Shown here piece by piece: positions 1-64,000 of a stretch of DNA of 64,000 nt (its first letter is position 1; every line of letters starts with the position of its first letter). Source of the DNA: Simmondsia chinensis (taxonomy: Eukaryota > Streptophyta > Magnoliopsida > Caryophyllales > Simmondsiaceae); the NCBI GenBank assembly GCA_018398585.1, contig JAGTTD010000013.1, forward strand, positions 10,202,492-10,266,491, given 5' to 3'. The notes beneath the pieces are model-generated. The model was not told the DNA's origin, did no database searches, and saw only the letters and a program-made list of their open reading frames with translations. A program made the translations under genes and the position numbers.

Positions 1-2158
1 CCATTGGCGTCAAAATCGGTTTGCATTCGAGCATTCCAAATCTTTTCAACAAATCTTTGACATATTTCTGTTGATAGAGAAATATTCCTTCTTGTATGCG
101 ATCAACTTCTAGACCAAGAAAGTGTTTGAGCTGTCCAAGTTCCTTCGTCTGGAAACAAACTGATAAATTCTCCTTCGTCTGAAGACTTTCTACCTCATCA
201 TCACCGGTTATGATTAAATCATCCCCGTATACTATCACGATAGCTAACTTTCCTCCATTGGCTTTGACAAACAAGCTAGAATCTATAGGTGTTACTAAAT
301 AACCACTTTGTGTCAGAAATTCAGCAATCTTTCCATACCACGCCCTGGGTGCTTGTTTCAATCGGTAAAGTGCTTTCTGCAGCTTACGCACATGCTCAGC
401 GTGATCTTGGCTCTGAAATCCCATTGGTTGGATCATGTAGATCTCTCGATCTAGCTCTCCATGAAGAAAAGCATCCTTCACTTCCATCTACAATAAGTTC
501 CAGTCTTTGTTGGCTGCAAGCGCAACTAGAGCTCATATAATCGTAAGTTTCGCCACTGGACTAAATGTTTCATCATAGTCTAATCCGTACTACTGACTGA
601 AACCACGAGTTACCAACCAAGCCTTCTACCTCTCGATCGACCCATCTGGACGGCGCTTTATCTTGTAAACCCACTTACAGGATATGAGTTTCACATCTCT
701 TAGCTTTGGCACCAGATCCCAAGTCTGATTTTGCTCAAGTACAGCGATCTCTTCTTTCATAGCTATAATGCACTCAGAACTTTGCGATGCTTCTTTAAAC
801 ATCTTAGGTTCTGTTACAATTGCTTCTTTAACTATGGCTGCATTGGCGTATTTGGGATTTGGCCTTCGTATTCTTGTTGACCTTCGGAGTTGTGATTATG
901 GAGTTGATTCTTCCGTTTCACTAGGCCCACCTTCTTCATCTTGTTGTTGATACATCCCAGTTTGCTAAGGATTTCGAGTTACTCTTTGTTTAATATCATC
1001 GCCGTTTGGATCTCCTGGTTCATCTGAACTTGGTTAGAGTTGAACAGTATGCTACCCCATCTTCTCTTGTAGCTTGTCTCCAAATTCCCTCGAGTTTGGC
1101 AACACCTCCTTTTCTAGGGACCACCAAGAAGATGCTTCATCGAACACCACATTTCATGAAGTGTAACATCTTCCACTTGTAGGATCGTAACATTTCCACC
1201 CCTTTCTCTGGCTATTATATCCCACAAAGATACATCTAACAGCTTTCTCGTCAAACTTGCTCCATAAATGATCAGGAACAAATACGTAGCATACACAGCC
1301 AAATACTCGAAAGTAGCTAACTGTAGATTTCATGTTCCACAGTTTCTCAAAGGGTGAAACAAATCCTAACCTCGGTTGAGGAAGTATGTTGAAAACAAAG
1401 GCTGCAGTCTTCATTGCTTCAGCCCAAAACCTTCTCGGTACATTCTTTTCATGTAACATCCTTCGACAGATTTTTGCAAGATGCCGGTTCTTTCTCTCAG
1501 CTGCACCATTTTGTTACGGTGTGTTGGCACAAGTGTATTGATGGCATATCCAGCATTGCCATAGGTATTGAGAGAACTCGCTTGAGCTATATTCTCCCGG
1601 TTGTTTGTACGCAAGCAGCTGATTTTCTTCCCCACTTCTCTTTCAACTGTCCCCCTAAACTCTTTAAACTTTGAGAATGTGTCGGGTTTTTCTTTCACAA
1701 AGAAAACCCACACATACCTGGACAAGTCATCAATGAATGTCATCATGTACAGCATCATGCCAATTGATGGTTGCTTAGTGAACTAACTCTATTGGTTCCT
1801 TTACTTCAAACTTTGATTATTTGTATGACAGTTGGTGTGCTTTACCATACTGGCATTCCACACAGACCGTGTATGTTCTCACATCAAGCTGAGGAAGTCC
1901 CTTGAGCATCAACTTCTTCACCATCACACTTAGCTTGGAATAGCTAACATGGCCTAACTGCATGTGCCATAAATCTAATGTCTCGTTCTTTCTTATCTTG
2001 TCTACATATGTAGACTCTGCTGACATCACGTAGATTGACTCGAGCCACTATCCTTCCATTGTCGGCTTTTTTGAGATTTTGAGGTCACAGTATATCTTCA
2101 CATCTCGAGACATAGTGGCCTGATGATGTCAATTGACCCACGGATAGCAAATTTTTCT
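1..2158 (-). pseudogene. copia pol remnant (integrase and reverse transcriptase)
   Basis: The GAG-pre-integrase block (1817-2029) has the H and CX2C zinc ligands ([18 protein letters not shown]). The integrase core follows at 1411-1758 with [11 protein letters not shown], but the second catalytic aspartate is lost: the usual RTDNGGE reads RTNNRE. The integrase C-terminal RCIFVGY block is at 1154-1459. The reverse transcriptase ends the window: [13 protein letters not shown] lies near 320-365 and the catalytic motif reads VYGDD near 205-235 instead of the usual YVDD. Stops and frameshifts separate the pieces. Confidence 0.85.
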
Positions 2159-3329
2159 TCATTCCTGGAGCATGATAAACATCTTAAAGTGGCACCTAGT
2201 GTATCGAGGCGTAACTATCGTCTTACTGATGTGAGCTATCGGTAACCCGGAGTTGTCGGCTGTCACAACAACACGACTTCCCTTATGCTCAGACAGGTTT
2301 TGCAACTTTTGTTTATTACCTGTCATATGATTTGAGCAACCTGAGTCTACGATCCAGGGATTCTCGTTGTCAATCTGTTCCGGTGTTGTTACCGTGAGAG
2401 CTAATTCTTCTATCTCCGTAGCGAATGACACTTCATCATCCCAACCATCTTCATTATTCTCCTTAGAACTAGAAGTGGTAGCATTATTCTCAGTAGGCTT
2501 TTTCTTGGTCCAATAATCTTTCGCCATGTGGCTCATCTTTCCGTAGTTGTAACACTTACCATCGAACTTTCTACTATTACCATGATTCTTTGAAGCTCCC
2601 CCTGAACGAGAGCCTCCTTTTCCTTGATGACTTTTCACCTTGTCACCATCTTTTTTAGATTCATTACTGGTGTGCCACTTGAAACTACCGCTGCTTTTGT
2701 TGGTGTAGAGCGCTTCCTCCTCATCCTTCAATGAGATTCCTACCATTTTCTTAGCCATAGCTTCTTGATCTACAAGCAAATTTTGAAACTCAACAAGTGA
2801 TGGTTGTGTCGGCATTCTTGTACTGTGGCATTGAACCCTTAGTATTCGGGTGTCAAACCATGGATAATTATTTCTTTATCCTGGTTTCCCCAATAGGAGC
2901 TGTTGGATCTAACTCTAAAACGTCACGGCATATCGACTTCACCTTGTGAAAGTATTGGGCAATCGTCATGCCACATTGGGCCATTGATAGCAGCTCGTTC
3001 TCAAGAATTTGCAATATTGTATCATTCTTCTTTGAAAAGAGTGTAACAAAAGTATCCCATACTTCTTTCGACGTTTCGGCATCCCGAATGTGCTCCAACA
3101 TTTCTTCTTCGACTGTAGTCTTTAGGGCAAACATCGCTTTACCTACTTTGATCCTCCATTTTCGCAAAGCAACATTTATGTCATCTTCTGCCTACGCAAT
3201 GTCATTAATGCCGATAACTTCCCAAAGGTCTTGACCTTGTAGATAAGACTCCATGCATGTTAACCACGCATTGTAGTTTTTGTTGTTGAGCTTCTTGATC
3301 CCTCCAACCACTTGAAGATCACCCATCAT
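2159..3329 (-). pseudogene. copia gag-protease remnant
   Basis: The reading starts at a double ATG at 3324-3329 and shows the UBN2-type capsid region (2868-3320), with the pattern KLNNKNYNAW near its start and LWEVIG soon after. A TAG interrupts it around 3190-3200 and another stop lies near 2867. The zinc knuckle reads [14 protein letters not shown]: the second and last cysteines of the usual CX2CX4HX4C are replaced, so zinc binding is probably lost. The retropepsin motif [11 protein letters not shown] is intact at about 2330-2360. Gag would coat the element RNA in cytoplasmic particles. Non-functional as it stands. Confidence 0.85.
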
Positions 3330-3450
3330 GCCGGCAAGATTTCGACTATACTGAACAAGCCTAACTAACAAACTTGCAGAGTACCAAACTCCTCACGACT
3401 CAAGATAGCTCACCAAGACCGATCCCTGATCGTCCCGCTCTGATACTAAT

Positions 3451-3962
3451 TGTTGAGAAAAAAAATTTAGGGTACACAACTCTAATTTTACCACTCAAAG
3501 AAGAAATTTACTCAATAATGGAGACATAACAAAATACTTATATTAAATTGAAAATTTACAAAAGAAAGCTCAATTTGCACAAACACTCAATGCTCAGAAG
3601 ACTACACAACTATAAGACTTCTAGTCTTATTATTTGTTTTTTTCCTTCCTTTCTCAATGATATCCAAAGCTTGGGGCTGGGGTATTTATAATTAATTAGA
3701 GGAAATAGACACCACATATTAAAATAGTCTAATTAAATTTAAGCCACACATTTTGCTAGTGCATTACATGTTGGAACACACTATGTGATTAATTATCACC
3801 ACAAAGGACTTACCTAACTCAATAATGCATTAGTAATACCGAAAAATCATATCTCCACAATTGTTGAGAACTTTCTACGGACTTGGGTCAAGATGGGCTG
3901 GACTATTATTTTACCTTCGGCTTGATAATTTGGACATTGGGCTGGTGTTGTTTATTTCAACA
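3451..3962 (-). repeat. 5' LTR of the first copia element
   Basis: This 512-bp segment begins TGTTGAG and ends TTTCAACA, giving the TG...CA ends with short inverted repeats expected of an LTR. It lies directly against the PBS. It holds a TATTTATA-like box near 3685-3695 on the complementary strand. Its partner LTR is outside the window, so no identity can be given. Confidence 0.85.
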
Positions 3963-5032
3963 TTTAGTACCTCACTAGACATTAATATAAACCTCCTACA
4001 TTTCATTTAAAAATATAATTTTCTAGCTTTTGTATAAAACTAAAAAATTCCTAATTTTTAATTTAATATAAAGCTCCTACCTTTCGTCTAAAAACATAAA
4101 TTCCTGTATTTTGTATGAAACTAAAATATTTCTAATTTTTAATTTTATAGAATTTTTTAGTTTTAAATTTATTATTCTAATTTTTATTAAAGTTAAACAA
4201 TATTATTATATTTTTTCAATTTATTTTTATAATTTAATTTAAATTTTTAAATTTTGTTTATTTTTTAATTCTAAATTTATAATATCTAAGGGGTGAGTAG
4301 TATTTAGTAACAAAGTTTGGGAGGGTGAGTTGTGTGTAATAACAAAGTTCAGGGGCCATTTTATAAAATTAAAAGTGCAAGGAGTGTGTTGTGTTTAATT
4401 ATATAATTTAAGTGGCTATAAAATGAAATTAAAAGTGCAGGGGGTATGTTGTGTTTAATTACAAAGTTCAAGGGGCTACTTTTTAAAATTGAAAGTGAAG
4501 GAGGTGTGTTATGTTTAATTGCAAAGTTTAGAAGCTATTTTATAATATTGAAAGTGCAGGGGATGTGTTATAGTTAATTGCAAAGTTCAGGGGATCTTAC
4601 TATATTTTGTCCTAAATAAATACCTTTTTCACTTATTGAGTAAGAAAAATACACATGTTTAAGACTTGGTAAGTTGGTTCTACACAATGGATATGTTTGT
4701 TGAGCCTAGTTAGTGTGGATCATAATTGCTTTTGAGATTCTAATATGCTCTAGTCTACACTAGTATTTTAGTAATTATTGTAGCGGTGTGGAGCAGTATA
4801 TTTGGAAATGACCAAACTCCACTCAATAAAAAAATGTTTATCTTGAATTTCTTTAATAATGGGAGCTAACTACATTGAAATCTTCTAAAAAATTTTGTGT
4901 GCATCTTCTTTGAAGAATAGAGATGGAGGAAAAAAAAAAAAAAAAAGGGATAAGCACCTTTTGTATTCTTTCTTTATTTGCATAACGGTTCCATTAGGTT
5001 TTGTAATGTTTAGATTGACTATGATTTAAAAA
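3963..5032. other. AT-rich intergenic stretch, no gene
   Basis: No coding region is visible. It is strongly AT-rich to 4280, then carries a degenerate tandem repeat (separate entry), then ordinary AT-rich DNA with an A-run near 4929-4946. Confidence 0.7.
4286..4600. repeat. degenerate ~60-bp tandem repeat
   Basis: About five units share the order 'AAATTGAAAGTGCAGGG', 'GTGTGTTGTGTTTAATT' and 'GCAAAGTTCAGGGG'. The phrase AAATTAAAAGTGCA recurs near 4367 and 4427, giving a period close to 60 bp. Units differ at many sites. The wording resembles sub-repeats in terminal regions of plant MULE-type elements, but I see no matching inverted partner here. Confidence 0.75.
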
Positions 5033-5530
5033 TGTGCAGAAATAAACAATTCTCTCAATATGCAATCGAATCAAATACCACGACAATAGCGAGAGATAAA
5101 TGGACTAAAAGAGAAATGAAACAATCAACACAATGATTTACATGGAAACCCCTTTACAATCGAAAGGGGAGAAAACCACGGGCGAAGATCGGAGCTTTTA
5201 TTATTGAATCAAAAGAAGAAGAATTACAATGTTTTCTCTCACACTCAATTTTGTATTGTGGCGGCGCCGCTGGGGGAAAACCTCACTTTTAGAATTGGAT
5301 ACCGGATGACGTAACCCTATGTCTATATTTATAGGCGCTGGAAAATCGCACTTCCCGATCGATCGTGGGGTCCCGATCGATTAGTACTTCACCGATCGAT
5401 CGGCTTGCTCACTGGAGGCATCCTGCTTTTACGTAACTTTCCCAATCGATCGAGCTCCACCCCAATCGATCGGCCTCCTCACGGCTTCGCTTCTTTAAAT
5501 ACCAAGTAATTTTGAGACATTTTCCTAACA
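5033..5530 (-). repeat. 3' LTR of Tnt1-like element
   Basis: It begins TGTGCAGA and ends CCTAACA on the plus strand, hence TGTTAGG...TGCACA in element sense. It contains a cluster of GATCGATCG motifs between 5355 and 5485 and a CTATATTTATAGG box (5325-5337) that could serve as the TATA box when read as its reverse complement. Same length as its partner at 9581-10078. Confidence 0.95.
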
Positions 5531-5617
5531 AATCTCCACCTTGGCTCAAAATTAACATCAACAATAAAACAACTTCACCTTCTCCACAAACGCCTCCTCA
5601 ACCGGGGCTAACATACA

Positions 5618-8609
5618 TCAAACTGAAAGACCCACCAAATTCAAGCAATGCTCGAATTTGCTCCTTGGTAGAACTTTAGTGAACATATTAGCTGGTTTGT
5701 CTTCTGTCCCAATCTTCTTCAACTCCACCTTCCGCTCGTCAATCAGATCTCTAATAAAATGATGCTTAATACCTATATGCTTCGTTCTGTCATGATGTGA
5801 CATCTGATCTTTCTCTAGGTGAATGGCAGACTGACTATTACAGTAGACTCTAACTGTGCCCTACTCGACACTGATTTCACTTATCAAACCTCTCAACTAG
5901 ACAGCTTCTTTGAATGCTTCTGTTACTGCCATATACTTGGCCTTGGTAGTATGTAACAGGCTGTAAACACGCTCTCCAGCTGATAGTTGTGTCACCCAAA
6001 CAAAACATATTCCCTGATGTGGACTTCCTCTTATCGAGGTCTCCGCCATAATCGTACTCTACATACCCAACCAAACAACACTTACTTTTCCCATATTCCA
6101 AACACAAATCAGAAGTTCCACGAAGATACCTAAGAATCCACTTCACTACATGCTAATGCTCTTTACTCGGATTCTCCATGTACCTACTAACTCCGCTAAC
6201 TGCAAAAGAAATATCTGGACGCGTACAAACCATTGCATACACAATACTGCCCACTACACTAGAGTAGGGAATCTGAGACATGCACCTAACATCCTCCTCA
6301 GTCTGAGGCGAATCTAGTGCTGAAAATTTGAAATGAGCTGCTAAGGGCATGCTAACTGGGTTAGCATCCTTCATATGAAACATGTCTAACACCTTCTCAA
6401 TAAACTTCTCCTGAGACGAGTATAATTTTCCAACTTTTCGGTCTCTACGAATCTCCGGGCCTAAGATCTTCTTAGCTGCTCCAAGATCTTTCATCTCAAA
6501 CTCACTCTTTAACAAAGATTTCAAATCATCAACATCTTTCATGTCTCGTGTTACAATTAACATATCATCAATGTACAAAACCAAATAAACAAAGCCTGAA
6601 TCAGTCTTTCTGAAGTACACACAACTATCGTACTTAATCTTAATGTACCCATGACCTGTCATGAACTGATCAAATCTCCTATACCACTACCCAGGAGATT
6701 GCTTCAAACCATACAAAGACTTTTTAAGCAAACACACATGATCTTCTTTTCCTTCTACAACAAAACCCTCGGGTTGATGCATAAAGATAATCTCTTCTTG
6801 TTCACCATGCAAGAATGCAGTTTTTACATCTAACTGCTCAAGCTCTAAGTCATGCATGGCAACCAAAGACAATAATGCACGAATCGAAGTATCTCTAAAT
6901 ACAGGTAAAAATATGTCATGAAAATCAACACCCTGTACCTGACTATAGCCTTTAGCTACCAAACGTGCCTTGTATCTTGCATCTTCAACTCCAGGAATGC
7001 CCTCTTTTCTTTTGAAGACCCATTTGCAACCAATCAGTATTTTTTTCAATTTGAGGCTTCACCAGTTCCCAAGTCTGATTCTTATGAAGAGACTGCATCG
7101 CTTCATTCATAGCAACAAGCCACTTCTCAGCATCTGATCTTGATACAGCCTCTGAATAAGAAGTCAGCTCACTATCATCTAACGACTCAGCAGTAGTGAG
7201 GGCATAGGCAATCATCTTCTCATACCCATATCTCTTAGGAGGCCTGATTTGACGCCTCAGTCTACCACCAGCTATAGTATTATTCTCCACTTGCTGACCT
7301 ATTTCTACATTATCAGTAACAGCATCAGAAACTCGTACCTATGGTGCTGGAATACTCCCTAGCTGAACAACCTGCTGATCTGACTGTATCTTTGTAACAT
7401 CAGGTGTCTCAACCTGAACTGTATCTCTATCAATGGAGGGTGTGTGTGGCGGATTAAGTAGAGCAGACGCATCAAAAGTAACATCTCTACTAGTCAAAAA
7501 CTTCTGAGCACTTGGATCCCATAATCTATATCCCTTCACAGCTGACGAATAACCAAGAAAGATGCATTTCTTGCCCTAGGCTCCAGCTTTCCATCATTAA
7601 CATATGCATATGTAGGACAACCAAAAACTTTAATCTGAGAATAATCAGAAGTAGAACCAGACCATACCTCTTTAGGTGTCTTCATCTGTAATGAAGATTA
7701 CGGTGTCTTGTTCACAAGGTAGCAAGCCATGCTAACTGCTTCTGCCCACCATTCTCTTTTCAAACATGCATTTGAAAGCATACATTGAGCCTTCTCAAAT
7801 AATGTCCTGTTCAATCTTTCAGCCACTTCATTTTGCTGAGGTCGACCTATACATGTCCTGTGTCTGATTATACCCTAATCTTCACAAAATCTAGTGAAGT
7901 CACCTTCAACAAACTCAAGACCATTATCAGTCCTTAACCTCTTGATCGGCTTCCCTGTCTGTTTTTTAAGCAAAATCTTCCATTTCTTGAAGACATCATA
8001 CACTTCATTTTTCTGCTTCAGAAAATAGACCCAAATTTTACGTGAGTAATCATCAGTAAATGTTAGAAGATACCTGGGCCCACCCTTAGAAGCCACTCCG
8101 GAAGGTCCCCACAGATCAGAATGTATGTAATCTAACGTTCCCTTTGTCTGATGCACTGCTGACTTGAAACTGACTCTTTTCTGCTTCCCATACACACAGT
8201 GCTCACAGAATTCCATCAGTCCTGTTGACTGACCACAGAGCAGTCCCCTCTTACTTAGCTCAGACAATGCCTTATCACCAATGTGACTAATTCTCATGTG
8301 CCACAGTCTTGTGATCTCTGCATTTGTCATAACAGATGTGGAAACAGTCACGGTTCTACCTGCAAGCTCATACAAAGTACCAACCCTATTTCTTTTCATC
8401 ACAACTAAAGCAGCCTTACTGACCCGCATGACTCCAACTTCAGCAGTGTGCTTGTACCCACTAGACTCAAGGGTACCTAAAGAAGTCAAGTTCTTTTTCA
8501 ACTCCGGGACGTGACGTACATCACTCAAGGTTCTAATAGCCCCATCAAACATCCTCACAAGGTCTGTTCCAATCCCCACTACCTTACACGCAGCATCGTT
8601 ACCCATCAA
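5618..8609 (-). pseudogene. Tnt1-like pol (integrase, reverse transcriptase, RNase H), broken
   Basis: GAG-pre-integrase and integrase lie at 7875-8609, with CEHCVYGKQ, IHSDLWGPS, FTDDYSRKIWVYF and RTDNGLEF, so the catalytic aspartates are present. The integrase-RT linker is at 6985-7560. RT spans 6153-7049 with QLDVKTAFLHG, SLYGLKQSPG and the catalytic VLYIDD. RNase H spans 5618-6146; the last block carries KHIGIKHHFIRD and a standard copia C-terminus. Stops near 6150, 6684, 7336 and 7872 and a frameshift divide what should be one polyprotein. Confidence 0.9.
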
Positions 8610-9544
8610 GACAACTCCACCCTATATAGACTTATACGTGGAGAACCAGTCTCTATTTGGAGTAACGTGATATGAATAACCCGAATCCATGACCCACTTA
8701 TCCTTGGGCCTGGACTGAGAATCAGCAACTAATAGAAACTCCTCTTCACTATCATCTTCTACAACACTAGCCTCAGCGGACTTATCTTTGCCCTGGTCAC
8801 CCCTGCTACCCTCTTTCAATTTATTCTTATATTTGTAACAGTCTTTCTTTATGTGCCCTTTCTTGTGACAATAATGGCACGTCAGGTTCTTATGTCTAGA
8901 TTTAGACTTAGACTTTTTTCCACCACTGGATCCCCTATGTTCTAGTCTACCTCCCACATGCAAACCACTGCCTGAGTCATTCACCGAGTTAGATAACTCC
9001 CTATCTACCCGTTCTTTACTCACAAGGTTTCTTTTCACCTCATCAACAGTAATGGTCGGCCTACCCCCGTATATCATGCTTTCTACGAAGCCCTTATACG
9101 AATTAGAGAGCGAACACAGTTATAACATAGCTTGATCCTCGTTCTTAGGGACATCATCCAATTCCTTTAATTCTTGTATAATAGAGGTAAACTCGCTAAG
9201 ATAGTTTTTACGAGATGTACCTTCTGTCATATGGAAAGTGAACAACCGATGCTTCACTGCGAGTTTGTTGGAGAGTGACTTGTGGCAAAACATGTCTAGC
9301 AATTTCTCCCATAACTCATTTGCGGTTTTCATCTCCAAGACCTTCGACAGAACATCATCAACCAAACACATATGTTCAACTCTTCCCATTGTGCCTAGGT
9401 CATAGTCTCGAGTTTCTTCTCTTTCCCCTCCAGTGCTTTCTTCAAGCCGTTCTGAGTTAGGAGTCCTTTCACACGGACTTGTCATCAGCTAAAGCTTCCC
9501 TGACCATTGAACTTCTCTGCCTCAGTCTTAATACCTGATGCCAT
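8610..9544 (-). pseudogene. Tnt1-like gag-protease, broken
   Basis: The probable start is the ATG at 9542-9544 (MASGIKTEAEKFNG). A frame disruption follows about 19 codons in, near 9487. The capsid region is at 9120-9485. The zinc knuckle CHYCHKKGHIKKDC at about 8840-8885 is intact. The protease motif reads VMDSGYSYHVT at about 8660-8695. A stop near 9118 interrupts the frame. Confidence 0.88.
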
Positions 9545-9580
9545 TGTATCAATTCGAAGAACCAGGCTCTAATACCAATT

Positions 9581-10078
9581 TGTGCGGAATTAAACAATTC
9601 TCCCGGTATGCAATCAAATCAAATATCACGACAATAACGAGAAATAAATGGACTAAAAGAGAAACGAAACAATCGACACAATGATTTATGTGGAAACCCC
9701 TTTACAATCGAAAGGGGAGAAACCACGGCCAAAGATCGGAGCTTTTATTATTGAATCAAAAGAAGAAGAATTACAATATTTTCTCTCACACTCAATTTTA
9801 TATTGTGGCAGAGCGGCTGGGGGAAAAACCACTCTTTTAGAATTGGATACCGAATGACGTAACCCTACGTCCATATTTATAGGCGCAGGGAAATCGCACT
9901 TTCCAATCGATCGGGACCCCCCGATCGATCGATACTTCATCGATCGATTGGCTTGCTCACTGGAGGCGTCCTGCTTTTACGTAACTTTCCCGATCGATCA
10001 AGCTCCACCCCAATCGATCAGTCTCCTCACGGCTTCTCTTCTTTAAATACCAAGTAATTTTGAGACATTTTCCTAACA
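9581..10078 (-). repeat. 5' LTR of Tnt1-like element
   Basis: 498 bp, TGTGCGGAA to CCTAACA on the plus strand, lying directly beside the PBS. It carries the same GATCGATCG cluster as its partner, with single-base differences in several of the motifs. Confidence 0.95.
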
Positions 10079-10508
10079 AAAAAAATATTGAACATTATAG
10101 CACTAATGAGATAAAGCGCCACAATCAATCTAACCTCCATAGTGAGTTGATGTCAAGAACATTCATAAGATGTTTGTCTACAGGACATACAAAGCAAAAG
10201 AAGGCAACACATTAAAATTCATTTATTAATGGGATTTGGGTTTCAGTATTAGGTGCAATGCAATCTTCTCCTCCTTTGAACCACTACCTATAACTTGATG
10301 ATTCTCCTGAGAATCGTAATGCATTGGTTTTGGCAATTTTGGATGTTGTTGAGATTTGTAAATTGGCAAAGTTAAAATAGAGGAATTTATCATTATAGTT
10401 GTCTTGAGTTATATGATGAAGTGGTGCTAATTCAATGATTACCATTGACTAGTCTCTTTAATTTAATTAGTGCTTTATCTAAGAGATTATATTGATATTG
10501 CAAAGCTA
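10079..10508. other. intergenic, nothing recognised
   Basis: After the AAAAA target duplication there is AT-rich DNA with no convincing coding frame, RNA gene or repeat boundary until the LINE target duplication at 10509. Confidence 0.6.
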
Positions 10509-10523
10509 ATCAAAGGAGACAAG

Positions 10524-12438
10524 TTTTTTTTTTTTTTTTTGATAATTATTGGCAAAGCCGAAGTACGCACAGGCAACTTGAAAAGAAAAGGCCTTAGCCA
10601 CCCCATAAACAAAAGTGGGTACAACAAAGAGACCAGAACAAACAATCAACAAACAAGCATTAAAAGAAAAATAGGGATCCCAAAAGAAAAAGAACCAGAA
10701 GAACAACACGGGAAACAAGATCAGGACTGTTGCCTCAACCGAAAATCCATCCACTTCAACTTAGCAAGCAAGTCTGCCACCATTGGAGGGTCGAAACCAT
10801 CAAAGTTAAAACCTACTAATTTCCCCGTCTCTATTGCCCGCTCCGCTTGCATGATCCTCCTATCATACTCTTTCTCCGAGATCTTATCGTATCGATTTCC
10901 CCAATTCTGTTTTTACTTCTTCCCAGCTGTCTTTGATGAATTTCCCCATTTCACCCCATTCCCCTTTTTCCGCTTGCCTGAGGTCTTGGTTGATTTCGAC
11001 GTGTTGTTTGTAGGTGACATATCTTTCAGAAATTCCTGAAGCTCCCGCTTTTCATTCTCTTTCTCCTTGTGCTTCAATGCTTTCCTCTCCATTTTTGTTA
11101 GCATTCCTTTTCCTTTTCTTATCCCAACTCGATTGGGTCTCTCGATACAAGGCTCCGACCTTCTCAAAGCAGAGAGCTCAAAACCTAGAGGGAACATAGG
11201 CCCCGAGGACCTAGAATCATCTTCACCGGCGTGGTCTTGAGTTACATGCTCAAGCTGTGAAGACTGATCATGAGGCTGAGCTGAACTAGCTATGTCACTC
11301 TCAACCCACTGAAGCAAAGGAGGTAGACGTTGGTTTCCACGCACTTCCTGAACTGGAATATGATCATTACGTTGTGGAGATAGATGGGGAAGCGAAACAT
11401 GTGGCCAGCTGCATTCCACTTACCACCTACCAACATATTGACCTACAATATGGAAAGCAAGCTGACCCCGTGACAGCTCGATTATGCTTACTCCCTCATA
11501 CACTGGTCTAATAGTGCCCATGTCAACCATCCTATAAATAGGTGAATGATGAGCTAATGTGTTATGGCGCACCAGGGTGGTGTACTATTGTTCCCGGTGC
11601 TGATTCATTGCCGAAGAGGTCTGTTCTCTTGCTAATCTGGCTGATGCTGCCAAAGCAACAATACTGGAAGAGTAGTCTGGAATCAGCTCTGTGCTACCCT
11701 CTTTGACCAGGACCAATCGGGTCACCCCATTAAAATGGACTTGTACCATTCGATGAATAAGTAATGAGGAACATGTGTCGATGAGGATTCTGGCAGCATC
11801 AATGCATCTCATGGCAAACATCCTCGAGTCACCCTAACTAATTTGCCCCATAATCTCGCGAGGTCAGAAAAGTAGTCCATAGTCCAGCATTGGACAAGAA
11901 ATCCAAAAACCTCGATCCATACTCTTCTACTAATTGATCCAAGGATCTCGCTAGAGTATTTAGAAACCTCGCTGAACATTTTAAGAAGAATCTCACTACG
12001 AGGGCCAAGGTAGGACTCCAAAGTCTCAGCGGAATCACAAACCAGGACAAAAGTATTTGTGCTTAACCCTTGAGGGGTTAAACCACGGAGATCGTTCTCC
12101 GTGATAAAGGTGAGAATATTATCCAAACTCGCCTCACCTGATGTGTGCACAATTATAGACTGCTGTAACCAGTCCTCCACATTCTTGTTGGTGTTGGAGA
12201 CCACAATCGTTGGAATGTCATAACCCGCATAACCTGTGGCCTGAGAAGGAAGGGTCTCAACTTGATCATGTGTACTGACAGTGGCTGTGATCTGTTGGAA
12301 GACCCTTGAACGATGCTGGGTCCTGGCTGATGACTCAGTTGATCTTCTTGGTGGGTTAGCCCATTCAACCCTAAGCTTGGCATCCACCACCCATCTACCA
12401 TTCATAGATGAAATTGCTCTAGCAGCTTCCCTTGGGTT
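10524..12438 (-). mobile_element. LINE (L1 clade) with ORF1 but no ORF2, 5'-truncated
   Basis: The element is bounded by a 15-bp target duplication with one mismatch, ATCAAAGGAGACAAG at 10509-10523 and ATCAAAGAAGACAAG at 12439-12453. Its 3' end is a 17-base T run on the plus strand (10524-10540), that is, a poly(A) tail on the minus strand. Between the 3' UTR and the target duplication there is only ORF1-type sequence: no endonuclease or reverse transcriptase is present. The 5' end starts inside an RNA-recognition-motif domain, so the copy is 5'-truncated. Confidence 0.85.
10721..12438 (-). pseudogene. LINE ORF1 with RRM end, broken
   Basis: From the 5' edge the frame reads the end of an RRM (NPREAARAISSMNGRWVVDA, then KLRVEWA). 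A central domain follows with RRVWIEVFGF and LARLWGKLVRV, typical of plant LINE ORF1 nucleic-acid chaperones. After a one-base frameshift near 11825 the MRCIDAARILIDT block follows, then a lysine-rich low-complexity tail (about 10913-11110). One TAA at 10913-10915 separates this from a last in-frame block (ERAIETGKLVGFNFDG) ending at TGA 10721-10723. RRM-bearing ORF1 is known in plant L1 elements of the BNR type. ORF1 proteins bind element RNA. Confidence 0.8.
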
Positions 12439-12453
12439 ATCAAAGAAGACAAG

Positions 12454-14114
12454 TTAATAGCACTAACCTTATTGCCTTGACTGTGTAACACTTCTTCTGA
12501 TACTTATGTGATTAGGTATGTTGGTTTGACGTAGATACAATGAGGTATTGTATAATGACACTGTGGTCATGGATGAGAAATTGTCATGGATAGTGGCATC
12601 TAGGAATTGAAATGTTATTTGTGATGGATATTGCAACAATTTGGCATGTGAGTTTGTTATTGTGCAAATGTCGAAGGCCGTGTAATGCTAATGATGCAAG
12701 GAAGCGATGAAAAACCATGTTTTGAAAAAGGGTGAAAAATATACTACATAGTTTTCTTGTGCCACTACCATCAAATATGAATGAAAAGTGTATGCATGCC
12801 ATACGAGTGGTAGGTCTAGATCTATTACTAATGGCACCGATGATGACATAATGAGATTTAAGGACATAAAGGCTCCAGCTAGAGTTGGGATCTAGACGGC
12901 ATCGACGGGGATGAGACTTAAGCTCAAAGAAAAAATTGTCCACTTATGAGGATACCCTGAAAAGGGACAAACAAATCATAGAGTGATCGCGGTGACCCGC
13001 ATTTTATTTTATTTTAGTTCATTCCTATGATGTAGTATGCTTACTTGTGGCAATGTTGAGGATGAGCAAGTTATGCTCTTAATGAGATCTATAGTCCTAT
13101 GTTTAGGTGGGGTGTAAGGCAATAAGTACACAACTAATAGACCCACCTATATGAGTGTGGAAGCAAGGCCGCTTCCTACGAGAGTCCAAGCTAACTCTCT
13201 AGAGTGCTCATGATTCTAAGATGATGCACAAGACTATAATGTGCACACTTTAAAGAGGCTATGGGGAATCTTGGATACCACGTGTGTGAACCACTTTACA
13301 TGCCCTCAAGCAACTAAGGATTAAAGGCTATGTCCAATATTGTTTTAGTATGTGAATTGCTGAACACTAAGTAAGGATTTAATGGCATTGCCACTCTAAT
13401 GATGCATGGCATCCTCAACCAAATAATTTTGTCTTTAAAAATGTACTTTATTTTTTATTAAATAAGTGGGGAAATGTTGAATATTTTAATAAAAAATATA
13501 TTTTTAATTAAAACGTTAAAATTTTGTATGGTCTTGATGATGCTAAATTGATAGTATATCTTTATTTGATATCAACAATTACATTTTCCTCTATGTATTT
13601 ACAAATTTAATATTTGCTGAAAAACTGATTTAAGTGATAATTAAATTTTATTTTTTTAATGCATTAATGTCTTGAGCAAATAAATGTTTTGTTACAAAAC
13701 TCACACAATAATGTGAGCAAATTAGCAACGGTAAAATATTGATTTTTGGTCAATGAATAGTTGCAGTGAGAATTTATTGCAAGTACTTGAGCATTTTACG
13801 CCCATGTTGGCGTAAGGAAAAATTAAGGGGGAGAAAAAAAAATTTCCCCCTTTTTATACAAAAAATAAATAAATAAAAAGGTTGTTTTTTAGTTATTGGC
13901 TAAGTTAGATATTGTGAAGGCTTTGACTTTCAAGGTTGTGCAGACTTAGAAAACGTAGATTTTGTAGTTGGGCATTGTATCCTAGAATCGGCGTGTCGGT
14001 ACTTGTTGCACCAACATAGATCCGAAAGGGGTGCGAAACTATCTAAAGAGAGTGTGATTTGCGCCTTACTTAACTATTACATTATGGTACTATGTCATTT
14101 CTACACATTACTAT
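12454..14114. other. intergenic, no gene recognised
   Basis: AT-rich DNA with scattered open frames that match nothing I recognise, including one of 119 codons on the minus strand at 12584-12943. The stretch 13100-13480 has unique-looking sequence and could be a worn LTR, but I find no paired ends. Confidence 0.55.
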
Positions 14115-14123
14115 TATCTTTTT

Positions 14124-14735
14124 GGGAAAATTGTAGAAAACCCCATTCACAAATAAATCTACTCACAAAACCTCCTCACTTCTAAAAATTTATCGCTTGA
14201 CCCCCATATAACCCTTTTTTTGACCATTTTGCCCCTTAAAGATGAGGGGATTAAATGTTTTAATATATTTTTAGAAGATGATTTTATATTATTAGGCAAA
14301 AATTAGAAAAAATTTATATTTTTCGCAATAAAATAGGGCAATTTTATATATTTATAAAAATATAATTATTTTAATTAATTATAGTAATGATATTATAAAC
14401 TTAGAAGGCAAAAATATTTCTAAAATTTTTATAAAAAATATTATAAGACAAAATATAATATTTTTATTGATATTATAATATTACTACCATATAATTAATT
14501 TAAATTATAACCTTTATAAATATAAAAAATCCTTTTTTCAATAAATATAAAAAAAAATTTATTTTTCCTACAAACGTAAAATCCTATTTAAGAATAAAAT
14601 CAAATACTCAACTATTTTATTTTAAAGGGTAAAATGGTCAAAAAAAATTTGTTTGGGGGGAAGTGATAATTTTTTAAAAGTGAGGGGTTTTAATGAGTGG
14701 TTTTATTTATGAGTGGAACCTTCTGTAATTTATAC
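14124..14735. mobile_element. MULE-type MITE with long inverted ends
   Basis: A 612-bp element starting GGGAAAATTGTAG. Its right end, reverse-complemented, reads GTATAAATTACAG, and the two ends align without a gap for about 110 bp at roughly 75 percent by eye. A perfect 9-bp direct repeat TATCTTTTT flanks it (14115-14123 and 14736-14744); 9 bp is the size made by Mutator-like transposases. The AT-rich interior has no transposase, so it is non-autonomous. Confidence 0.8.
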
Positions 14736-14842
14736 TATCTTTTTACTTTATATGTTTTATGTCATATTTTATGTATTTGGTACCAATAGAGATGATTGGA
14801 CTCCTAAGTGCCTTGACTTCATTTAAGAATTTTAAAGTTTTT

Positions 14843-15790
14843 TAATGGATGTGAAAAATGCATTTTTGAATGGGCTTATTAAAGAAGAAGTTTATGCAGA
14901 ACAATCACCCCATTTTGAGGATGATAATTTTCCTAATCGTGTTTTTCAAACACAAAAGGCTCTTTACTAAAAGAAGTTCCTAGAGCTTGGAATGGGAAAT
15001 TGAATTCAAAGCAAAATGGATTTTTTTAAACGGAAAGTTGGCACCACATTTTCATTAAATACTCTAAAAGTGATATTGTCATTGTTGAAATATATGTTGA
15101 TGACATAGTGCTTGTTGCTAGTGACCTATCTTTTTATGAAGAATTTGAAAATCTTATGAGTAGAGAATTTGAAATGAGCATGATATGAGAGCTTAACTAT
15201 TTCCTTAGATTGAATGAATTTTCATCAGCTAGGCCAAGAACATCAAGCAAATATTAAGAAATTTGGCATGAAAAATTCAAAACTAATTGCAACTCCAATG
15301 TGCTCAATACTCAAACTAGACAGGGATGAAAAAGGTAAAAAGGTGGATCAAAAGCTATATAGTGGTAATTGTATCCCTTCTTTACCTTACCGCCAATAGA
15401 CTCAATATGTTGTTCAGTATATGCTAATGTGCTCAGTTTAAAGAAATTACATTTAAGTGTCATGAAAATAGTTTTTCTATACCCGCTTGGTACATCAAAC
15501 ATAGGTTTGATCTATAGTGTGATTTCTTTGATTTAGTGGGATACGGTGTAGTGACACTTGTTAATTTATTAGACTTGATTTGGTGTTAAGGCTTAGCAAA
15601 AAGCAAATTATGTTGCCTTATTCATCGTCATAAATTGATTAGTGGCATTTGTCAACTTGTTGGTCATGGTTTAGCAAAAAGCAAATTATGTTGCCTTATT
15701 CATGGTTGAGGCCACATATATTGCCTGCGGATGTTGTTGTGCTCAAACATTATGGTTGTTACAACAATTAAATATTTAATTAGGCAGTCA
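14843..15790 (+). pseudogene. fossil copia pol fragment (RT to RNase H)
   Basis: Badly decayed plus-strand reading in several frames. Landmarks in order: [17 protein letters not shown] at about 14845, a variant of the RT motif around 15085-15110, KKFGMKNSKLIATPM near 15255-15300, LDRDEKGKKVDQKLY near 15315-15360, and an RNase H piece reading VEATYIACGCCCAQTLW near 15705-15755. The last resembles the C-terminal RNase H of SIRE/Oryco-type copia elements. No LTR could be paired with it. Confidence 0.8.
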
Positions 15791-16940
15791 CATATCTTTA
15801 CTTTTATTTCTTTCATAGATTATTTATCTTTCATTTTAATTATTGGTTCTTGAAGTTTAAGTCTTTAATTTATCACAAAAAAAAACCCTAATTCACCCTC
15901 TCTTATGTTGCTCTTTGGGCCTTCAATTACACTTTATATTTCTAATCCTGACAATTTTGTTTTTATATGATTTAAGTTATATCAATTTAGGTTTTGTATG
16001 ATTTATATTGTAATAATTTACTTCTAAAGTAAAATTAACAATAAGTTATTCATATCTTTAATGGACGGGTCAAAGAAGGATTTTAATTGAGTAAACATGT
16101 GAGTGTATATTGGATTATTCCCCCTTTGACATGAGTAGATAGTGAAATATATTTTTTAATTCCTCTGTAGATTCATTACCTCTCTTTCGAACACCTATCA
16201 CTATTGGGATTCAATGATGTAGGTGGCCATTGAGACTTAAAGCACCCGATCAAACACACGTGACCACTCCTATATATAGCTTTCTCCGTCCAAGGAGAAG
16301 AATCATCCAAATTCATCAATATCCTCCTCCTCCTCCTCCCTCTCTCTCTCTCTCTACTTCAATCTCTCATAGTCTTTTGAGCAAAGGTTCTATTTGAACT
16401 CCTATCTAGTGACTGAGAAGTGCATGTTAAGAGTCCAATTGAGTTAATTTTGGAGGAGAGCCACAAGGGATACTGTGTGCATTGGGGCAGTAGCAAGTCA
16501 TCTTTTGTGAAAGTGATATTTCTCCGCAACGTGGTACCAACATTTATATAATCCTTATAACTTGTATTTTGTTGTCTTGTTTTTGTTCGCACTTGCTATC
16601 TCCAACCCAAGCCCATTTTTAAAGCTTCATTTTTATTACATCATAAAAAATGGGGTTTCTTCCTTCCAACCCAATTTCTTGTTTTAATCCCATTTTTTAA
16701 AATTTTTAGTTATTGTAATAGTTAATGTTGGTACAATAAATTACCGCTTTGTGAAATAATATTTTTTGGTGCTCTTTTAAGGAAGAACCCCCAATAAAAA
16801 TTTTCATTTTACCAGAAGGCTTTATATTTTCAATTTAAAAATAATTTTACATCTCTACTAACTACCTTGAAAGCATTAAAAAAATGCTTCTTTTAAAGGG
16901 CATGTATGGGATTGTTTTTAATTTTGGAGGGTGGGGGATG
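15791..16940. other. intergenic with a promoter-like patch, no gene
   Basis: No coding region is recognised. At 16269-16278 there is CTATATATAG, followed about 60 bases later by a CT-rich tract (16320-16355, TCC and CT repeats), an arrangement like a TATA box and pyrimidine-rich leader. No open frame follows, so this may be the U3/R part of a worn LTR or an orphan promoter. A ~180-bp stretch at 15960-16150 resembles 22800-22990. Confidence 0.5.
16265..16360 (+). promoter_or_regulatory. promoter-like TATA plus CT-rich leader, no gene downstream
   Basis: CTATATATAG at 16269-16278 followed by TCC repeats and (CT)n. No start codon with a useful frame follows before the chromovirus at 16941. It could be an LTR fragment; function is not shown. 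Confidence 0.35.
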
Positions 16941-17256
16941 TGATACCGGATACAAAAATTGATACTAATCAAAGATAGAATATGAGGGAGAAGGTAGAAT
17001 GAGAAATTAAGGGAGAAGATAGAAGTATTTCATTGAGTAAAGTCATGATTTCAATACAATCAGCTGTATGGTTTATATAACCTACAAAGCACACCTAAAG
17101 CAATGTGATGAGCTGTCAGATGTATAACAAGAATTGTAACAAACAATAAGGAAAATAATAGTAAAAGAAAATAGAAAATATTCCCCTTAACTATCCAAAA
17201 CTAACTTTCCCTCCAACTCTCATATTTCCCTCCAAATCTCACTATTTCCGGTATCA
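16941..17256 (-). repeat. 3' LTR of Reina-like element
   Basis: 316 bp from TGATACCGG to CCGGTATCA. The C-rich plus-strand tract just inside it, at 17263-17275, is the polypurine tract in element sense. Confidence 0.93.
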
Positions 17257-17289
17257 ATTACTTTCCCCCCCAAGGCATCACCCTTGTCC

Positions 17290-20200
17290 TCAAGGGTGAA
17301 AATCAGGAAACTTTAGATGCAAATCATATAAGAATTCCCATGTAGCTGCTTCCCGAGGGTATCCTTGCCATTGAACTAGAACTTTAGTAGCTGCTCTATG
17401 ACCTCTCTTTACCAGTGCACGTTCTAAGATGACTTCAGGTACTTTTTGCTGCAAGTTGTTCAGATCAGTAGGCAGAGGAATTGACTGTGTTGGGAGGGGA
17501 CCGTGATGAAGTTTGAGTTGTGAAACGTGGACTACATTATGGATACAAGCTGAGCTAGGTAGGGACAATCTATAGGCAACTTTCCCAATGGTTTCAATAA
17601 TCTGAAATGGCCCATAGTACTTAGGAGATAACTTGTGGCAGCTACGATGTGCAATTGTGATCTGTTTGTAAGGGAGGAGTTTGAGATAGTCCCAATCTCC
17701 AATATTAAAATTTCGATCTGATCTTTTAGCATCAGCCTTTTGTCTCATTCTGTTTTGTGCTCGCTGTAGGTGAAATTTCAGTACTTGGATCATCTCCTCC
17801 CTCTGGTTCAAGCTGCAGTCCACTTCTTCCACATGGCTTTCACCTGCCAGGTAAGGTATGTGTATGGGAGGAGGTTGGCCGTACACCACTTCGTAGGGAG
17901 TCTTGTTTATAGAAGAGTGCCAAGTAGTGTTATTCCACCACTCCGCTAAAGGTAGCCACTTGGACCAATGAGAGGGGTTGGAATTACACATACACCTCAA
18001 ATAAGTCTCCAACCCTCTATTGACCACTTCAGTTTGCCCATCGGTTTGGGGATGATAAGCTGTTGAAAGTTGCAATTCAACCCCCTGGATGGATAACACG
18101 GACTGTCAAAAGTCACTTTGGAATATGGTATCCCTATCACTGATGATGGTGCTAGGAAGACCATGAAGTTTGTATATGTTCTCCATAAATGCTTGTGCAA
18201 CGGTCATAGCTATGTAGGGGTGTGTGAGAGCCACGAAATGAGCTTCCTTGCTGAGTCTGTCGACCACCACGAATATGACATCTTTCCCAAAAGACCGAGG
18301 AAGACCCTGTATGAAGTCCATAGAGATGTCGGTCCATATAGTCTCAGGGATTGGAAGAGGTTGAATCAAGCCGGGGTATGCTGTGTTCTCATGCTTGCAA
18401 GATTGAAAGGTCGTGCATTGTTGGACATAATCCCTTACATCCTGTGACATTCCCTTCCACAAAAGGATGGACTTAACTCCTTGGAGGGTCGCATCTCTCC
18501 CAGAATGACCTCCACTCAATGATTTATGCAGCCAATGAAGTATTTTGGCTTTCAGATCAGTATCCTTTCCCACCACCAGTTTGCCCTTTCTCTTTAACTA
18601 TCCCTGCAGCCATGAATAATGAGGGTAGCTCTGCTCATCAGCTTGTAATTGGGTTATGATTTGCTGTAAGTGAGGGTCGGTTTGCCATGAAAGTTGCAGC
18701 AGTTGATACAAGTTGCTCTCCACTGCAGTTAGCATCATGCATACGACCTTGCTGCTTGGGATTCTAGACAGGGAGTCTGCCACCACGTTGTCTTTACCTT
18801 TCTTGTAATCAATTGTGCAGCTGAAACCTAGCAACTTTGAGAGCCAAAGTTGCTAAAAATGTGTGCTGATTCGCTGCTGTAAAAGGTACTTTAAGCTTCT
18901 TTGATCAGTTCTAATTGTGAAAGTGTTATTGATTAAATATTGATGCCATTTCTGAACTGCGTGAACAACTGAAAGCAATTCCTTTTCATACACTGAGAGG
19001 AGCTGTTGTTTGGGACTCAAAGGTTTACTGATGAAGGCTAGAGGGTGTTGTTCTTGTAGAAGGACTGCCCCAATCCCCACATTGCTTGCATCAGTCTCCA
19101 CAATAAACTGCTTGGAGAAGTCGGGTAGAGCCAACACAGGTGCTGAGCAGAGGGAGTTCTTCAAGGTTTCAAAGGCTAACCGAGCTTCCTTGTTCCATCC
19201 CCACTGATTCAGCTTGAGAAGATTGGTCAAGGGTTGTGCTATGCTGCCATATCCCCAGATGAACCTTCGGTAATAACCTGTCAACCCCAAGAACCCTCTG
19301 AGCTGCTTAGTGTTAGCTGGAACTGGCCATTTGCTCACTGCTTCGACCTTCCCTGGGTCAGTAGTTACCCCTTTGTGTGAGATAACATGACCAAGGTGCT
19401 CAATCTTTTGTGTAGCAAAGGTGCATTTGCTCCTTTTGAGGAATAGCTGATGGTGCTGCACCAGCTTGAAGACCATTTGCAGGTGCTTCAGATGTTCAGA
19501 TAATGAAGGGCTGTAGATTAATATATCATCGAAGAATACCAAGACAAATCTTCTGAGGTATGGAGCAAATATCGAATTCATCAAGGATTGAAATTTAGAG
19601 GGTGCATTGGTGAGACCAAAGGGCGCTACCCTGAACTCGTAATGGCCCTCGTGAGTTTTGAAGGCTGTTTTTGGGATGTCGTCCGTGAACATCCTTATTT
19701 GGTGATAGCCCGAACGCAGGTCTAACTTGGAGAACAGCCTTGATCCCCCTAGTTCATCTAGCAGCTCCTCCACCAAAGGAATTGGAAACTTATCCTTGAT
19801 GGTTGCTTGATTGAGGTCCCTATAATCCACACACATCCTCCATCTGCCATCTTTCTTTTTAACAAGAACCACAGCAGCTGCATATGGACTGATACTATGC
19901 TGAATGTAACCCTTGGACAGCAGCTCTTGTGTCATTTCTTCAATGGCATCCTTCTGCAAGGCTGGATACCGATAGGGTCTTTTGTTTATGGGCTGAGTGC
20001 CCTCCTTGAGATGTATCCTATGATCGAATCTAGGTCTGATGGGAGCCAGTTGTTCTTGTTCCTAGAACAATTGATCATACTATTGCAGTAATTTCTGAAT
20101 CTCAGGATTGGAATTTATTCGTGCAAGAGCAGAGGTGCCTTCCTTGGGCTTGTGCGGCTGTGACTGATCATCCTTGTTGGCATCAATCTGAAGTAGAGCT

Positions 20201-20667
20201 ATGAAGGGTGCCTCTTGGAGTACCTTGCCCATGGCCTTCACTCCTAGTAATTTGCAAGATTTGGTGATTTCCCCTTTAAGAGTCCTCACATGTCCTTCAA
20301 TTATGAATTTCATGGTGAGTTCCTTAAAGTTACACTTTATATCACCTAATGTAGCCAACCATTCCACCCCCAATACAACATCACAACCTCCCAATGGTAT
20401 CAATAAAAAGTCAGCTGTATAAGAATATCCCTGCATCTTCCATGACAGATTCTGATATTTGCCATCACAAATTAGCCTGCTACCATCAACCACCGATACT
20501 GCCTGAGGACCCAGCTGTGTCACAGCTCCTCCTAGCTTCAAAGCCAACGAAGAATCCAAGAAGTTATGTGTAGAACCTGAGTCAATCAGTATGCTCAAAG
20601 CTCTCCTGCCTTTGTAGCCAGTGACTCTCAGTGTTTGGAAGTGCTGATCCCCTGCTAAGGCGTGCAA
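17290..20667 (-). pseudogene. chromovirus pol: protease, RT, RNase H, integrase, chromodomain
   Basis: The pieces lie in one frame, interrupted by four stops (near 20078, 18851, 18596 and 18104), so this is a recently broken polyprotein. Protease is at 20080-20667 with ILIDSGSTHNFLD. RT is at about 19200-19959 with DLRSGYHQI and the catalytic FFDDILIYS. RNase H follows at 18598-19200 with VETDASNVGIGAVL. Integrase begins with the HH zinc region, whose cysteine pair is damaged (CTTFQSC for the usual CX2CQ), then DFIQGLP, VDRLSKEAHF and TAYHPQTDGQTE. The C-terminal chromodomain reads KVLVQWQGYP, which in living elements steers integration to modified histones. Confidence 0.92.
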
Positions 20668-21805
20668 GGATATCTGGGCAGTAACTTCCTCAGCTGTGCC
20701 ATTGCTTTCTTCATCTGAATGCTCATCAAGAGGTTCCCCCTCTGGATCTTCAGTACTGTCAGCATCAATAATGAATAACTGAGGGGTCTTTGTCTTGCAT
20801 TTGTGACCTGGCTCAAAGCGTTCCTCACAGAAATAGCATTGGCCCTTTGCTCTTTTCTCTTAGAGTTCAGCTCGGGATAGGGTCCTGGAATTCCTTTCAG
20901 TGATGGAAGGGTTATTTCTTTGGACAAGGGTTCTGTTGGAATTGGCTCTAGTATTGTATGGGTTCAATTTGGGTACTGATGGGGTTGGCAGCAATGGAAT
21001 TTTTGAGTATTTAATTTGTTTTGACAGGGCTTCAAGCTTGGCCTCAGCCAATTTCGCAAGACAAACAGCCTCCTGCAGGTTTTGGGGTCTGTAAGCCCTA
21101 ACATCCAATGCAATTTCATTCTTTAGACCTGTTAATAGAGCAACTGATCAATTGGGATTCTCCTAAATCAGCCCTTACAGTAGCCGCATCGAATTTTGCT
21201 AGATATTCACCCACAGATCCTTCTTGTCTCAAGCTCATGAGCTCTGAAACAGGGTCATCAAGAGGATTTCCAAACCTATTTTGCAAGGCTTGTACGTATT
21301 CATTCCAACTGGGCAAGAATTCAGTGTACCGTGTCTTCATGAGCCTCTGGTGCCACTGTAAAGCTATTCCCCTGAGGTGTATTGAAGCCAATCTAAGTCG
21401 TTCATGAGAAGGGGTGTGATCTATGGTGAAGAATTGATCACTCAAGTATAACCAATCATTCAGATTTTCCCCATAGAAAAATGGAAACTCAACCTTACTT
21501 AATCTAGTTGAGTAAGAGTGGTTACCATTAGTATTCACATGGGGGTTGGTTTGATTCATCTCTACAGGTACTGCTGGGTTCTGATTTTCAGTAGAGGCAG
21601 ATCCTCTTTCATGATTCCTGTTGTGTTGGATTGAAATGCCCGTGACCATTTGCCTCAGTTCGTGTAGTGCAGCTTTCAATTCTGTCGCAGATTGCTTGCT
21701 TTCAGCAGCATTTTGTTCCATTCTTTCATTGGTGGCTTGCAACTGTGCTGACAAGGTTTCTTCCACCCTCCTGATTTCTGCTGCAGATCGGGTATTGTCA
21801 GCCAT
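20655..21805 (-). pseudogene. chromovirus gag, frameshifted
   Basis: It starts at the ATG at 21803-21805 (MADNTRSAAEIRRVEE), with a coiled-coil N-terminus and the retrotransposon gag domain to about 21120. A frameshift near 21110 leads to the QNLQEAVCLAKLAEAK helix and a linker. A second frameshift leads to the zinc knuckle CYFCEERFEPGHKC near 20805-20850. Another shift is needed to enter protease. Confidence 0.88.
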
Positions 21806-21859
21806 GGGAAGGAGGTTCTGCTAACCACAGGTCGGAGGAAGCTCGGGCTCTGATACCAA

Positions 21860-22175
21860 AGATACCGGATACAAAAATTGATACTAATCAAAGATAGAAT
21901 ATGAGGGAGAAGGTAGAATGAGAAATTAAGGGAGAAGATAGAAGTATTTCATTGAGTAAATTCATGATTTCAATACAATCAGCTGTATGGTTTATATAAC
22001 CTACAAAGCACACCTAAAGAATTGTGATGAGCTATCAAATGCATAACAAGAATTGTAACAAACAATAAGGAAAATAATGGTCAAAGAAAATAGAAAATAT
22101 TCCCCTTAACTACCCAAAACTAACTTTCCCTCCAACTCTCATATTTCCCTCCAGATCTCATTATTTCCGGTATCA
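21860..22175 (-). repeat. 5' LTR of Reina-like element
   Basis: Matches 16941-17256 over its full length with about a dozen differences. Its first base (21860) is A instead of the T of the TG end. Confidence 0.92.
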
Positions 22176-23126
22176 TGATGTGAAATTTTTTTTTGTTTTT
22201 CCCAGATGATGCTTGTTCAGAAGCAAGCATTTTTATAAAATTTCAAGTGTGTTTGACTACAGTGAAAAAGTGTTCATTGAAAACAAAGTTGCTTTTCTGC
22301 TTTCAATTAAATGGAAAAATTGTGTTTTTCTTTTAAGTAAACAAAAGTAAAAATAAAAAATTAAGAATTTAATTCAAATACCAAAAGATATGATAATATC
22401 TTTTTCAAGTACTGTACTTTGATAATAAATTTTAAAATTTTATATATTTTAAAAGAAATTTATGTTTAAAAATTTTTGGGTGATTTTTAGAGCTAAATTT
22501 TTTTTATTAACGTCCTTTCTAATAATTTGACATTTAAAAAAAAAAAAATTTTAAACATTGATAAAACATTCACAATAATACACCATAAGTGCTTCATGAC
22601 TAGTTGGGCCAAGCACAAACTATTTATTTCAATCAAGTGCTTCTACAAAAAAAATTATTTTCAATATATTTTTTAATTATTCCAATTTATTTTTCTGAAT
22701 ATGTTTTGAATGATTCCAATTTACTTTTCTAAATATATTTAATACAAGTGCTTTTACTTAAAATATTTTCTAAATATATTTTTAGTTATTATAATTTAAT
22801 TTTTACCATTTATATTGTGTTAGTTTAGTTTTTTATACAATCTATAAAGTATAATTGAGTACTAAAATAAAATTAACATTAAAGTAGTCTCAGATCTTAA
22901 TTGGTCGAGTGAAAGAAGGATTTAAATTGAATGAATAGGTAAGTGGGTCTCCGGTCACTTCCATTGGACATAACTAGATAGTGAAAAAGTAAGTACAAGT
23001 AAAAAAATGAATAAGTTGACAAAACTAAAAGTAAAAAGACTAAATTGATACAGTATGGATAACACAAATGCCGTTTGGGTTAAATGATCTCATATTGGAA
23101 ATGTAGGAGGGGAAGTAAAAGGCAGG
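22176..23126. other. 5' flank of the synthase gene
   Basis: AT-rich DNA with no coding region. 22800-22990 resembles 15960-16150 (shared phrases around AAAGAAGGATTTAAATTGA and TAGATAGTGAAA). A promoter for the gene at 23127 should lie here, but I see no clear TATA box within 150 bases of the ATG. Confidence 0.5.
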
Positions 23127-26100
23127 ATGAAAATGAGAGTGGGAGTAATAGGAGCTGGTATTATTGGTTTAGTGGCTGCTTACGAGCTTGCTAAAGCCGG
23201 GGCTCACGTTGTCCTCTATGAGAAGGAGCCTTCCTTGGGTGGCCATGCCAAGACTGTCCATTTCAATGGCCTTGGCCTCGATTTCGATCTCAACTTCATG
23301 GTCTTCAATCAGGTATGTCCATTTCTTTCCCTTCGCTTCATCGCCTTTGAGGAGGGGAAGTGATCTCAAATCTAAGATCTCATACTTGGGGATGGGAAGT
23401 CTTTATTAGTATACCAACCAGTTATACTCTATGATAGCATATGTTAATCTGCATTTTAAGTGCTATTACTTTTTTTTTTTTTTTTTAAAGAAATCGACCA
23501 CCCTAAGGCTTAATTTGGTGAGCGACAAGGTTTATTATTATTGACAATGTCCCTCATGTAAATGTTCATTAAACTTGTAACATAAATAGTGTATATATGT
23601 ACCTTATTTATTGTACTCATATTAATAAGAAAATCGTAAGCTCTTGAATTTGGAACGCATGATCTCTAGGTCAACAGGGGTCTAATATCATATGATATAT
23701 CAAGAAACTAATTATTCTAAAAGTTTGAATCAATGAGTAAAGTTTAAAAAATGGTTTATACTATAAGATTTGGCTGGAAAAATAATATTTGAGTCAATAA
23801 GTGAGAATATAACTATATTAACTGATTTTTCATTTTCTAACATTTTGAACTCTAAAGTTAAATTGGTTTGCAATTATCAAAATAATATATTGAATTTAAT
23901 TGAACTGCACATAGGGGTTAATGAGTCCAGTTGAGTCAAGCTGAGGACCTCATTGTTTTATCGAGTTCAAGTCTGGGTTGAATTCTTAATGGGTTTAGAA
24001 CATTTTAGTACCACTAAGTTCAATGAGATACTAGTGTGCTCAATTTTGCTTCCTAATATAAGTGATAAAAAATTTCTTCATAACAAATACCACCTAATTT
24101 TATGTGCGCTTTCAAAGAACCAACTTCATTTTCTATTTTTCAAAAATCAACATAACTTTCCTAAAATTTTCAATGTCATACCATAATATTAGCAACGTTA
24201 ACATCCATCGGTTTTGCTTACGTGGCTTTTGAAAAAAAAGAAGATAAAACAATTTTAAAACTTTTGAATTTACTTTTGAAATAATTCTAAATAATTAAAA
24301 AATACATTTAAAATATGTTAAAATAATTTTTATATTTTAAAAATATTTTTTTAAAAACTACGTAAGCAAAAACTAATGGATGTTAACGGCATTAACATCA
24401 TGGCCGGTCCTGACATTTCCGGAGCCTCAAGAGAAACTCTCAAAGGAAGCCCTTCATATACAACAAATTATAATAATTTTGACTATAAAATTTACTAATA
24501 TTAAGAATTGATACTTTAAAAACTACAACTTTCAAAAATTTGGGGTCCTTAAAATTCGAGGGCCTCAAGCAGGTGCTTGAATTGCTTGGGGTTATGTCTG
24601 GCCTTGATTAACATTATGTAATAACATAGATAAAGATTAAAAAATTAGAAAATATAAGTGATTTTTAAAATTGCAGCTAAAATTTTTGTAGATTTTAGTA
24701 AAAAAAAAAAACCTATAAATTATTTTCAAGCAAATAATCAACAGTAACCATAGTACAATTTGTGTAACAGAACATTGCTTAGCCCAGCCGTCTTAACGTT
24801 GGTCAGCCTGGTTCACTGTTGGTCAGTCAGAATAGGTGGTCCCGATAGATGTTTCGCTGGGTGGTCCCGATCTTGCAGGGTAGTCTTACTTTGCATTTGT
24901 CTAAATCACTGTTACGTTCTCTTAATAATGGCTAAATAAATTAAGAGAAATGTTTTCTAAATCCATTGATTCTATTAGGAAGTTCAGAACTATTAACAGT
25001 AGAGAGACTTAAAAAACTACCATTGATATTTGAAAATTAGCAGATTAGACTGTTCCAAATCAAGATTTTGACACTACTTACCCAATTGGATTATTTGATT
25101 TCAAAATGGCACTTTCATGCAAAACCAATAATGAATAAACCATGTCAATATATAAAGAATTTGAAACAGTTAAACTTTTATCAAATTCCTAATTCAAACA
25201 TACCTTTCGGAAGCATTTAATTATGGACATAATTATATCTTTGTCTAGAATTGATCTTGATCAACCAATATTAATGGCATTAAGAGATGCAACATGCTTA
25301 AGATTTTTTGACTCACTATTAGCAGTAGTTCAAACTAATCTTCATAATGGTCCAGCATATTTCAATTGTTATCCAAACTTTTCTGCAAACTTAGAAGATC
25401 CAACAATATTAATAGTCTTTCACTCAATATTCATATGCCAAATTTACTTTAAGTACAAAACTGGAAGAGTTTTGTCCCTATATGTCTTAAACAATCATAA
25501 TCAAAACAATCTCTTTCGATTAACCATACTAAACAAAATCATGAATTAAAATTGTCTCAAACTACAACAAATTTTACCAGTTTGATCAACCGAAAATTAT
25601 GATCAGTCAATCAATATTTGGATGTTGCATTTCTGTATTTCTATTAGTTATTTCTTCTAATATCAATAGTGTTGGGTGTTAAAAATGAGGCGTGGTTGGG
25701 TTCGGTATATCCTCCATACTTGGAAATCCATTCACGGCTCTAGGACTTGAGGCATCGACAAAGTACGAATAATCATTGTAGAATTCAAGAGGCCATAACT
25801 ACCCTTAGGGCTTTGTGGAAGTCTAGAAATGCTTTTGGGTTTAGAAGAAAAGAGTCTTTTCCAGATAGTATAATTGTTGAAGTTGATAAAATGCTTGTGG
25901 AATGGAGTCTTTGAAATCTTATGAGTTTGGAGTTTAAGACCTTGTTTTGCACTATCAGTTGCAAAACATTTAGGCAAAAGTCTAGGTGGGCACCTCTAGA
26001 TAGTACTTGGATCAAGGTTAATTTTGACGGATAAAAAAAGGGTAAACCGTTCAACTTGTGATTTCATAACCCTTGACGCTCAAGGAAGGGTACTAGACCA

Positions 26101-29100
26101 GGGGTTTACAATAATTGACAACACTCAAATCCTTTTGGTAAAGGCTTGGGTGGGGATTGAGAAATGTTTAGACATGGGGAAAAACAACCGTCATTTGAGT
26201 CATTCGTCGAGAGTTTTGAATGTCCCTAGCAAATAAGAACTATAATGGAAGATATTTGGGATCTATTATAACAATTTGTAGATTATAAGGTTTCTCACGT
26301 ATTTTATGAAGGCAATAAGGCAAGCAAATAGCTTAATTCTTGTGGCATTGTAACTGAAGAACTCAAGGCACTAAGGCAAGAGATTTGGACGGAATTTGAT
26401 CAAATAATTGTTCTTGAATCACCAGGCTTCTCTACCTTTCATTAGGCTAGCTAGAGTACCCCTAATTTTTTGGGTAAAATAAATAAAGGCTTTCCTCTAA
26501 CGCCCCCAACTTAAATACCGAATAGGCTTAAGTTAAACGGGCACTACATGGCCGTACTACAATGAAATCCCCCATCATAGTACGAAGCCCGAATCATTCC
26601 ATCACAATTTCCTCAAATTCCATAAATTTTTCCAAAATTCATAACATCAAATCCAAATACATCATACCAATGACTTAGTTCTAATAGTGCAGAAGCTCCA
26701 AATTTTAATACCTCAAATAGTCCATCATATTCTATTACGAACTTATTTAAATAGCTAAACTTCAAAATCAACAAAACGTTCAGAGCAACAAGTTGCTTTG
26801 CCGTCCTCGTCCCTCTATAACTGCCATGAGCCACTAATCTGGGAAAAAGAGAAATAAACGAATTGGGTGAGCAAACAACGCGCTCAGTAAGTATAACATG
26901 TTCCCTGCCCGGATCAGGCATATTATTAACACGGATAACCTTCCAATTAAAACCAGTAAAATCAATAATCTTCGAAAATCATTTTGGCTTCATAACTCAG
27001 TTCATTTCACAAAGCTTTTCGGTAAACTTACAGACGCATCTACGACCGGTATTATTCCCGCGACAGGGTCGTAATCGATGTTCGTATTTCTTATTCGAAC
27101 CGGTTTATTCGTACCGGTTCAAGTTGACAGATCCACTAGGATCAAAACATAGTATCTGTTAGTTCAGAAGAACTAACAGACATCGGAAACTACGTGCAGG
27201 TATTATTCCTGCGACAGGGTCGTAATCGACTTTCGTATTCCATAGTCGATAGACCTCGGAAGGTCAACGTAGTTATCTGTAAGCTCTATAAAACCTTTTC
27301 AAAGTCAAAACACAGGTTTACAATAATTTCCTTCGAAATTCACATATTCGTAAAAACTCCTTCGAAATCCATATATTCATAAAAACTCTTTCGAAATTTC
27401 ACATGTTAAATCAACGTATAGACCAATATAATTTAACTCATAAGAGTCTAAATCACAAAATCACATAAACACATATGCCCAATCCTATTTTATCAAAACA
27501 ATAAATCATTCAACATATAAATCTCACAAATCAAGTCATTTAAAGCAATTTTCGTACTTTATAAACAAGTAGAGGAAGTACTATACTTACCTTTACTAGC
27601 TTTTAACCCAAAAACCCAGTTCCTATAGTTGATTAGTTTTGAAATTGACGAGATAGCGTTACCGGCATGGTGGCCGATACTGTTCCGGCGAGGTGGCGGC
27701 ACCAGCGGGTCAGTCGGAGTCGTGCCGGCGAGGTGGCGGCACTGGTGAGGCGAGGAGAGAGAATCGTAGGTGGTGGAGAGAGAACCAAGAGGAGAGAGAG
27801 AGTGGTGTGGGTTGAGGTGTGAGGTTTGAGGGGTGGAGGTGTGGGGTATTAATAGACCTAGGGGAGGTCAGGCGGTACCGAGGTGGGGGGTGGCGGTACC
27901 GTGGTGGGTCAGGCGGGGTACCGGGTGGGTCAAGCGGTACTGAGGTGGGAGGCGGTATCGAGGTGGGGGTGGCGGTACCGTGGTGGGTCAAGCTCTACCG
28001 GGTGGGTCAGGCTGTACCAGGTGGGAGGCGGTACCCTGGTGGGTCAGGCGGTACCAGGTGGGTCAGGCGGTACCGGGTGGGAGGCGGTACCGAGGTGGGG
28101 GTGGACGTACCGGGTGGGTCAGGGTCGTACCGTGAGGTGGGAGGCGGTACCGTGGTGGTGGGGTTGTACCGCTCAGGTCAGGCGGTACCGTGTGGGTCAG
28201 GGTCGTACCGCGTGGGTCAGGTGGTACTATGAGGAGACAGTTGGGAGAGAGAAAGGGGACGCGCGAGAGAGAGAGAAGGAAGGAGACGGTAGGCGATAGT
28301 GGTGAGGCGAGGCGGTAGGCGGTAGGTGATGACGCGAGGTGGTGGCGGTAGGCGGTAATGGACAAAAAAGGGGAGGCGGTAATGGAGGGTGTACGGAAGA
28401 GAGAGAAAGAGAAACGTGAGAGGGGGGGGGGGGGGGGGGGGGTGCAGCACTTTTTAACTTTTATTTTATTTTATTTTTTTTCTTTTCCTTTTTCCTTTCC
28501 TTTTCAAATTTATTTGTTTATTTATTTTTATTTCGGATTCTAATCGAAGTAATAGCGAGTTTTAACCTAATTTAAATGCCTTAAATGTCAAATATTATAC
28601 TATCGAGTCTAATTTAATTTAAATACCCTTAGTTTCACATATTGTAATACCGAATTTAATTTAATTAAGTCGGGTATTACATTTCCTGCCTCCGCTTTCT
28701 CTCTCTGAAACAAATTGTTACCTTTGTTTGGCAACAAGGTAATATGGGGTAAAGGTAATAAGGGGTAAGACCTTGGCAAATATTTTTGAGGGGTAAGGTT
28801 GGGCATTTCCCCATTTTCTTTGTCCCTCAATTTTGGGAGCTAAAGAAGGTAGGGTAAATTTTTAAAAATATGGATCATTTTGTCCTTATTTGATACGAAC
28901 TCAGATCAAACCAAACTCAATCAACAGAATCTCAAGCAAAAATTGGGCTTACAGGGCAGTAATCGGCTGCCCTGTAGAGTGACATATATATATATTTATA
29001 GATGTGTGTAAGCTTCAACAATGGAGGATTTAAATTAAAGAAAGGGGAGAAGATATAGAGAGAGAATTTAAGGGAGGAGAAGAAGAACACACTTCACATA

Positions 29101-32100
29101 CACTCTTACCCTAACTAACTCCCACTTATATATAGAAGGAGAGGAAAAATATCTAGGAAAATATCTAAAGTTGACGTGGCAAGGACGAAGGCTCAAGATG
29201 TCTGCTGGTGCGGGTAGGCAAACTGCAGACGAGGGTTGGCCGGCTGAGGTCTTGGCTAATGTGGGCTAGAAGCCATGTCTGTACCCACCAGTGGAGAGCT
29301 TGGTGGGTGTAGCCGCGCCATGTTTGTATCAATGCCGCCCCCTTAGAGGATCCTCATTCTTGAGGATCGAAAGTAAGGAAACGGAATTAGAAGTCACGGA
29401 GAAACTCCTAAGTAGCGTTAGCAATACTTTAGCCATCCCACTGAACTAAAACTTGAGTAGCAGCAACATTAGGGCATTTGACCATTAGGCGATATAGTGG
29501 CAGGTTGAGGCGAAGAAATAGCTGGCAGCCACGTATCTGGCAATGGAGTTCTGGTGGCGGGAACAGAGAAGCATCGCTTTGAAAGAGAGACATGCACCAT
29601 GTGGTGTATGGCAGAGCGGGCAAGCAGATCAAACCGGCAAGCAACAATGCCTACTTGGTCCAGAATGCGGAAAGGGCCATAATAGCAGGGCGCTAGCTTG
29701 CGAAAGTGCCTAGTTTCCACACTCCATTGGCAGTAAGGCTGCAGCTTAAGCCATGCATAGTCGCCTATCTAGAGCTCTTTTTTAGCGCGATGACAATCAG
29801 CCAGCTGCTTCATGTATTCTGAGCACGGAAGAGATGATGGCGGAGGCGGCTGATAGTCTCTTCGCAAGCTATTAAACTGTGACCAACAGCGTCAACTGAG
29901 GACTCTCCTGGCAAATAAGGGAGATGAACTGGGGGTGGTTGACCATAGACGAGCTCAAAGGCTATGGCATGGGCAGAAGTTTGAAAGGTGGTGTTGTACC
30001 ATCATTCCGCTAGTGGAAGCCAACGAGTCCATAGGCGGGGTTGCTCGCTGACCATGCAGCGTAAGTAAGTCTCCAAACAGCAGTTCAGGACTTCTATTTG
30101 TCCATCTGATTGCAGGTGATGAATAATTTAGGTGAGTGCCTAGCCGTGAAAAGAGTTCTCTCAAGAAGATGCTGGTGAAGATCGGATCACGATAGCTTAT
30201 GATGGTTTCCAGCAAGCCGTGAAGGAGGTAGATTTGATCCAATAATACATTAGCAATGCTGATAACCGTGTATGGATGGGCAAGGGATATAAAATGAGCG
30301 TACTTGGTGAGGCGATCAACCACCCCCAAAATAACTAAGTGTCCCTCTAACGGTGATAAGCCTTCAATGAAGTCAAGGGATATGTTGCTCCACACAGATG
30401 TGGGAATGGGAAGGGGTTGCAAGAGGCTAGTTGGTGCCGCTGTCTCATATTTGTTTCTCTAAGAAACTGAGCATTGGTAGATGTAAGTAGCGATATCCTG
30501 GCGAAGACCCCTCCAGTAGAATAGTGGTCGAATACGGCGGTAAGTAGCATCAATTCTAGAATGTACGCCTTGAGTGAAATCATGAAGCCACGGGAGAATG
30601 TCTTAATGTAGGTTGGCATCATTGCCAATGACAAGTCGGCCGTTGTATCGCAAATGGCCTAGGGGCCAAGAGCAGCGGGGTTGAAAGATAGGTTCCACCA
30701 ACTTATCGGAATGATGCAGGACAACATAGGATCCTTGAACCAAGAGTCTGTCATTCTTTTAAGGAAGTCAGAAGATATGGAGGATAACGCCATGCATAGG
30801 ACTTTTATTCCCAAAAAGCGAGAGAGAGCGTCAGCCGCTCTGCTTTCTAACCCCTCTTGTAAATTATATCATGGTCAAGGCCAATTAGGCGAGAGAGCCA
30901 CAAATGTTGAAGGGTAGACGTCAAGTGCTACTTAAAGAGAAATTTGAGACTTTGCTGATCGATGCGAATGATGAAATGGCAGCCGGTGATGTACTGTTCC
31001 CATTCTCCTTTGCAAAGACCACAGTAAGAAATTTGCGCTCGTAGACCGATATACCCTGATGGCGTGGTGCAAGAGTGTGACTGATAAAGGCCAAGGGTCG
31101 GCCATCTTACATGAGGGCGGCGCCAATTCTAATACCAGAGGCATCAATCTCGATAATGAATGTCTTGGTAAATTCGGCAAGGGCAAGCACTAGTGCCAAT
31201 GTTAAGGCGTCTTTCAGGCAGTTGAAAGCGTTCCCGGCATCCAGATTCCAGATGAAGTTATCCTTCCGAAGAAGGTTGGTCAGCAGCTAAGCAATGACGC
31301 CATACTGAGCAATAAATCAGTGATAGTAACCGGACAGCCCTAAGAGCTAGAGAAGTTGCTTCAAGGTCTGAGGAGGTGGTCCATTGGCGATACCCTTGAT
31401 TTGTTGAGGTTTGGCAGAGACCCCATCACCAGAAATGAAATGCCCAAAATATTCAATGCGATAAGTACAAAACGTGCACTTGGCGCGATTGGCAGTTAAA
31501 TGATTGGTGCGAAGGACACTTAGAACTGTCTCTAGATGAGAGATATGAATAGACCAAGTACCTCTATACACGAGAATGTCATCGAAGAAGACAAGGATGA
31601 ATTGCACAAGATACGGACAGAAGATATCATTCATTAAACTCTTAAAGGTAGACGGAGCGTTTGACAATCCGAAAGGCATCACAGTAAATTCATAATGACC
31701 TGAGTGTGTATGGAAAGCCGTCTAGGGGATGTCATCAACCGCCATCCGGATCTACCAATAATCGGATTTAAGGTCTATTTTTAAGAAGAAGAAGGCGCCA
31801 CCAAATTCATGAAGTAATTCTTTGACAATTAGTATGAGTAACTTATCTTTAATAGTCATTTTGTTAAGGACCCAATAGTCAAGCTAGAGGAGCCAAGTCC
31901 CATCCTTCTTCATGACTAGCACCACAGGGGAAGCGAAAAGCGAGGTGCTATTTTGTATGATGCCAACTTGTAACATTTCTTTGATCAAGGAATAACTGAT
32001 GTCCTTCTGAAAAAGAGGATCGCGGTAAGGTCGGAGGGTGACAGGGTTGCTGACGCATTTTAGCAGAATCCTGTGATCAAAGAATGGGAGATAGAGGAAG

Positions 32101-33925
32101 TTCTATAGAAGCAGTAAAAACATTACCATAGCTGTTAAGAAGCTGTTGCAAGATGGTTGGTTTTCACTTATCTGACAAATCTGTATGTACTGCGAACAGA
32201 GAGGGGGAATTGGTGGTACTTGTGATTGATAAAGCGAAAAAGGACGTGGGTGTGAATAAGAGTGATGATAACTTGTTGTCATCAATGGAGTTCAGGGTTC
32301 GACAACGAATATCGTGAAGCGTATAACGGAGCCCATGAAGAGCAACTTCCATCAAAAAGCTGAGAAAAATTCCACGTAACTTTACCTAGGGTGCGCAGCC
32401 ACTGAATTCTCAAAACCTTGTCACAACAAAATAAGGGAATAAGGAGAATGTCAGAACAGAATGGCGCATCCAGTAGTTGCCAAGAAAAGTTGCGACAGAT
32501 ACTGGCACATAACACCTGTTTGTCATTAGCAACAGTGACCATGAGGCGAATGGCAGAGTCAATCAAATAACCCAACAGCGGTGCAAGATTGGCGACAAGG
32601 AAATTGTGCGTGCTGTCGCTATCGATTATAATACTGAGAGAGTGTTTTCAACACTGTCCCATGACCACATTGTCTAGCATTGGGTGATACCCTCCAATGC
32701 ATGTATAGGGATATGGTGAGCCGAAATCGGATCTGGGTCTAGATCTATATCTGGCGTCATTAGGTTTGTTAAGGTGTCTTCATCATCCTCCTTTAGCCAG
32801 AATAACCGTGTGCAATCACACATGGGGCATTAATGACCTGGCACGAAATGGTTGTGGCAATAAAAGCAAAGATTCCGGAGGTCATCTAGCTCTGCTAACG
32901 TTCAGCTAAGTTGGCAACAATAGACGCTGGGGAGGGCGAGGAGGTGGAGTGGCGAGAAGGGCCCTCCAAGGGCTTGGCGTGGGTAGAATTGGCACTAATC
33001 TCATTGAGCTATAGCCAGTTACTCTTTCCAAGTAAGCGCAATTGAACTCCTAATATTTGGCTAATACCACTATGTCATGTAATGATTGTGGCTTTTACAT
33101 GAGAATACCTCCCGATATGTCCTCACGTAGGCCCCCAATTGATCTTCTGTTGCTCTGTTAACCCACATTTTTTCACTAACGACTCAAATTTGCTCAAGTG
33201 CTGGCCAATGCTTCCCGTTTGGCACAGCTTCATGAGCTCCGTGAGCAAGTTATCTACTTCCACAAACCTAGCTCAAATTGGTGGTGCATAAACATCCCAA
33301 AGGGACTACAACATCCCGAGGCCATGATTCCTTAAAAGAATCACGCCATTCTTGGGCATCCCCTTCCAATGCTACACTCGCCAGCATTACTTTTAACTCA
33401 TCCAGTGTTCTATCAATAATGAAGTATCTCTCACAGCGATGTAACCAGCCATCCACGCCTCTACCACTAAACCTTGGAAATTCGATCTTAGTGAATTGAG
33501 TTGGGGCCTAATAGTTACCTCTCGCATTAGCCAGAAAGACCATCCCTGCATCTCCCACTCAAGGAGAAGGTGAAGCTGTGGGTGTGGGAGCTAGTGGTTG
33601 GACACGATCATTCACTAGGTGAGCAAGACCTGCCACTTGCACTGATATTCCATTAACGACCTCCCGAAGTTCTTCCCAGAGATCACTAAATGATCTCTCT
33701 AGTGCAGTATGGTACTGATCGTTGGATTCCTCGATTTCCCTCAGGGTCACTTTCGATCTTGTTCCTTCTGCCATGGCTGCTCGCCGATCAAGCCGGCAAA
33801 TTCGGGCCAAGGAAGGAGTGCTTTGATACCAATTGATACGAAACTCAGATCAAACCAAGCTCAACTAGTGGAATCTCAAGCAATAATTGGGTCTACGAGG
33901 CAGTAATCGACTGCCCCGTTGAGTG

Positions 33926-34014
<89 letters not shown>

Positions 34015-37000
34015 CTCCAACAATGGAGGATTTACATCAAAGAAAGGGGAGAAGACATAGAGAGAGAATTTGAGGGAGAAGAAGAAAAGCACACTTCACA
34101 CACACTCTTATCCTAACTAACTAGCACTTTTATATAGAAGGAGAGGGAAAATATCTAAGGGTGACGTGGCAAGGGCAAAGGCTTTGCTCAAGTCGTCTGC
34201 TGGTGCGGGTAGGTGAACTGCAGACTGGGGTTGGTGGCTGAGGTCCTGGCGAATGCGGGCTAGACGCCATGTCTGTACCCACCAGTGGAGAGCTTGGCGG
34301 GTGTAGCTGCGCCATGTTTGTATCATTATTTAATGACAATTCCCTTTATCCTTACTTTTTTACTTAATTGCCAAACAAAATAAACTCATTTACCTCTCTT
34401 TACTCTTATTCCTCTTTACTAAACATATCAATATTGTTGAGTCGGTTCCCAAAATAATGCTGAAAAATAAAAAAATACAAAAAATAATGCCAAAAAATAA
34501 ATAATTACCAATCTACTGTTGAACCGCGTTTAGAAAACGCGGTTCACTCCAAAAATAACCGAATTAATGGAAAAATATTTTTTCCAGTAATAAAATGCGT
34601 CTTAAAGACGCGTTTCATGTGAACATAAGCCGCGTTTGCGTTTCATTTGAAGATAAACCGCATCTTTAAGACGCGGTTCATATTGGATTAAAACGCGTCT
34701 TTAAGACGCGGTTCATATATTTGTAAAGCCCAATTCTTGAAGTCAAGGACGCCCACGCTCGAAACAAATTCAAAATGAAATGGATGAAATGACTATACAT
34801 GAAGGATCACACGTGGGTTCTGTAAGAGAAAATATCATAATGTATTAACATGCAAGATGAAAAAGCAGCACGAGGCTCGGTTAGCAGCTAGTAGCAGTGA
34901 AATATATGACGGTAATATTTATTTATGTTTCTTTTTTTTGAACATTTATTTATGTTTTATTTATATTATTTTTTATATAGTAGTTCATTATTTATATATA
35001 TCTATTAGTTTGTTATTTATATTATTTTACTCGTAAACCTTCATAACCGCGTTTACTAAACGCGGTTCATATTATAGTAAACCGCGTTTTATAAACGCGG
35101 TTTATTCTGTATATAAATATTTGTTCTTGATGCGGTTATGTTTACATATAACCGCGTTTTTTGAACGCGGTTTAATATAACTGCGTTTATAAAATGCGGT
35201 TCAACAGTAGATTGGTAAATATTTATTTTTTTGCATTATTTTTTTTATTTTTTTATTTTTCAGTATTATTTTGGGAACCGACTCAATATTGTTAGTGTAT
35301 ATCTCACAAATACTTGCAAAATCCTTGCAAACGGGTAACCAGAAGATCTCAGGTGTTGAGGCTATGTAATCACTTTCCTTAAGGCTTATTTCCGTATACG
35401 AAATATCCTCGGGGATACAACAACAACCAAATATGGAGTGAAGATGTGTAAAGGGAGAGATTGACAAAGACGTAGAGAGATTGATTAAGTTTAACAAACC
35501 CAACACTCAAATTTCACACAAGAATACTTGTAGTTGTTCTTCAGATTCTTTTTCTCAATGATCTTTTTGTTCATCAAGTCTCTTTTTCAAGAATGAAATC
35601 CGGGGAATATATATGTATTACATGAGAAGAGACGTCCCTTTAAAAACAAGAAAAAAGGGCCACAACGTTCGGGGAAAAAACCGTGTGAACTGTCAGAAAA
35701 TCTGACCTGTGTGTCGACACACAACATTCTGCCGTGCGCTTCTGTAAGGATGTGTGTCAACACACGGGCCATGTGTGTCTTCACACACCCCTCATATGTT
35801 TTAAATACTTAAACATATCCCGGAACTATCTCATACACATTTTATACATACATTAAACAATGTTTTACATATTTATCAATACACATTTTGAAAATACACC
35901 AACAAATATAAGGGAAGAATAATACATTATCCTTCCATAGTTGTCAAAAAAGGCATACTCTCTTGTTATCATCCAAAACCAACAGGCACATCGCCTTCTT
36001 GTTTGTTTGCAATGGAACACTCTCTGGATAGCAGCCTCGAAGTGGCGATATAACCGGATGGATAGATTGGAACTTTGATTTCTATGGTGTCAAAATTTTG
36101 ATGCCTATGAAACTTTTAACCAATTATTCATCTAAAGGCCCTCTGAATATCTGATTTCAAAAATGGATAAGCAAATATAAGTGCAATTCCGTACATTGTG
36201 TCAATCATCTTGAAAGTTAATTTGCTGATAGTTCGATTGTTTAGGATTAAAATTTGTCGACTATGTTACTATATCTAGCTCAATTTGATTAACATAAGAG
36301 TTTTCTAGTTCCATGGCACCTTCTGTTTGTTTTTCTATTGAAATTCATAGAACTTTCCTTTAATTTCCTTAAGTATATTTTCAATTTTGTACATTGTTTT
36401 TTATCTACAAGAACAGCCACCGGCCGCTAGAAGACCTTGTTGGTGATGATAAAAACTTTCTTCTGATGTTTACTAGGTGATTATATGTTAGAAATCACAA
36501 AATGTTATTCCAATGTTGTCAACATCGATAAATTTTTACGCTATAGAAAAGGTAAAAAAGTACAGGCAATGTTTGATTTTAGCAAGCAATTTTTATTTCC
36601 CTCTTAATGCTCAAGTTTGATGATTTTAAGTTATCTGCCTGAAAGATTTGGGTTCATTGGACGGGTGAGCTATCCAAATATGATGAATCTCTTTGAAGAG
36701 ATTGATGTTGATATGGAGGCATCCGATATGTCATTCTCAGTAAGCCTAAAAAGCAACGAAGGGTGTGAGTGGGGAATCAAAAATGGGTTGAGCAGTTTGT
36801 TTGCTCAGAAAAGCAATGTAGTGAATCCATACTTCGGGAAAATGCTTAAAGAAAAAAAGCAGTTCAAAGATGATGTGATCAAGTAAGGCATACCCTCTTT
36901 GTCTGCTAGTTTCCAGTGATTACATCACTACAAGCTTTCAAACTTTTCACTAATTTCCATCTGAACATGCATCCGTTTGCCATGCATGCTTGCTAAGTTT

Positions 37001-40000
37001 ATTTATGATGTCAACTAAAGCAACATTCCCAGTGTCCCATGGGCTCCCGCCTAAGCAGGGTCAAAGGGGTGGATGTACACAGCCTTCCCCCTTCATGGTG
37101 TTACCCTGAAGAGAGACTGTTTCCGAGTACCCCCAACCTGAGGGGTGAGGACTTCCCAGGAGGTCACCCATCCTAGTAGTACTCTCGCCCAAGCATCCTT
37201 AACTTCGGAGTTCTAATAGGATACGGTGCTTGCATGTTGGTACCCTCTTTGGTTATGATGTCAACCGTATATGCCTATGTGAAAAATTTTCCATGACCAT
37301 AGAGCTTGTGTTTAGTACTGATGATAACTGGATTGAAGGTACCTCAAAGAGTTTGAAAAAAATCCAGAGATACGATGCACTGAAACACTTGGTCATTTTA
37401 TCAAGTCAAGGGGTTATTCTGAGTTATTCCAAAAGGCTTATCTTGTGAGATTTCTGGACCTTCTGTCACTAATTTACTATCCAGAAGCAAGAAATAAAAC
37501 TGTGGTTTTATAGGTTCCCATGTGTGCATCAATCTGGTCTTGCCCATCGGAAATAGTGATAAATTTTTCTGCTTTTTCCGTCCTTTCTTTCTGTCGCAAT
37601 CATCATCTGCTTCAGGTACGCAAAGTTCTTGTAGTTGCATGTGAAATGGAAACTTCTTTTCATTGCTTAATAATTTGGCATGTGATTGCCAGTTGTTTGG
37701 TCGTCCACAATGGCTTACTGTGAAGGGTCGCTCTCATTGTTTCGTGAATAAGGTTAAAATCTCTAGTTCCCGTTCACCTTATGTGAAAACCTTTTTACTC
37801 TTCTAATAGTACTTCTGAAGTTTTTGTTTCTAGATTTCTGATTGTGAATTGTGTTGGGGGATGAAAAACAGATTAAAGAGGAACTGCAGCAAAGAGGTTG
37901 TCAAATAAAAACGAATTGCGAGGTGCATTTTGTTTCAGCTGCTGATCAAGGTGGGTGGCTATATTCATACTATTCCTGAGATTAATGATAATTCACCATG
38001 CTTCATGACAAGATTAAGATTGTAGGGTAAATGACAACCATCAATATGAGCTGTAATTCATTAGTTGCTTGTTCACATTTTGTTATTGTGTAGATTCAAA
38101 TTTTTTAAAATTCGTATCCTTTTCTTGACCAAATGCATATTTCAGGATGCTGCATTGGTTATCAATTTAAATGGAAATCTACATAATTTAGTTGATGACA
38201 GAAATGAGAAAACACATAATTAACATAACCTTTTTCTGAAGCAAGTATGCTATTGTGAACTAACTGCTTCCTTTTAACTATGATACCACACAATAAGTAG
38301 AAAGTGGATACTTGCTATTAGGGCATTGTGTTGGTAACACGGATCAACTGAACTATTACAACTTGGAAGCCAATGAGATAAAATGAAAAGTGTATATGAG
38401 TTGCATTTTGGACTGGCCAAGGTCCAAGATGCGGGTTAAGGAGTTGTATATATACCAATATAAAGAAGAGATATACCTTCTGCTTTAAAGATCTTCATGC
38501 ATAGCTTCATTGAAAGTGTATTTAACTTAGTAAAATCCTAATTAGAGTGTTGATGTGTTACAAGTCCCAATGTCTTCTTTAATGTTTCTTGTACGATCAT
38601 ATAGGTAGGGAGCTTCTAGGTGAGAACAAATAGGTAGCCTAGCCGCATGACATACTTTCAAGTATATTGTATTGTCTTGCTACGAGTGCTTTTTGGTTAA
38701 TCAAATTGATAAGTGCCCCAACACTTAGATGGATTATTTCAATTTGAATCTAGATATATAAACGAGGGCTTTTCACATAGCAACCACTATTTTCTCCTTT
38801 AACTTTTGGCAAAATAGCAGTCATAAGAAACATTAATCCTTTCTATGTAGCTGATAGATAAACATTCCCCTATCAAGCATTTGATTTTGGATCCCTTTCA
38901 CCTTACAATCCATTATTTTCTTATTAACATGATGAAATTTTAACGTGATTTGATGCCACTAGGCCAGCAACGTTGGGTGCCATTCAAATGTTACATTGAT
39001 TTCCTTTTCCAATGCAATACCATCTCTTGACAAAGCTTCCTTGTAATCTATTATTTGAATCTTTCCTCTTTGTTGTCTTTCTTTTTGATAATTAGCAACA
39101 TAGTCACATTACAAAACAAGCACCTCGTACTAACAAGACCTGACTCAACCCGTATGAAAGCGGGGATAAAAAAAGAGACAAAAGTAATACAACAATCCAA
39201 AACAAATCCAGTTACATGCAAAAGCAACATGCATAGAAGACTTCAGCCATCACTGGAAATGATTCAAAGTAGACTAGGAGCAAGGGAATGAGCCACTGTA
39301 CCAAAGCTGGAGATGAAGATAATAGGGAATCAAGTAGACTAAAACTTTAATCGATCATTGCAATATGTTCAACCACAACCAATTCATTGTCATCAAATCT
39401 CAATCTAAGCTTTTTCCTAAGCTCCCACAAACGCTCCGCAGCATGGAGCTTATCAACATTTTTAGCACTTTCCCTCTTCTTTTGTTTACTAGATGGCTTG
39501 ACTGACATCTTCTAGCTACACTGTGACCTCTTTTTTATCTAAATGACCTTTCCTTCCAAATTTTCAACCCCTTTTTTTCAAAGGCTATGAATGTGGACCA
39601 AGTTTTCGGTTCATGCTGCTTGAAATTTCAGCGCTTTGCAGAAAATTGGGCATGATTTGTCAATGAGTATTGTTGCTGAAGTTTCTTATAATTTTGATCG
39701 CATTTTGAAATACATTGCAGGTTGCATAGTTCATAATGGTGGTAGTTCACATGATTCTTTTGATGGATGCATCATAGCAACTCATGCCCCAGAAGCTTTA
39801 AAATTATTAGGGAGCCAGGCCACATATGACGAAAAAAGAATACTTGGTGCTTTCCAATATGTCTACAGGTACTTCTTTCACTCATATCTATTGCCATATT
39901 TTCAAGTTTATCTATCCCATGTGATCTACAGGAATGTATTCAATCTAGTCTACATGTCCCTGAAGTTTCAGTTCATTTGATGGGTTCCTTTTGGATCGTG

Positions 40001-43000
40001 AATGCTATTTCTATTTTCCCAACCCATTTCTTACCTTCTTGATTAACATTAACAATAATGATCTAATACATATTGATCTCCTGTGAAAATGCTTTATTAT
40101 ATATGTTTCTCCGGACTTTGTAGTTTAGACAAGCAGGAAATAAGTCATAACATTATTTTTTGACCAAACTGTCTGACTAAACTACTGGTGGTTGAGGGTG
40201 GGTGATTTCCCACACTCAATTTCAAAAATTTATATAAAGTATTTTTAATTTTATCAATTTCACTACCATTACACCTGCAAATATAATAGAATGTCGAGGA
40301 AAGACACAAGACTATAAGGAAAAAAAAAGGAGATCAATGTTTAGCATTATGTGACTGTATTTAGCAGCATCGACACCAAGTTTTGTTTTTTTTATATTTT
40401 TAGGGTTATTTACAATAAAGGTTCCTGTAGCTACTATATTTTTATGTGTAATTGAGCCAATTTAGTCTGTGTATAATTTGCATTGTGTCAGTTTAGTCTT
40501 TCGGTAAAATTGAAGTTAAGTTAATAACATTAGTTTTCAAAGTTTGATAATTGTCAAATGCAGGTGGAAGAATATAGACCTACTTGTTGATCCAATGTAA
40601 ACCCCACCGATGAGCCAAACATCAAAATTTTTATTGTTAACTTAGTGCTAATTTTATTTTAGGATTAAATTGACATATTGAAAATTTTATAAGAACTAAC
40701 TTGATACAATTAGAAGTACAAGAACTAAACTAATACAATGTACAAAGTAAAAGGACTTACTACACAGATAACCTTTCTTTTAATGTGGATAAGTGGCGGA
40801 TTAGCATGTTTACTCCATTGCTTTTATAGTTGTCATGCCATTTGTGACATAGGATGTTAGTCCATCCATACTATCAATAGGAGTGATGTTGAAACATATA
40901 AATTTGATGGGTTCCAATTTTATGTTACTGAGTTCTGTAAGGTTATGAGAAGTGACTTGTACTATTTGTTCCTTTTCTATGCAGTGATATTTTCCTGCAT
41001 CATGACAAAAGCTTCATGCCCCGAAACACATCAGCATGGAGTGCGTGGAATTTTCTCGGGAGCATGGATGGTAAAGTGTGCTTGACTTATTGGCTAAATG
41101 TGCTTCAGGTCGTATAATTTCTCATAGTTTGAAGTGGAGTTGTATCAATCACTTTGGACAAAATCCAACTAAGAATGATATAAGAATCTAAATCAAAGAA
41201 ATGTAACTAGATTTCTCAGGCCCTATAGCATTTATATGCTTCACTAATTGCAGTTTGGTGACATAATTATCAAGTCTTTGCACTTTGTAGAGAATGGGAA
41301 GTCCTTAGGATGAAGAACTATTATCAGCTTATAGTTGGTTCCCACATGCAAAAAGTTCGCTATGGAATTTGGTGCTCTAGAGCCTTAGCGTTGCCGAGCT
41401 TGTTGGTGAAAATCCCACTGATTCTTCTCGAAGAACATATAATTGTATAATTATAAACATATGAATGAATATAATGAGAGGATGGGGAATCATGACAGTC
41501 TCTTTAGCACACACTCATTTGATAATACTAAAATTGATGACAGTTGCCAGATTTCTACATCTGAGATCATTCTTAATTTGATATTCAACGTCATTATATG
41601 ATGCTTTTAATGCACATTTACTACTATGTACCAATGCCAGATCCATGGTCACAAAATCAAATAGGATTATCATTAATGTAAATCTAGCACGTAATTCTAA
41701 AAACCGGAATCCAACTCAGAGATAAAAGCATGACGCATGATTCATTAAGGTGAACTTAGGAGTTTGATTGAGTTGGCTTAACTTACGTAATTTTATATAT
41801 TGGCTTCAATAATAGATGATTTTTGGTGTCTTCTGATGAATGCTCTAGACCTCTAATGGTTTCTCTTTCTCAATCGCGTAGAATATTGATCACTCCGATC
41901 ATCCTTTTCTTGTGACTCTAAATCCACCTCATACACCAGAAAATATGTTGCTTAAATGGTCAATTGGTCGCCCTGTCCCATCTGTTGTTGCATCAAAAGC
42001 TTCACTTGAGTTTGATAACATTCAAGGCCAGAGAGGGATTTGGTTTTGTGGAGCATATCGAGGTAAGCTTTAAAACAATCCCCACTGTTCTCAACTTTCA
42101 TGTTTCTCTTGGTACAACCTCTACTTTTTACTAGCAACCCTTTATTTGTTTCCTCTTGCTATGTAAATATTAAGCAACGTCATGGTAGGTAATGTTGCTT
42201 GTATATGTTATTTTGCATAAAGAAAATTAGATGTTAGGCTTTGTAGTTTGCATATGAAAGTCTTATTCAACCGAGTTCTCTTTTCCTTTCAGGATATGGG
42301 TTTCATGAAGATGGGCTAAAGGTATATTTTATGCTTTGTTTTCCCCTTTTATAAACATTTAATGGAAGTTTTATGTCACTGAAATATGTTAGAAACAAAA
42401 TTAACCATGGGTCTTCTTCTCAGGCCGCTATGACTGCTGCACATGGAATTCTTGGAAGAACCTTCACAATTTTGACAAACCCAAGACAGATGGTGCCTTC
42501 TCTGACTCAAGCAGCGGCTCGCCTACTGGTTACCAGATTCCTTCGTCGTTTTATCTCTACGGGTTATTTCCTGTTAGTCGAATTCCTTGTTCCCCTTTAT
42601 CATTAAATTAGTTTCAATCACTTTTTTTTTTTTCCTTGCTTTTTGGTAAGTTGTTTGCATTGTTGTTCCTTCATGCCTTCTGTAATTTATTTGACCAACT
42701 TAGAAGAGTCATTAAGGCCTCCCGTTACAATTTTCTATGCATCTCCCTTGCATTAGGCATAAGTGAAATTATTTATTTCAGTAGAAAATCTAGGGACAAA
42801 ATTCAATGGTGGCTGATCAGTTCAGTTGGGTTTAAGTAAATTTCTATTTGTCTAGTAACTAATATTATTTCTATTGTATTAAAAAAATCCATCAACCAAG
42901 CCCATACATGAATTTCACCAGTTCTTGCTAGAGAAATTTGCAAATTTGTAATGGATGGCTTTAATTTATGGCAAATAATGTAGAATTGTCTTAGAAAAGG

Positions 43001-46000
43001 CAGCACAAGCCATGGAAGGGAAAAATCGACACAAAACAACGTATAAAAAATTAACCAGGAAACTCTTTTGTAAGTAGAAGGAAAAAAAACAACTACGTTC
43101 CTCATACATTGTGAAAATTTGTATTAAAATTTCTGATTACAACCATATACTAACTTTTTTTGCTTGATCTAACTCGTCGATTCACCAATAAATGTGCAAC
43201 TTCTGCACATATAATGCTGAAAACTTTCCCAAAAAAATATAGCATCCGAACAAGGCGTACTTTCCATGCTCGGAGCACATAGTGGCATGCACACTCCCAT
43301 ACATGCAAATCGCTCTCGTCTTTTCTCACCCGCTGTCCCTGGGCAAGACTCAAAGCCAATGTAAGCAACCCTATTATGTATAGGGCTGAATTTCCTACTC
43401 TGTACTATCCTCTTCCAGCTGGTGTGCACACAAATGACTGTGATGAGCATCTAATTTTCACTTTGAACAACACAACCAGTCTTAGGTGTGTCAATTTGAA
43501 ATGTTCACCACATTGTCCTTGGAAAACTGTTTCGGATGAAGGAAATTAGAAAGAATTGGAGAACTGTTACATTTGACATAGAAGACTCTATAGAAGAAAC
43601 ACCCCCTGTTTGAAGCTCAATTGCTAAACATAACATGTGCTTGGATGCATTTGTTTCAAACCTCTAACTTTTCTACTAACATTCTCAATTGACACACCTT
43701 TAGATGCTATCTTCTTTTTATCTTCTTCTTTCTTTTTGGGCGAGGATGAACACATAGTGAAATGTTGATTACTGTATTGCATGAGTCGTAGTTGATTGTT
43801 GAAAATATATATTATCCATATGTCTAACATTAGTTTTCTACTCATAATGCACATATCCGACAATCAACTAGTATTCATGTAATACAATAATCATCATAAT
43901 ATCCATCACATCGTGGCAACAATTCACTGTCTATTCATTCTTGCACCAAAATGTAATCTCTTTAATTTTATCCTTTCTTTTGAACCATCGATAGATCTTT
44001 TGTGATAGGGTGTAAGATAAATTATCTACAATATAGAGTTCCTATCTTTGCAAGTTTCAGTGCCATTGAGACGTCATTACATCTTAGGGAAGATTTGAAG
44101 TTTCAAATCCATGTAGATTAGGTCTCAATTATTTAAATTACTTATAGATTTCTATTTTTATTTGTTTTCCCTTTTAACTTGTTTTGTATGCAAGTCCTAG
44201 TTGTTGACAAAAAGGAATTATCACAGGCTTATAATGCAATTTCAAAACAGTTTTTTTTTGACAGAAATTTCAAAACAGTTAGAAACCAAGTATTGGAAGA
44301 AAAATCTGGATGCGTCGATGTTCACTTGGCTTGGTGTTTCATGAGTCCAAATTGTGCACCACTATTGTTTTATGTCTTACTCTTAAATCACTCCATTTGA
44401 TCTTGTACATTCATGATGTAGCATTTAGCTCCACTTTAATATTCTTGCACTCTCTTTTTGGAACACTGTCACCCACAGATACCAATAATAAGGCTTGTTT
44501 TTGTCTCTTCTAGTCATTTAGCTGCTCGAATATTTGTTTCCATCTCGTAATAATGGCACTATGTTTCATGATTGGGGTTGGATCGATGTAGTTTGCTAGA
44601 GGAGGGTGGCACAATTCTTACGTTTAAAGGGACCAGGAAAAATTGTACTCTGAAAAGTGCAGTAAGAGTTCATAGTCCCCAGTTTTATTGGAAGGTAATT
44701 GTTAATTTTATATTTGATATTCAATATTTTTCTTTGTTTGATTCTTTCCTCTACAATGTGGGAAATCTCAATCGAGATAATAACAAAAGCCCAAGAGTTG
44801 TATTTTTGCAAGAATAATATTCATGAGCAGTAACCACATGCTTTGTGTGATAGGTCGCTACCCAAGCTGGTTTAGGTCTTGCAGATGCATACATCAGTGG
44901 AGACATCTCTCTTGTAGATAAAAATGAAGGTCTTATAAACCTTTTCATGGTAAAATACTAGATATATGGATAGCCTAAAGTTAATAAAATATTTCTATAT
45001 GGGTTGTTTATGGTTATATTCTTCTAATTTCCTATGTAGATATTTATTGCCAATAAAAATATGAAATCTTCTACTTCAGTTCCTAAGAAGAGGTATGGTC
45101 TTTTTTGGAAGTCTTTCTAAAGTTAGAAATGATTTGACCTCCATCTTCTTGATGTATATAGTTTATATGGTAATCTTCATTGGCTTTAGGGGTTGGTGGA
45201 CGCCGATGTTCCTTACAGCTGGGACAGCTTCTGCAATGTACTCCTACAAGAATGCTACTAGGAAAAATATACTCACACAAGCTCGAAGGAATGTTTCTCG
45301 CCACTATGACTTGGTATGAGAAGCCAACATTCCAAATCTTTGATCAATTCCATCCTAAGAAAATATGTGCATGTTAGAGGATAAACGATGTTGCTTCTCT
45401 TAGATACTCAATAACATTACTTCAGTAATCACTGGGTGGTTGCTAGTTTGGAATTGAACATTTTTTGCTCTTTTTCTACAGAGCAATGAAATGTTTTCCC
45501 TTTTTCTTAATGAGACGATGGCATACTCTTGCGCTGTATTCAAGGTCATAACTGATGGATCATCAATTTTCTGGAACTAGATATTATTCTTTCAAGCTAC
45601 ATATTATATCGCTTTTCCTGCTCCTTACAACTTGCTCTTTCTTGTGTTGATATGTAATAGTCTGAAAATGAAGACCTAAAAATTGCGCAACTTAGAAAAT
45701 TTTCCCTTCTCATCCAGAAGGTAAATATTTTCCATAGTGTTTGCTTTAATTGCCTGCAAACTCCTATACTTAAATAACAGTTCATGTTTCTCTTTGGCAT
45801 TAGTGTAGGCCAAAGTTGAGAAAAACCATGAGCTGCTTCAGATTGGTTGTGGTTGGGGAGGTCTTGCAGTTGAAGTTGTCAAGCAAACTGGATGTAAATA
45901 TACAGGAATTACACTTTCTAAAGAGCAGCTCAAATTTGCTGAACAAAAGGTGAAGGAGGCTGGCCTTCAGGTGTGCAGATTTATTTTTCATTTTCATATT

Positions 46001-47802
46001 CATAGTTATTATTGTTAAAATTTTAGGTTCCTTTGCTAAAAACTTCACTGCATGATGTCTATATCGCTTTATTGGACCTGTAATTTTGATTCATCGTTCA
46101 TACTATGGAATCTTCATGTTTTTTCATTTTGATCAAATATAAATGTATGATCCATGATTGTTTTTAGTTGACATTCATGGCTCAAAAACTCATAGATTGA
46201 CAGAAGATCTCATGTGCATTCAATGTGGGAACTTGTATATTGTTGGTTTATGCTTTCATTTAGTCTTGGGTAGATTCTAGGCGGCATGACAATTTAAATT
46301 TCAGTGACATTATACATAAGAGAGAGAGAGAAGACCAAATGGATGTACAAGATGGTAAAATTTTTAATACCAGAAGATATGAGAATTAGTTAAGTTCGGT
46401 GATAGTCAGTCTATTTGAATTATGAAATGACAACAACAATATGTTCCTGCTATAATTAAACAAAATCTATGTAACTTCAACTCAATATAAAAATTCTTGC
46501 AGGATCGAATTAAGTTCCTTCTTTGTGATTACCGCCAACTACCAGATTCACACAAATATGATAGAATAATTTCCTGGTGAGACCATCCTCCAACTCGAAT
46601 TCATCTTAATGCATTGTGAATACTACAATTCAAAGCAACAACCTGTCTTTCTTTATCCTCATTTTGTTTTCTCAGCGAGATGATAGAAGCTGTTGGGCAT
46701 GAGTACATGGAGGAGCTTTTCCAACGTTGCGAGTCGGTTTTGGCCGATCATGGACTTCTTGTTCTTCAGGTAAATCATATCAGTTTAAAGAGATTTACAA
46801 AGCCTCAAGTTAAAAAAGATCCGAGGAAAAAATGCTTTGAGTGTTAATTGCCATGTTGGCTTTGGGGCGTAAAGATTGAAGTACCTCCAATCAATATGTT
46901 AATAACTAAGTGGAGGTGCTCTTAGACACTTCAAATGAGATCTAAATATAGCAGATCATAAAGAATCGTTGAGTCTCACTTCTTGACATGCTCATATCTA
47001 ACTCTCATGCTCATCTGTAGAATAAATTGCAATAATAATTGTAGAATAATTGTAGAACCATGGTCGATTAGAGCCATCCTATCTAAGCTTTTCTGGAACA
47101 TAAACATGATCTAAAGACTTGCGTTTGCAAAAAATTTCATGAACAGTTGTGCTAATTTTATTGCATGTTTAATCGTTTTCAACATGTCCACACATTCATA
47201 TGGTTGTTCCAATTAATATATATAATAGGCATGATAAGGGCGTCAAGGAAGTATTAGCTAACGGATATTATATAATGTAATGCCGTATAACTAACAACTC
47301 TTATTTAATTCAATGCCTGAGTCTGGGCAATATAGGATAGTATCATATCCTCACTCTTCACAACCCACTACCTACACTGCTTTCATATAAAATAAGAAAG
47401 AATGGTTTAATAATTTGAGTTATAATCTAAGGTGGAATCATTCTCAACCCCTTTATACCATGTTTCTGGGAAATGCTATCTTTGTTTCTTGTCCAGTTCA
47501 TATCATGTCCAGATGAAAGATATGTTGAGTTTCGCCGAAGCTCAGATAATTTTTTGAAGGAATATATTTTTCCTGGTGGATGCTTACCATGCTTGAGCAG
47601 AGTAACGTTGGCAATGGCTGCCGCCTCTAGACTCTGGTAAACACTAGAAATATAATTAAATGATTTGAATTACAAAGCCCCTCTTTTACACAAAACATAT
47701 GCTGAAATGCTGCTTTTACAGTGTGGAGCACCTGGAGAACATAGGAATCCATTACTATCAAACGTTAAGGTATTGGAGGAAAAATTTCATGGAGCACAAG
47801 AG
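23127..47802 (+). CDS. cyclopropane-fatty-acid synthase-like protein (oxidoreductase-methyltransferase fusion), 3' incomplete
   Basis: Plant CFA-synthase type. The N-terminal FAD amine-oxidase-like half has a Rossmann motif VIGAGIIGLVAAYELAKAG. The C-terminal half transfers a SAM methylene to acyl double bonds in membrane phospholipids. Exons: 23127-23312, 36665-36882, 37339-37444, 37514-37615, 37693-37752, 37872-37950, 39721-39868, 40985-41108, 41882-42062, 42293-42321, 42424-42572, 44592-44694, 44854-44949, 45040-45092, 45190-45313, 45482-45544, 45661-45720, 45809-45970, 46503-46576, 46676-46769, 47497-47636, 47722-47802. All phases agree, giving about 810 codons without a stop; relatives have about 865. 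SAM motif I is IGCGWGG (exon 18). By recalled family motifs the catalytic residues are Cys in AYSCAVF (exon 16), Glu in EMIEAVG (exon 20) and Tyr in HYYQTL (exon 22). Oddities: exon 2 lacks an AG acceptor (reads CGG) and the last exon is missing. Confidence 0.9.
24195..24388. mobile_element. small MITE with ~36-bp inverted ends
   Basis: The left end ACGTTAACATCCATCGG...TTTTGCTTACGTGG is mirrored at the right end by CTACGTAAGCAAAAACTAATGGATGTTAACG, with a few mismatches. The interior is AT-rich with no frame. The target duplication is unclear. Confidence 0.65.
24399..24606. mobile_element. hAT-type MITE with 8-bp target duplication
   Basis: A 208-bp element starting CATGGCCGGTCCTGAC. The reverse complement of its right end reads CAAGGCCAGACATAAC. 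The flanking direct repeat ATTAACAT is perfect (24391-24398 and 24607-24614); 8 bp is the hAT size. It carries the GGCC-rich ends and the 'GGGGTCCTTAAAATTCGAGGG' type of subterminal text (as two adjacent blocks near 24542-24561) common in plant hAT relics. No transposase. Confidence 0.8.
25780..26360 (+). pseudogene. LINE-type RNase H (RVT_3) remnant
   Basis: Read on the plus strand, ALWKSRNAFGF (about 25810-25845) matches the linker upstream of plant LINE RNase H. WIKVNFDG follows (about 26008-26030) with the first catalytic Asp, then FITLDAQGRVLDQG, LLVKAWVGIEKCLDMG (the usual catalytic Glu is Lys), and KVSHVFYEGNKASK near 26290-26325. Stops follow NFDG and lie near 26270. No LINE 3' tail was identified beside it. 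Confidence 0.7.
27041..27240. repeat. ~50-bp direct duplication inside the solo LTR
   Basis: Two copies (27041-27090 and 27191-27240, about 150 bp apart) share TATTATTCC, then GCGACAGGGTCGTAATCGA, then TTCGTATT, with a few differences. Confidence 0.7.
27850..28235. repeat. GGTACC minisatellite inside the solo LTR
   Basis: About fifteen or more units of a 17-23-bp theme built from GGCGGTACCG and GGTGGGTCA, interspersed with GAGGTGGGGGT. Each unit carries a KpnI-type GGTACC, and the strand is extremely G-rich. Repetition opens long frames in several phases that are not genes. A G run lies just downstream at about 28420-28442. Confidence 0.9.
28891..29331 (-). repeat. 3' LTR of second chromovirus
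   Basis: 441 bp, TGATACGAAC to TTTGTATCA. It has only a short TA tract (about 28984-28996) where its partner has a long one. Confidence 0.92.
29429..32900 (-). pseudogene. chromovirus pol remnant
   Basis: In element order: RNA-binding and protease traces (32282-32900, with WLRTLGKV), then RT around 31347-31900 with MPFGLSNAPSTFKSLMN and the catalytic FFDDILVYR. RNase H traces follow at about 30930-31190, integrase at 29955-30640 with the DFIEGL and VDRLTKYAHF blocks, and a chromodomain start (ATQVLVQWDG) ending at a stop near 29429. Stops and frameshifts are frequent. Confidence 0.85.
33241..33774 (-). pseudogene. chromovirus gag remnant
   Basis: The probable start is the ATG at 33772-33774 (MAEGTRSKVTLREIEES). 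A stop near 33559 follows. The next block DGWLHRCERYFIIDRT (about 33410-33456) is the gag-domain signature of plant chromoviruses. Downstream zinc-knuckle text near 32800-32880 is degraded. Confidence 0.8.
33834..34325 (-). repeat. 5' LTR of second chromovirus
   Basis: 492 bp, matching 28891-29331. The extra length comes mainly from an expanded (TA)n tract at about 33926-34012. Confidence 0.92.
33926..34012. repeat. (TA)n microsatellite in LTR
   Basis: About 40 TA dinucleotides with one CA interruption near 33940. The partner LTR has only a handful, so the tract grew after insertion. Confidence 0.95.
34439..35284. mobile_element. MULE-type MITE packed with CGCGTTT palindromes
   Basis: An 846-bp element. 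The left end GAGTCGGTTCCCAAAATAAT is mirrored by the right end, which finishes ATTATTTTGGGAACCGACTC. The inverted ends extend about 80-100 bp. The flanking 9-bp repeat AATATTGTT is perfect (34430-34438 and 35285-35293), the Mutator size. Inside are at least eight copies or half-copies of AACCGCGTTT-nnn-AAACGCGGTT or the GTCTT variant, for example 34521-34545, about 34655-34682, 34690-34715, 35045-35070, 35080-35102 and 35150-35172. The centre (34740-34920) is non-palindromic and may be captured DNA. No transposase. Confidence 0.85.
35290..35904 (-). mobile_element. 615-bp solo LTR (copia-like)
   Basis: It begins TGTTAGTGTAT and ends ATACACCAACA. The target duplication is AATAT (35285-35289 and 35905-35909). 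No internal region remains. Orientation is inferred from the TGTTGGTGTA start typical of copia LTRs when read on the minus strand. It contains three palindromes of the form TGTGTGTC-GACACACA (35710-35726, 35753-35768, 35772-35788). Confidence 0.8.
37016..37252 (-). mobile_element. SINE with 5S-rRNA-derived head and Au-like tail
   Basis: A 237-bp insertion in intron 2 flanked by a perfect 13-bp duplication TTATGATGTCAAC (37003-37015 and 37253-37265). On the minus strand the first ~110 bases match plant 5S rRNA from about nucleotide 10: AGAACTCCGAAGTTAAG, then GCTTGGGCGAGAGTA, then GGATGGGTGACCTCCTGGGA, so the internal A-box and C-box of a type 1 Pol III promoter are nearly intact. The remainder matches Au-SINE text: GGAAACAGTCTC, AAGGCTGTGTACATCCACCC, GACCCTGCTTAGGCGGGAGC and CACTGGG. 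Such elements are mobilised by LINE reverse transcriptase. Confidence 0.85.
37142..37252 (-). pseudogene. 5S rRNA-derived sequence (SINE head)
   Basis: By eye, the ~70 bases from AGAACTCC to GAAGTCCTC differ from the plant 5S consensus I recall at only about three positions; the first 40 bases are more diverged. The true 5S 5' end and the final ~15 nucleotides are missing or altered, so this is not a working 5S gene. It is the head of the SINE. Confidence 0.85.
39082..39540 (-). mobile_element. second LINE fragment: ORF1 end joined to 3' UTR
   Basis: The short T run at 39082-39086 followed by GATAATTAGCAACATAG is the same 3'-end wording as the LINE at 10524 (T run, GATAATTATTGGCAAAG). On the minus strand a frame reads MSVKPSSKQKKRESAKN, then ERLWELRKKLRLRFDDNE, and stops near 39350, followed by ~265 bp of UTR. 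This is the lysine-rich tail and last block of ORF1, again without ORF2. 5'-truncated; the right edge is uncertain and no target duplication was found. Confidence 0.65.
40403..40773. mobile_element. MULE-like MITE in intron 7
   Basis: The left end GGGTTATTTACAATAAAGG and the reverse complement of the right end (GGTTATCTGTGTAGTAAG) match loosely. The next ~80 bp also mirror each other (AATTTAGTCTGTGTATAATT against TAGTTTAGTTCTTGTACTTC). The A/T-rich interior has no frame and the target duplication is not clear. Confidence 0.5.
42573..44591 (+). other. intron 11 of the synthase gene, no gene inside
   Basis: The donor CT|GTTAGT and acceptor GTAG| both follow the GT-AG rule. A minus-strand frame at 43169-43450 (93 codons, cysteine-rich) is the most gene-like text inside, but I recognise no family in it. 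No transposon ends were identified. Confidence 0.55.
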
Positions 47803-47901
47803 GTAACTTAAATTTTCATTTTGATTATTATTCTAAAAAGTATTATAAGTCTTGGGCGATGAAGATCACCAAAATTCAAATCAATGGATTTTGGTAGAAA
47901 T

Positions 47902-48347
47902 TGTTAAAGATTGAGAGCAGAAGTGGTATACTGAAAATGAACTTGAAAAATTTTTTAGACAATATTTTATACTCAAAAATATACAAACACTAATTTTTTA
48001 GGGACACCTTACATATATACCTATACACCCACACACTCTCTCACTCACTATTTATCTTACTGATATGTTTTTCCACTCTTTACACCACACACACCAAGAG
48101 ACAATCTAAGCTTGTATTTATAGTGCTTCAAAGTCGGTGGATCTCCACCAACATTTTATTTTTTAATTATTTTGTTTTCTTTCCTTTTTTCTTTTCCTCA
48201 ATTATTGAGCATTTCTAGAATGCCCTGAGAAAAAAATTTGAGATATTTGATTACTTTAATAATTTCTTTTACTTTACAAAACATTTCTAGAAAGATGTAG
48301 AGAAATGTAGAGAAATGTGGAGAGAGAGAGGGGTCAGTGATCTTTCA
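47902..48347 (-). repeat. 3' LTR of third copia element
   Basis: 446 bp, similar over its whole length to 52686-53142 apart from small insertions and deletions. It contains GTAGAGAAATGTAGAGAAAT sub-repeats near its right end. Confidence 0.92.
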
Positions 48348-48485
48348 TTGCTCCCGCTCAACGACTACTCTCTCTCATTGCTGACCTTGGAATCATGCCA
48401 AGATGCCTTTGAAACTCTTCAAACTTGATGCTAGTTAGTCCCTTTATGAACATGTTTGCTACTTAGTCTTCAGTTCGAATATACT

Positions 48486-50530
48486 TCATCTTGATGTCTC
48501 CCTGCAACACCTTTTCACGAGTGAAAAGTGTACTTCGACATGTTTGGTTCGTGCATGGAATACTGGACTTTCTGCTAAGCAAATGGCTGACTGATTATCA
48601 CAGTGTAACTTCACAACATAGTCAACTGGTTGATGTAGGTCTTTTATTAGTTGGATTAACCATGTACACTCTTGAGCTGTCATTGCTGCTGCCCTGTATT
48701 CTACTTCTGTGCTTGACAATGACACTGTAGGTTGCCTTTTGCTGCACCAAGATATTACTACAGAACCCAAGCTGAACACATACCTAGTAATTGATCGACA
48801 TGTGTCGTGATCACTAGCATCACAGTATCCTTTAAGTTCACACGGTACCTCTTTCTGATAAAATATTCCAAAGTCAAGTGTACCTTTTACATATATCAAA
48901 ATTTGTCGTATTGCTTCCAAATGTCGTTTCTTTGGCTTTTGCATGAACTGGCTAACCACTTCAACAGCATGAGTGATGTCGGGTCGTGTTAGAGTGAGAT
49001 AGATTAAGCTTCCTACCAATTGTCTATACATGGTCATATCTTCAAGGTCCTTCCCTTCAGCTGAGCACAATCTTACATTGACCTCCATTGGGGTTGAGAT
49101 TGGCTTGCAGTCAAGCATCCCAAATTTCTCTAGAAGATCATGAGCATACTTCTATTGACATAGGAATATCCCATCCTTGGTGTGCTCGACCTCGAGACCG
49201 TACAGAGTGATTCATTCGAGTCTGGTAAATTTCTTCATCATCATCTCCAGTGATGAGCAAGTCATCCACATATACGAGTATTACTGATAGCTTGCTATCT
49301 TGTGCCTTCGCAAACAGGCTTGAATCTGCTGGTGCTCCTGAGTATCCACTTTGTACTAAGAATTCAGCAATTTTCCCGTACCATGCTCTGGGTGCTTGTT
49401 TTAACCCATACAATGCCTTCTTCAGCTTGCAAACATAATTTTGATGAGCCTTTGACTCAAACCCTTGTGGCTATTCCATGTAAATTTCGTGGTCCAGTTC
49501 TCCATGTAAGAATGCGTTCTTAACATCCATTTGCCATAACTTCCAAGATCTACCTGCTGCAAGTGCTAGAAGGACACGTACTGTAGTAATCTTTTCCATC
49601 GGATTGAAAGTCTCCTCATACTCTAAGCCATATTTTTGTAAGAATCCCCGTGCAACTAGACGAGCCTTGTATCTCTCAATTGAGCCATCTGGCCGAGTTT
49701 AAGTTTGTAAACCCATTTGCTGGAGATAGGTTTTACACCTTCTGGGTTCAGCACTAACTCCCATGTCTCACTTTGCCTGAGTGCCATGATTTCTTCTTCC
49801 ATGGCCTTCCTCCATTGTTGGCAGTGAACTGCCTCTTGAAATGTGCTTGGCTCTTGTACACCAACATCTTCAACTAAGGCTGTATTGGCATATTTTGGAT
49901 TTGGCTTTCATTGTCTTTTCGACCTCCTCAAATTGAGGCTGAGAAGCAGCTTCTTCAAGAGAATCTTCAATCTGACTTAGTCTCTCCTCCTCAGGTGACA
50001 ATTGTCGAACTCCTGTTTGCCATGGACTCCTTCTATCTGTCCCTGGTTCTTCCAAGTGAACTTGTAGTTTTTCTGCCATCTCCCTTGAATCGGGCAATGT
50101 GGTTGCTTGTGGAGACCACCATGATGAGGCTTCATCAAATATCACATTTCATGAGATATTAGCAGCGACTGGTTTTTGGATCACAACACTTCCACCCTTT
50201 TCGTTGGGTGTCGTATCCAACAAATATGCATCGTATTGCCTTTTTGTCTAATTTGTTGCGGAGATGATTAGGCACAAATACATAAACGAGGCCAAATACG
50301 CGAAAGTGACTTACCACAGGCGTCTTCTTCCACAATTTCTCATAAGGTGAGATAAACCCCAGTGTTGCTTGAGGTAGCCTATTGATGACATGAGCTGCAG
50401 TCTTCATACACTTGACCCAGAAGCAAGTTGGTACATTCTTTGCATGTAACATGCTTCTGCACGTCTCTGCCAAGTGACGATTCTTTCTTTCGGTAATACC
50501 ATTTTGCTGTGGAGTGTTTGGGCATGTTAA
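48486..50530 (-). pseudogene. copia pol 3' part: integrase end, RT, RNase H
   Basis: The RNase H block at 48486-49118 is uninterrupted for 210 codons, with [30 protein letters not shown] and [22 protein letters not shown] at 49138-49413 carries [14 protein letters not shown] and the intact catalytic [12 protein letters not shown]. The integrase C-terminus (50159-50473) has AIRCIFVGYDTQRKGW. Frame changes between the blocks (near 49130, 49450-49870 and 50150) break the polyprotein. Confidence 0.9.
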
Positions 50531-51460
50531 TTACCTTCTAATCTTACTGATCTGAAGATATCGGGGAAACTCCATGGACGTATGCTCTCCCCCATTGTCA
50601 GTGCGTAGGCATTGAACCTTGCAGCCAACCTCTTTCTCTGCCATCTCCTTAAATTCTTTAAACTTGGATAATGCCTTAGACTTTTCTTTCATGAAATATA
50701 CCCATACATATCTGCAAAAATTATCAATGAAGGTGATCATGTACCTGAATCCACTTATTGATGGCTGTTTCACTGGTCCAAACACATCCGAGTGCACTAG
50801 CTCCAATGGTGCCTTGGCTCTGAATTTGGACTCTGAGAATAGCAATTGGCGTGCTTTGCCGTATTGACATCTTGCACATACTGTGTCATCCCGAATGTCT
50901 AAATTCGGAAGCCCCTTCACCGTACATTTCTTCATCATTACTTTTAGCTTGTGGTAGTTTACGTGCCCAAGCCTTGCATGCCAAAGATCGGCCGTCTCAT
51001 TTTTCCTTGTCTTGTCCACGTACGCTGCTTGTGCGGACATTAAATAAACAGACTCTAGCTTCCGTCCTTCCATGATTGGTGTGCTTGAAGGTCTGAGACT
51101 ACGATAAACCTTCATGTCTTTGGGTTCGAACACCACATAGTTATCGGTAGAGGTGAGTTGCGACACTGACAATAAATTCTTTGTCATGCCTAGCTCATGA
51201 AACACATGATCAAGCTTCACCTGGTGTGGGATAAAGCGAGGAGCGATTACTGCTTTCCCAATGTGAGTAATAGGCAGCCGAGAATTATTTGTAGTTACCA
51301 CAACACGTTCCCCCTTGTACTCAGACATGCCTTCGAGCTTCCCCTTATCCCCAGTCATATGGTTAGAGCAGCTAGAGTCCACGATCCAATCATCTCGGTA
51401 GTTGATGTATTTATCATTTACTGTTGCAAGTGCAGTCTTCTCGGTTGACTTGTCAACACA
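50531..51460 (-). pseudogene. copia protease and integrase core
   Basis: A 283-codon open stretch. The protease active site reads [11 protein letters not shown], so the usual DSG is DSS. The zinc region follows (LGHVNYHKL and [12 protein letters not shown]). The integrase core has [13 protein letters not shown] and [11 protein letters not shown], keeping the aspartates, then the frame is lost at about 50560. Confidence 0.88.
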
Positions 51461-51599
51461 AGTTAGTGCATACTCTTCCTCCAGGAGGGATCTTGACTCT
51501 TGCTGATTACTTGAATTATGCTCATCTATAGCAACAGATGCCTAAAAGTCCCATTCTTCTTCACTATCATTTTGGTGAGTCGCAGCAGCATTTCCTTCA

Positions 51600-52453
51600 T
51601 CACGTTTGTGCCAACAATCACGAGCGTAGTGGCCTTTCATGCCACATATGTAGCATCGATCTTCTTGTCGACCAGATTTCTTCTCTTCCTTTACGTCTCT
51701 TCCTTGGCCTTGGCGAGCTCCTCCTCACTGTGGATATTGACCTTGACCTTGACCTTGTCCTCCACGTTGCCACCTTTGTAGGTACCCCCCTTTTCTTTCG
51801 TCTTTATCATTGTATTTAGACCCTCTTTTGGCAAATAATACCTTATCTTCATCTTTTATTGAGAATCTAGACATTTGCTTGTCTAGATCTTCTTGGTTGG
51901 CCAAGGTATTTTCCAACTCTGCAAGAGTTGCCTCCTTAGCCCAACCTCGTGTAGCTGTGACAAGACCATTATATTTAAGATCTAATCCATGAATGATTAT
52001 TATTTTCATTTGCGGTTCACTAATTTTATTTTCTGGATCTAATTTTGAAATTTCTTCACACAAAGATTTAACTTTAGTAAAATATTCACTAACCATCATA
52101 TTATTTTGGGTGATCGAGAGGAGCTCATTTTCAATTCGTTGAAGTTGGGCATCATTCTTTCTTGAGAATAGTGCCTCCAAGGTGTCCCATGCCTCCTTAG
52201 GTGTCTTAGCATTCTTAACACGTTGTAAACAATCATCCTCTACTGTTATCGAGAGGGCATATATGACCTTGCCAGCTTTCACCTTCCATTTCTTCAAGGC
52301 CGCTGCTTCAGTTGGTGGTGTACTATTATTTCCACCAACAACTTCCCACAGATCCTGGGCTTCTAAATAATACCTCATACGGATACTCCAGTTATTATAA
52401 TTAGAAGAGTTAAGTTTTTCGATGCCACTTACCGAGTTGCCGAATTCCGCCAT
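51600..52453 (-). pseudogene. copia gag, almost intact
   Basis: From the ATG at 52451-52453 the frame is open for 242 codons: MAEFGNSVSGIEKLNSSNYN, LWEVVGG, the UBN2 region and an RGGQGQGQG tail, then a stop at 51725. Just beyond, the zinc knuckle CYICGMKGHYARDC (about 51610-51660) is intact. Confidence 0.9.
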
Positions 52454-52685
52454 GTGAACTTGGTAATGCCCAGCACTTCACCAAGTATGCCTGGTTCCCG
52501 ACCGATAAGCATCACAGTCCCTCACTGTACTGCAACGGAGTCTCCTTATAGCTTGGTCCCTGACCATAATTGAAGTGGCAGATTTTTCCTTGGAGCTTAG
52601 CCTGTGACGTAGATTAAGTGGGAGTTGACCTTAGAATGAAGCCGACTTATAGTTCGGTTCCTGACCGACTGGCTTTAACACCACT

Positions 52686-53142
52686 TGTTAAAGATTAAGA
52701 GCAGAAGTAGGATACTGAAAATGAACTTGGAAAATTTTTATATAACCAGAAAAATATTTTATACTCAAAAATATACAAACACTAATTTTTTAGGGACGCC
52801 TTACACATATACATATACACCCACACAATCTCTCACTCACTATTTATCTTACTGATTTGTTTTTGCACTCTTTACACCACACACACCAAGAGACAATCTA
52901 AGCTTGTTTTTATAGTGCTTCAAAGTCGGTGGATCTCCACCGACATTTTATTTTTTAATTATTTTCTTTTCTTTTCTTTTTTCTTTTTTTTTTTCCTCAA
53001 TTATTGAGCATTTCTAGAATGCCCTTAGAAAATATTGAGATATTTGATTACTTTAATAATTTCTTTGACTTTGCAAAATTTTTCTAGAAAGATGTAGAGA
53101 AATGTAGAGAAATGTGGAGAGAGAGAGGTCGGCGATCTTTCA
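52686..53142 (-). repeat. 5' LTR of third copia element
   Basis: 457 bp, directly beside the worn PBS at 52671-52685. TG...CA ends match the partner at 47902-48347. Confidence 0.92.
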
Positions 53143-53667
53143 GAAACTACATATGGGAATTACCCAAACTGATATGGTAGTTTCACACAACCCCAAATCT
53201 GGGTAAATATTCCTGCAAAAAATTAGAAGAGATTGGAAGGAGCAAAGAGAATTTGGAGGAAGAAAGAAGAATCGAGAGTGAGGGATTGAGGGCGAAAGTG
53301 ATTGAATTGAAAGATGAATCAATAAATTTTCATTACAAAATTATATAATGGTCGCAAAATTCATCTAGATAGCCCCTTATATGGAGGTTTAGGCCCAAGA
53401 TACTCAAAATACAATAATAAAAAAAAAAAAACCAAAAACTAGCTTTTAGCCCTACATGGCTAAGGTCAGCAACGGCTATAACCGGCTTGCTCATCAACTA
53501 CCTTATTTACAAATCAATTAGTCAAACTACAAATTTTTACATTTTGAGCAAGCAAAGGCTTCTCTTTATTCTGATGGATATTGCTAGAAATTGGGTTAGA
53601 AATGAGATTACTCCCCACCAAATCCTTGACCTCCAAGACTGAAATCTGAGAATGGGCTTTGCAGGAA
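53143..53667. other. host sequence left of the hAT element, LTR-like
   Basis: No gene. It joins 61283-61580 if the hAT element is removed. The text (a leader-like purine-rich stretch, an ATTATATAATGG box, an A run near 53420) looks like part of an old LTR. The missing last exon of the synthase gene is not here. Confidence 0.5.
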
Positions 53668-54049
53668 AGAGTGGTTAGAGGTGGTCATGGGCTGGTTCAG
53701 GCCAGGCCTGGCCCCCGGGTTTTGACCAGTCCTGGGCCAAGCCGGGCCGGGCCGGCCCGGCAGTCCCTCCCATTTTTTTAACTACAACTTGTAAAAATAA
53801 AAAAATACACATTCGTTTTATCAAAAAATAATTATAATTCATTAATGAATAATATAATATATAAATACAGTACAACACCATCATAAATAATGGTAAATAT
53901 AGCTAATAAAATAAAATATGTCGTAAATTATTAACAAATTCAACTACACCTTTTAAAATTACAAATATATTATATAAAAACAAATATTATATAAAAATAG
54001 AATTACAATGCGCCTTGGGCTTTTTTGATAAGAAAAAGAAAAGAATTAT

Positions 54050-54394
54050 TTAGTCTAAGCTGGCACGGATTGGTAAGCGGGGACTTGACGTATCCGTAGT
54101 ACAGTTGTCATCATCCTTGCTTGATGAATATAACTTCAGCTGGCCTTGCTCCTTGTCTACTGCGTGCAGCCAATCCTTCAAGCACACCGACATTTGCAAG
54201 CTGGACGATGAAAGCTTCGCTCTTTTCGTTCCAAGCAACCTGCCACCTACACTAAAAGCACATTCCGATGTTACCGAAGGCACAGGTCACCCTAGTATAT
54301 CCCGTGCCATGGCGAAAAGCAAGGATATTGGGTTTGGTTGGAACACCGCCAATGCAAAATGTCAAAAGCGCGGACTCGCCGATTTCGGGAAGAA
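54050..54394 (-). pseudogene. hAT transposase C-terminal dimerisation domain
   Basis: The frame at 54050-54283 reads VTSECAFSVGGRLLGTKRAKLS and then CLKDWLHAV, the conserved hAT C-terminal dimerisation block. Just upstream MARDILG and a W-rich segment appear, with a TGA and a frameshift between them. It is separated from the rest of its gene by the 4.7-kb insertion. Confidence 0.88.
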
Positions 54395-54856
54395 TGTTAC
54401 GCTCGGGCTTGAACCACGAATGTAAACTAATACTAAAATGCGGATAGATTGAGAACATGAGATGAGAAAGAATTGAAATTAAGATGAGAAAGTAGAGTTT
54501 AGAGTTTAGATGAGAGAAAGAAGGGAAGGGGATGAGAAAATAGAGTTTAATCTCAAATGAGATTGATATTTCAGTTTACTTTTCATTGAATGAATGAACC
54601 ATTACATCCTTCACTTATTCATAACAATCTAAGCAAGCCAAACCATTAAGAACAATCTAGAACATAGTCTAACTAACGAGTATTTAAATGTATTATTACT
54701 GTATTAGGCGCCAAACATAATAGCAGCCAGCATTTCAGCACACACGCAGCAGCATCAGCAAGCAGAATGCACAAAACAGAATTTTAAACCTCCTTAACCG
54801 ATTTTCCCGCCAATTGCCAAATTTGAACTCAAGCCTCGGAATTTCGGTTTGTAAAA
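54395..54856 (-). repeat. LTR copy 1 of tandem element
   Basis: 462 bp. Beside it lies the polypurine tract (AAGGGGAAGGGAA in element sense, 54857-54870). Confidence 0.88.
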
Positions 54857-55252
54857 TTCCCTTCCCCTTGAAAACATTCTTGTCCTCAAGAATGGAAGAG
54901 AGTCGAGACTTTGAAGATCACTTGTTGCTATAGAAGAAGGCTTGATTGAGCTGAATTGCCTTACAACTTCTTGCACCTGCAGAGAACAAGTATATACAAG
55001 ATCTGATACGCAGCTGAATCCCATGTTGATGCAGCTTGTGAAATGATTCCAGCCCAAGGTCTTTGTTGCCAATGCTTGCATCTGATTTAGGAAATTCTGC
55101 TCAGGTGGTCTGCACAACCCAAACCAACACAGCCTATCAGCAACCATAGCTCGCTGCAGAATTGTATTGATGAAAATGAGTCGTTGATTCCCATCAGCTA
55201 GCTCAAGTCTACAAATCTCTTCTCCCTGGTCAGGAGGAGGTTTTGCACCCAT
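54794..55252 (-). CDS. uncharacterised ORF of tandem element, unit 1
   Basis: 152 codons from ATG 55250-55252 (MGAKPPPDQGEEICRLEL). Its end runs through the polypurine tract into the LTR. No domain is recognised. It overlaps the gag-like frame upstream by about 23 bases. In another frame the 3' part resembles the EDK end of gypsy pol, so it may be a chance frame over deleted-pol sequence. Its twin at 56925-57383 is nearly identical. Confidence 0.45.
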   Translation of the reverse strand: MGAKPPPDQGEEICRLELADGNQRLIFINTILQRAMVADRLCWFGLCRPPEQNFLNQMQALATKTLGWNHFTSCINMGFSCVSDLVYTCSLQVQEVVRQFSSIKPSSIATSDLQSLDSLPFLRTRMFSRGREFYKPKFRGLSSNLAIGGKIG

Positions 55253-56036
55253 TGTTTGTGTTTGGATTAATCAAAATTCCACTCAAAAAAGGAAATATAT
55301 CATGTCGAACTTGCCGATTGGCATGCCGAAAGTGCAATTCAGCTACTGGAACATGATTTGGTGGCCTCACCAAGTACTCTGCATTCAAACAAATAGGTCG
55401 TGGGAGTATTGGAGCAGGGAGATGATATTGATGTCCTGTATGAACACTACTCAGCCCAATGCATCGAATTTGCTCTTGATCAGAGGATCGTTCATGTGGA
55501 CTGACAGTTCTTTCAGGAACATGATTGTGAAGTCTAACTTGAGATGGTTGTAGATGAACTTGAGGTCCACTTGCAAGCAACAGGCCACCAACTCCTTCAT
55601 CCACATTCTGTTTTTGCACCAGATTCAGCAGCACAGCAAAACGATCATCCACTCGATCTTGAATTTTTTCATCAAACTCCTTTGATCGTTGATTAATTTG
55701 ATCAGCCATTTTCTCTTCAATTTGTTGCTTATGTTGATTAAATTTCTCCTCAAAACCCAGAATTTGTAAGCCAAAACGCTCATTAAACTTCTCATCCTGA
55801 TCTTGCAACCTCTTATGCAAACGTTCCTCCATTTTATACAAGCGTTCCTCCATTCTTTGCTCACGCTCCAGCTGGTCCTGATTAAACTGAACCATCAACG
55901 CCTTTAGCTCTGCATTCAGCTCAAAACGAGTCACAACCTGCTGGTCTTTCTCTGCATTATCACTAACCACATCAGCATAAGTTGGACCTGCTGCAGCTTG
56001 GGCCGTTCCAGATCTGGTTGTCATGCCTCCAGCCAT
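55230..56036 (-). CDS. gag-like coiled-coil protein of tandem element, unit 1
   Basis: 268 codons from ATG 56034-56036, beginning MAGGMTTRSGTAQ like N-termini of plant gypsy gag proteins. A long coiled coil covers about residues 45-125, with repeated RMEERLYKMEERLHKR-type heptads. The usual gag capsid domain and zinc knuckle are missing, so it is a truncated gag. Intact here; the copy in unit 2 has a stop. Confidence 0.65.
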   Translation of the reverse strand: MAGGMTTRSGTAQAAAGPTYADVVSDNAEKDQQVVTRFELNAELKALMVQFNQDQLEREQRMEERLYKMEERLHKRLQDQDEKFNERFGLQILGFEEKFNQHKQQIEEKMADQINQRSKEFDEKIQDRVDDRFAVLLNLVQKQNVDEGVGGLLLASGPQVHLQPSQVRLHNHVPERTVSPHERSSDQEQIRCIGLSSVHTGHQYHLPAPILPRPICLNAEYLVRPPNHVPVAELHFRHANRQVRHDIFPFLSGILINPNTNNGCKTSS

Positions 56037-56525
56037 GATTCACTCCAAATCTTCACAAAATGATTTGATCAATGCTGAATTTCAACTGACAGCAACACAA
56101 TCGCAAGTAGAGACTCAATTACTGACTTTCAAGATCAAATGTATGAATCAAAAAAATCTGAATTGATCTTGATCAGTTTGTCCTCTACAAATCTGAATGC
56201 GCAGAGATTGAATCAGCTCCTGATTTAAATCTGAACTGATTGCAATTGATTCTCTTCAATCTGACAATGCTTGGACTGATCTATTAGCTCGGTTTTCAGC
56301 AGCTCAACCACCAGATTCGAACAAATAATTTTATTTTATTTTTGAAATGTTCAAGATCAATCTAAGAATCAAAATCTGAAGTGATCTTGATCAAATTGTC
56401 TTGAAATGACCTGATTTTGTTGTAAATTGAAATCTACACTGGATTACGAATTTCTGAAATTTTTTTTTTTGTTGTTTTGTTTAATTTTGATTACGCACTC
56501 GATCGGACGAGGCTCTGATACCAAT

Positions 56526-56987
56526 TGTTATTGGCGGGCTTGAACCACGAACGTAAACTAATATTAAAATGCGGATAGATTGAGAATATGAGATGAGAAA
56601 GAATTAAAATTAAGATGAGAAAGTAGAGTTTAGAGTTTAGATGAGAGAAAGAAGGGAAGGGGATGAGAAAATAGAGTTTAATCTCAAATGAGATTGATAT
56701 TTCAGATTACTTTTCATTGAATGAATGAACCATTACATCCTTCACTTATTCATAACAATCTAAGCAAGCCAAACCATTAAGAACAATCTAGAACATAGTC
56801 TAACTAACGAGTATTTAAATGTATTATTACTGTATTTGGCGCCAAACATAATAGCAGCCAGCATTTCAGCACACACGCAGCAGCATCAGCAAGCAGAATG
56901 CACAAAACAGAATTTTAAACCTCCTTAACCGATTTTCCCGCCAATTGCCAAATTTGAACTCAAGCCTCGGAATTTCGGTTTGTAAAA
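56526..56987 (-). repeat. LTR copy 2 (shared, middle) of tandem element
   Basis: 462 bp, nearly identical to copy 1. It serves both units: 5' LTR of the left unit and 3' LTR of the right unit. Confidence 0.88.
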
Positions 56988-57383
56988 TTCCCTTCCCCTT
57001 GAAAACATTCTTGTCCTCAAGAATGGAAGAGAGTCGAGACTTTGAAGATCACTTGTTGCTATAGAAGAAGGCTTGATTGAGCTGAATTGCCTTACAACTT
57101 CTTGCCCCTGCAGAGCACAAGTATATACAAGATCTGATACGCAGCTGAATCCCATGTTGATGCAGCTTGTGAAATGATTCCAGCCCAAGGTCTTTGTTGC
57201 CAATGCTTGCATCTGATTTAGGAAATTCTGCTCAGGTGGTCTGCACAACCCAAACCAACACAGCCTATCAGCAACCATAGCTCGCTGCAGAATTGTATTG
57301 ATGAAAATGAGTCGTTGATTCCCATCAGCTAGCTCAAGTCTACAAATCTCTTCTCCCTGTTCAGGAGGAGGTTTTGCACCCAT
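56925..57383 (-). CDS. uncharacterised ORF of tandem element, unit 2
   Basis: 152 codons, differing from the unit 1 copy at only a few residues (for example CALQGQ for CSLQVQ). Same caveats. Confidence 0.4.
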   Translation of the reverse strand: MGAKPPPEQGEEICRLELADGNQRLIFINTILQRAMVADRLCWFGLCRPPEQNFLNQMQALATKTLGWNHFTSCINMGFSCVSDLVYTCALQGQEVVRQFSSIKPSSIATSDLQSLDSLPFLRTRMFSRGREFYKPKFRGLSSNLAIGGKIG

Positions 57384-58167
57384 TGTTTGTGTTTGGATTA
57401 ATCAAAATTCCACTCAAAAAAGGAAATATATCATGTCGAACTTGCCGATTGGCATGCCGAAAGTGCAATTCAGTTACTGGAACATGATTTGGTGGCCTCA
57501 CCAAGTACTCTGCATTCAAACAAATAGGTCGGGGGAGCATTGGAGCAGGGAGATGATATTGATGTCCTGTATGAACACTACTCAGCCCAATGCATCGAAT
57601 TTGCTCTTGATCAGAGGATCGTTCATGTGGACTGACAGTTCTTTCAGGAACATGATTGTGAAGTCTAACTTGAGATGGTTGTAGATGAACTTGAGGTCGA
57701 CTTGCAAGCAACAGGCCACCAACTCCTATATCTACATTCTGTTTTTGCACCAGATTCAGCAGCACAGCAAAACGATCATCCACTCGATCTTGAATTTTTT
57801 CATCAAACTCTTTTGATCGTTGATTAATTTGATCAGCCATTTTCTCTTCAATTTATTGCTTATGTTGATTAAATTTCTCCTCAAAACCCAGAATTTGCAA
57901 GCCAAAACGCTCATTAAACTTCTCATCCTGATCTTGCAACCTCTTATGCAAACGTTCCTCCATTTTATACAAGCGTTCCTCCATTCTTTGCTCACGCTCC
58001 AGCTGGTCCCGATTAAACTGAACCATCAACGCCTTTAGCTCTGCATTCAGCTCAAAACGAGTCACAACCTGCTGGTCTTTCTCTGCATTATCACTAACCA
58101 CATCAGCATAAGTTGGACCTGCTGCAGCTTGGGCCGTTCTAGATCTGGTTGTCATGCCTCCAGCCAT
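57361..58167 (-). pseudogene. gag-like frame of tandem element, unit 2, with stop
   Basis: Matches the unit 1 frame (55230-56036) but a CAA codon has become TAA near 57850-57855, splitting it into 104 codons (57853-58167) and 159 codons (57361-57840). Confidence 0.75.
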
Positions 58168-58658
58168 GATTCACTCCAAATCTTCACAAAATGATTTGAT
58201 CAATGCTGAATTTCAACTGACAGCAACACAATCGCAAGTAGAGACTCAATTACTGACTTTCAAGATCAAATGTATGAATCAAAAAAATCTGAATTGATCT
58301 TGATCAGTTTGTCCTCTACAAATCTGAATGCGCAGAGATTGAATCAGCTCCTGATTTAAATCTGAACTGATTGCAATTGATTCTCTTCAATCTGACAATG
58401 CTTGGACTGATCTATTAGCTCGGTTTTCAGCAGCTCAACCACCAGATTCGAACAAATAATTTTATTTTTTTTTTGAAATGTTCAAGATCAATCTAAGAAT
58501 CAAAATCTGAAGTGATCTTGATCAAATTGTCTTGAAATGATCTGATTTTGTTGTAAATTGAAATCTACACTGGATTACGAATTTCTGAAATTTTTTTTTT
58601 GTTGTTGTTTTGTTTAATTTTGATTACGCACTCGATCGGACGAGGCTCTGATACCAAT

Positions 58659-59055
58659 TGTTATTGGCGGGCTTGAACCACGAATGTAAACTAATATTAA
58701 AATGCGGATAGATTGAGAACATGAGATGAGAAAGAATTAAAATTAAGATGAGAAAGTAGAGTTTAGAGTTTAGATGAGAGAAAGAAGGGAAAGGGATGAG
58801 AAAATAGAGTTTAATCTCAAATGAGATTGATATTTCAGATTACTTTTCATTGAATGAATGAACCATTACATTCTTCACTTATTCATAACAATCTAAGCAA
58901 GCCAAACTATTAAGAACAATCTAGAACATAGTCTAACTAACTAGTATTTAAATGTATTATTATTGTATTCACAAAACAGAATTTTAACCTCCTTAACCGA
59001 TTTTCCCGCCAATTGCCAAATTTGAACTCAAGCCTCGGAATTTCGGTTTGTAACA
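58659..59055 (-). repeat. LTR copy 3 of tandem element, with deletion
   Basis: 397 bp; compared with the others it lacks about 64 bp (the GCGCCAAACATAATAGCAGC region). It keeps the canonical TAACA end that the other two show as TAAAA. Confidence 0.88.
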
Positions 59056-59060
59056 AAGAA

Positions 59061-60950
59061 CTGGAGCGTCGACGACCGTAAGTAATAATCTAACTCATCA
59101 CATGACGTGAGATTTTATTTGGGCTTGAATCGGCCCAACGTTCCACGCATATGACTCTTCTTCGAAACTATTACTACACGAGGAAGAACCCTAAAATGTG
59201 GAAGAAACTTGAGGATTATCAATCGATAATCTTTGAGAATAAGAGAAAAATAATTCATGTAAATCTCGATCGACTGTTGCAATAAAACCTGGGTTATCAA
59301 ATGTTAGATTTAACTTTTAGAAAACAATTGTAAACCCATAAGTTTACAACAGGGATCCAAAATAGTGATAAAACAATAGTAAGATAATTCAAAATAATAT
59401 TTAAAAAATTTTACTTTTATTGCGGCAACCGAGGCCTCCAACAAGGGGATGGATTGGTTATCTGCCATCTAAGTAGCAATATCTACCAATCTAGATATTG
59501 CTTGTGGCATGGTAGGATAATAACAACTAGAAAAAAAGTCATAGCGTCTCTAAACATACTAAAAAATTTACGTACCTCGCTAATTACATTCCAATCTACT
59601 ACTTCTAAATTAAAAGACCTAAGATCTGAACGACTATCCTGTACAAATTCAATTAATATATTTTATATAGTAATAGTCTTTCTAACATATCTACTATTGA
59701 TGACCATCTAGTTTGTGTGTCTAATTTAAATTGTTTATAGTGTATACCATGCATGTCATAAAGATTTTAAAATCTTTTCCTTTTAGTTCCAGATGATTTG
59801 ATTGCTATAGTAACTTCTCTTAAACACTCAAGAGAAGCTTGTATTAGGTCCAAATTATCCGTCACCATTAAATGCATAATATGGCATATGCAACGTAAAT
59901 GAAAATATTTCCCATCTAACATGGGTTTCATGTGCCTAATCAATTGTTTTACGGATGCATTGTTGCTTGTAACGTTGTCAAAAGTAATGCTAAAAATTCT
60001 ACAATCTATACCTCACTCACGGCATGCCTGCATAATGGCACCCGTGATTATCTCAACAGTTTGGGGATAATCTAAATGGCAAAAATGAATTATTCTTTTT
60101 TGCATAATAAAGGAAGAATCGATTCAGTGTACCATTATGCACATGAATGGCACACCAAGTTTCGACCTCCATGTGTCAGACATCAACGAGAACATGCTCG
60201 TGTTCATCCTAAAAATGTCTGCAAGCTCATTTTTCATTCTAAAAATTTCTTTAAATGCGTCCCGCTTGAAAGTGTTCCGAGGAACCTTTACGGCGACGGG
60301 GTTTAAAGCATTTTGGCAATAGTGGACAAATCTAGGGTCTTTGCCGGTGTTAAATGGCTTTTCAGCCCCAATGACATATTTTACTAATTCTCGCCTATTG
60401 TTTTTTTATGAAAACCTGAAGCTAGCAAGTGCACCGGTCATTTGTTGTACTAAATGTTGTTGGGATCTATTTGGGTTTAGTTCGGGGTGGCATTTCTCTA
60501 GGTGTCTTTTTAATGTGCCTGTCCCACCACCACATGAATGACTAAAAATTTTAGGGGTGTCACATAATTTACAATAGGCTTTATTAATTGTCCAATCTAG
60601 TGTGAAGTGCTTCCACACCTCACTAGTATTACGCCTATTGCTAGTGGTGCTGTTGTGGGTTTTAGTCTCGGTGCTGGTGGGTGTGGGTTCTTCTTGGAAT
60701 TGTGAATTTTGAGCATCCCTCGATTCAGGTAAATACTATTCTTGCTCCTCCCAATTTTAAGTGTCCATTTAGGGAGGAGACGGACCGGGTTCTAAAAATA
60801 TTCGTTCCTGGGTATTAAGTTCGACAACTCTACCCTTCTTAGGAATTTTAGGTGGTCGTGAAGAGCTTGAACTAGATTTATCGGCTCCAGATGAAGAAGA
60901 AGAGTTGTGTGCTATGGTAGTATTGTTGATTATTAATTAAAAAATGCAAC
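59061..60950 (-). pseudogene. hAT transposase, N-terminal and core part, broken
   Basis: A serine-rich N-terminus (about 60780-60920) leads to a BED zinc finger at 60406-60618 with CKLCDTPKIF and LKRHLEKCH. The catalytic-core region follows at about 59740-60080, with a DNVTSNNASVKQL block and the signature FHLRCICHIMHLMV. Many stops. BED fingers bind the transposon ends. The coding text resumes in 54050-54394 on the other side of the inserted LTR element. Confidence 0.85.
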
Positions 60951-61282
60951 TAAGAATACAAATTCAGTAAATAAAAATAACAAACAAATAAAATTTCTTT
61001 CGATCCTAAATTTTACCGAAGCGAAAACTGAAATTTAAACTTGTACGAGATTCTACCAGCAGAACAAGTTGTAACTTCGAACTTCAGAAATTTAAAGCAA
61101 GAGAACTTTAGATTAGTATAGAAAAGAAAATTAGATGAAGAAATTATTGTGGTGAAATAAAAAATTTGGATGAGTATTTATAAAAAAAAATATATATTTT
61201 TTTAAATATTGTCCGCCCTTTCAGCTGTTGGGGGGCAGCCCCCCCCAACGGGCCGGGGCCATTGGCCACCTCTAAGAGTGGT

Positions 61283-61580
61283 CTTGCCAAGTTGCTTCTT
61301 CTGGACTCAAATTTTCCCATTAAGCTAATTCTTAGTTCGCTGGCTTGTCCTTGCACTTAACCATTTTTTGCTCCAAAATTGCCAATCACTAAATCACTAG
61401 CTTGCCCTCTTCATCAACTTGAGGTGGATGTCCCTCCCTTTTCTTCAAGACCCAAAGATGAAAAACTAGGAAAATGGAACATGAGGTGGTAACTAAAGCT
61501 CAAATTTTCCCCCAATTTCTTTCAATTTGTGTTTGCTATTTTCGATTTGTGGTCCAACAAATTAGTGGGTAGTCCTAACA
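61283..61580 (+). other. host sequence right of the hAT element, ending as an LTR
   Basis: The last part (about 61490-61580, ending AGTCCTAACA) lies against a PBS and so should be the end of the 5' LTR of the copia element to the right. The phrase CTCAAATTTTC..CCCAATTT matches TTCAAATTTTCGCCCATT at the window end. The first 200 bases do not match the other LTR. Confidence 0.5.
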
Positions 61581-62225
61581 ATTGTTATCAGAGCCCCAGG
61601 TGAAACCTAAATAAGAGAAATAACTGCAAGAATGGGAGGAAAGTACTGGTGGCCAGACTTGTTGTTTCGATGAAGCAGACGATGTTGGTAAAGGCAGCGC
61701 GTGTTTACACACACCTGAAAAATGAAGTCAGTAGGGTGTGTAGAAGCCTACGGAGGCGTATGAAGGTTCTAAACCATGCGTACTGGTGAATGGAGGTAAA
61801 AAAAGACTAGATCGGGTTACCTAGGTGACAAATCTAGAGCAAATCGATGAACGATGAGGCATTGGTGAGAATCCGATTGTAGGAATGTGGAGTGTGGCTG
61901 AGCAAAGCGAAGTCGGTGGTGCTTCACGAAATTGAAGAATGGTGGTTGAGATCTGAGACGACAATGGAGTCAGAGAAGGAGACAAAGGACGCCTGTGGTT
62001 CAGGTGAGAGGCGCCGGAGCTGATGTGTAGAGAGAGACCGGTGAGAGAAATAGAAATCGAAGAGAGAGACACTCTGAGAGAGAGAAGTCGAAGGAACGGG
62101 AGAAGAAGGGGCTGTGATTTTTGGGTTGTGGTTAACTATTAAAGTTTACCAAATTGGAAAAATTAGTTCTGATTAAAAAAAAAAAAAAAATTTGTGTTCA
62201 AGGTGATTAAAATCATTATTCATTA

Positions 62226-63345
62226 ATGGAGACCAACGAACTAAAATTTTTTCTTATTGAGAAATTTGGCGGGACATAATCTGCGTATTGACAGATGCAA
62301 ATTGAGGATTTTATGTATGCGAAAACGTTGCATTTGCCCTTATTAGGGAAAAGACCCAAGGATATGGAGGATGAGGAGTTGAACTTGTTAGACCAACATG
62401 TTTTAGGTGTCATTTGACTTACTCTGTCCCGGACTGTGTCACACAATGTTCCCAACAAGAAGACAACGATGGTTTTGATGGCAGCTTTGTCGAGCATGTA
62501 TGAGAAGCCATTGGCAAACAACAAGGTATATCTAATGAAGAAGTTGTTCAATTTGAAAATGGCAGAAGATGGTTATGTTGCCCAGCACTTAAATGATTTC
62601 ACTATGTTTATAAATCAATTAATGTCGGTGGAAATTAAATTTGATGATGAAATCCAAGATTAGTGTCGTAGGCGTCTTTGCCCAATAGTTGGAAAGCCAT
62701 GAGAATGACGATTAGTAATTCTACCTATAATGAAATTAAAATATAATGACGTAAGTGATTTGGTTTTACTCGAGGAGATGCACCGACGCGATTCTAGCTA
62801 GAATCACACCTTGAGCGTGGAAACCCAGGATAGGGGTTTGGAAAGATCACATAGAAGCAGAAGCAGCAGTAGGACAGGCCAGAGGGGGCCTTATTGTGCC
62901 TACGGAAAACCAAGGCATATGAAAAGAGAATGTAGAGTGTTGAAAAAGTCTAACTCTGATACAATAAATGTTGTGACTGAAGAGATACAAGATGCTTTAG
63001 CTCTTACATTACATTCACTAATGAATAACTGGATTTTAATTTCAGGGGCTTTGTTTCACACTACATCGTGTAGGGACATGATTTAGAAATTTTGTGGCTG
63101 GGGATTACAGTAGAGTGTAACTGACAAGTGGACATTGGTTGGAAGTTGTCGGTATGGGTGATGTTAGGATTTCATTGCCACATGGGTCGGTGTGAACTTT
63201 ACATGGTGTGAGATATGCACCCGAGTTCAAGAAAGATTTGATATCGGTGGGATAGCTCGATGACGGTGGGTATTCTGTCAGGTTCTCGGGCGGAAAGTGG
63301 AGAGTCTCGAAGGGGGTGTTAGTGATAGCTCATGGCTAAAGTCAG
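62226..63345 (+). pseudogene. copia gag-protease remnant
   Basis: The gag begins METNELKFFLIEKFGGT at 62226 and has LDQHVLGVI, MYEKPLANNKVYLMKKLFNL and VAQHLNDF (62436-62663), with stops near 62274, 62418 and 62661. The zinc knuckle is degraded (YCAYGKPRHMKREC, 62890-62935). The protease site reads LISGALFHTT (usual LDSGAS), losing the catalytic Asp. Post-protease text RISLPHGSVWTLHGVRYAPE and LISVGQLDDGGYSV follows to about 63345. Confidence 0.8.
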
Positions 63346-63729
63346 GCATGTTGTTTTTAGCGTCGAAGTCAGCTGATGGTGAGTTTACTGCAAGAAAACT
63401 CAGCTTTAGCCAGGTCAAAGCATGTTAGCTAGAAGCCACTTCTTGAGGTTTCATATCAGTTCAGAAAGCCGATGGATAAATGGATTACTCAGACAGTTCG
63501 TTCTCATGGAGGTTCGAGTACACGTGTCAAGTGGGAGCTTACAGCGGGAGTTGGAATAAGGTCCTAGTGCAATAAGACAAGTGGCAGCGTGAATCCAGTA
63601 GTTTTGCTAAAGAAGAGTGTATTGCCTGACATACTGAAGCCGGGGCGAGCTTCAAGCAAAGTTCACGCATGATTATTGTGTGTGAGGGAGAAGCATGGGG
63701 GATTGTTGTACAGTCTCCAAGTTAGAGAT

Positions 63730-64000
63730 TGTTAAATGTGGAGACTGTTCGTTTTCGATAACTATAATTAATTATGGTCAGAATTTTTAGGGCTTGTGTT
63801 AATGGCATGACCCTTGAGTTTCAAGCGGTTTTGATTGTAACAGGTCTATTTATAGGCAATCTTTGTTTGGTTTGTAGTGTGAGCAAGCGAAGGCAAAATA
63901 TTTTAATCTTCAATTATATAGTGACTATTATTGCTTCCCTTCCATAGATGTAGGCTTTAGTTAAGCCACCTGAATTTTGGTGTTCAAATTTTCGCCCATT
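63730..64000 (+). repeat. 3' LTR of the last copia element, cut by window edge
   Basis: Starts TGTTAAATGTGGAGAC next to the polypurine tract, with a CTATTTATAGG box near 63845-63856. Its end lies beyond base 64000. Confidence 0.7.

Follow-up and report, generated by a model that had tools for sequence, protein, structure and literature searches.

This locus raises the question of how one short insert comes to read as 5S rRNA in one half and as the body of an Au-type SINE in the other, and whether such a chimera stands alone or belongs to a family. The insert lies in a 64,000-nucleotide stretch of Simmondsia chinensis DNA (the window) and runs on the minus strand from 37252 to 37016, a length of 237 nt, enclosed by an exact 13-bp duplication that reads GTTGACATCATAA on that strand (Table 1). 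An earlier note on this DNA had described a 237-bp insertion with a perfect 13-bp duplication and a junction between its 5S and Au parts near 37140; the two flanking copies match exactly, and we locate the junction at 37140/37141. The two halves have the same orientation, 5' to 3' along the minus strand, the 5S half being the right-hand part in plus coordinates.

Table 1. Coordinates of the insert, its parts and its flanking duplication in the window
Feature	Position	Strand	Basis
5' target site duplication copy (GTTGACATCATAA)	37253..37265	-	exact 13-bp repeat
5S-rRNA-derived head: 5S positions ~2-107, 7-nt deletion, 5S 3' end ACCCCT	37141..37252	-	RF00001; comparison with plant 5S; subfamilies versus host 5S
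A box of type 1 (5S) internal Pol III promoter; 13/15 here, complete in family consensus	37190..37204	-	comparison with plant 5S
Intermediate element (IE), intact	37182..37187	-	comparison with plant 5S
C box, 18/18 versus general plant 5S	37157..37174	-	comparison with plant 5S
Place of 7-nt deletion (GTGTTGC) marking short versus long subfamily	37146..37147	-	subfamily comparison
5S/LINE-tail junction CACCCCT/CAGGTTGGGGG, CT common to both parents	37140..37141	-	alignment with host 5S and LINE
Predicted hairpin CAGYCTCT..TTCA/TGAA..AAGGCTG in tail	37079..37120	-	folding
Au-like body and tail, homologous to LINE 3' end; ends TTTA here, TTTT in consensus	37016..37140	-	consensus versus LINE copies
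3' target site duplication copy	37003..37015	-	exact 13-bp repeat

The 5S head and its promoter boxes

Comparison with the Rfam model for 5S rRNA (RF00001) gave a minus-strand match at 37253-37135 of 62.3 bits (E 1.1e-10), and 86 of 96 bases of the head are identical, in an ungapped alignment over 5S positions 12-107, to a general plant 5S sequence (alignment score 152; the best of 300 shuffles reached 38), values that uphold the earlier attribution of the first half to 5S rRNA. Base 1 of the element corresponds to 5S position 2. The first 10 nt have been replaced, matching 5S at two of ten positions, and are not explained by simple copying of a 5S RNA. The A box, intermediate element and C box were positioned by the general layout of 5S. 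An exact match extends over 22 nt at the C box and is found a single time in the window, against an expectation of 0. Of the two boxes that had been called intact, the C box is so at all 18 positions, and the A box is present with 2 of its 15 positions changed. With this set of boxes, Pol III transcription from a type 1 promoter would be possible.

Two contrasts within the head were computed and given no weight in our conclusions. The promoter boxes compared with the rest of the window head yielded P values of 0.14 over 5S positions 12-107 and 0.01 over 2-107, and in the window copy, to which this second contrast is confined, changes number 9 of 47 in the 5' part and 1 of 49 in the 3' part (P 0.007). 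The altered first 10 nt are predicted to pair with the junction region and so to re-form 5S helix I; this pairing was equalled by 8 of 2000 shuffles of the window copy, and by 26 and 91 of 5000 shuffles of the short and long subfamily consensus sequences described below, and it is a hint only, because those bases can pair with the tail as well, a pairing equalled by 40 of 2000 shuffles. The whole element showed no extra fold stability relative to shuffles (z of -0.43 and 0.07). TTTT is absent from the interior of the window copy, a weak observation since 1622 of 5000 shuffles contain it.

Copies, target duplications and subfamilies

BLAST found no further copy of the element in the 64-kb window. 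The copies reported here come from the whole assembly to which the window belongs (831,394,711 bases in 35 contigs), in which the best 40 of 6582 first-look candidates were scored. One of these was the window copy; the other 39 places are 86-91% identical to it, and 35 of them begin at element base 1. For comparison we assembled 80 copies, comprising the window copy, the 39 further places and two sets of 20 drawn from the 40-place lists of a tail-only and a head-only search, all absent from the element list. Seven of the 80 fall short of the 5' end, leaving 73 full-length copies, the window's included. Target duplications were scored against controls in which the 3' flank was swapped in from another copy. 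A score of at least 12 was reached by 42 of the 73 full-length copies and by none of 730 controls, and a score of at least 11, corresponding to duplications of 12-23 bp, by 47 of 73 and 2 of 730, respectively; among the first 39 copies, 23 scored at least 10, compared with 1 of 390 controls. Counting against this, 31 of the 73 have no duplication scoring at least 12, and 23 of these score below 9.

The two halves also keep company with each other. In all 20 head-selected loci the head is followed by the tail, which is only partial in five (L070, L073, L080, L087 and L088), and among the 20 loci selected by tail, 18 have a 5S head, complete or in part; the remaining two (L056 and L057) have no adjoining head and count against. 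The earlier note had proposed that the chimera itself retrotransposed and that dispersed copies sharing the junction, each with its own duplication, would establish a family. Both expectations are borne out: one duplication encloses the two parts of the window copy, and to it are added 39 further copies and individual duplications around 42 of 73. The two outcomes named there as fatal, a solitary copy or a 5S part inserted separately, are contradicted by the 39 places at 86-91% identity and by the 20 head-selected loci.

The abundance of the family was gauged in a 200-kb sample of 20 stretches of 10 kb, taken at round coordinates on 7 contigs and not selected by content. BLAST detected six copies that join head to tail (one each in L102, L107, L108 and L109, two in L113), ten pieces of tail alone, 27-126 nt long, and a single piece of head alone (L115). 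Scaled to the genome, six copies per 200 kb correspond to about 25,000 head-bearing copies (Poisson range roughly 9,000-54,000), to be read as an order of magnitude since the sample stretches are not random.

The full-length copies fall into two subfamilies. The short one, with 50 of the 73 copies including the window's, has a consensus of 237 nt; the long one (23 of 73) has a consensus of 244 nt and retains the complete 5S 3' end, with GTGTTGC before ACCCCT. Mean identity to the respective consensus is 0.918 and 0.929. The host 5S genes offered a reference for the head: 46 of 47 scored RF00001 matches lie on one contig (C8), mostly at a regular spacing of ~420-440 bp, and one 5S sequence predominates in six overlapping loci there (36 counts, overlaps included). 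The long consensus is identical to this host 5S at 101 of 109 bases over positions 12-120. Over positions 12-119, it is 100/108 identical to either reference, the host 5S or the general plant 5S; these two references differ at six positions, at which the long consensus has the host letter three times (39, 81 and 116) and the general letter three times. By its sequence the head is thus a plant 5S. A host-specific origin was considered and is not claimed, the long consensus being equally near the general plant 5S; the mechanism set out below does not rest on such an origin, and its confidence is unaffected.

Three minor observations concern these loci. In the host 5S arrays (L090-L095) the spacer holds a second, C-box-like GGGTGACCTCGTGGGAAG stretch about midway between genes, and GGGTGACC therefore recurs at ~210 bp. 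Upstream of the headless tail of L057, at a distance of about 200 nt, a piece resembling the 5S head lies in reverse orientation, reading CTCTCGCCCAAGCACACTTAACTTC. Four copies (L076, L079, L083 and L085) have C runs of widely varying length in the tail, at the place of the short C run of the consensus.

The tail and its LINE counterpart

The second half of the window element resembles a reference Au body, with a score of 58 against a maximum of 30 in 1000 shuffles. A hairpin is predicted in that Au body at the same place as in the tail, its bases being partly different, and the window element contains the motif AAGGCTGYGTACA, which may fall within the 37-bp Angio-domain near the 3' end. The same tail, however, closes LINE copies of the same genome. 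Several of the tail-only pieces in the 200-kb sample end in TTG repeats, and two TTG-ended tails (L100 and L111) have 866-892 bp upstream in common at 83% identity, including a reading frame whose C-terminal motif we take to be that of plant RTE LINEs. A protein search with this C-terminus returned 14,748 candidates, of which the best 150 were scored; the LINE is abundant. We examined four copies: L100 and L111, found by their tails, and L117 and L118, found by the C-terminus (two of the 150 scored places), L116 being the same place as L111. L118 has an open frame of 601 amino acids with the reverse transcriptase domain RVT_1 (E 3.9e-32), for which the best PDB sequence matches are the R2 and LINE-1 reverse transcriptases. 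The SINE tail follows 668 nt beyond this frame and is itself followed by TTG repeats.

All four copies carry the tail. The family consensus is identical to them at 111/133 (L118), 105/123 (L117), 107/126 (L100) and 106/123 (L111) bases, which defines a common LINE/SINE tail of ~120 nt, 83-86% identical, closing four LINE copies with (TTG)n. The homology begins at CTCAGG or TCAGG (CCTCTCAGG in L100), that is, at the 5S end CACCCCT/CAGG, with CT in common. Compared with the reference Au body, LINE tails scored 58.5 and 48.5, and their shuffled versions reached at most 36.5 and 28. The putative donor is a LINE with a LINE reverse transcriptase (RVT_1) and a (TTG)n 3' end. From its TTG end (compare PMC3747384) and the C-terminal motif, it probably belongs to the RTE clade. 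No Pfam family exceeded the cut-off for the C-terminus, where the single match was an AT-hook below it. In a loose motif test on the 3' ends of the 80 SINE copies, 73 ended in a T run or a CTTT-like sequence, none in TTG repeats and 7 otherwise. One diverged 5S-headed copy of the 200-kb sample (L109, ~9148-9362) does end in TTG repeats; it may represent an older subfamily nearer the LINE, and the (TTG)n end would be ancestral to the T run.

The earlier reading of the second half as an Au SINE body therefore keeps its likeness to Au (58 versus 30) and gives way as to source, the nearest being the LINE 3' tail of the same genome. The same note had proposed a promoter swap from type 2 to type 1 Pol III control, in which 5S RNA would have taken the place of the tRNA head on an Au-type SINE already present. 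We regard this as unlikely, at perhaps one chance in four. The Au likeness speaks for it, as does a published parallel in Helicoverpa, where this route is proposed to lead from HaSE1 to HaSE3 (PMC3272025). The entire non-5S part is nevertheless matched by the LINE tail, from the junction onwards, so that no tRNA-headed Au intermediate is needed. A 183-nt Au query returned no candidates in the genome, a weak test in which an empty answer is no proof of absence.

Origin of the family and comparison with known elements

The family has the structural properties of a SINE. It is short (237-244 nt), non-coding, dispersed and present in many copies; its head derives from an RNA that Pol III transcribes, and the consensus contains the A, IE and C boxes; target site duplications surround individual copies, 42 of 73 scoring at least 12; and its 3' end is common to LINE copies, one of them with RVT_1. 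We think it highly probable that this plant SINE family, a 5S rRNA head on a LINE 3' tail, arose by template switching and then spread. That the LINE homology starts where the 5S ends fits a switch in which the enzyme passes from the LINE RNA onto the 3' terminus of a 5S rRNA, since such an event yields the intact 3' end of the second RNA joined to a LINE tail that is truncated on its 5' side. In this scheme the LINE reverse transcriptase would begin at the 3' end of LINE RNA at the target site, break off about where the conserved tail starts, and continue on a 5S rRNA from its 3' to its 5' end. Such an insert, having all the internal promoter elements of 5S (A, IE and C), could then be transcribed by Pol III, and its tail, if recognised by the LINE enzyme, would allow it to spread in trans. 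The long form would have preceded the short one: a later variant would have lost 7 nt at the 5S end and founded the short subfamily to which the window copy belongs, and the (TTG)n end would have given way to a short T run in most copies examined. A similar switch, from a tRNA-derived SINE RNA to 5S rRNA, has been proposed for the insect SINE HaSE3 (PMC3272025). Compared with the earlier note, the origin is more specific, being 5S rRNA plus a LINE tail as judged by alignment.

The other explanations fare much worse. A fragment of a Cassandra-type LTR element is very improbable. Cassandra elements are known in plants as terminal-repeat retrotransposons in miniature (TRIM) that have a 5S promoter (PMC10853983), the 5S sequence being carried in their LTRs. 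A 13-bp duplication, rather than a pair of LTRs, directly flanks the window copy, other full-length copies being flanked likewise where a duplication was found, and the tail is common to a LINE. LTR elements usually make target duplications of 5 bp, shorter than the 12-23 bp of those scoring at least 11 here. Almost no credence is left for a one-off chimeric retrogene, a single switch between 5S RNA and LINE or SINE RNA without spread, which the architecture of the window copy taken alone would fit and which is refuted by dozens of copies at dispersed places that share the junction but differ in their target duplications; nor for 5S pseudogenes inserted repeatedly beside Au or LINE tails, for although 5S retro-pseudogenes exist, the shared junction in all 20 head-selected loci and the single duplication around both parts of the window copy refute two separate insertions, and the longest direct repeats flanking its 5S part or its tail alone are 6 and 7 bp.

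Among known elements, 5S-headed SINEs have been described in fish, mammals and insects (PMC3272025, PMC8010984 and PMC3747384) and 5S-related SINEs in Aspergillus (PMC5063351). Of these, SINE3, AmnSINE1, OS-SINE1, Ped-1, HaSE3 and PxSE4/PxSE5 share with the Simmondsia family the retroposed 5S head, insect families also share the A, IE and C boxes, and HaSE3 has body and tail in common with another SINE (PMC3272025). These known 5S-headed SINEs are animal or fungal, whereas the Simmondsia family has a plant host and a plant LINE tail with Au-like sequence. Vertebrate SINE3/AmnSINE elements have a Deu-domain body and a CR1-type tail; the body found here is Au/LINE-tail-like.

On the plant side, Au SINEs carry a tRNA-derived head. 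Au and Angio-SINEs share with the Simmondsia family a similar body, a predicted hairpin at the same place and a short 3' T run; our element has the Au-type body, by comparison with one reference Au sequence, and has a 5S head in place of the tRNA-derived one. Au is 181 bp long (PMC5787218), versus 237-244 nt here, and Table 2 of PMC3747384 lists it with a (T)2-5 end and without a LINE partner. Plant SINEs derive from tRNAs according to a 2022 review, which mentions the Angio-domain (PMC9033089). According to a 2013 review (PMC3747384), flowering-plant RTE LINEs end in TTG-type repeats, and the tobacco TS SINE, which has an RTE tail, has a ~100-nt 3' end in common with a (TTG)n-ending LINE; the Simmondsia family is likewise LINE-tailed, but TS has a tRNA head and a TTG-repeat end where our family has a 5S head and mostly a T-run end. 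Cassandra again is a plant retroelement with a 5S-derived promoter, carried inside LTRs, while the Simmondsia element has direct target duplications and a LINE-shared tail; the Cassandra paper (PMC10853983) mentions promoter acquisition by SINEs for animals. The literature searched, which did not extend to the main plant SINE papers, Repbase or SINEBase, yielded no plant 5S-headed SINE. As far as we found, the combination of 5S head and LINE tail is known from animals and fungi and seems new in plants; we claim no priority. Searches for junction and 5S patterns in bacterial and archaeal contigs, for junction, Au and 5S patterns in viral contigs, and for the element in plasmids and phages gave no relevant match and are uninformative on plants; two viral-contig matches to the Au motif were set aside as chance, with no SINE sequence around the motif.

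A wider reading, to which we give slightly less than an even chance, is that plants made a 5S-headed SINE independently, by direct fusion of 5S to an RTE-like LINE tail, and that the Au-like (Angio-type) 3' body is itself such a tail, its (TTG)n end turned into a T run. If true, the Simmondsia family would name the enzyme that moves Au-type SINEs, offering a concrete LINE candidate for Au-like tails, which are listed without a known partner in PMC3747384. With a multicopy 5S-headed family, plants too would be shown to have used a type 1 Pol III promoter for SINEs, and programs that look for SINEs by their A and B boxes would probably overlook families of this kind. Because the 5S genes and the LINE are both present in the same assembly, the birth of the chimera should be readable at base level.

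The surroundings of the window copy offer further detail. ARAGORN detected no tRNA in the 64-kb window. Exon-like open reading frames lie on the plus strand on either side of the insert (36608-36886 and from 37337 onward), the former without a Pfam match, and cyclopropane-synthetase (CMAS) matches lie farther down, at 45809-46018 and, below the cut-off, at 46620-46847; we read the copy as a possible antisense intron insertion in a CMAS-type gene, which is an interpretation of ours and not a result. Elsewhere in the window, four direct-repeat sets (16942-22160, 47961-53128, 5033-10080 and 28898-34325), 4.5-5.0 kb apart, LTR-like and 80-97% identical, surround or adjoin retroelement-like reading frames. 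At 34430-34544 and 35179-35293 there is a MITE-like inverted repeat with 115-nt arms, 90% complementary and 634 nt apart. Three tandem units occupy 54395-59053 at a spacing of 2.13 kb (96-97% identical over the 300 nt compared), and a GC-rich minisatellite with a unit of ~19-20 bp is found at 27866-28227.
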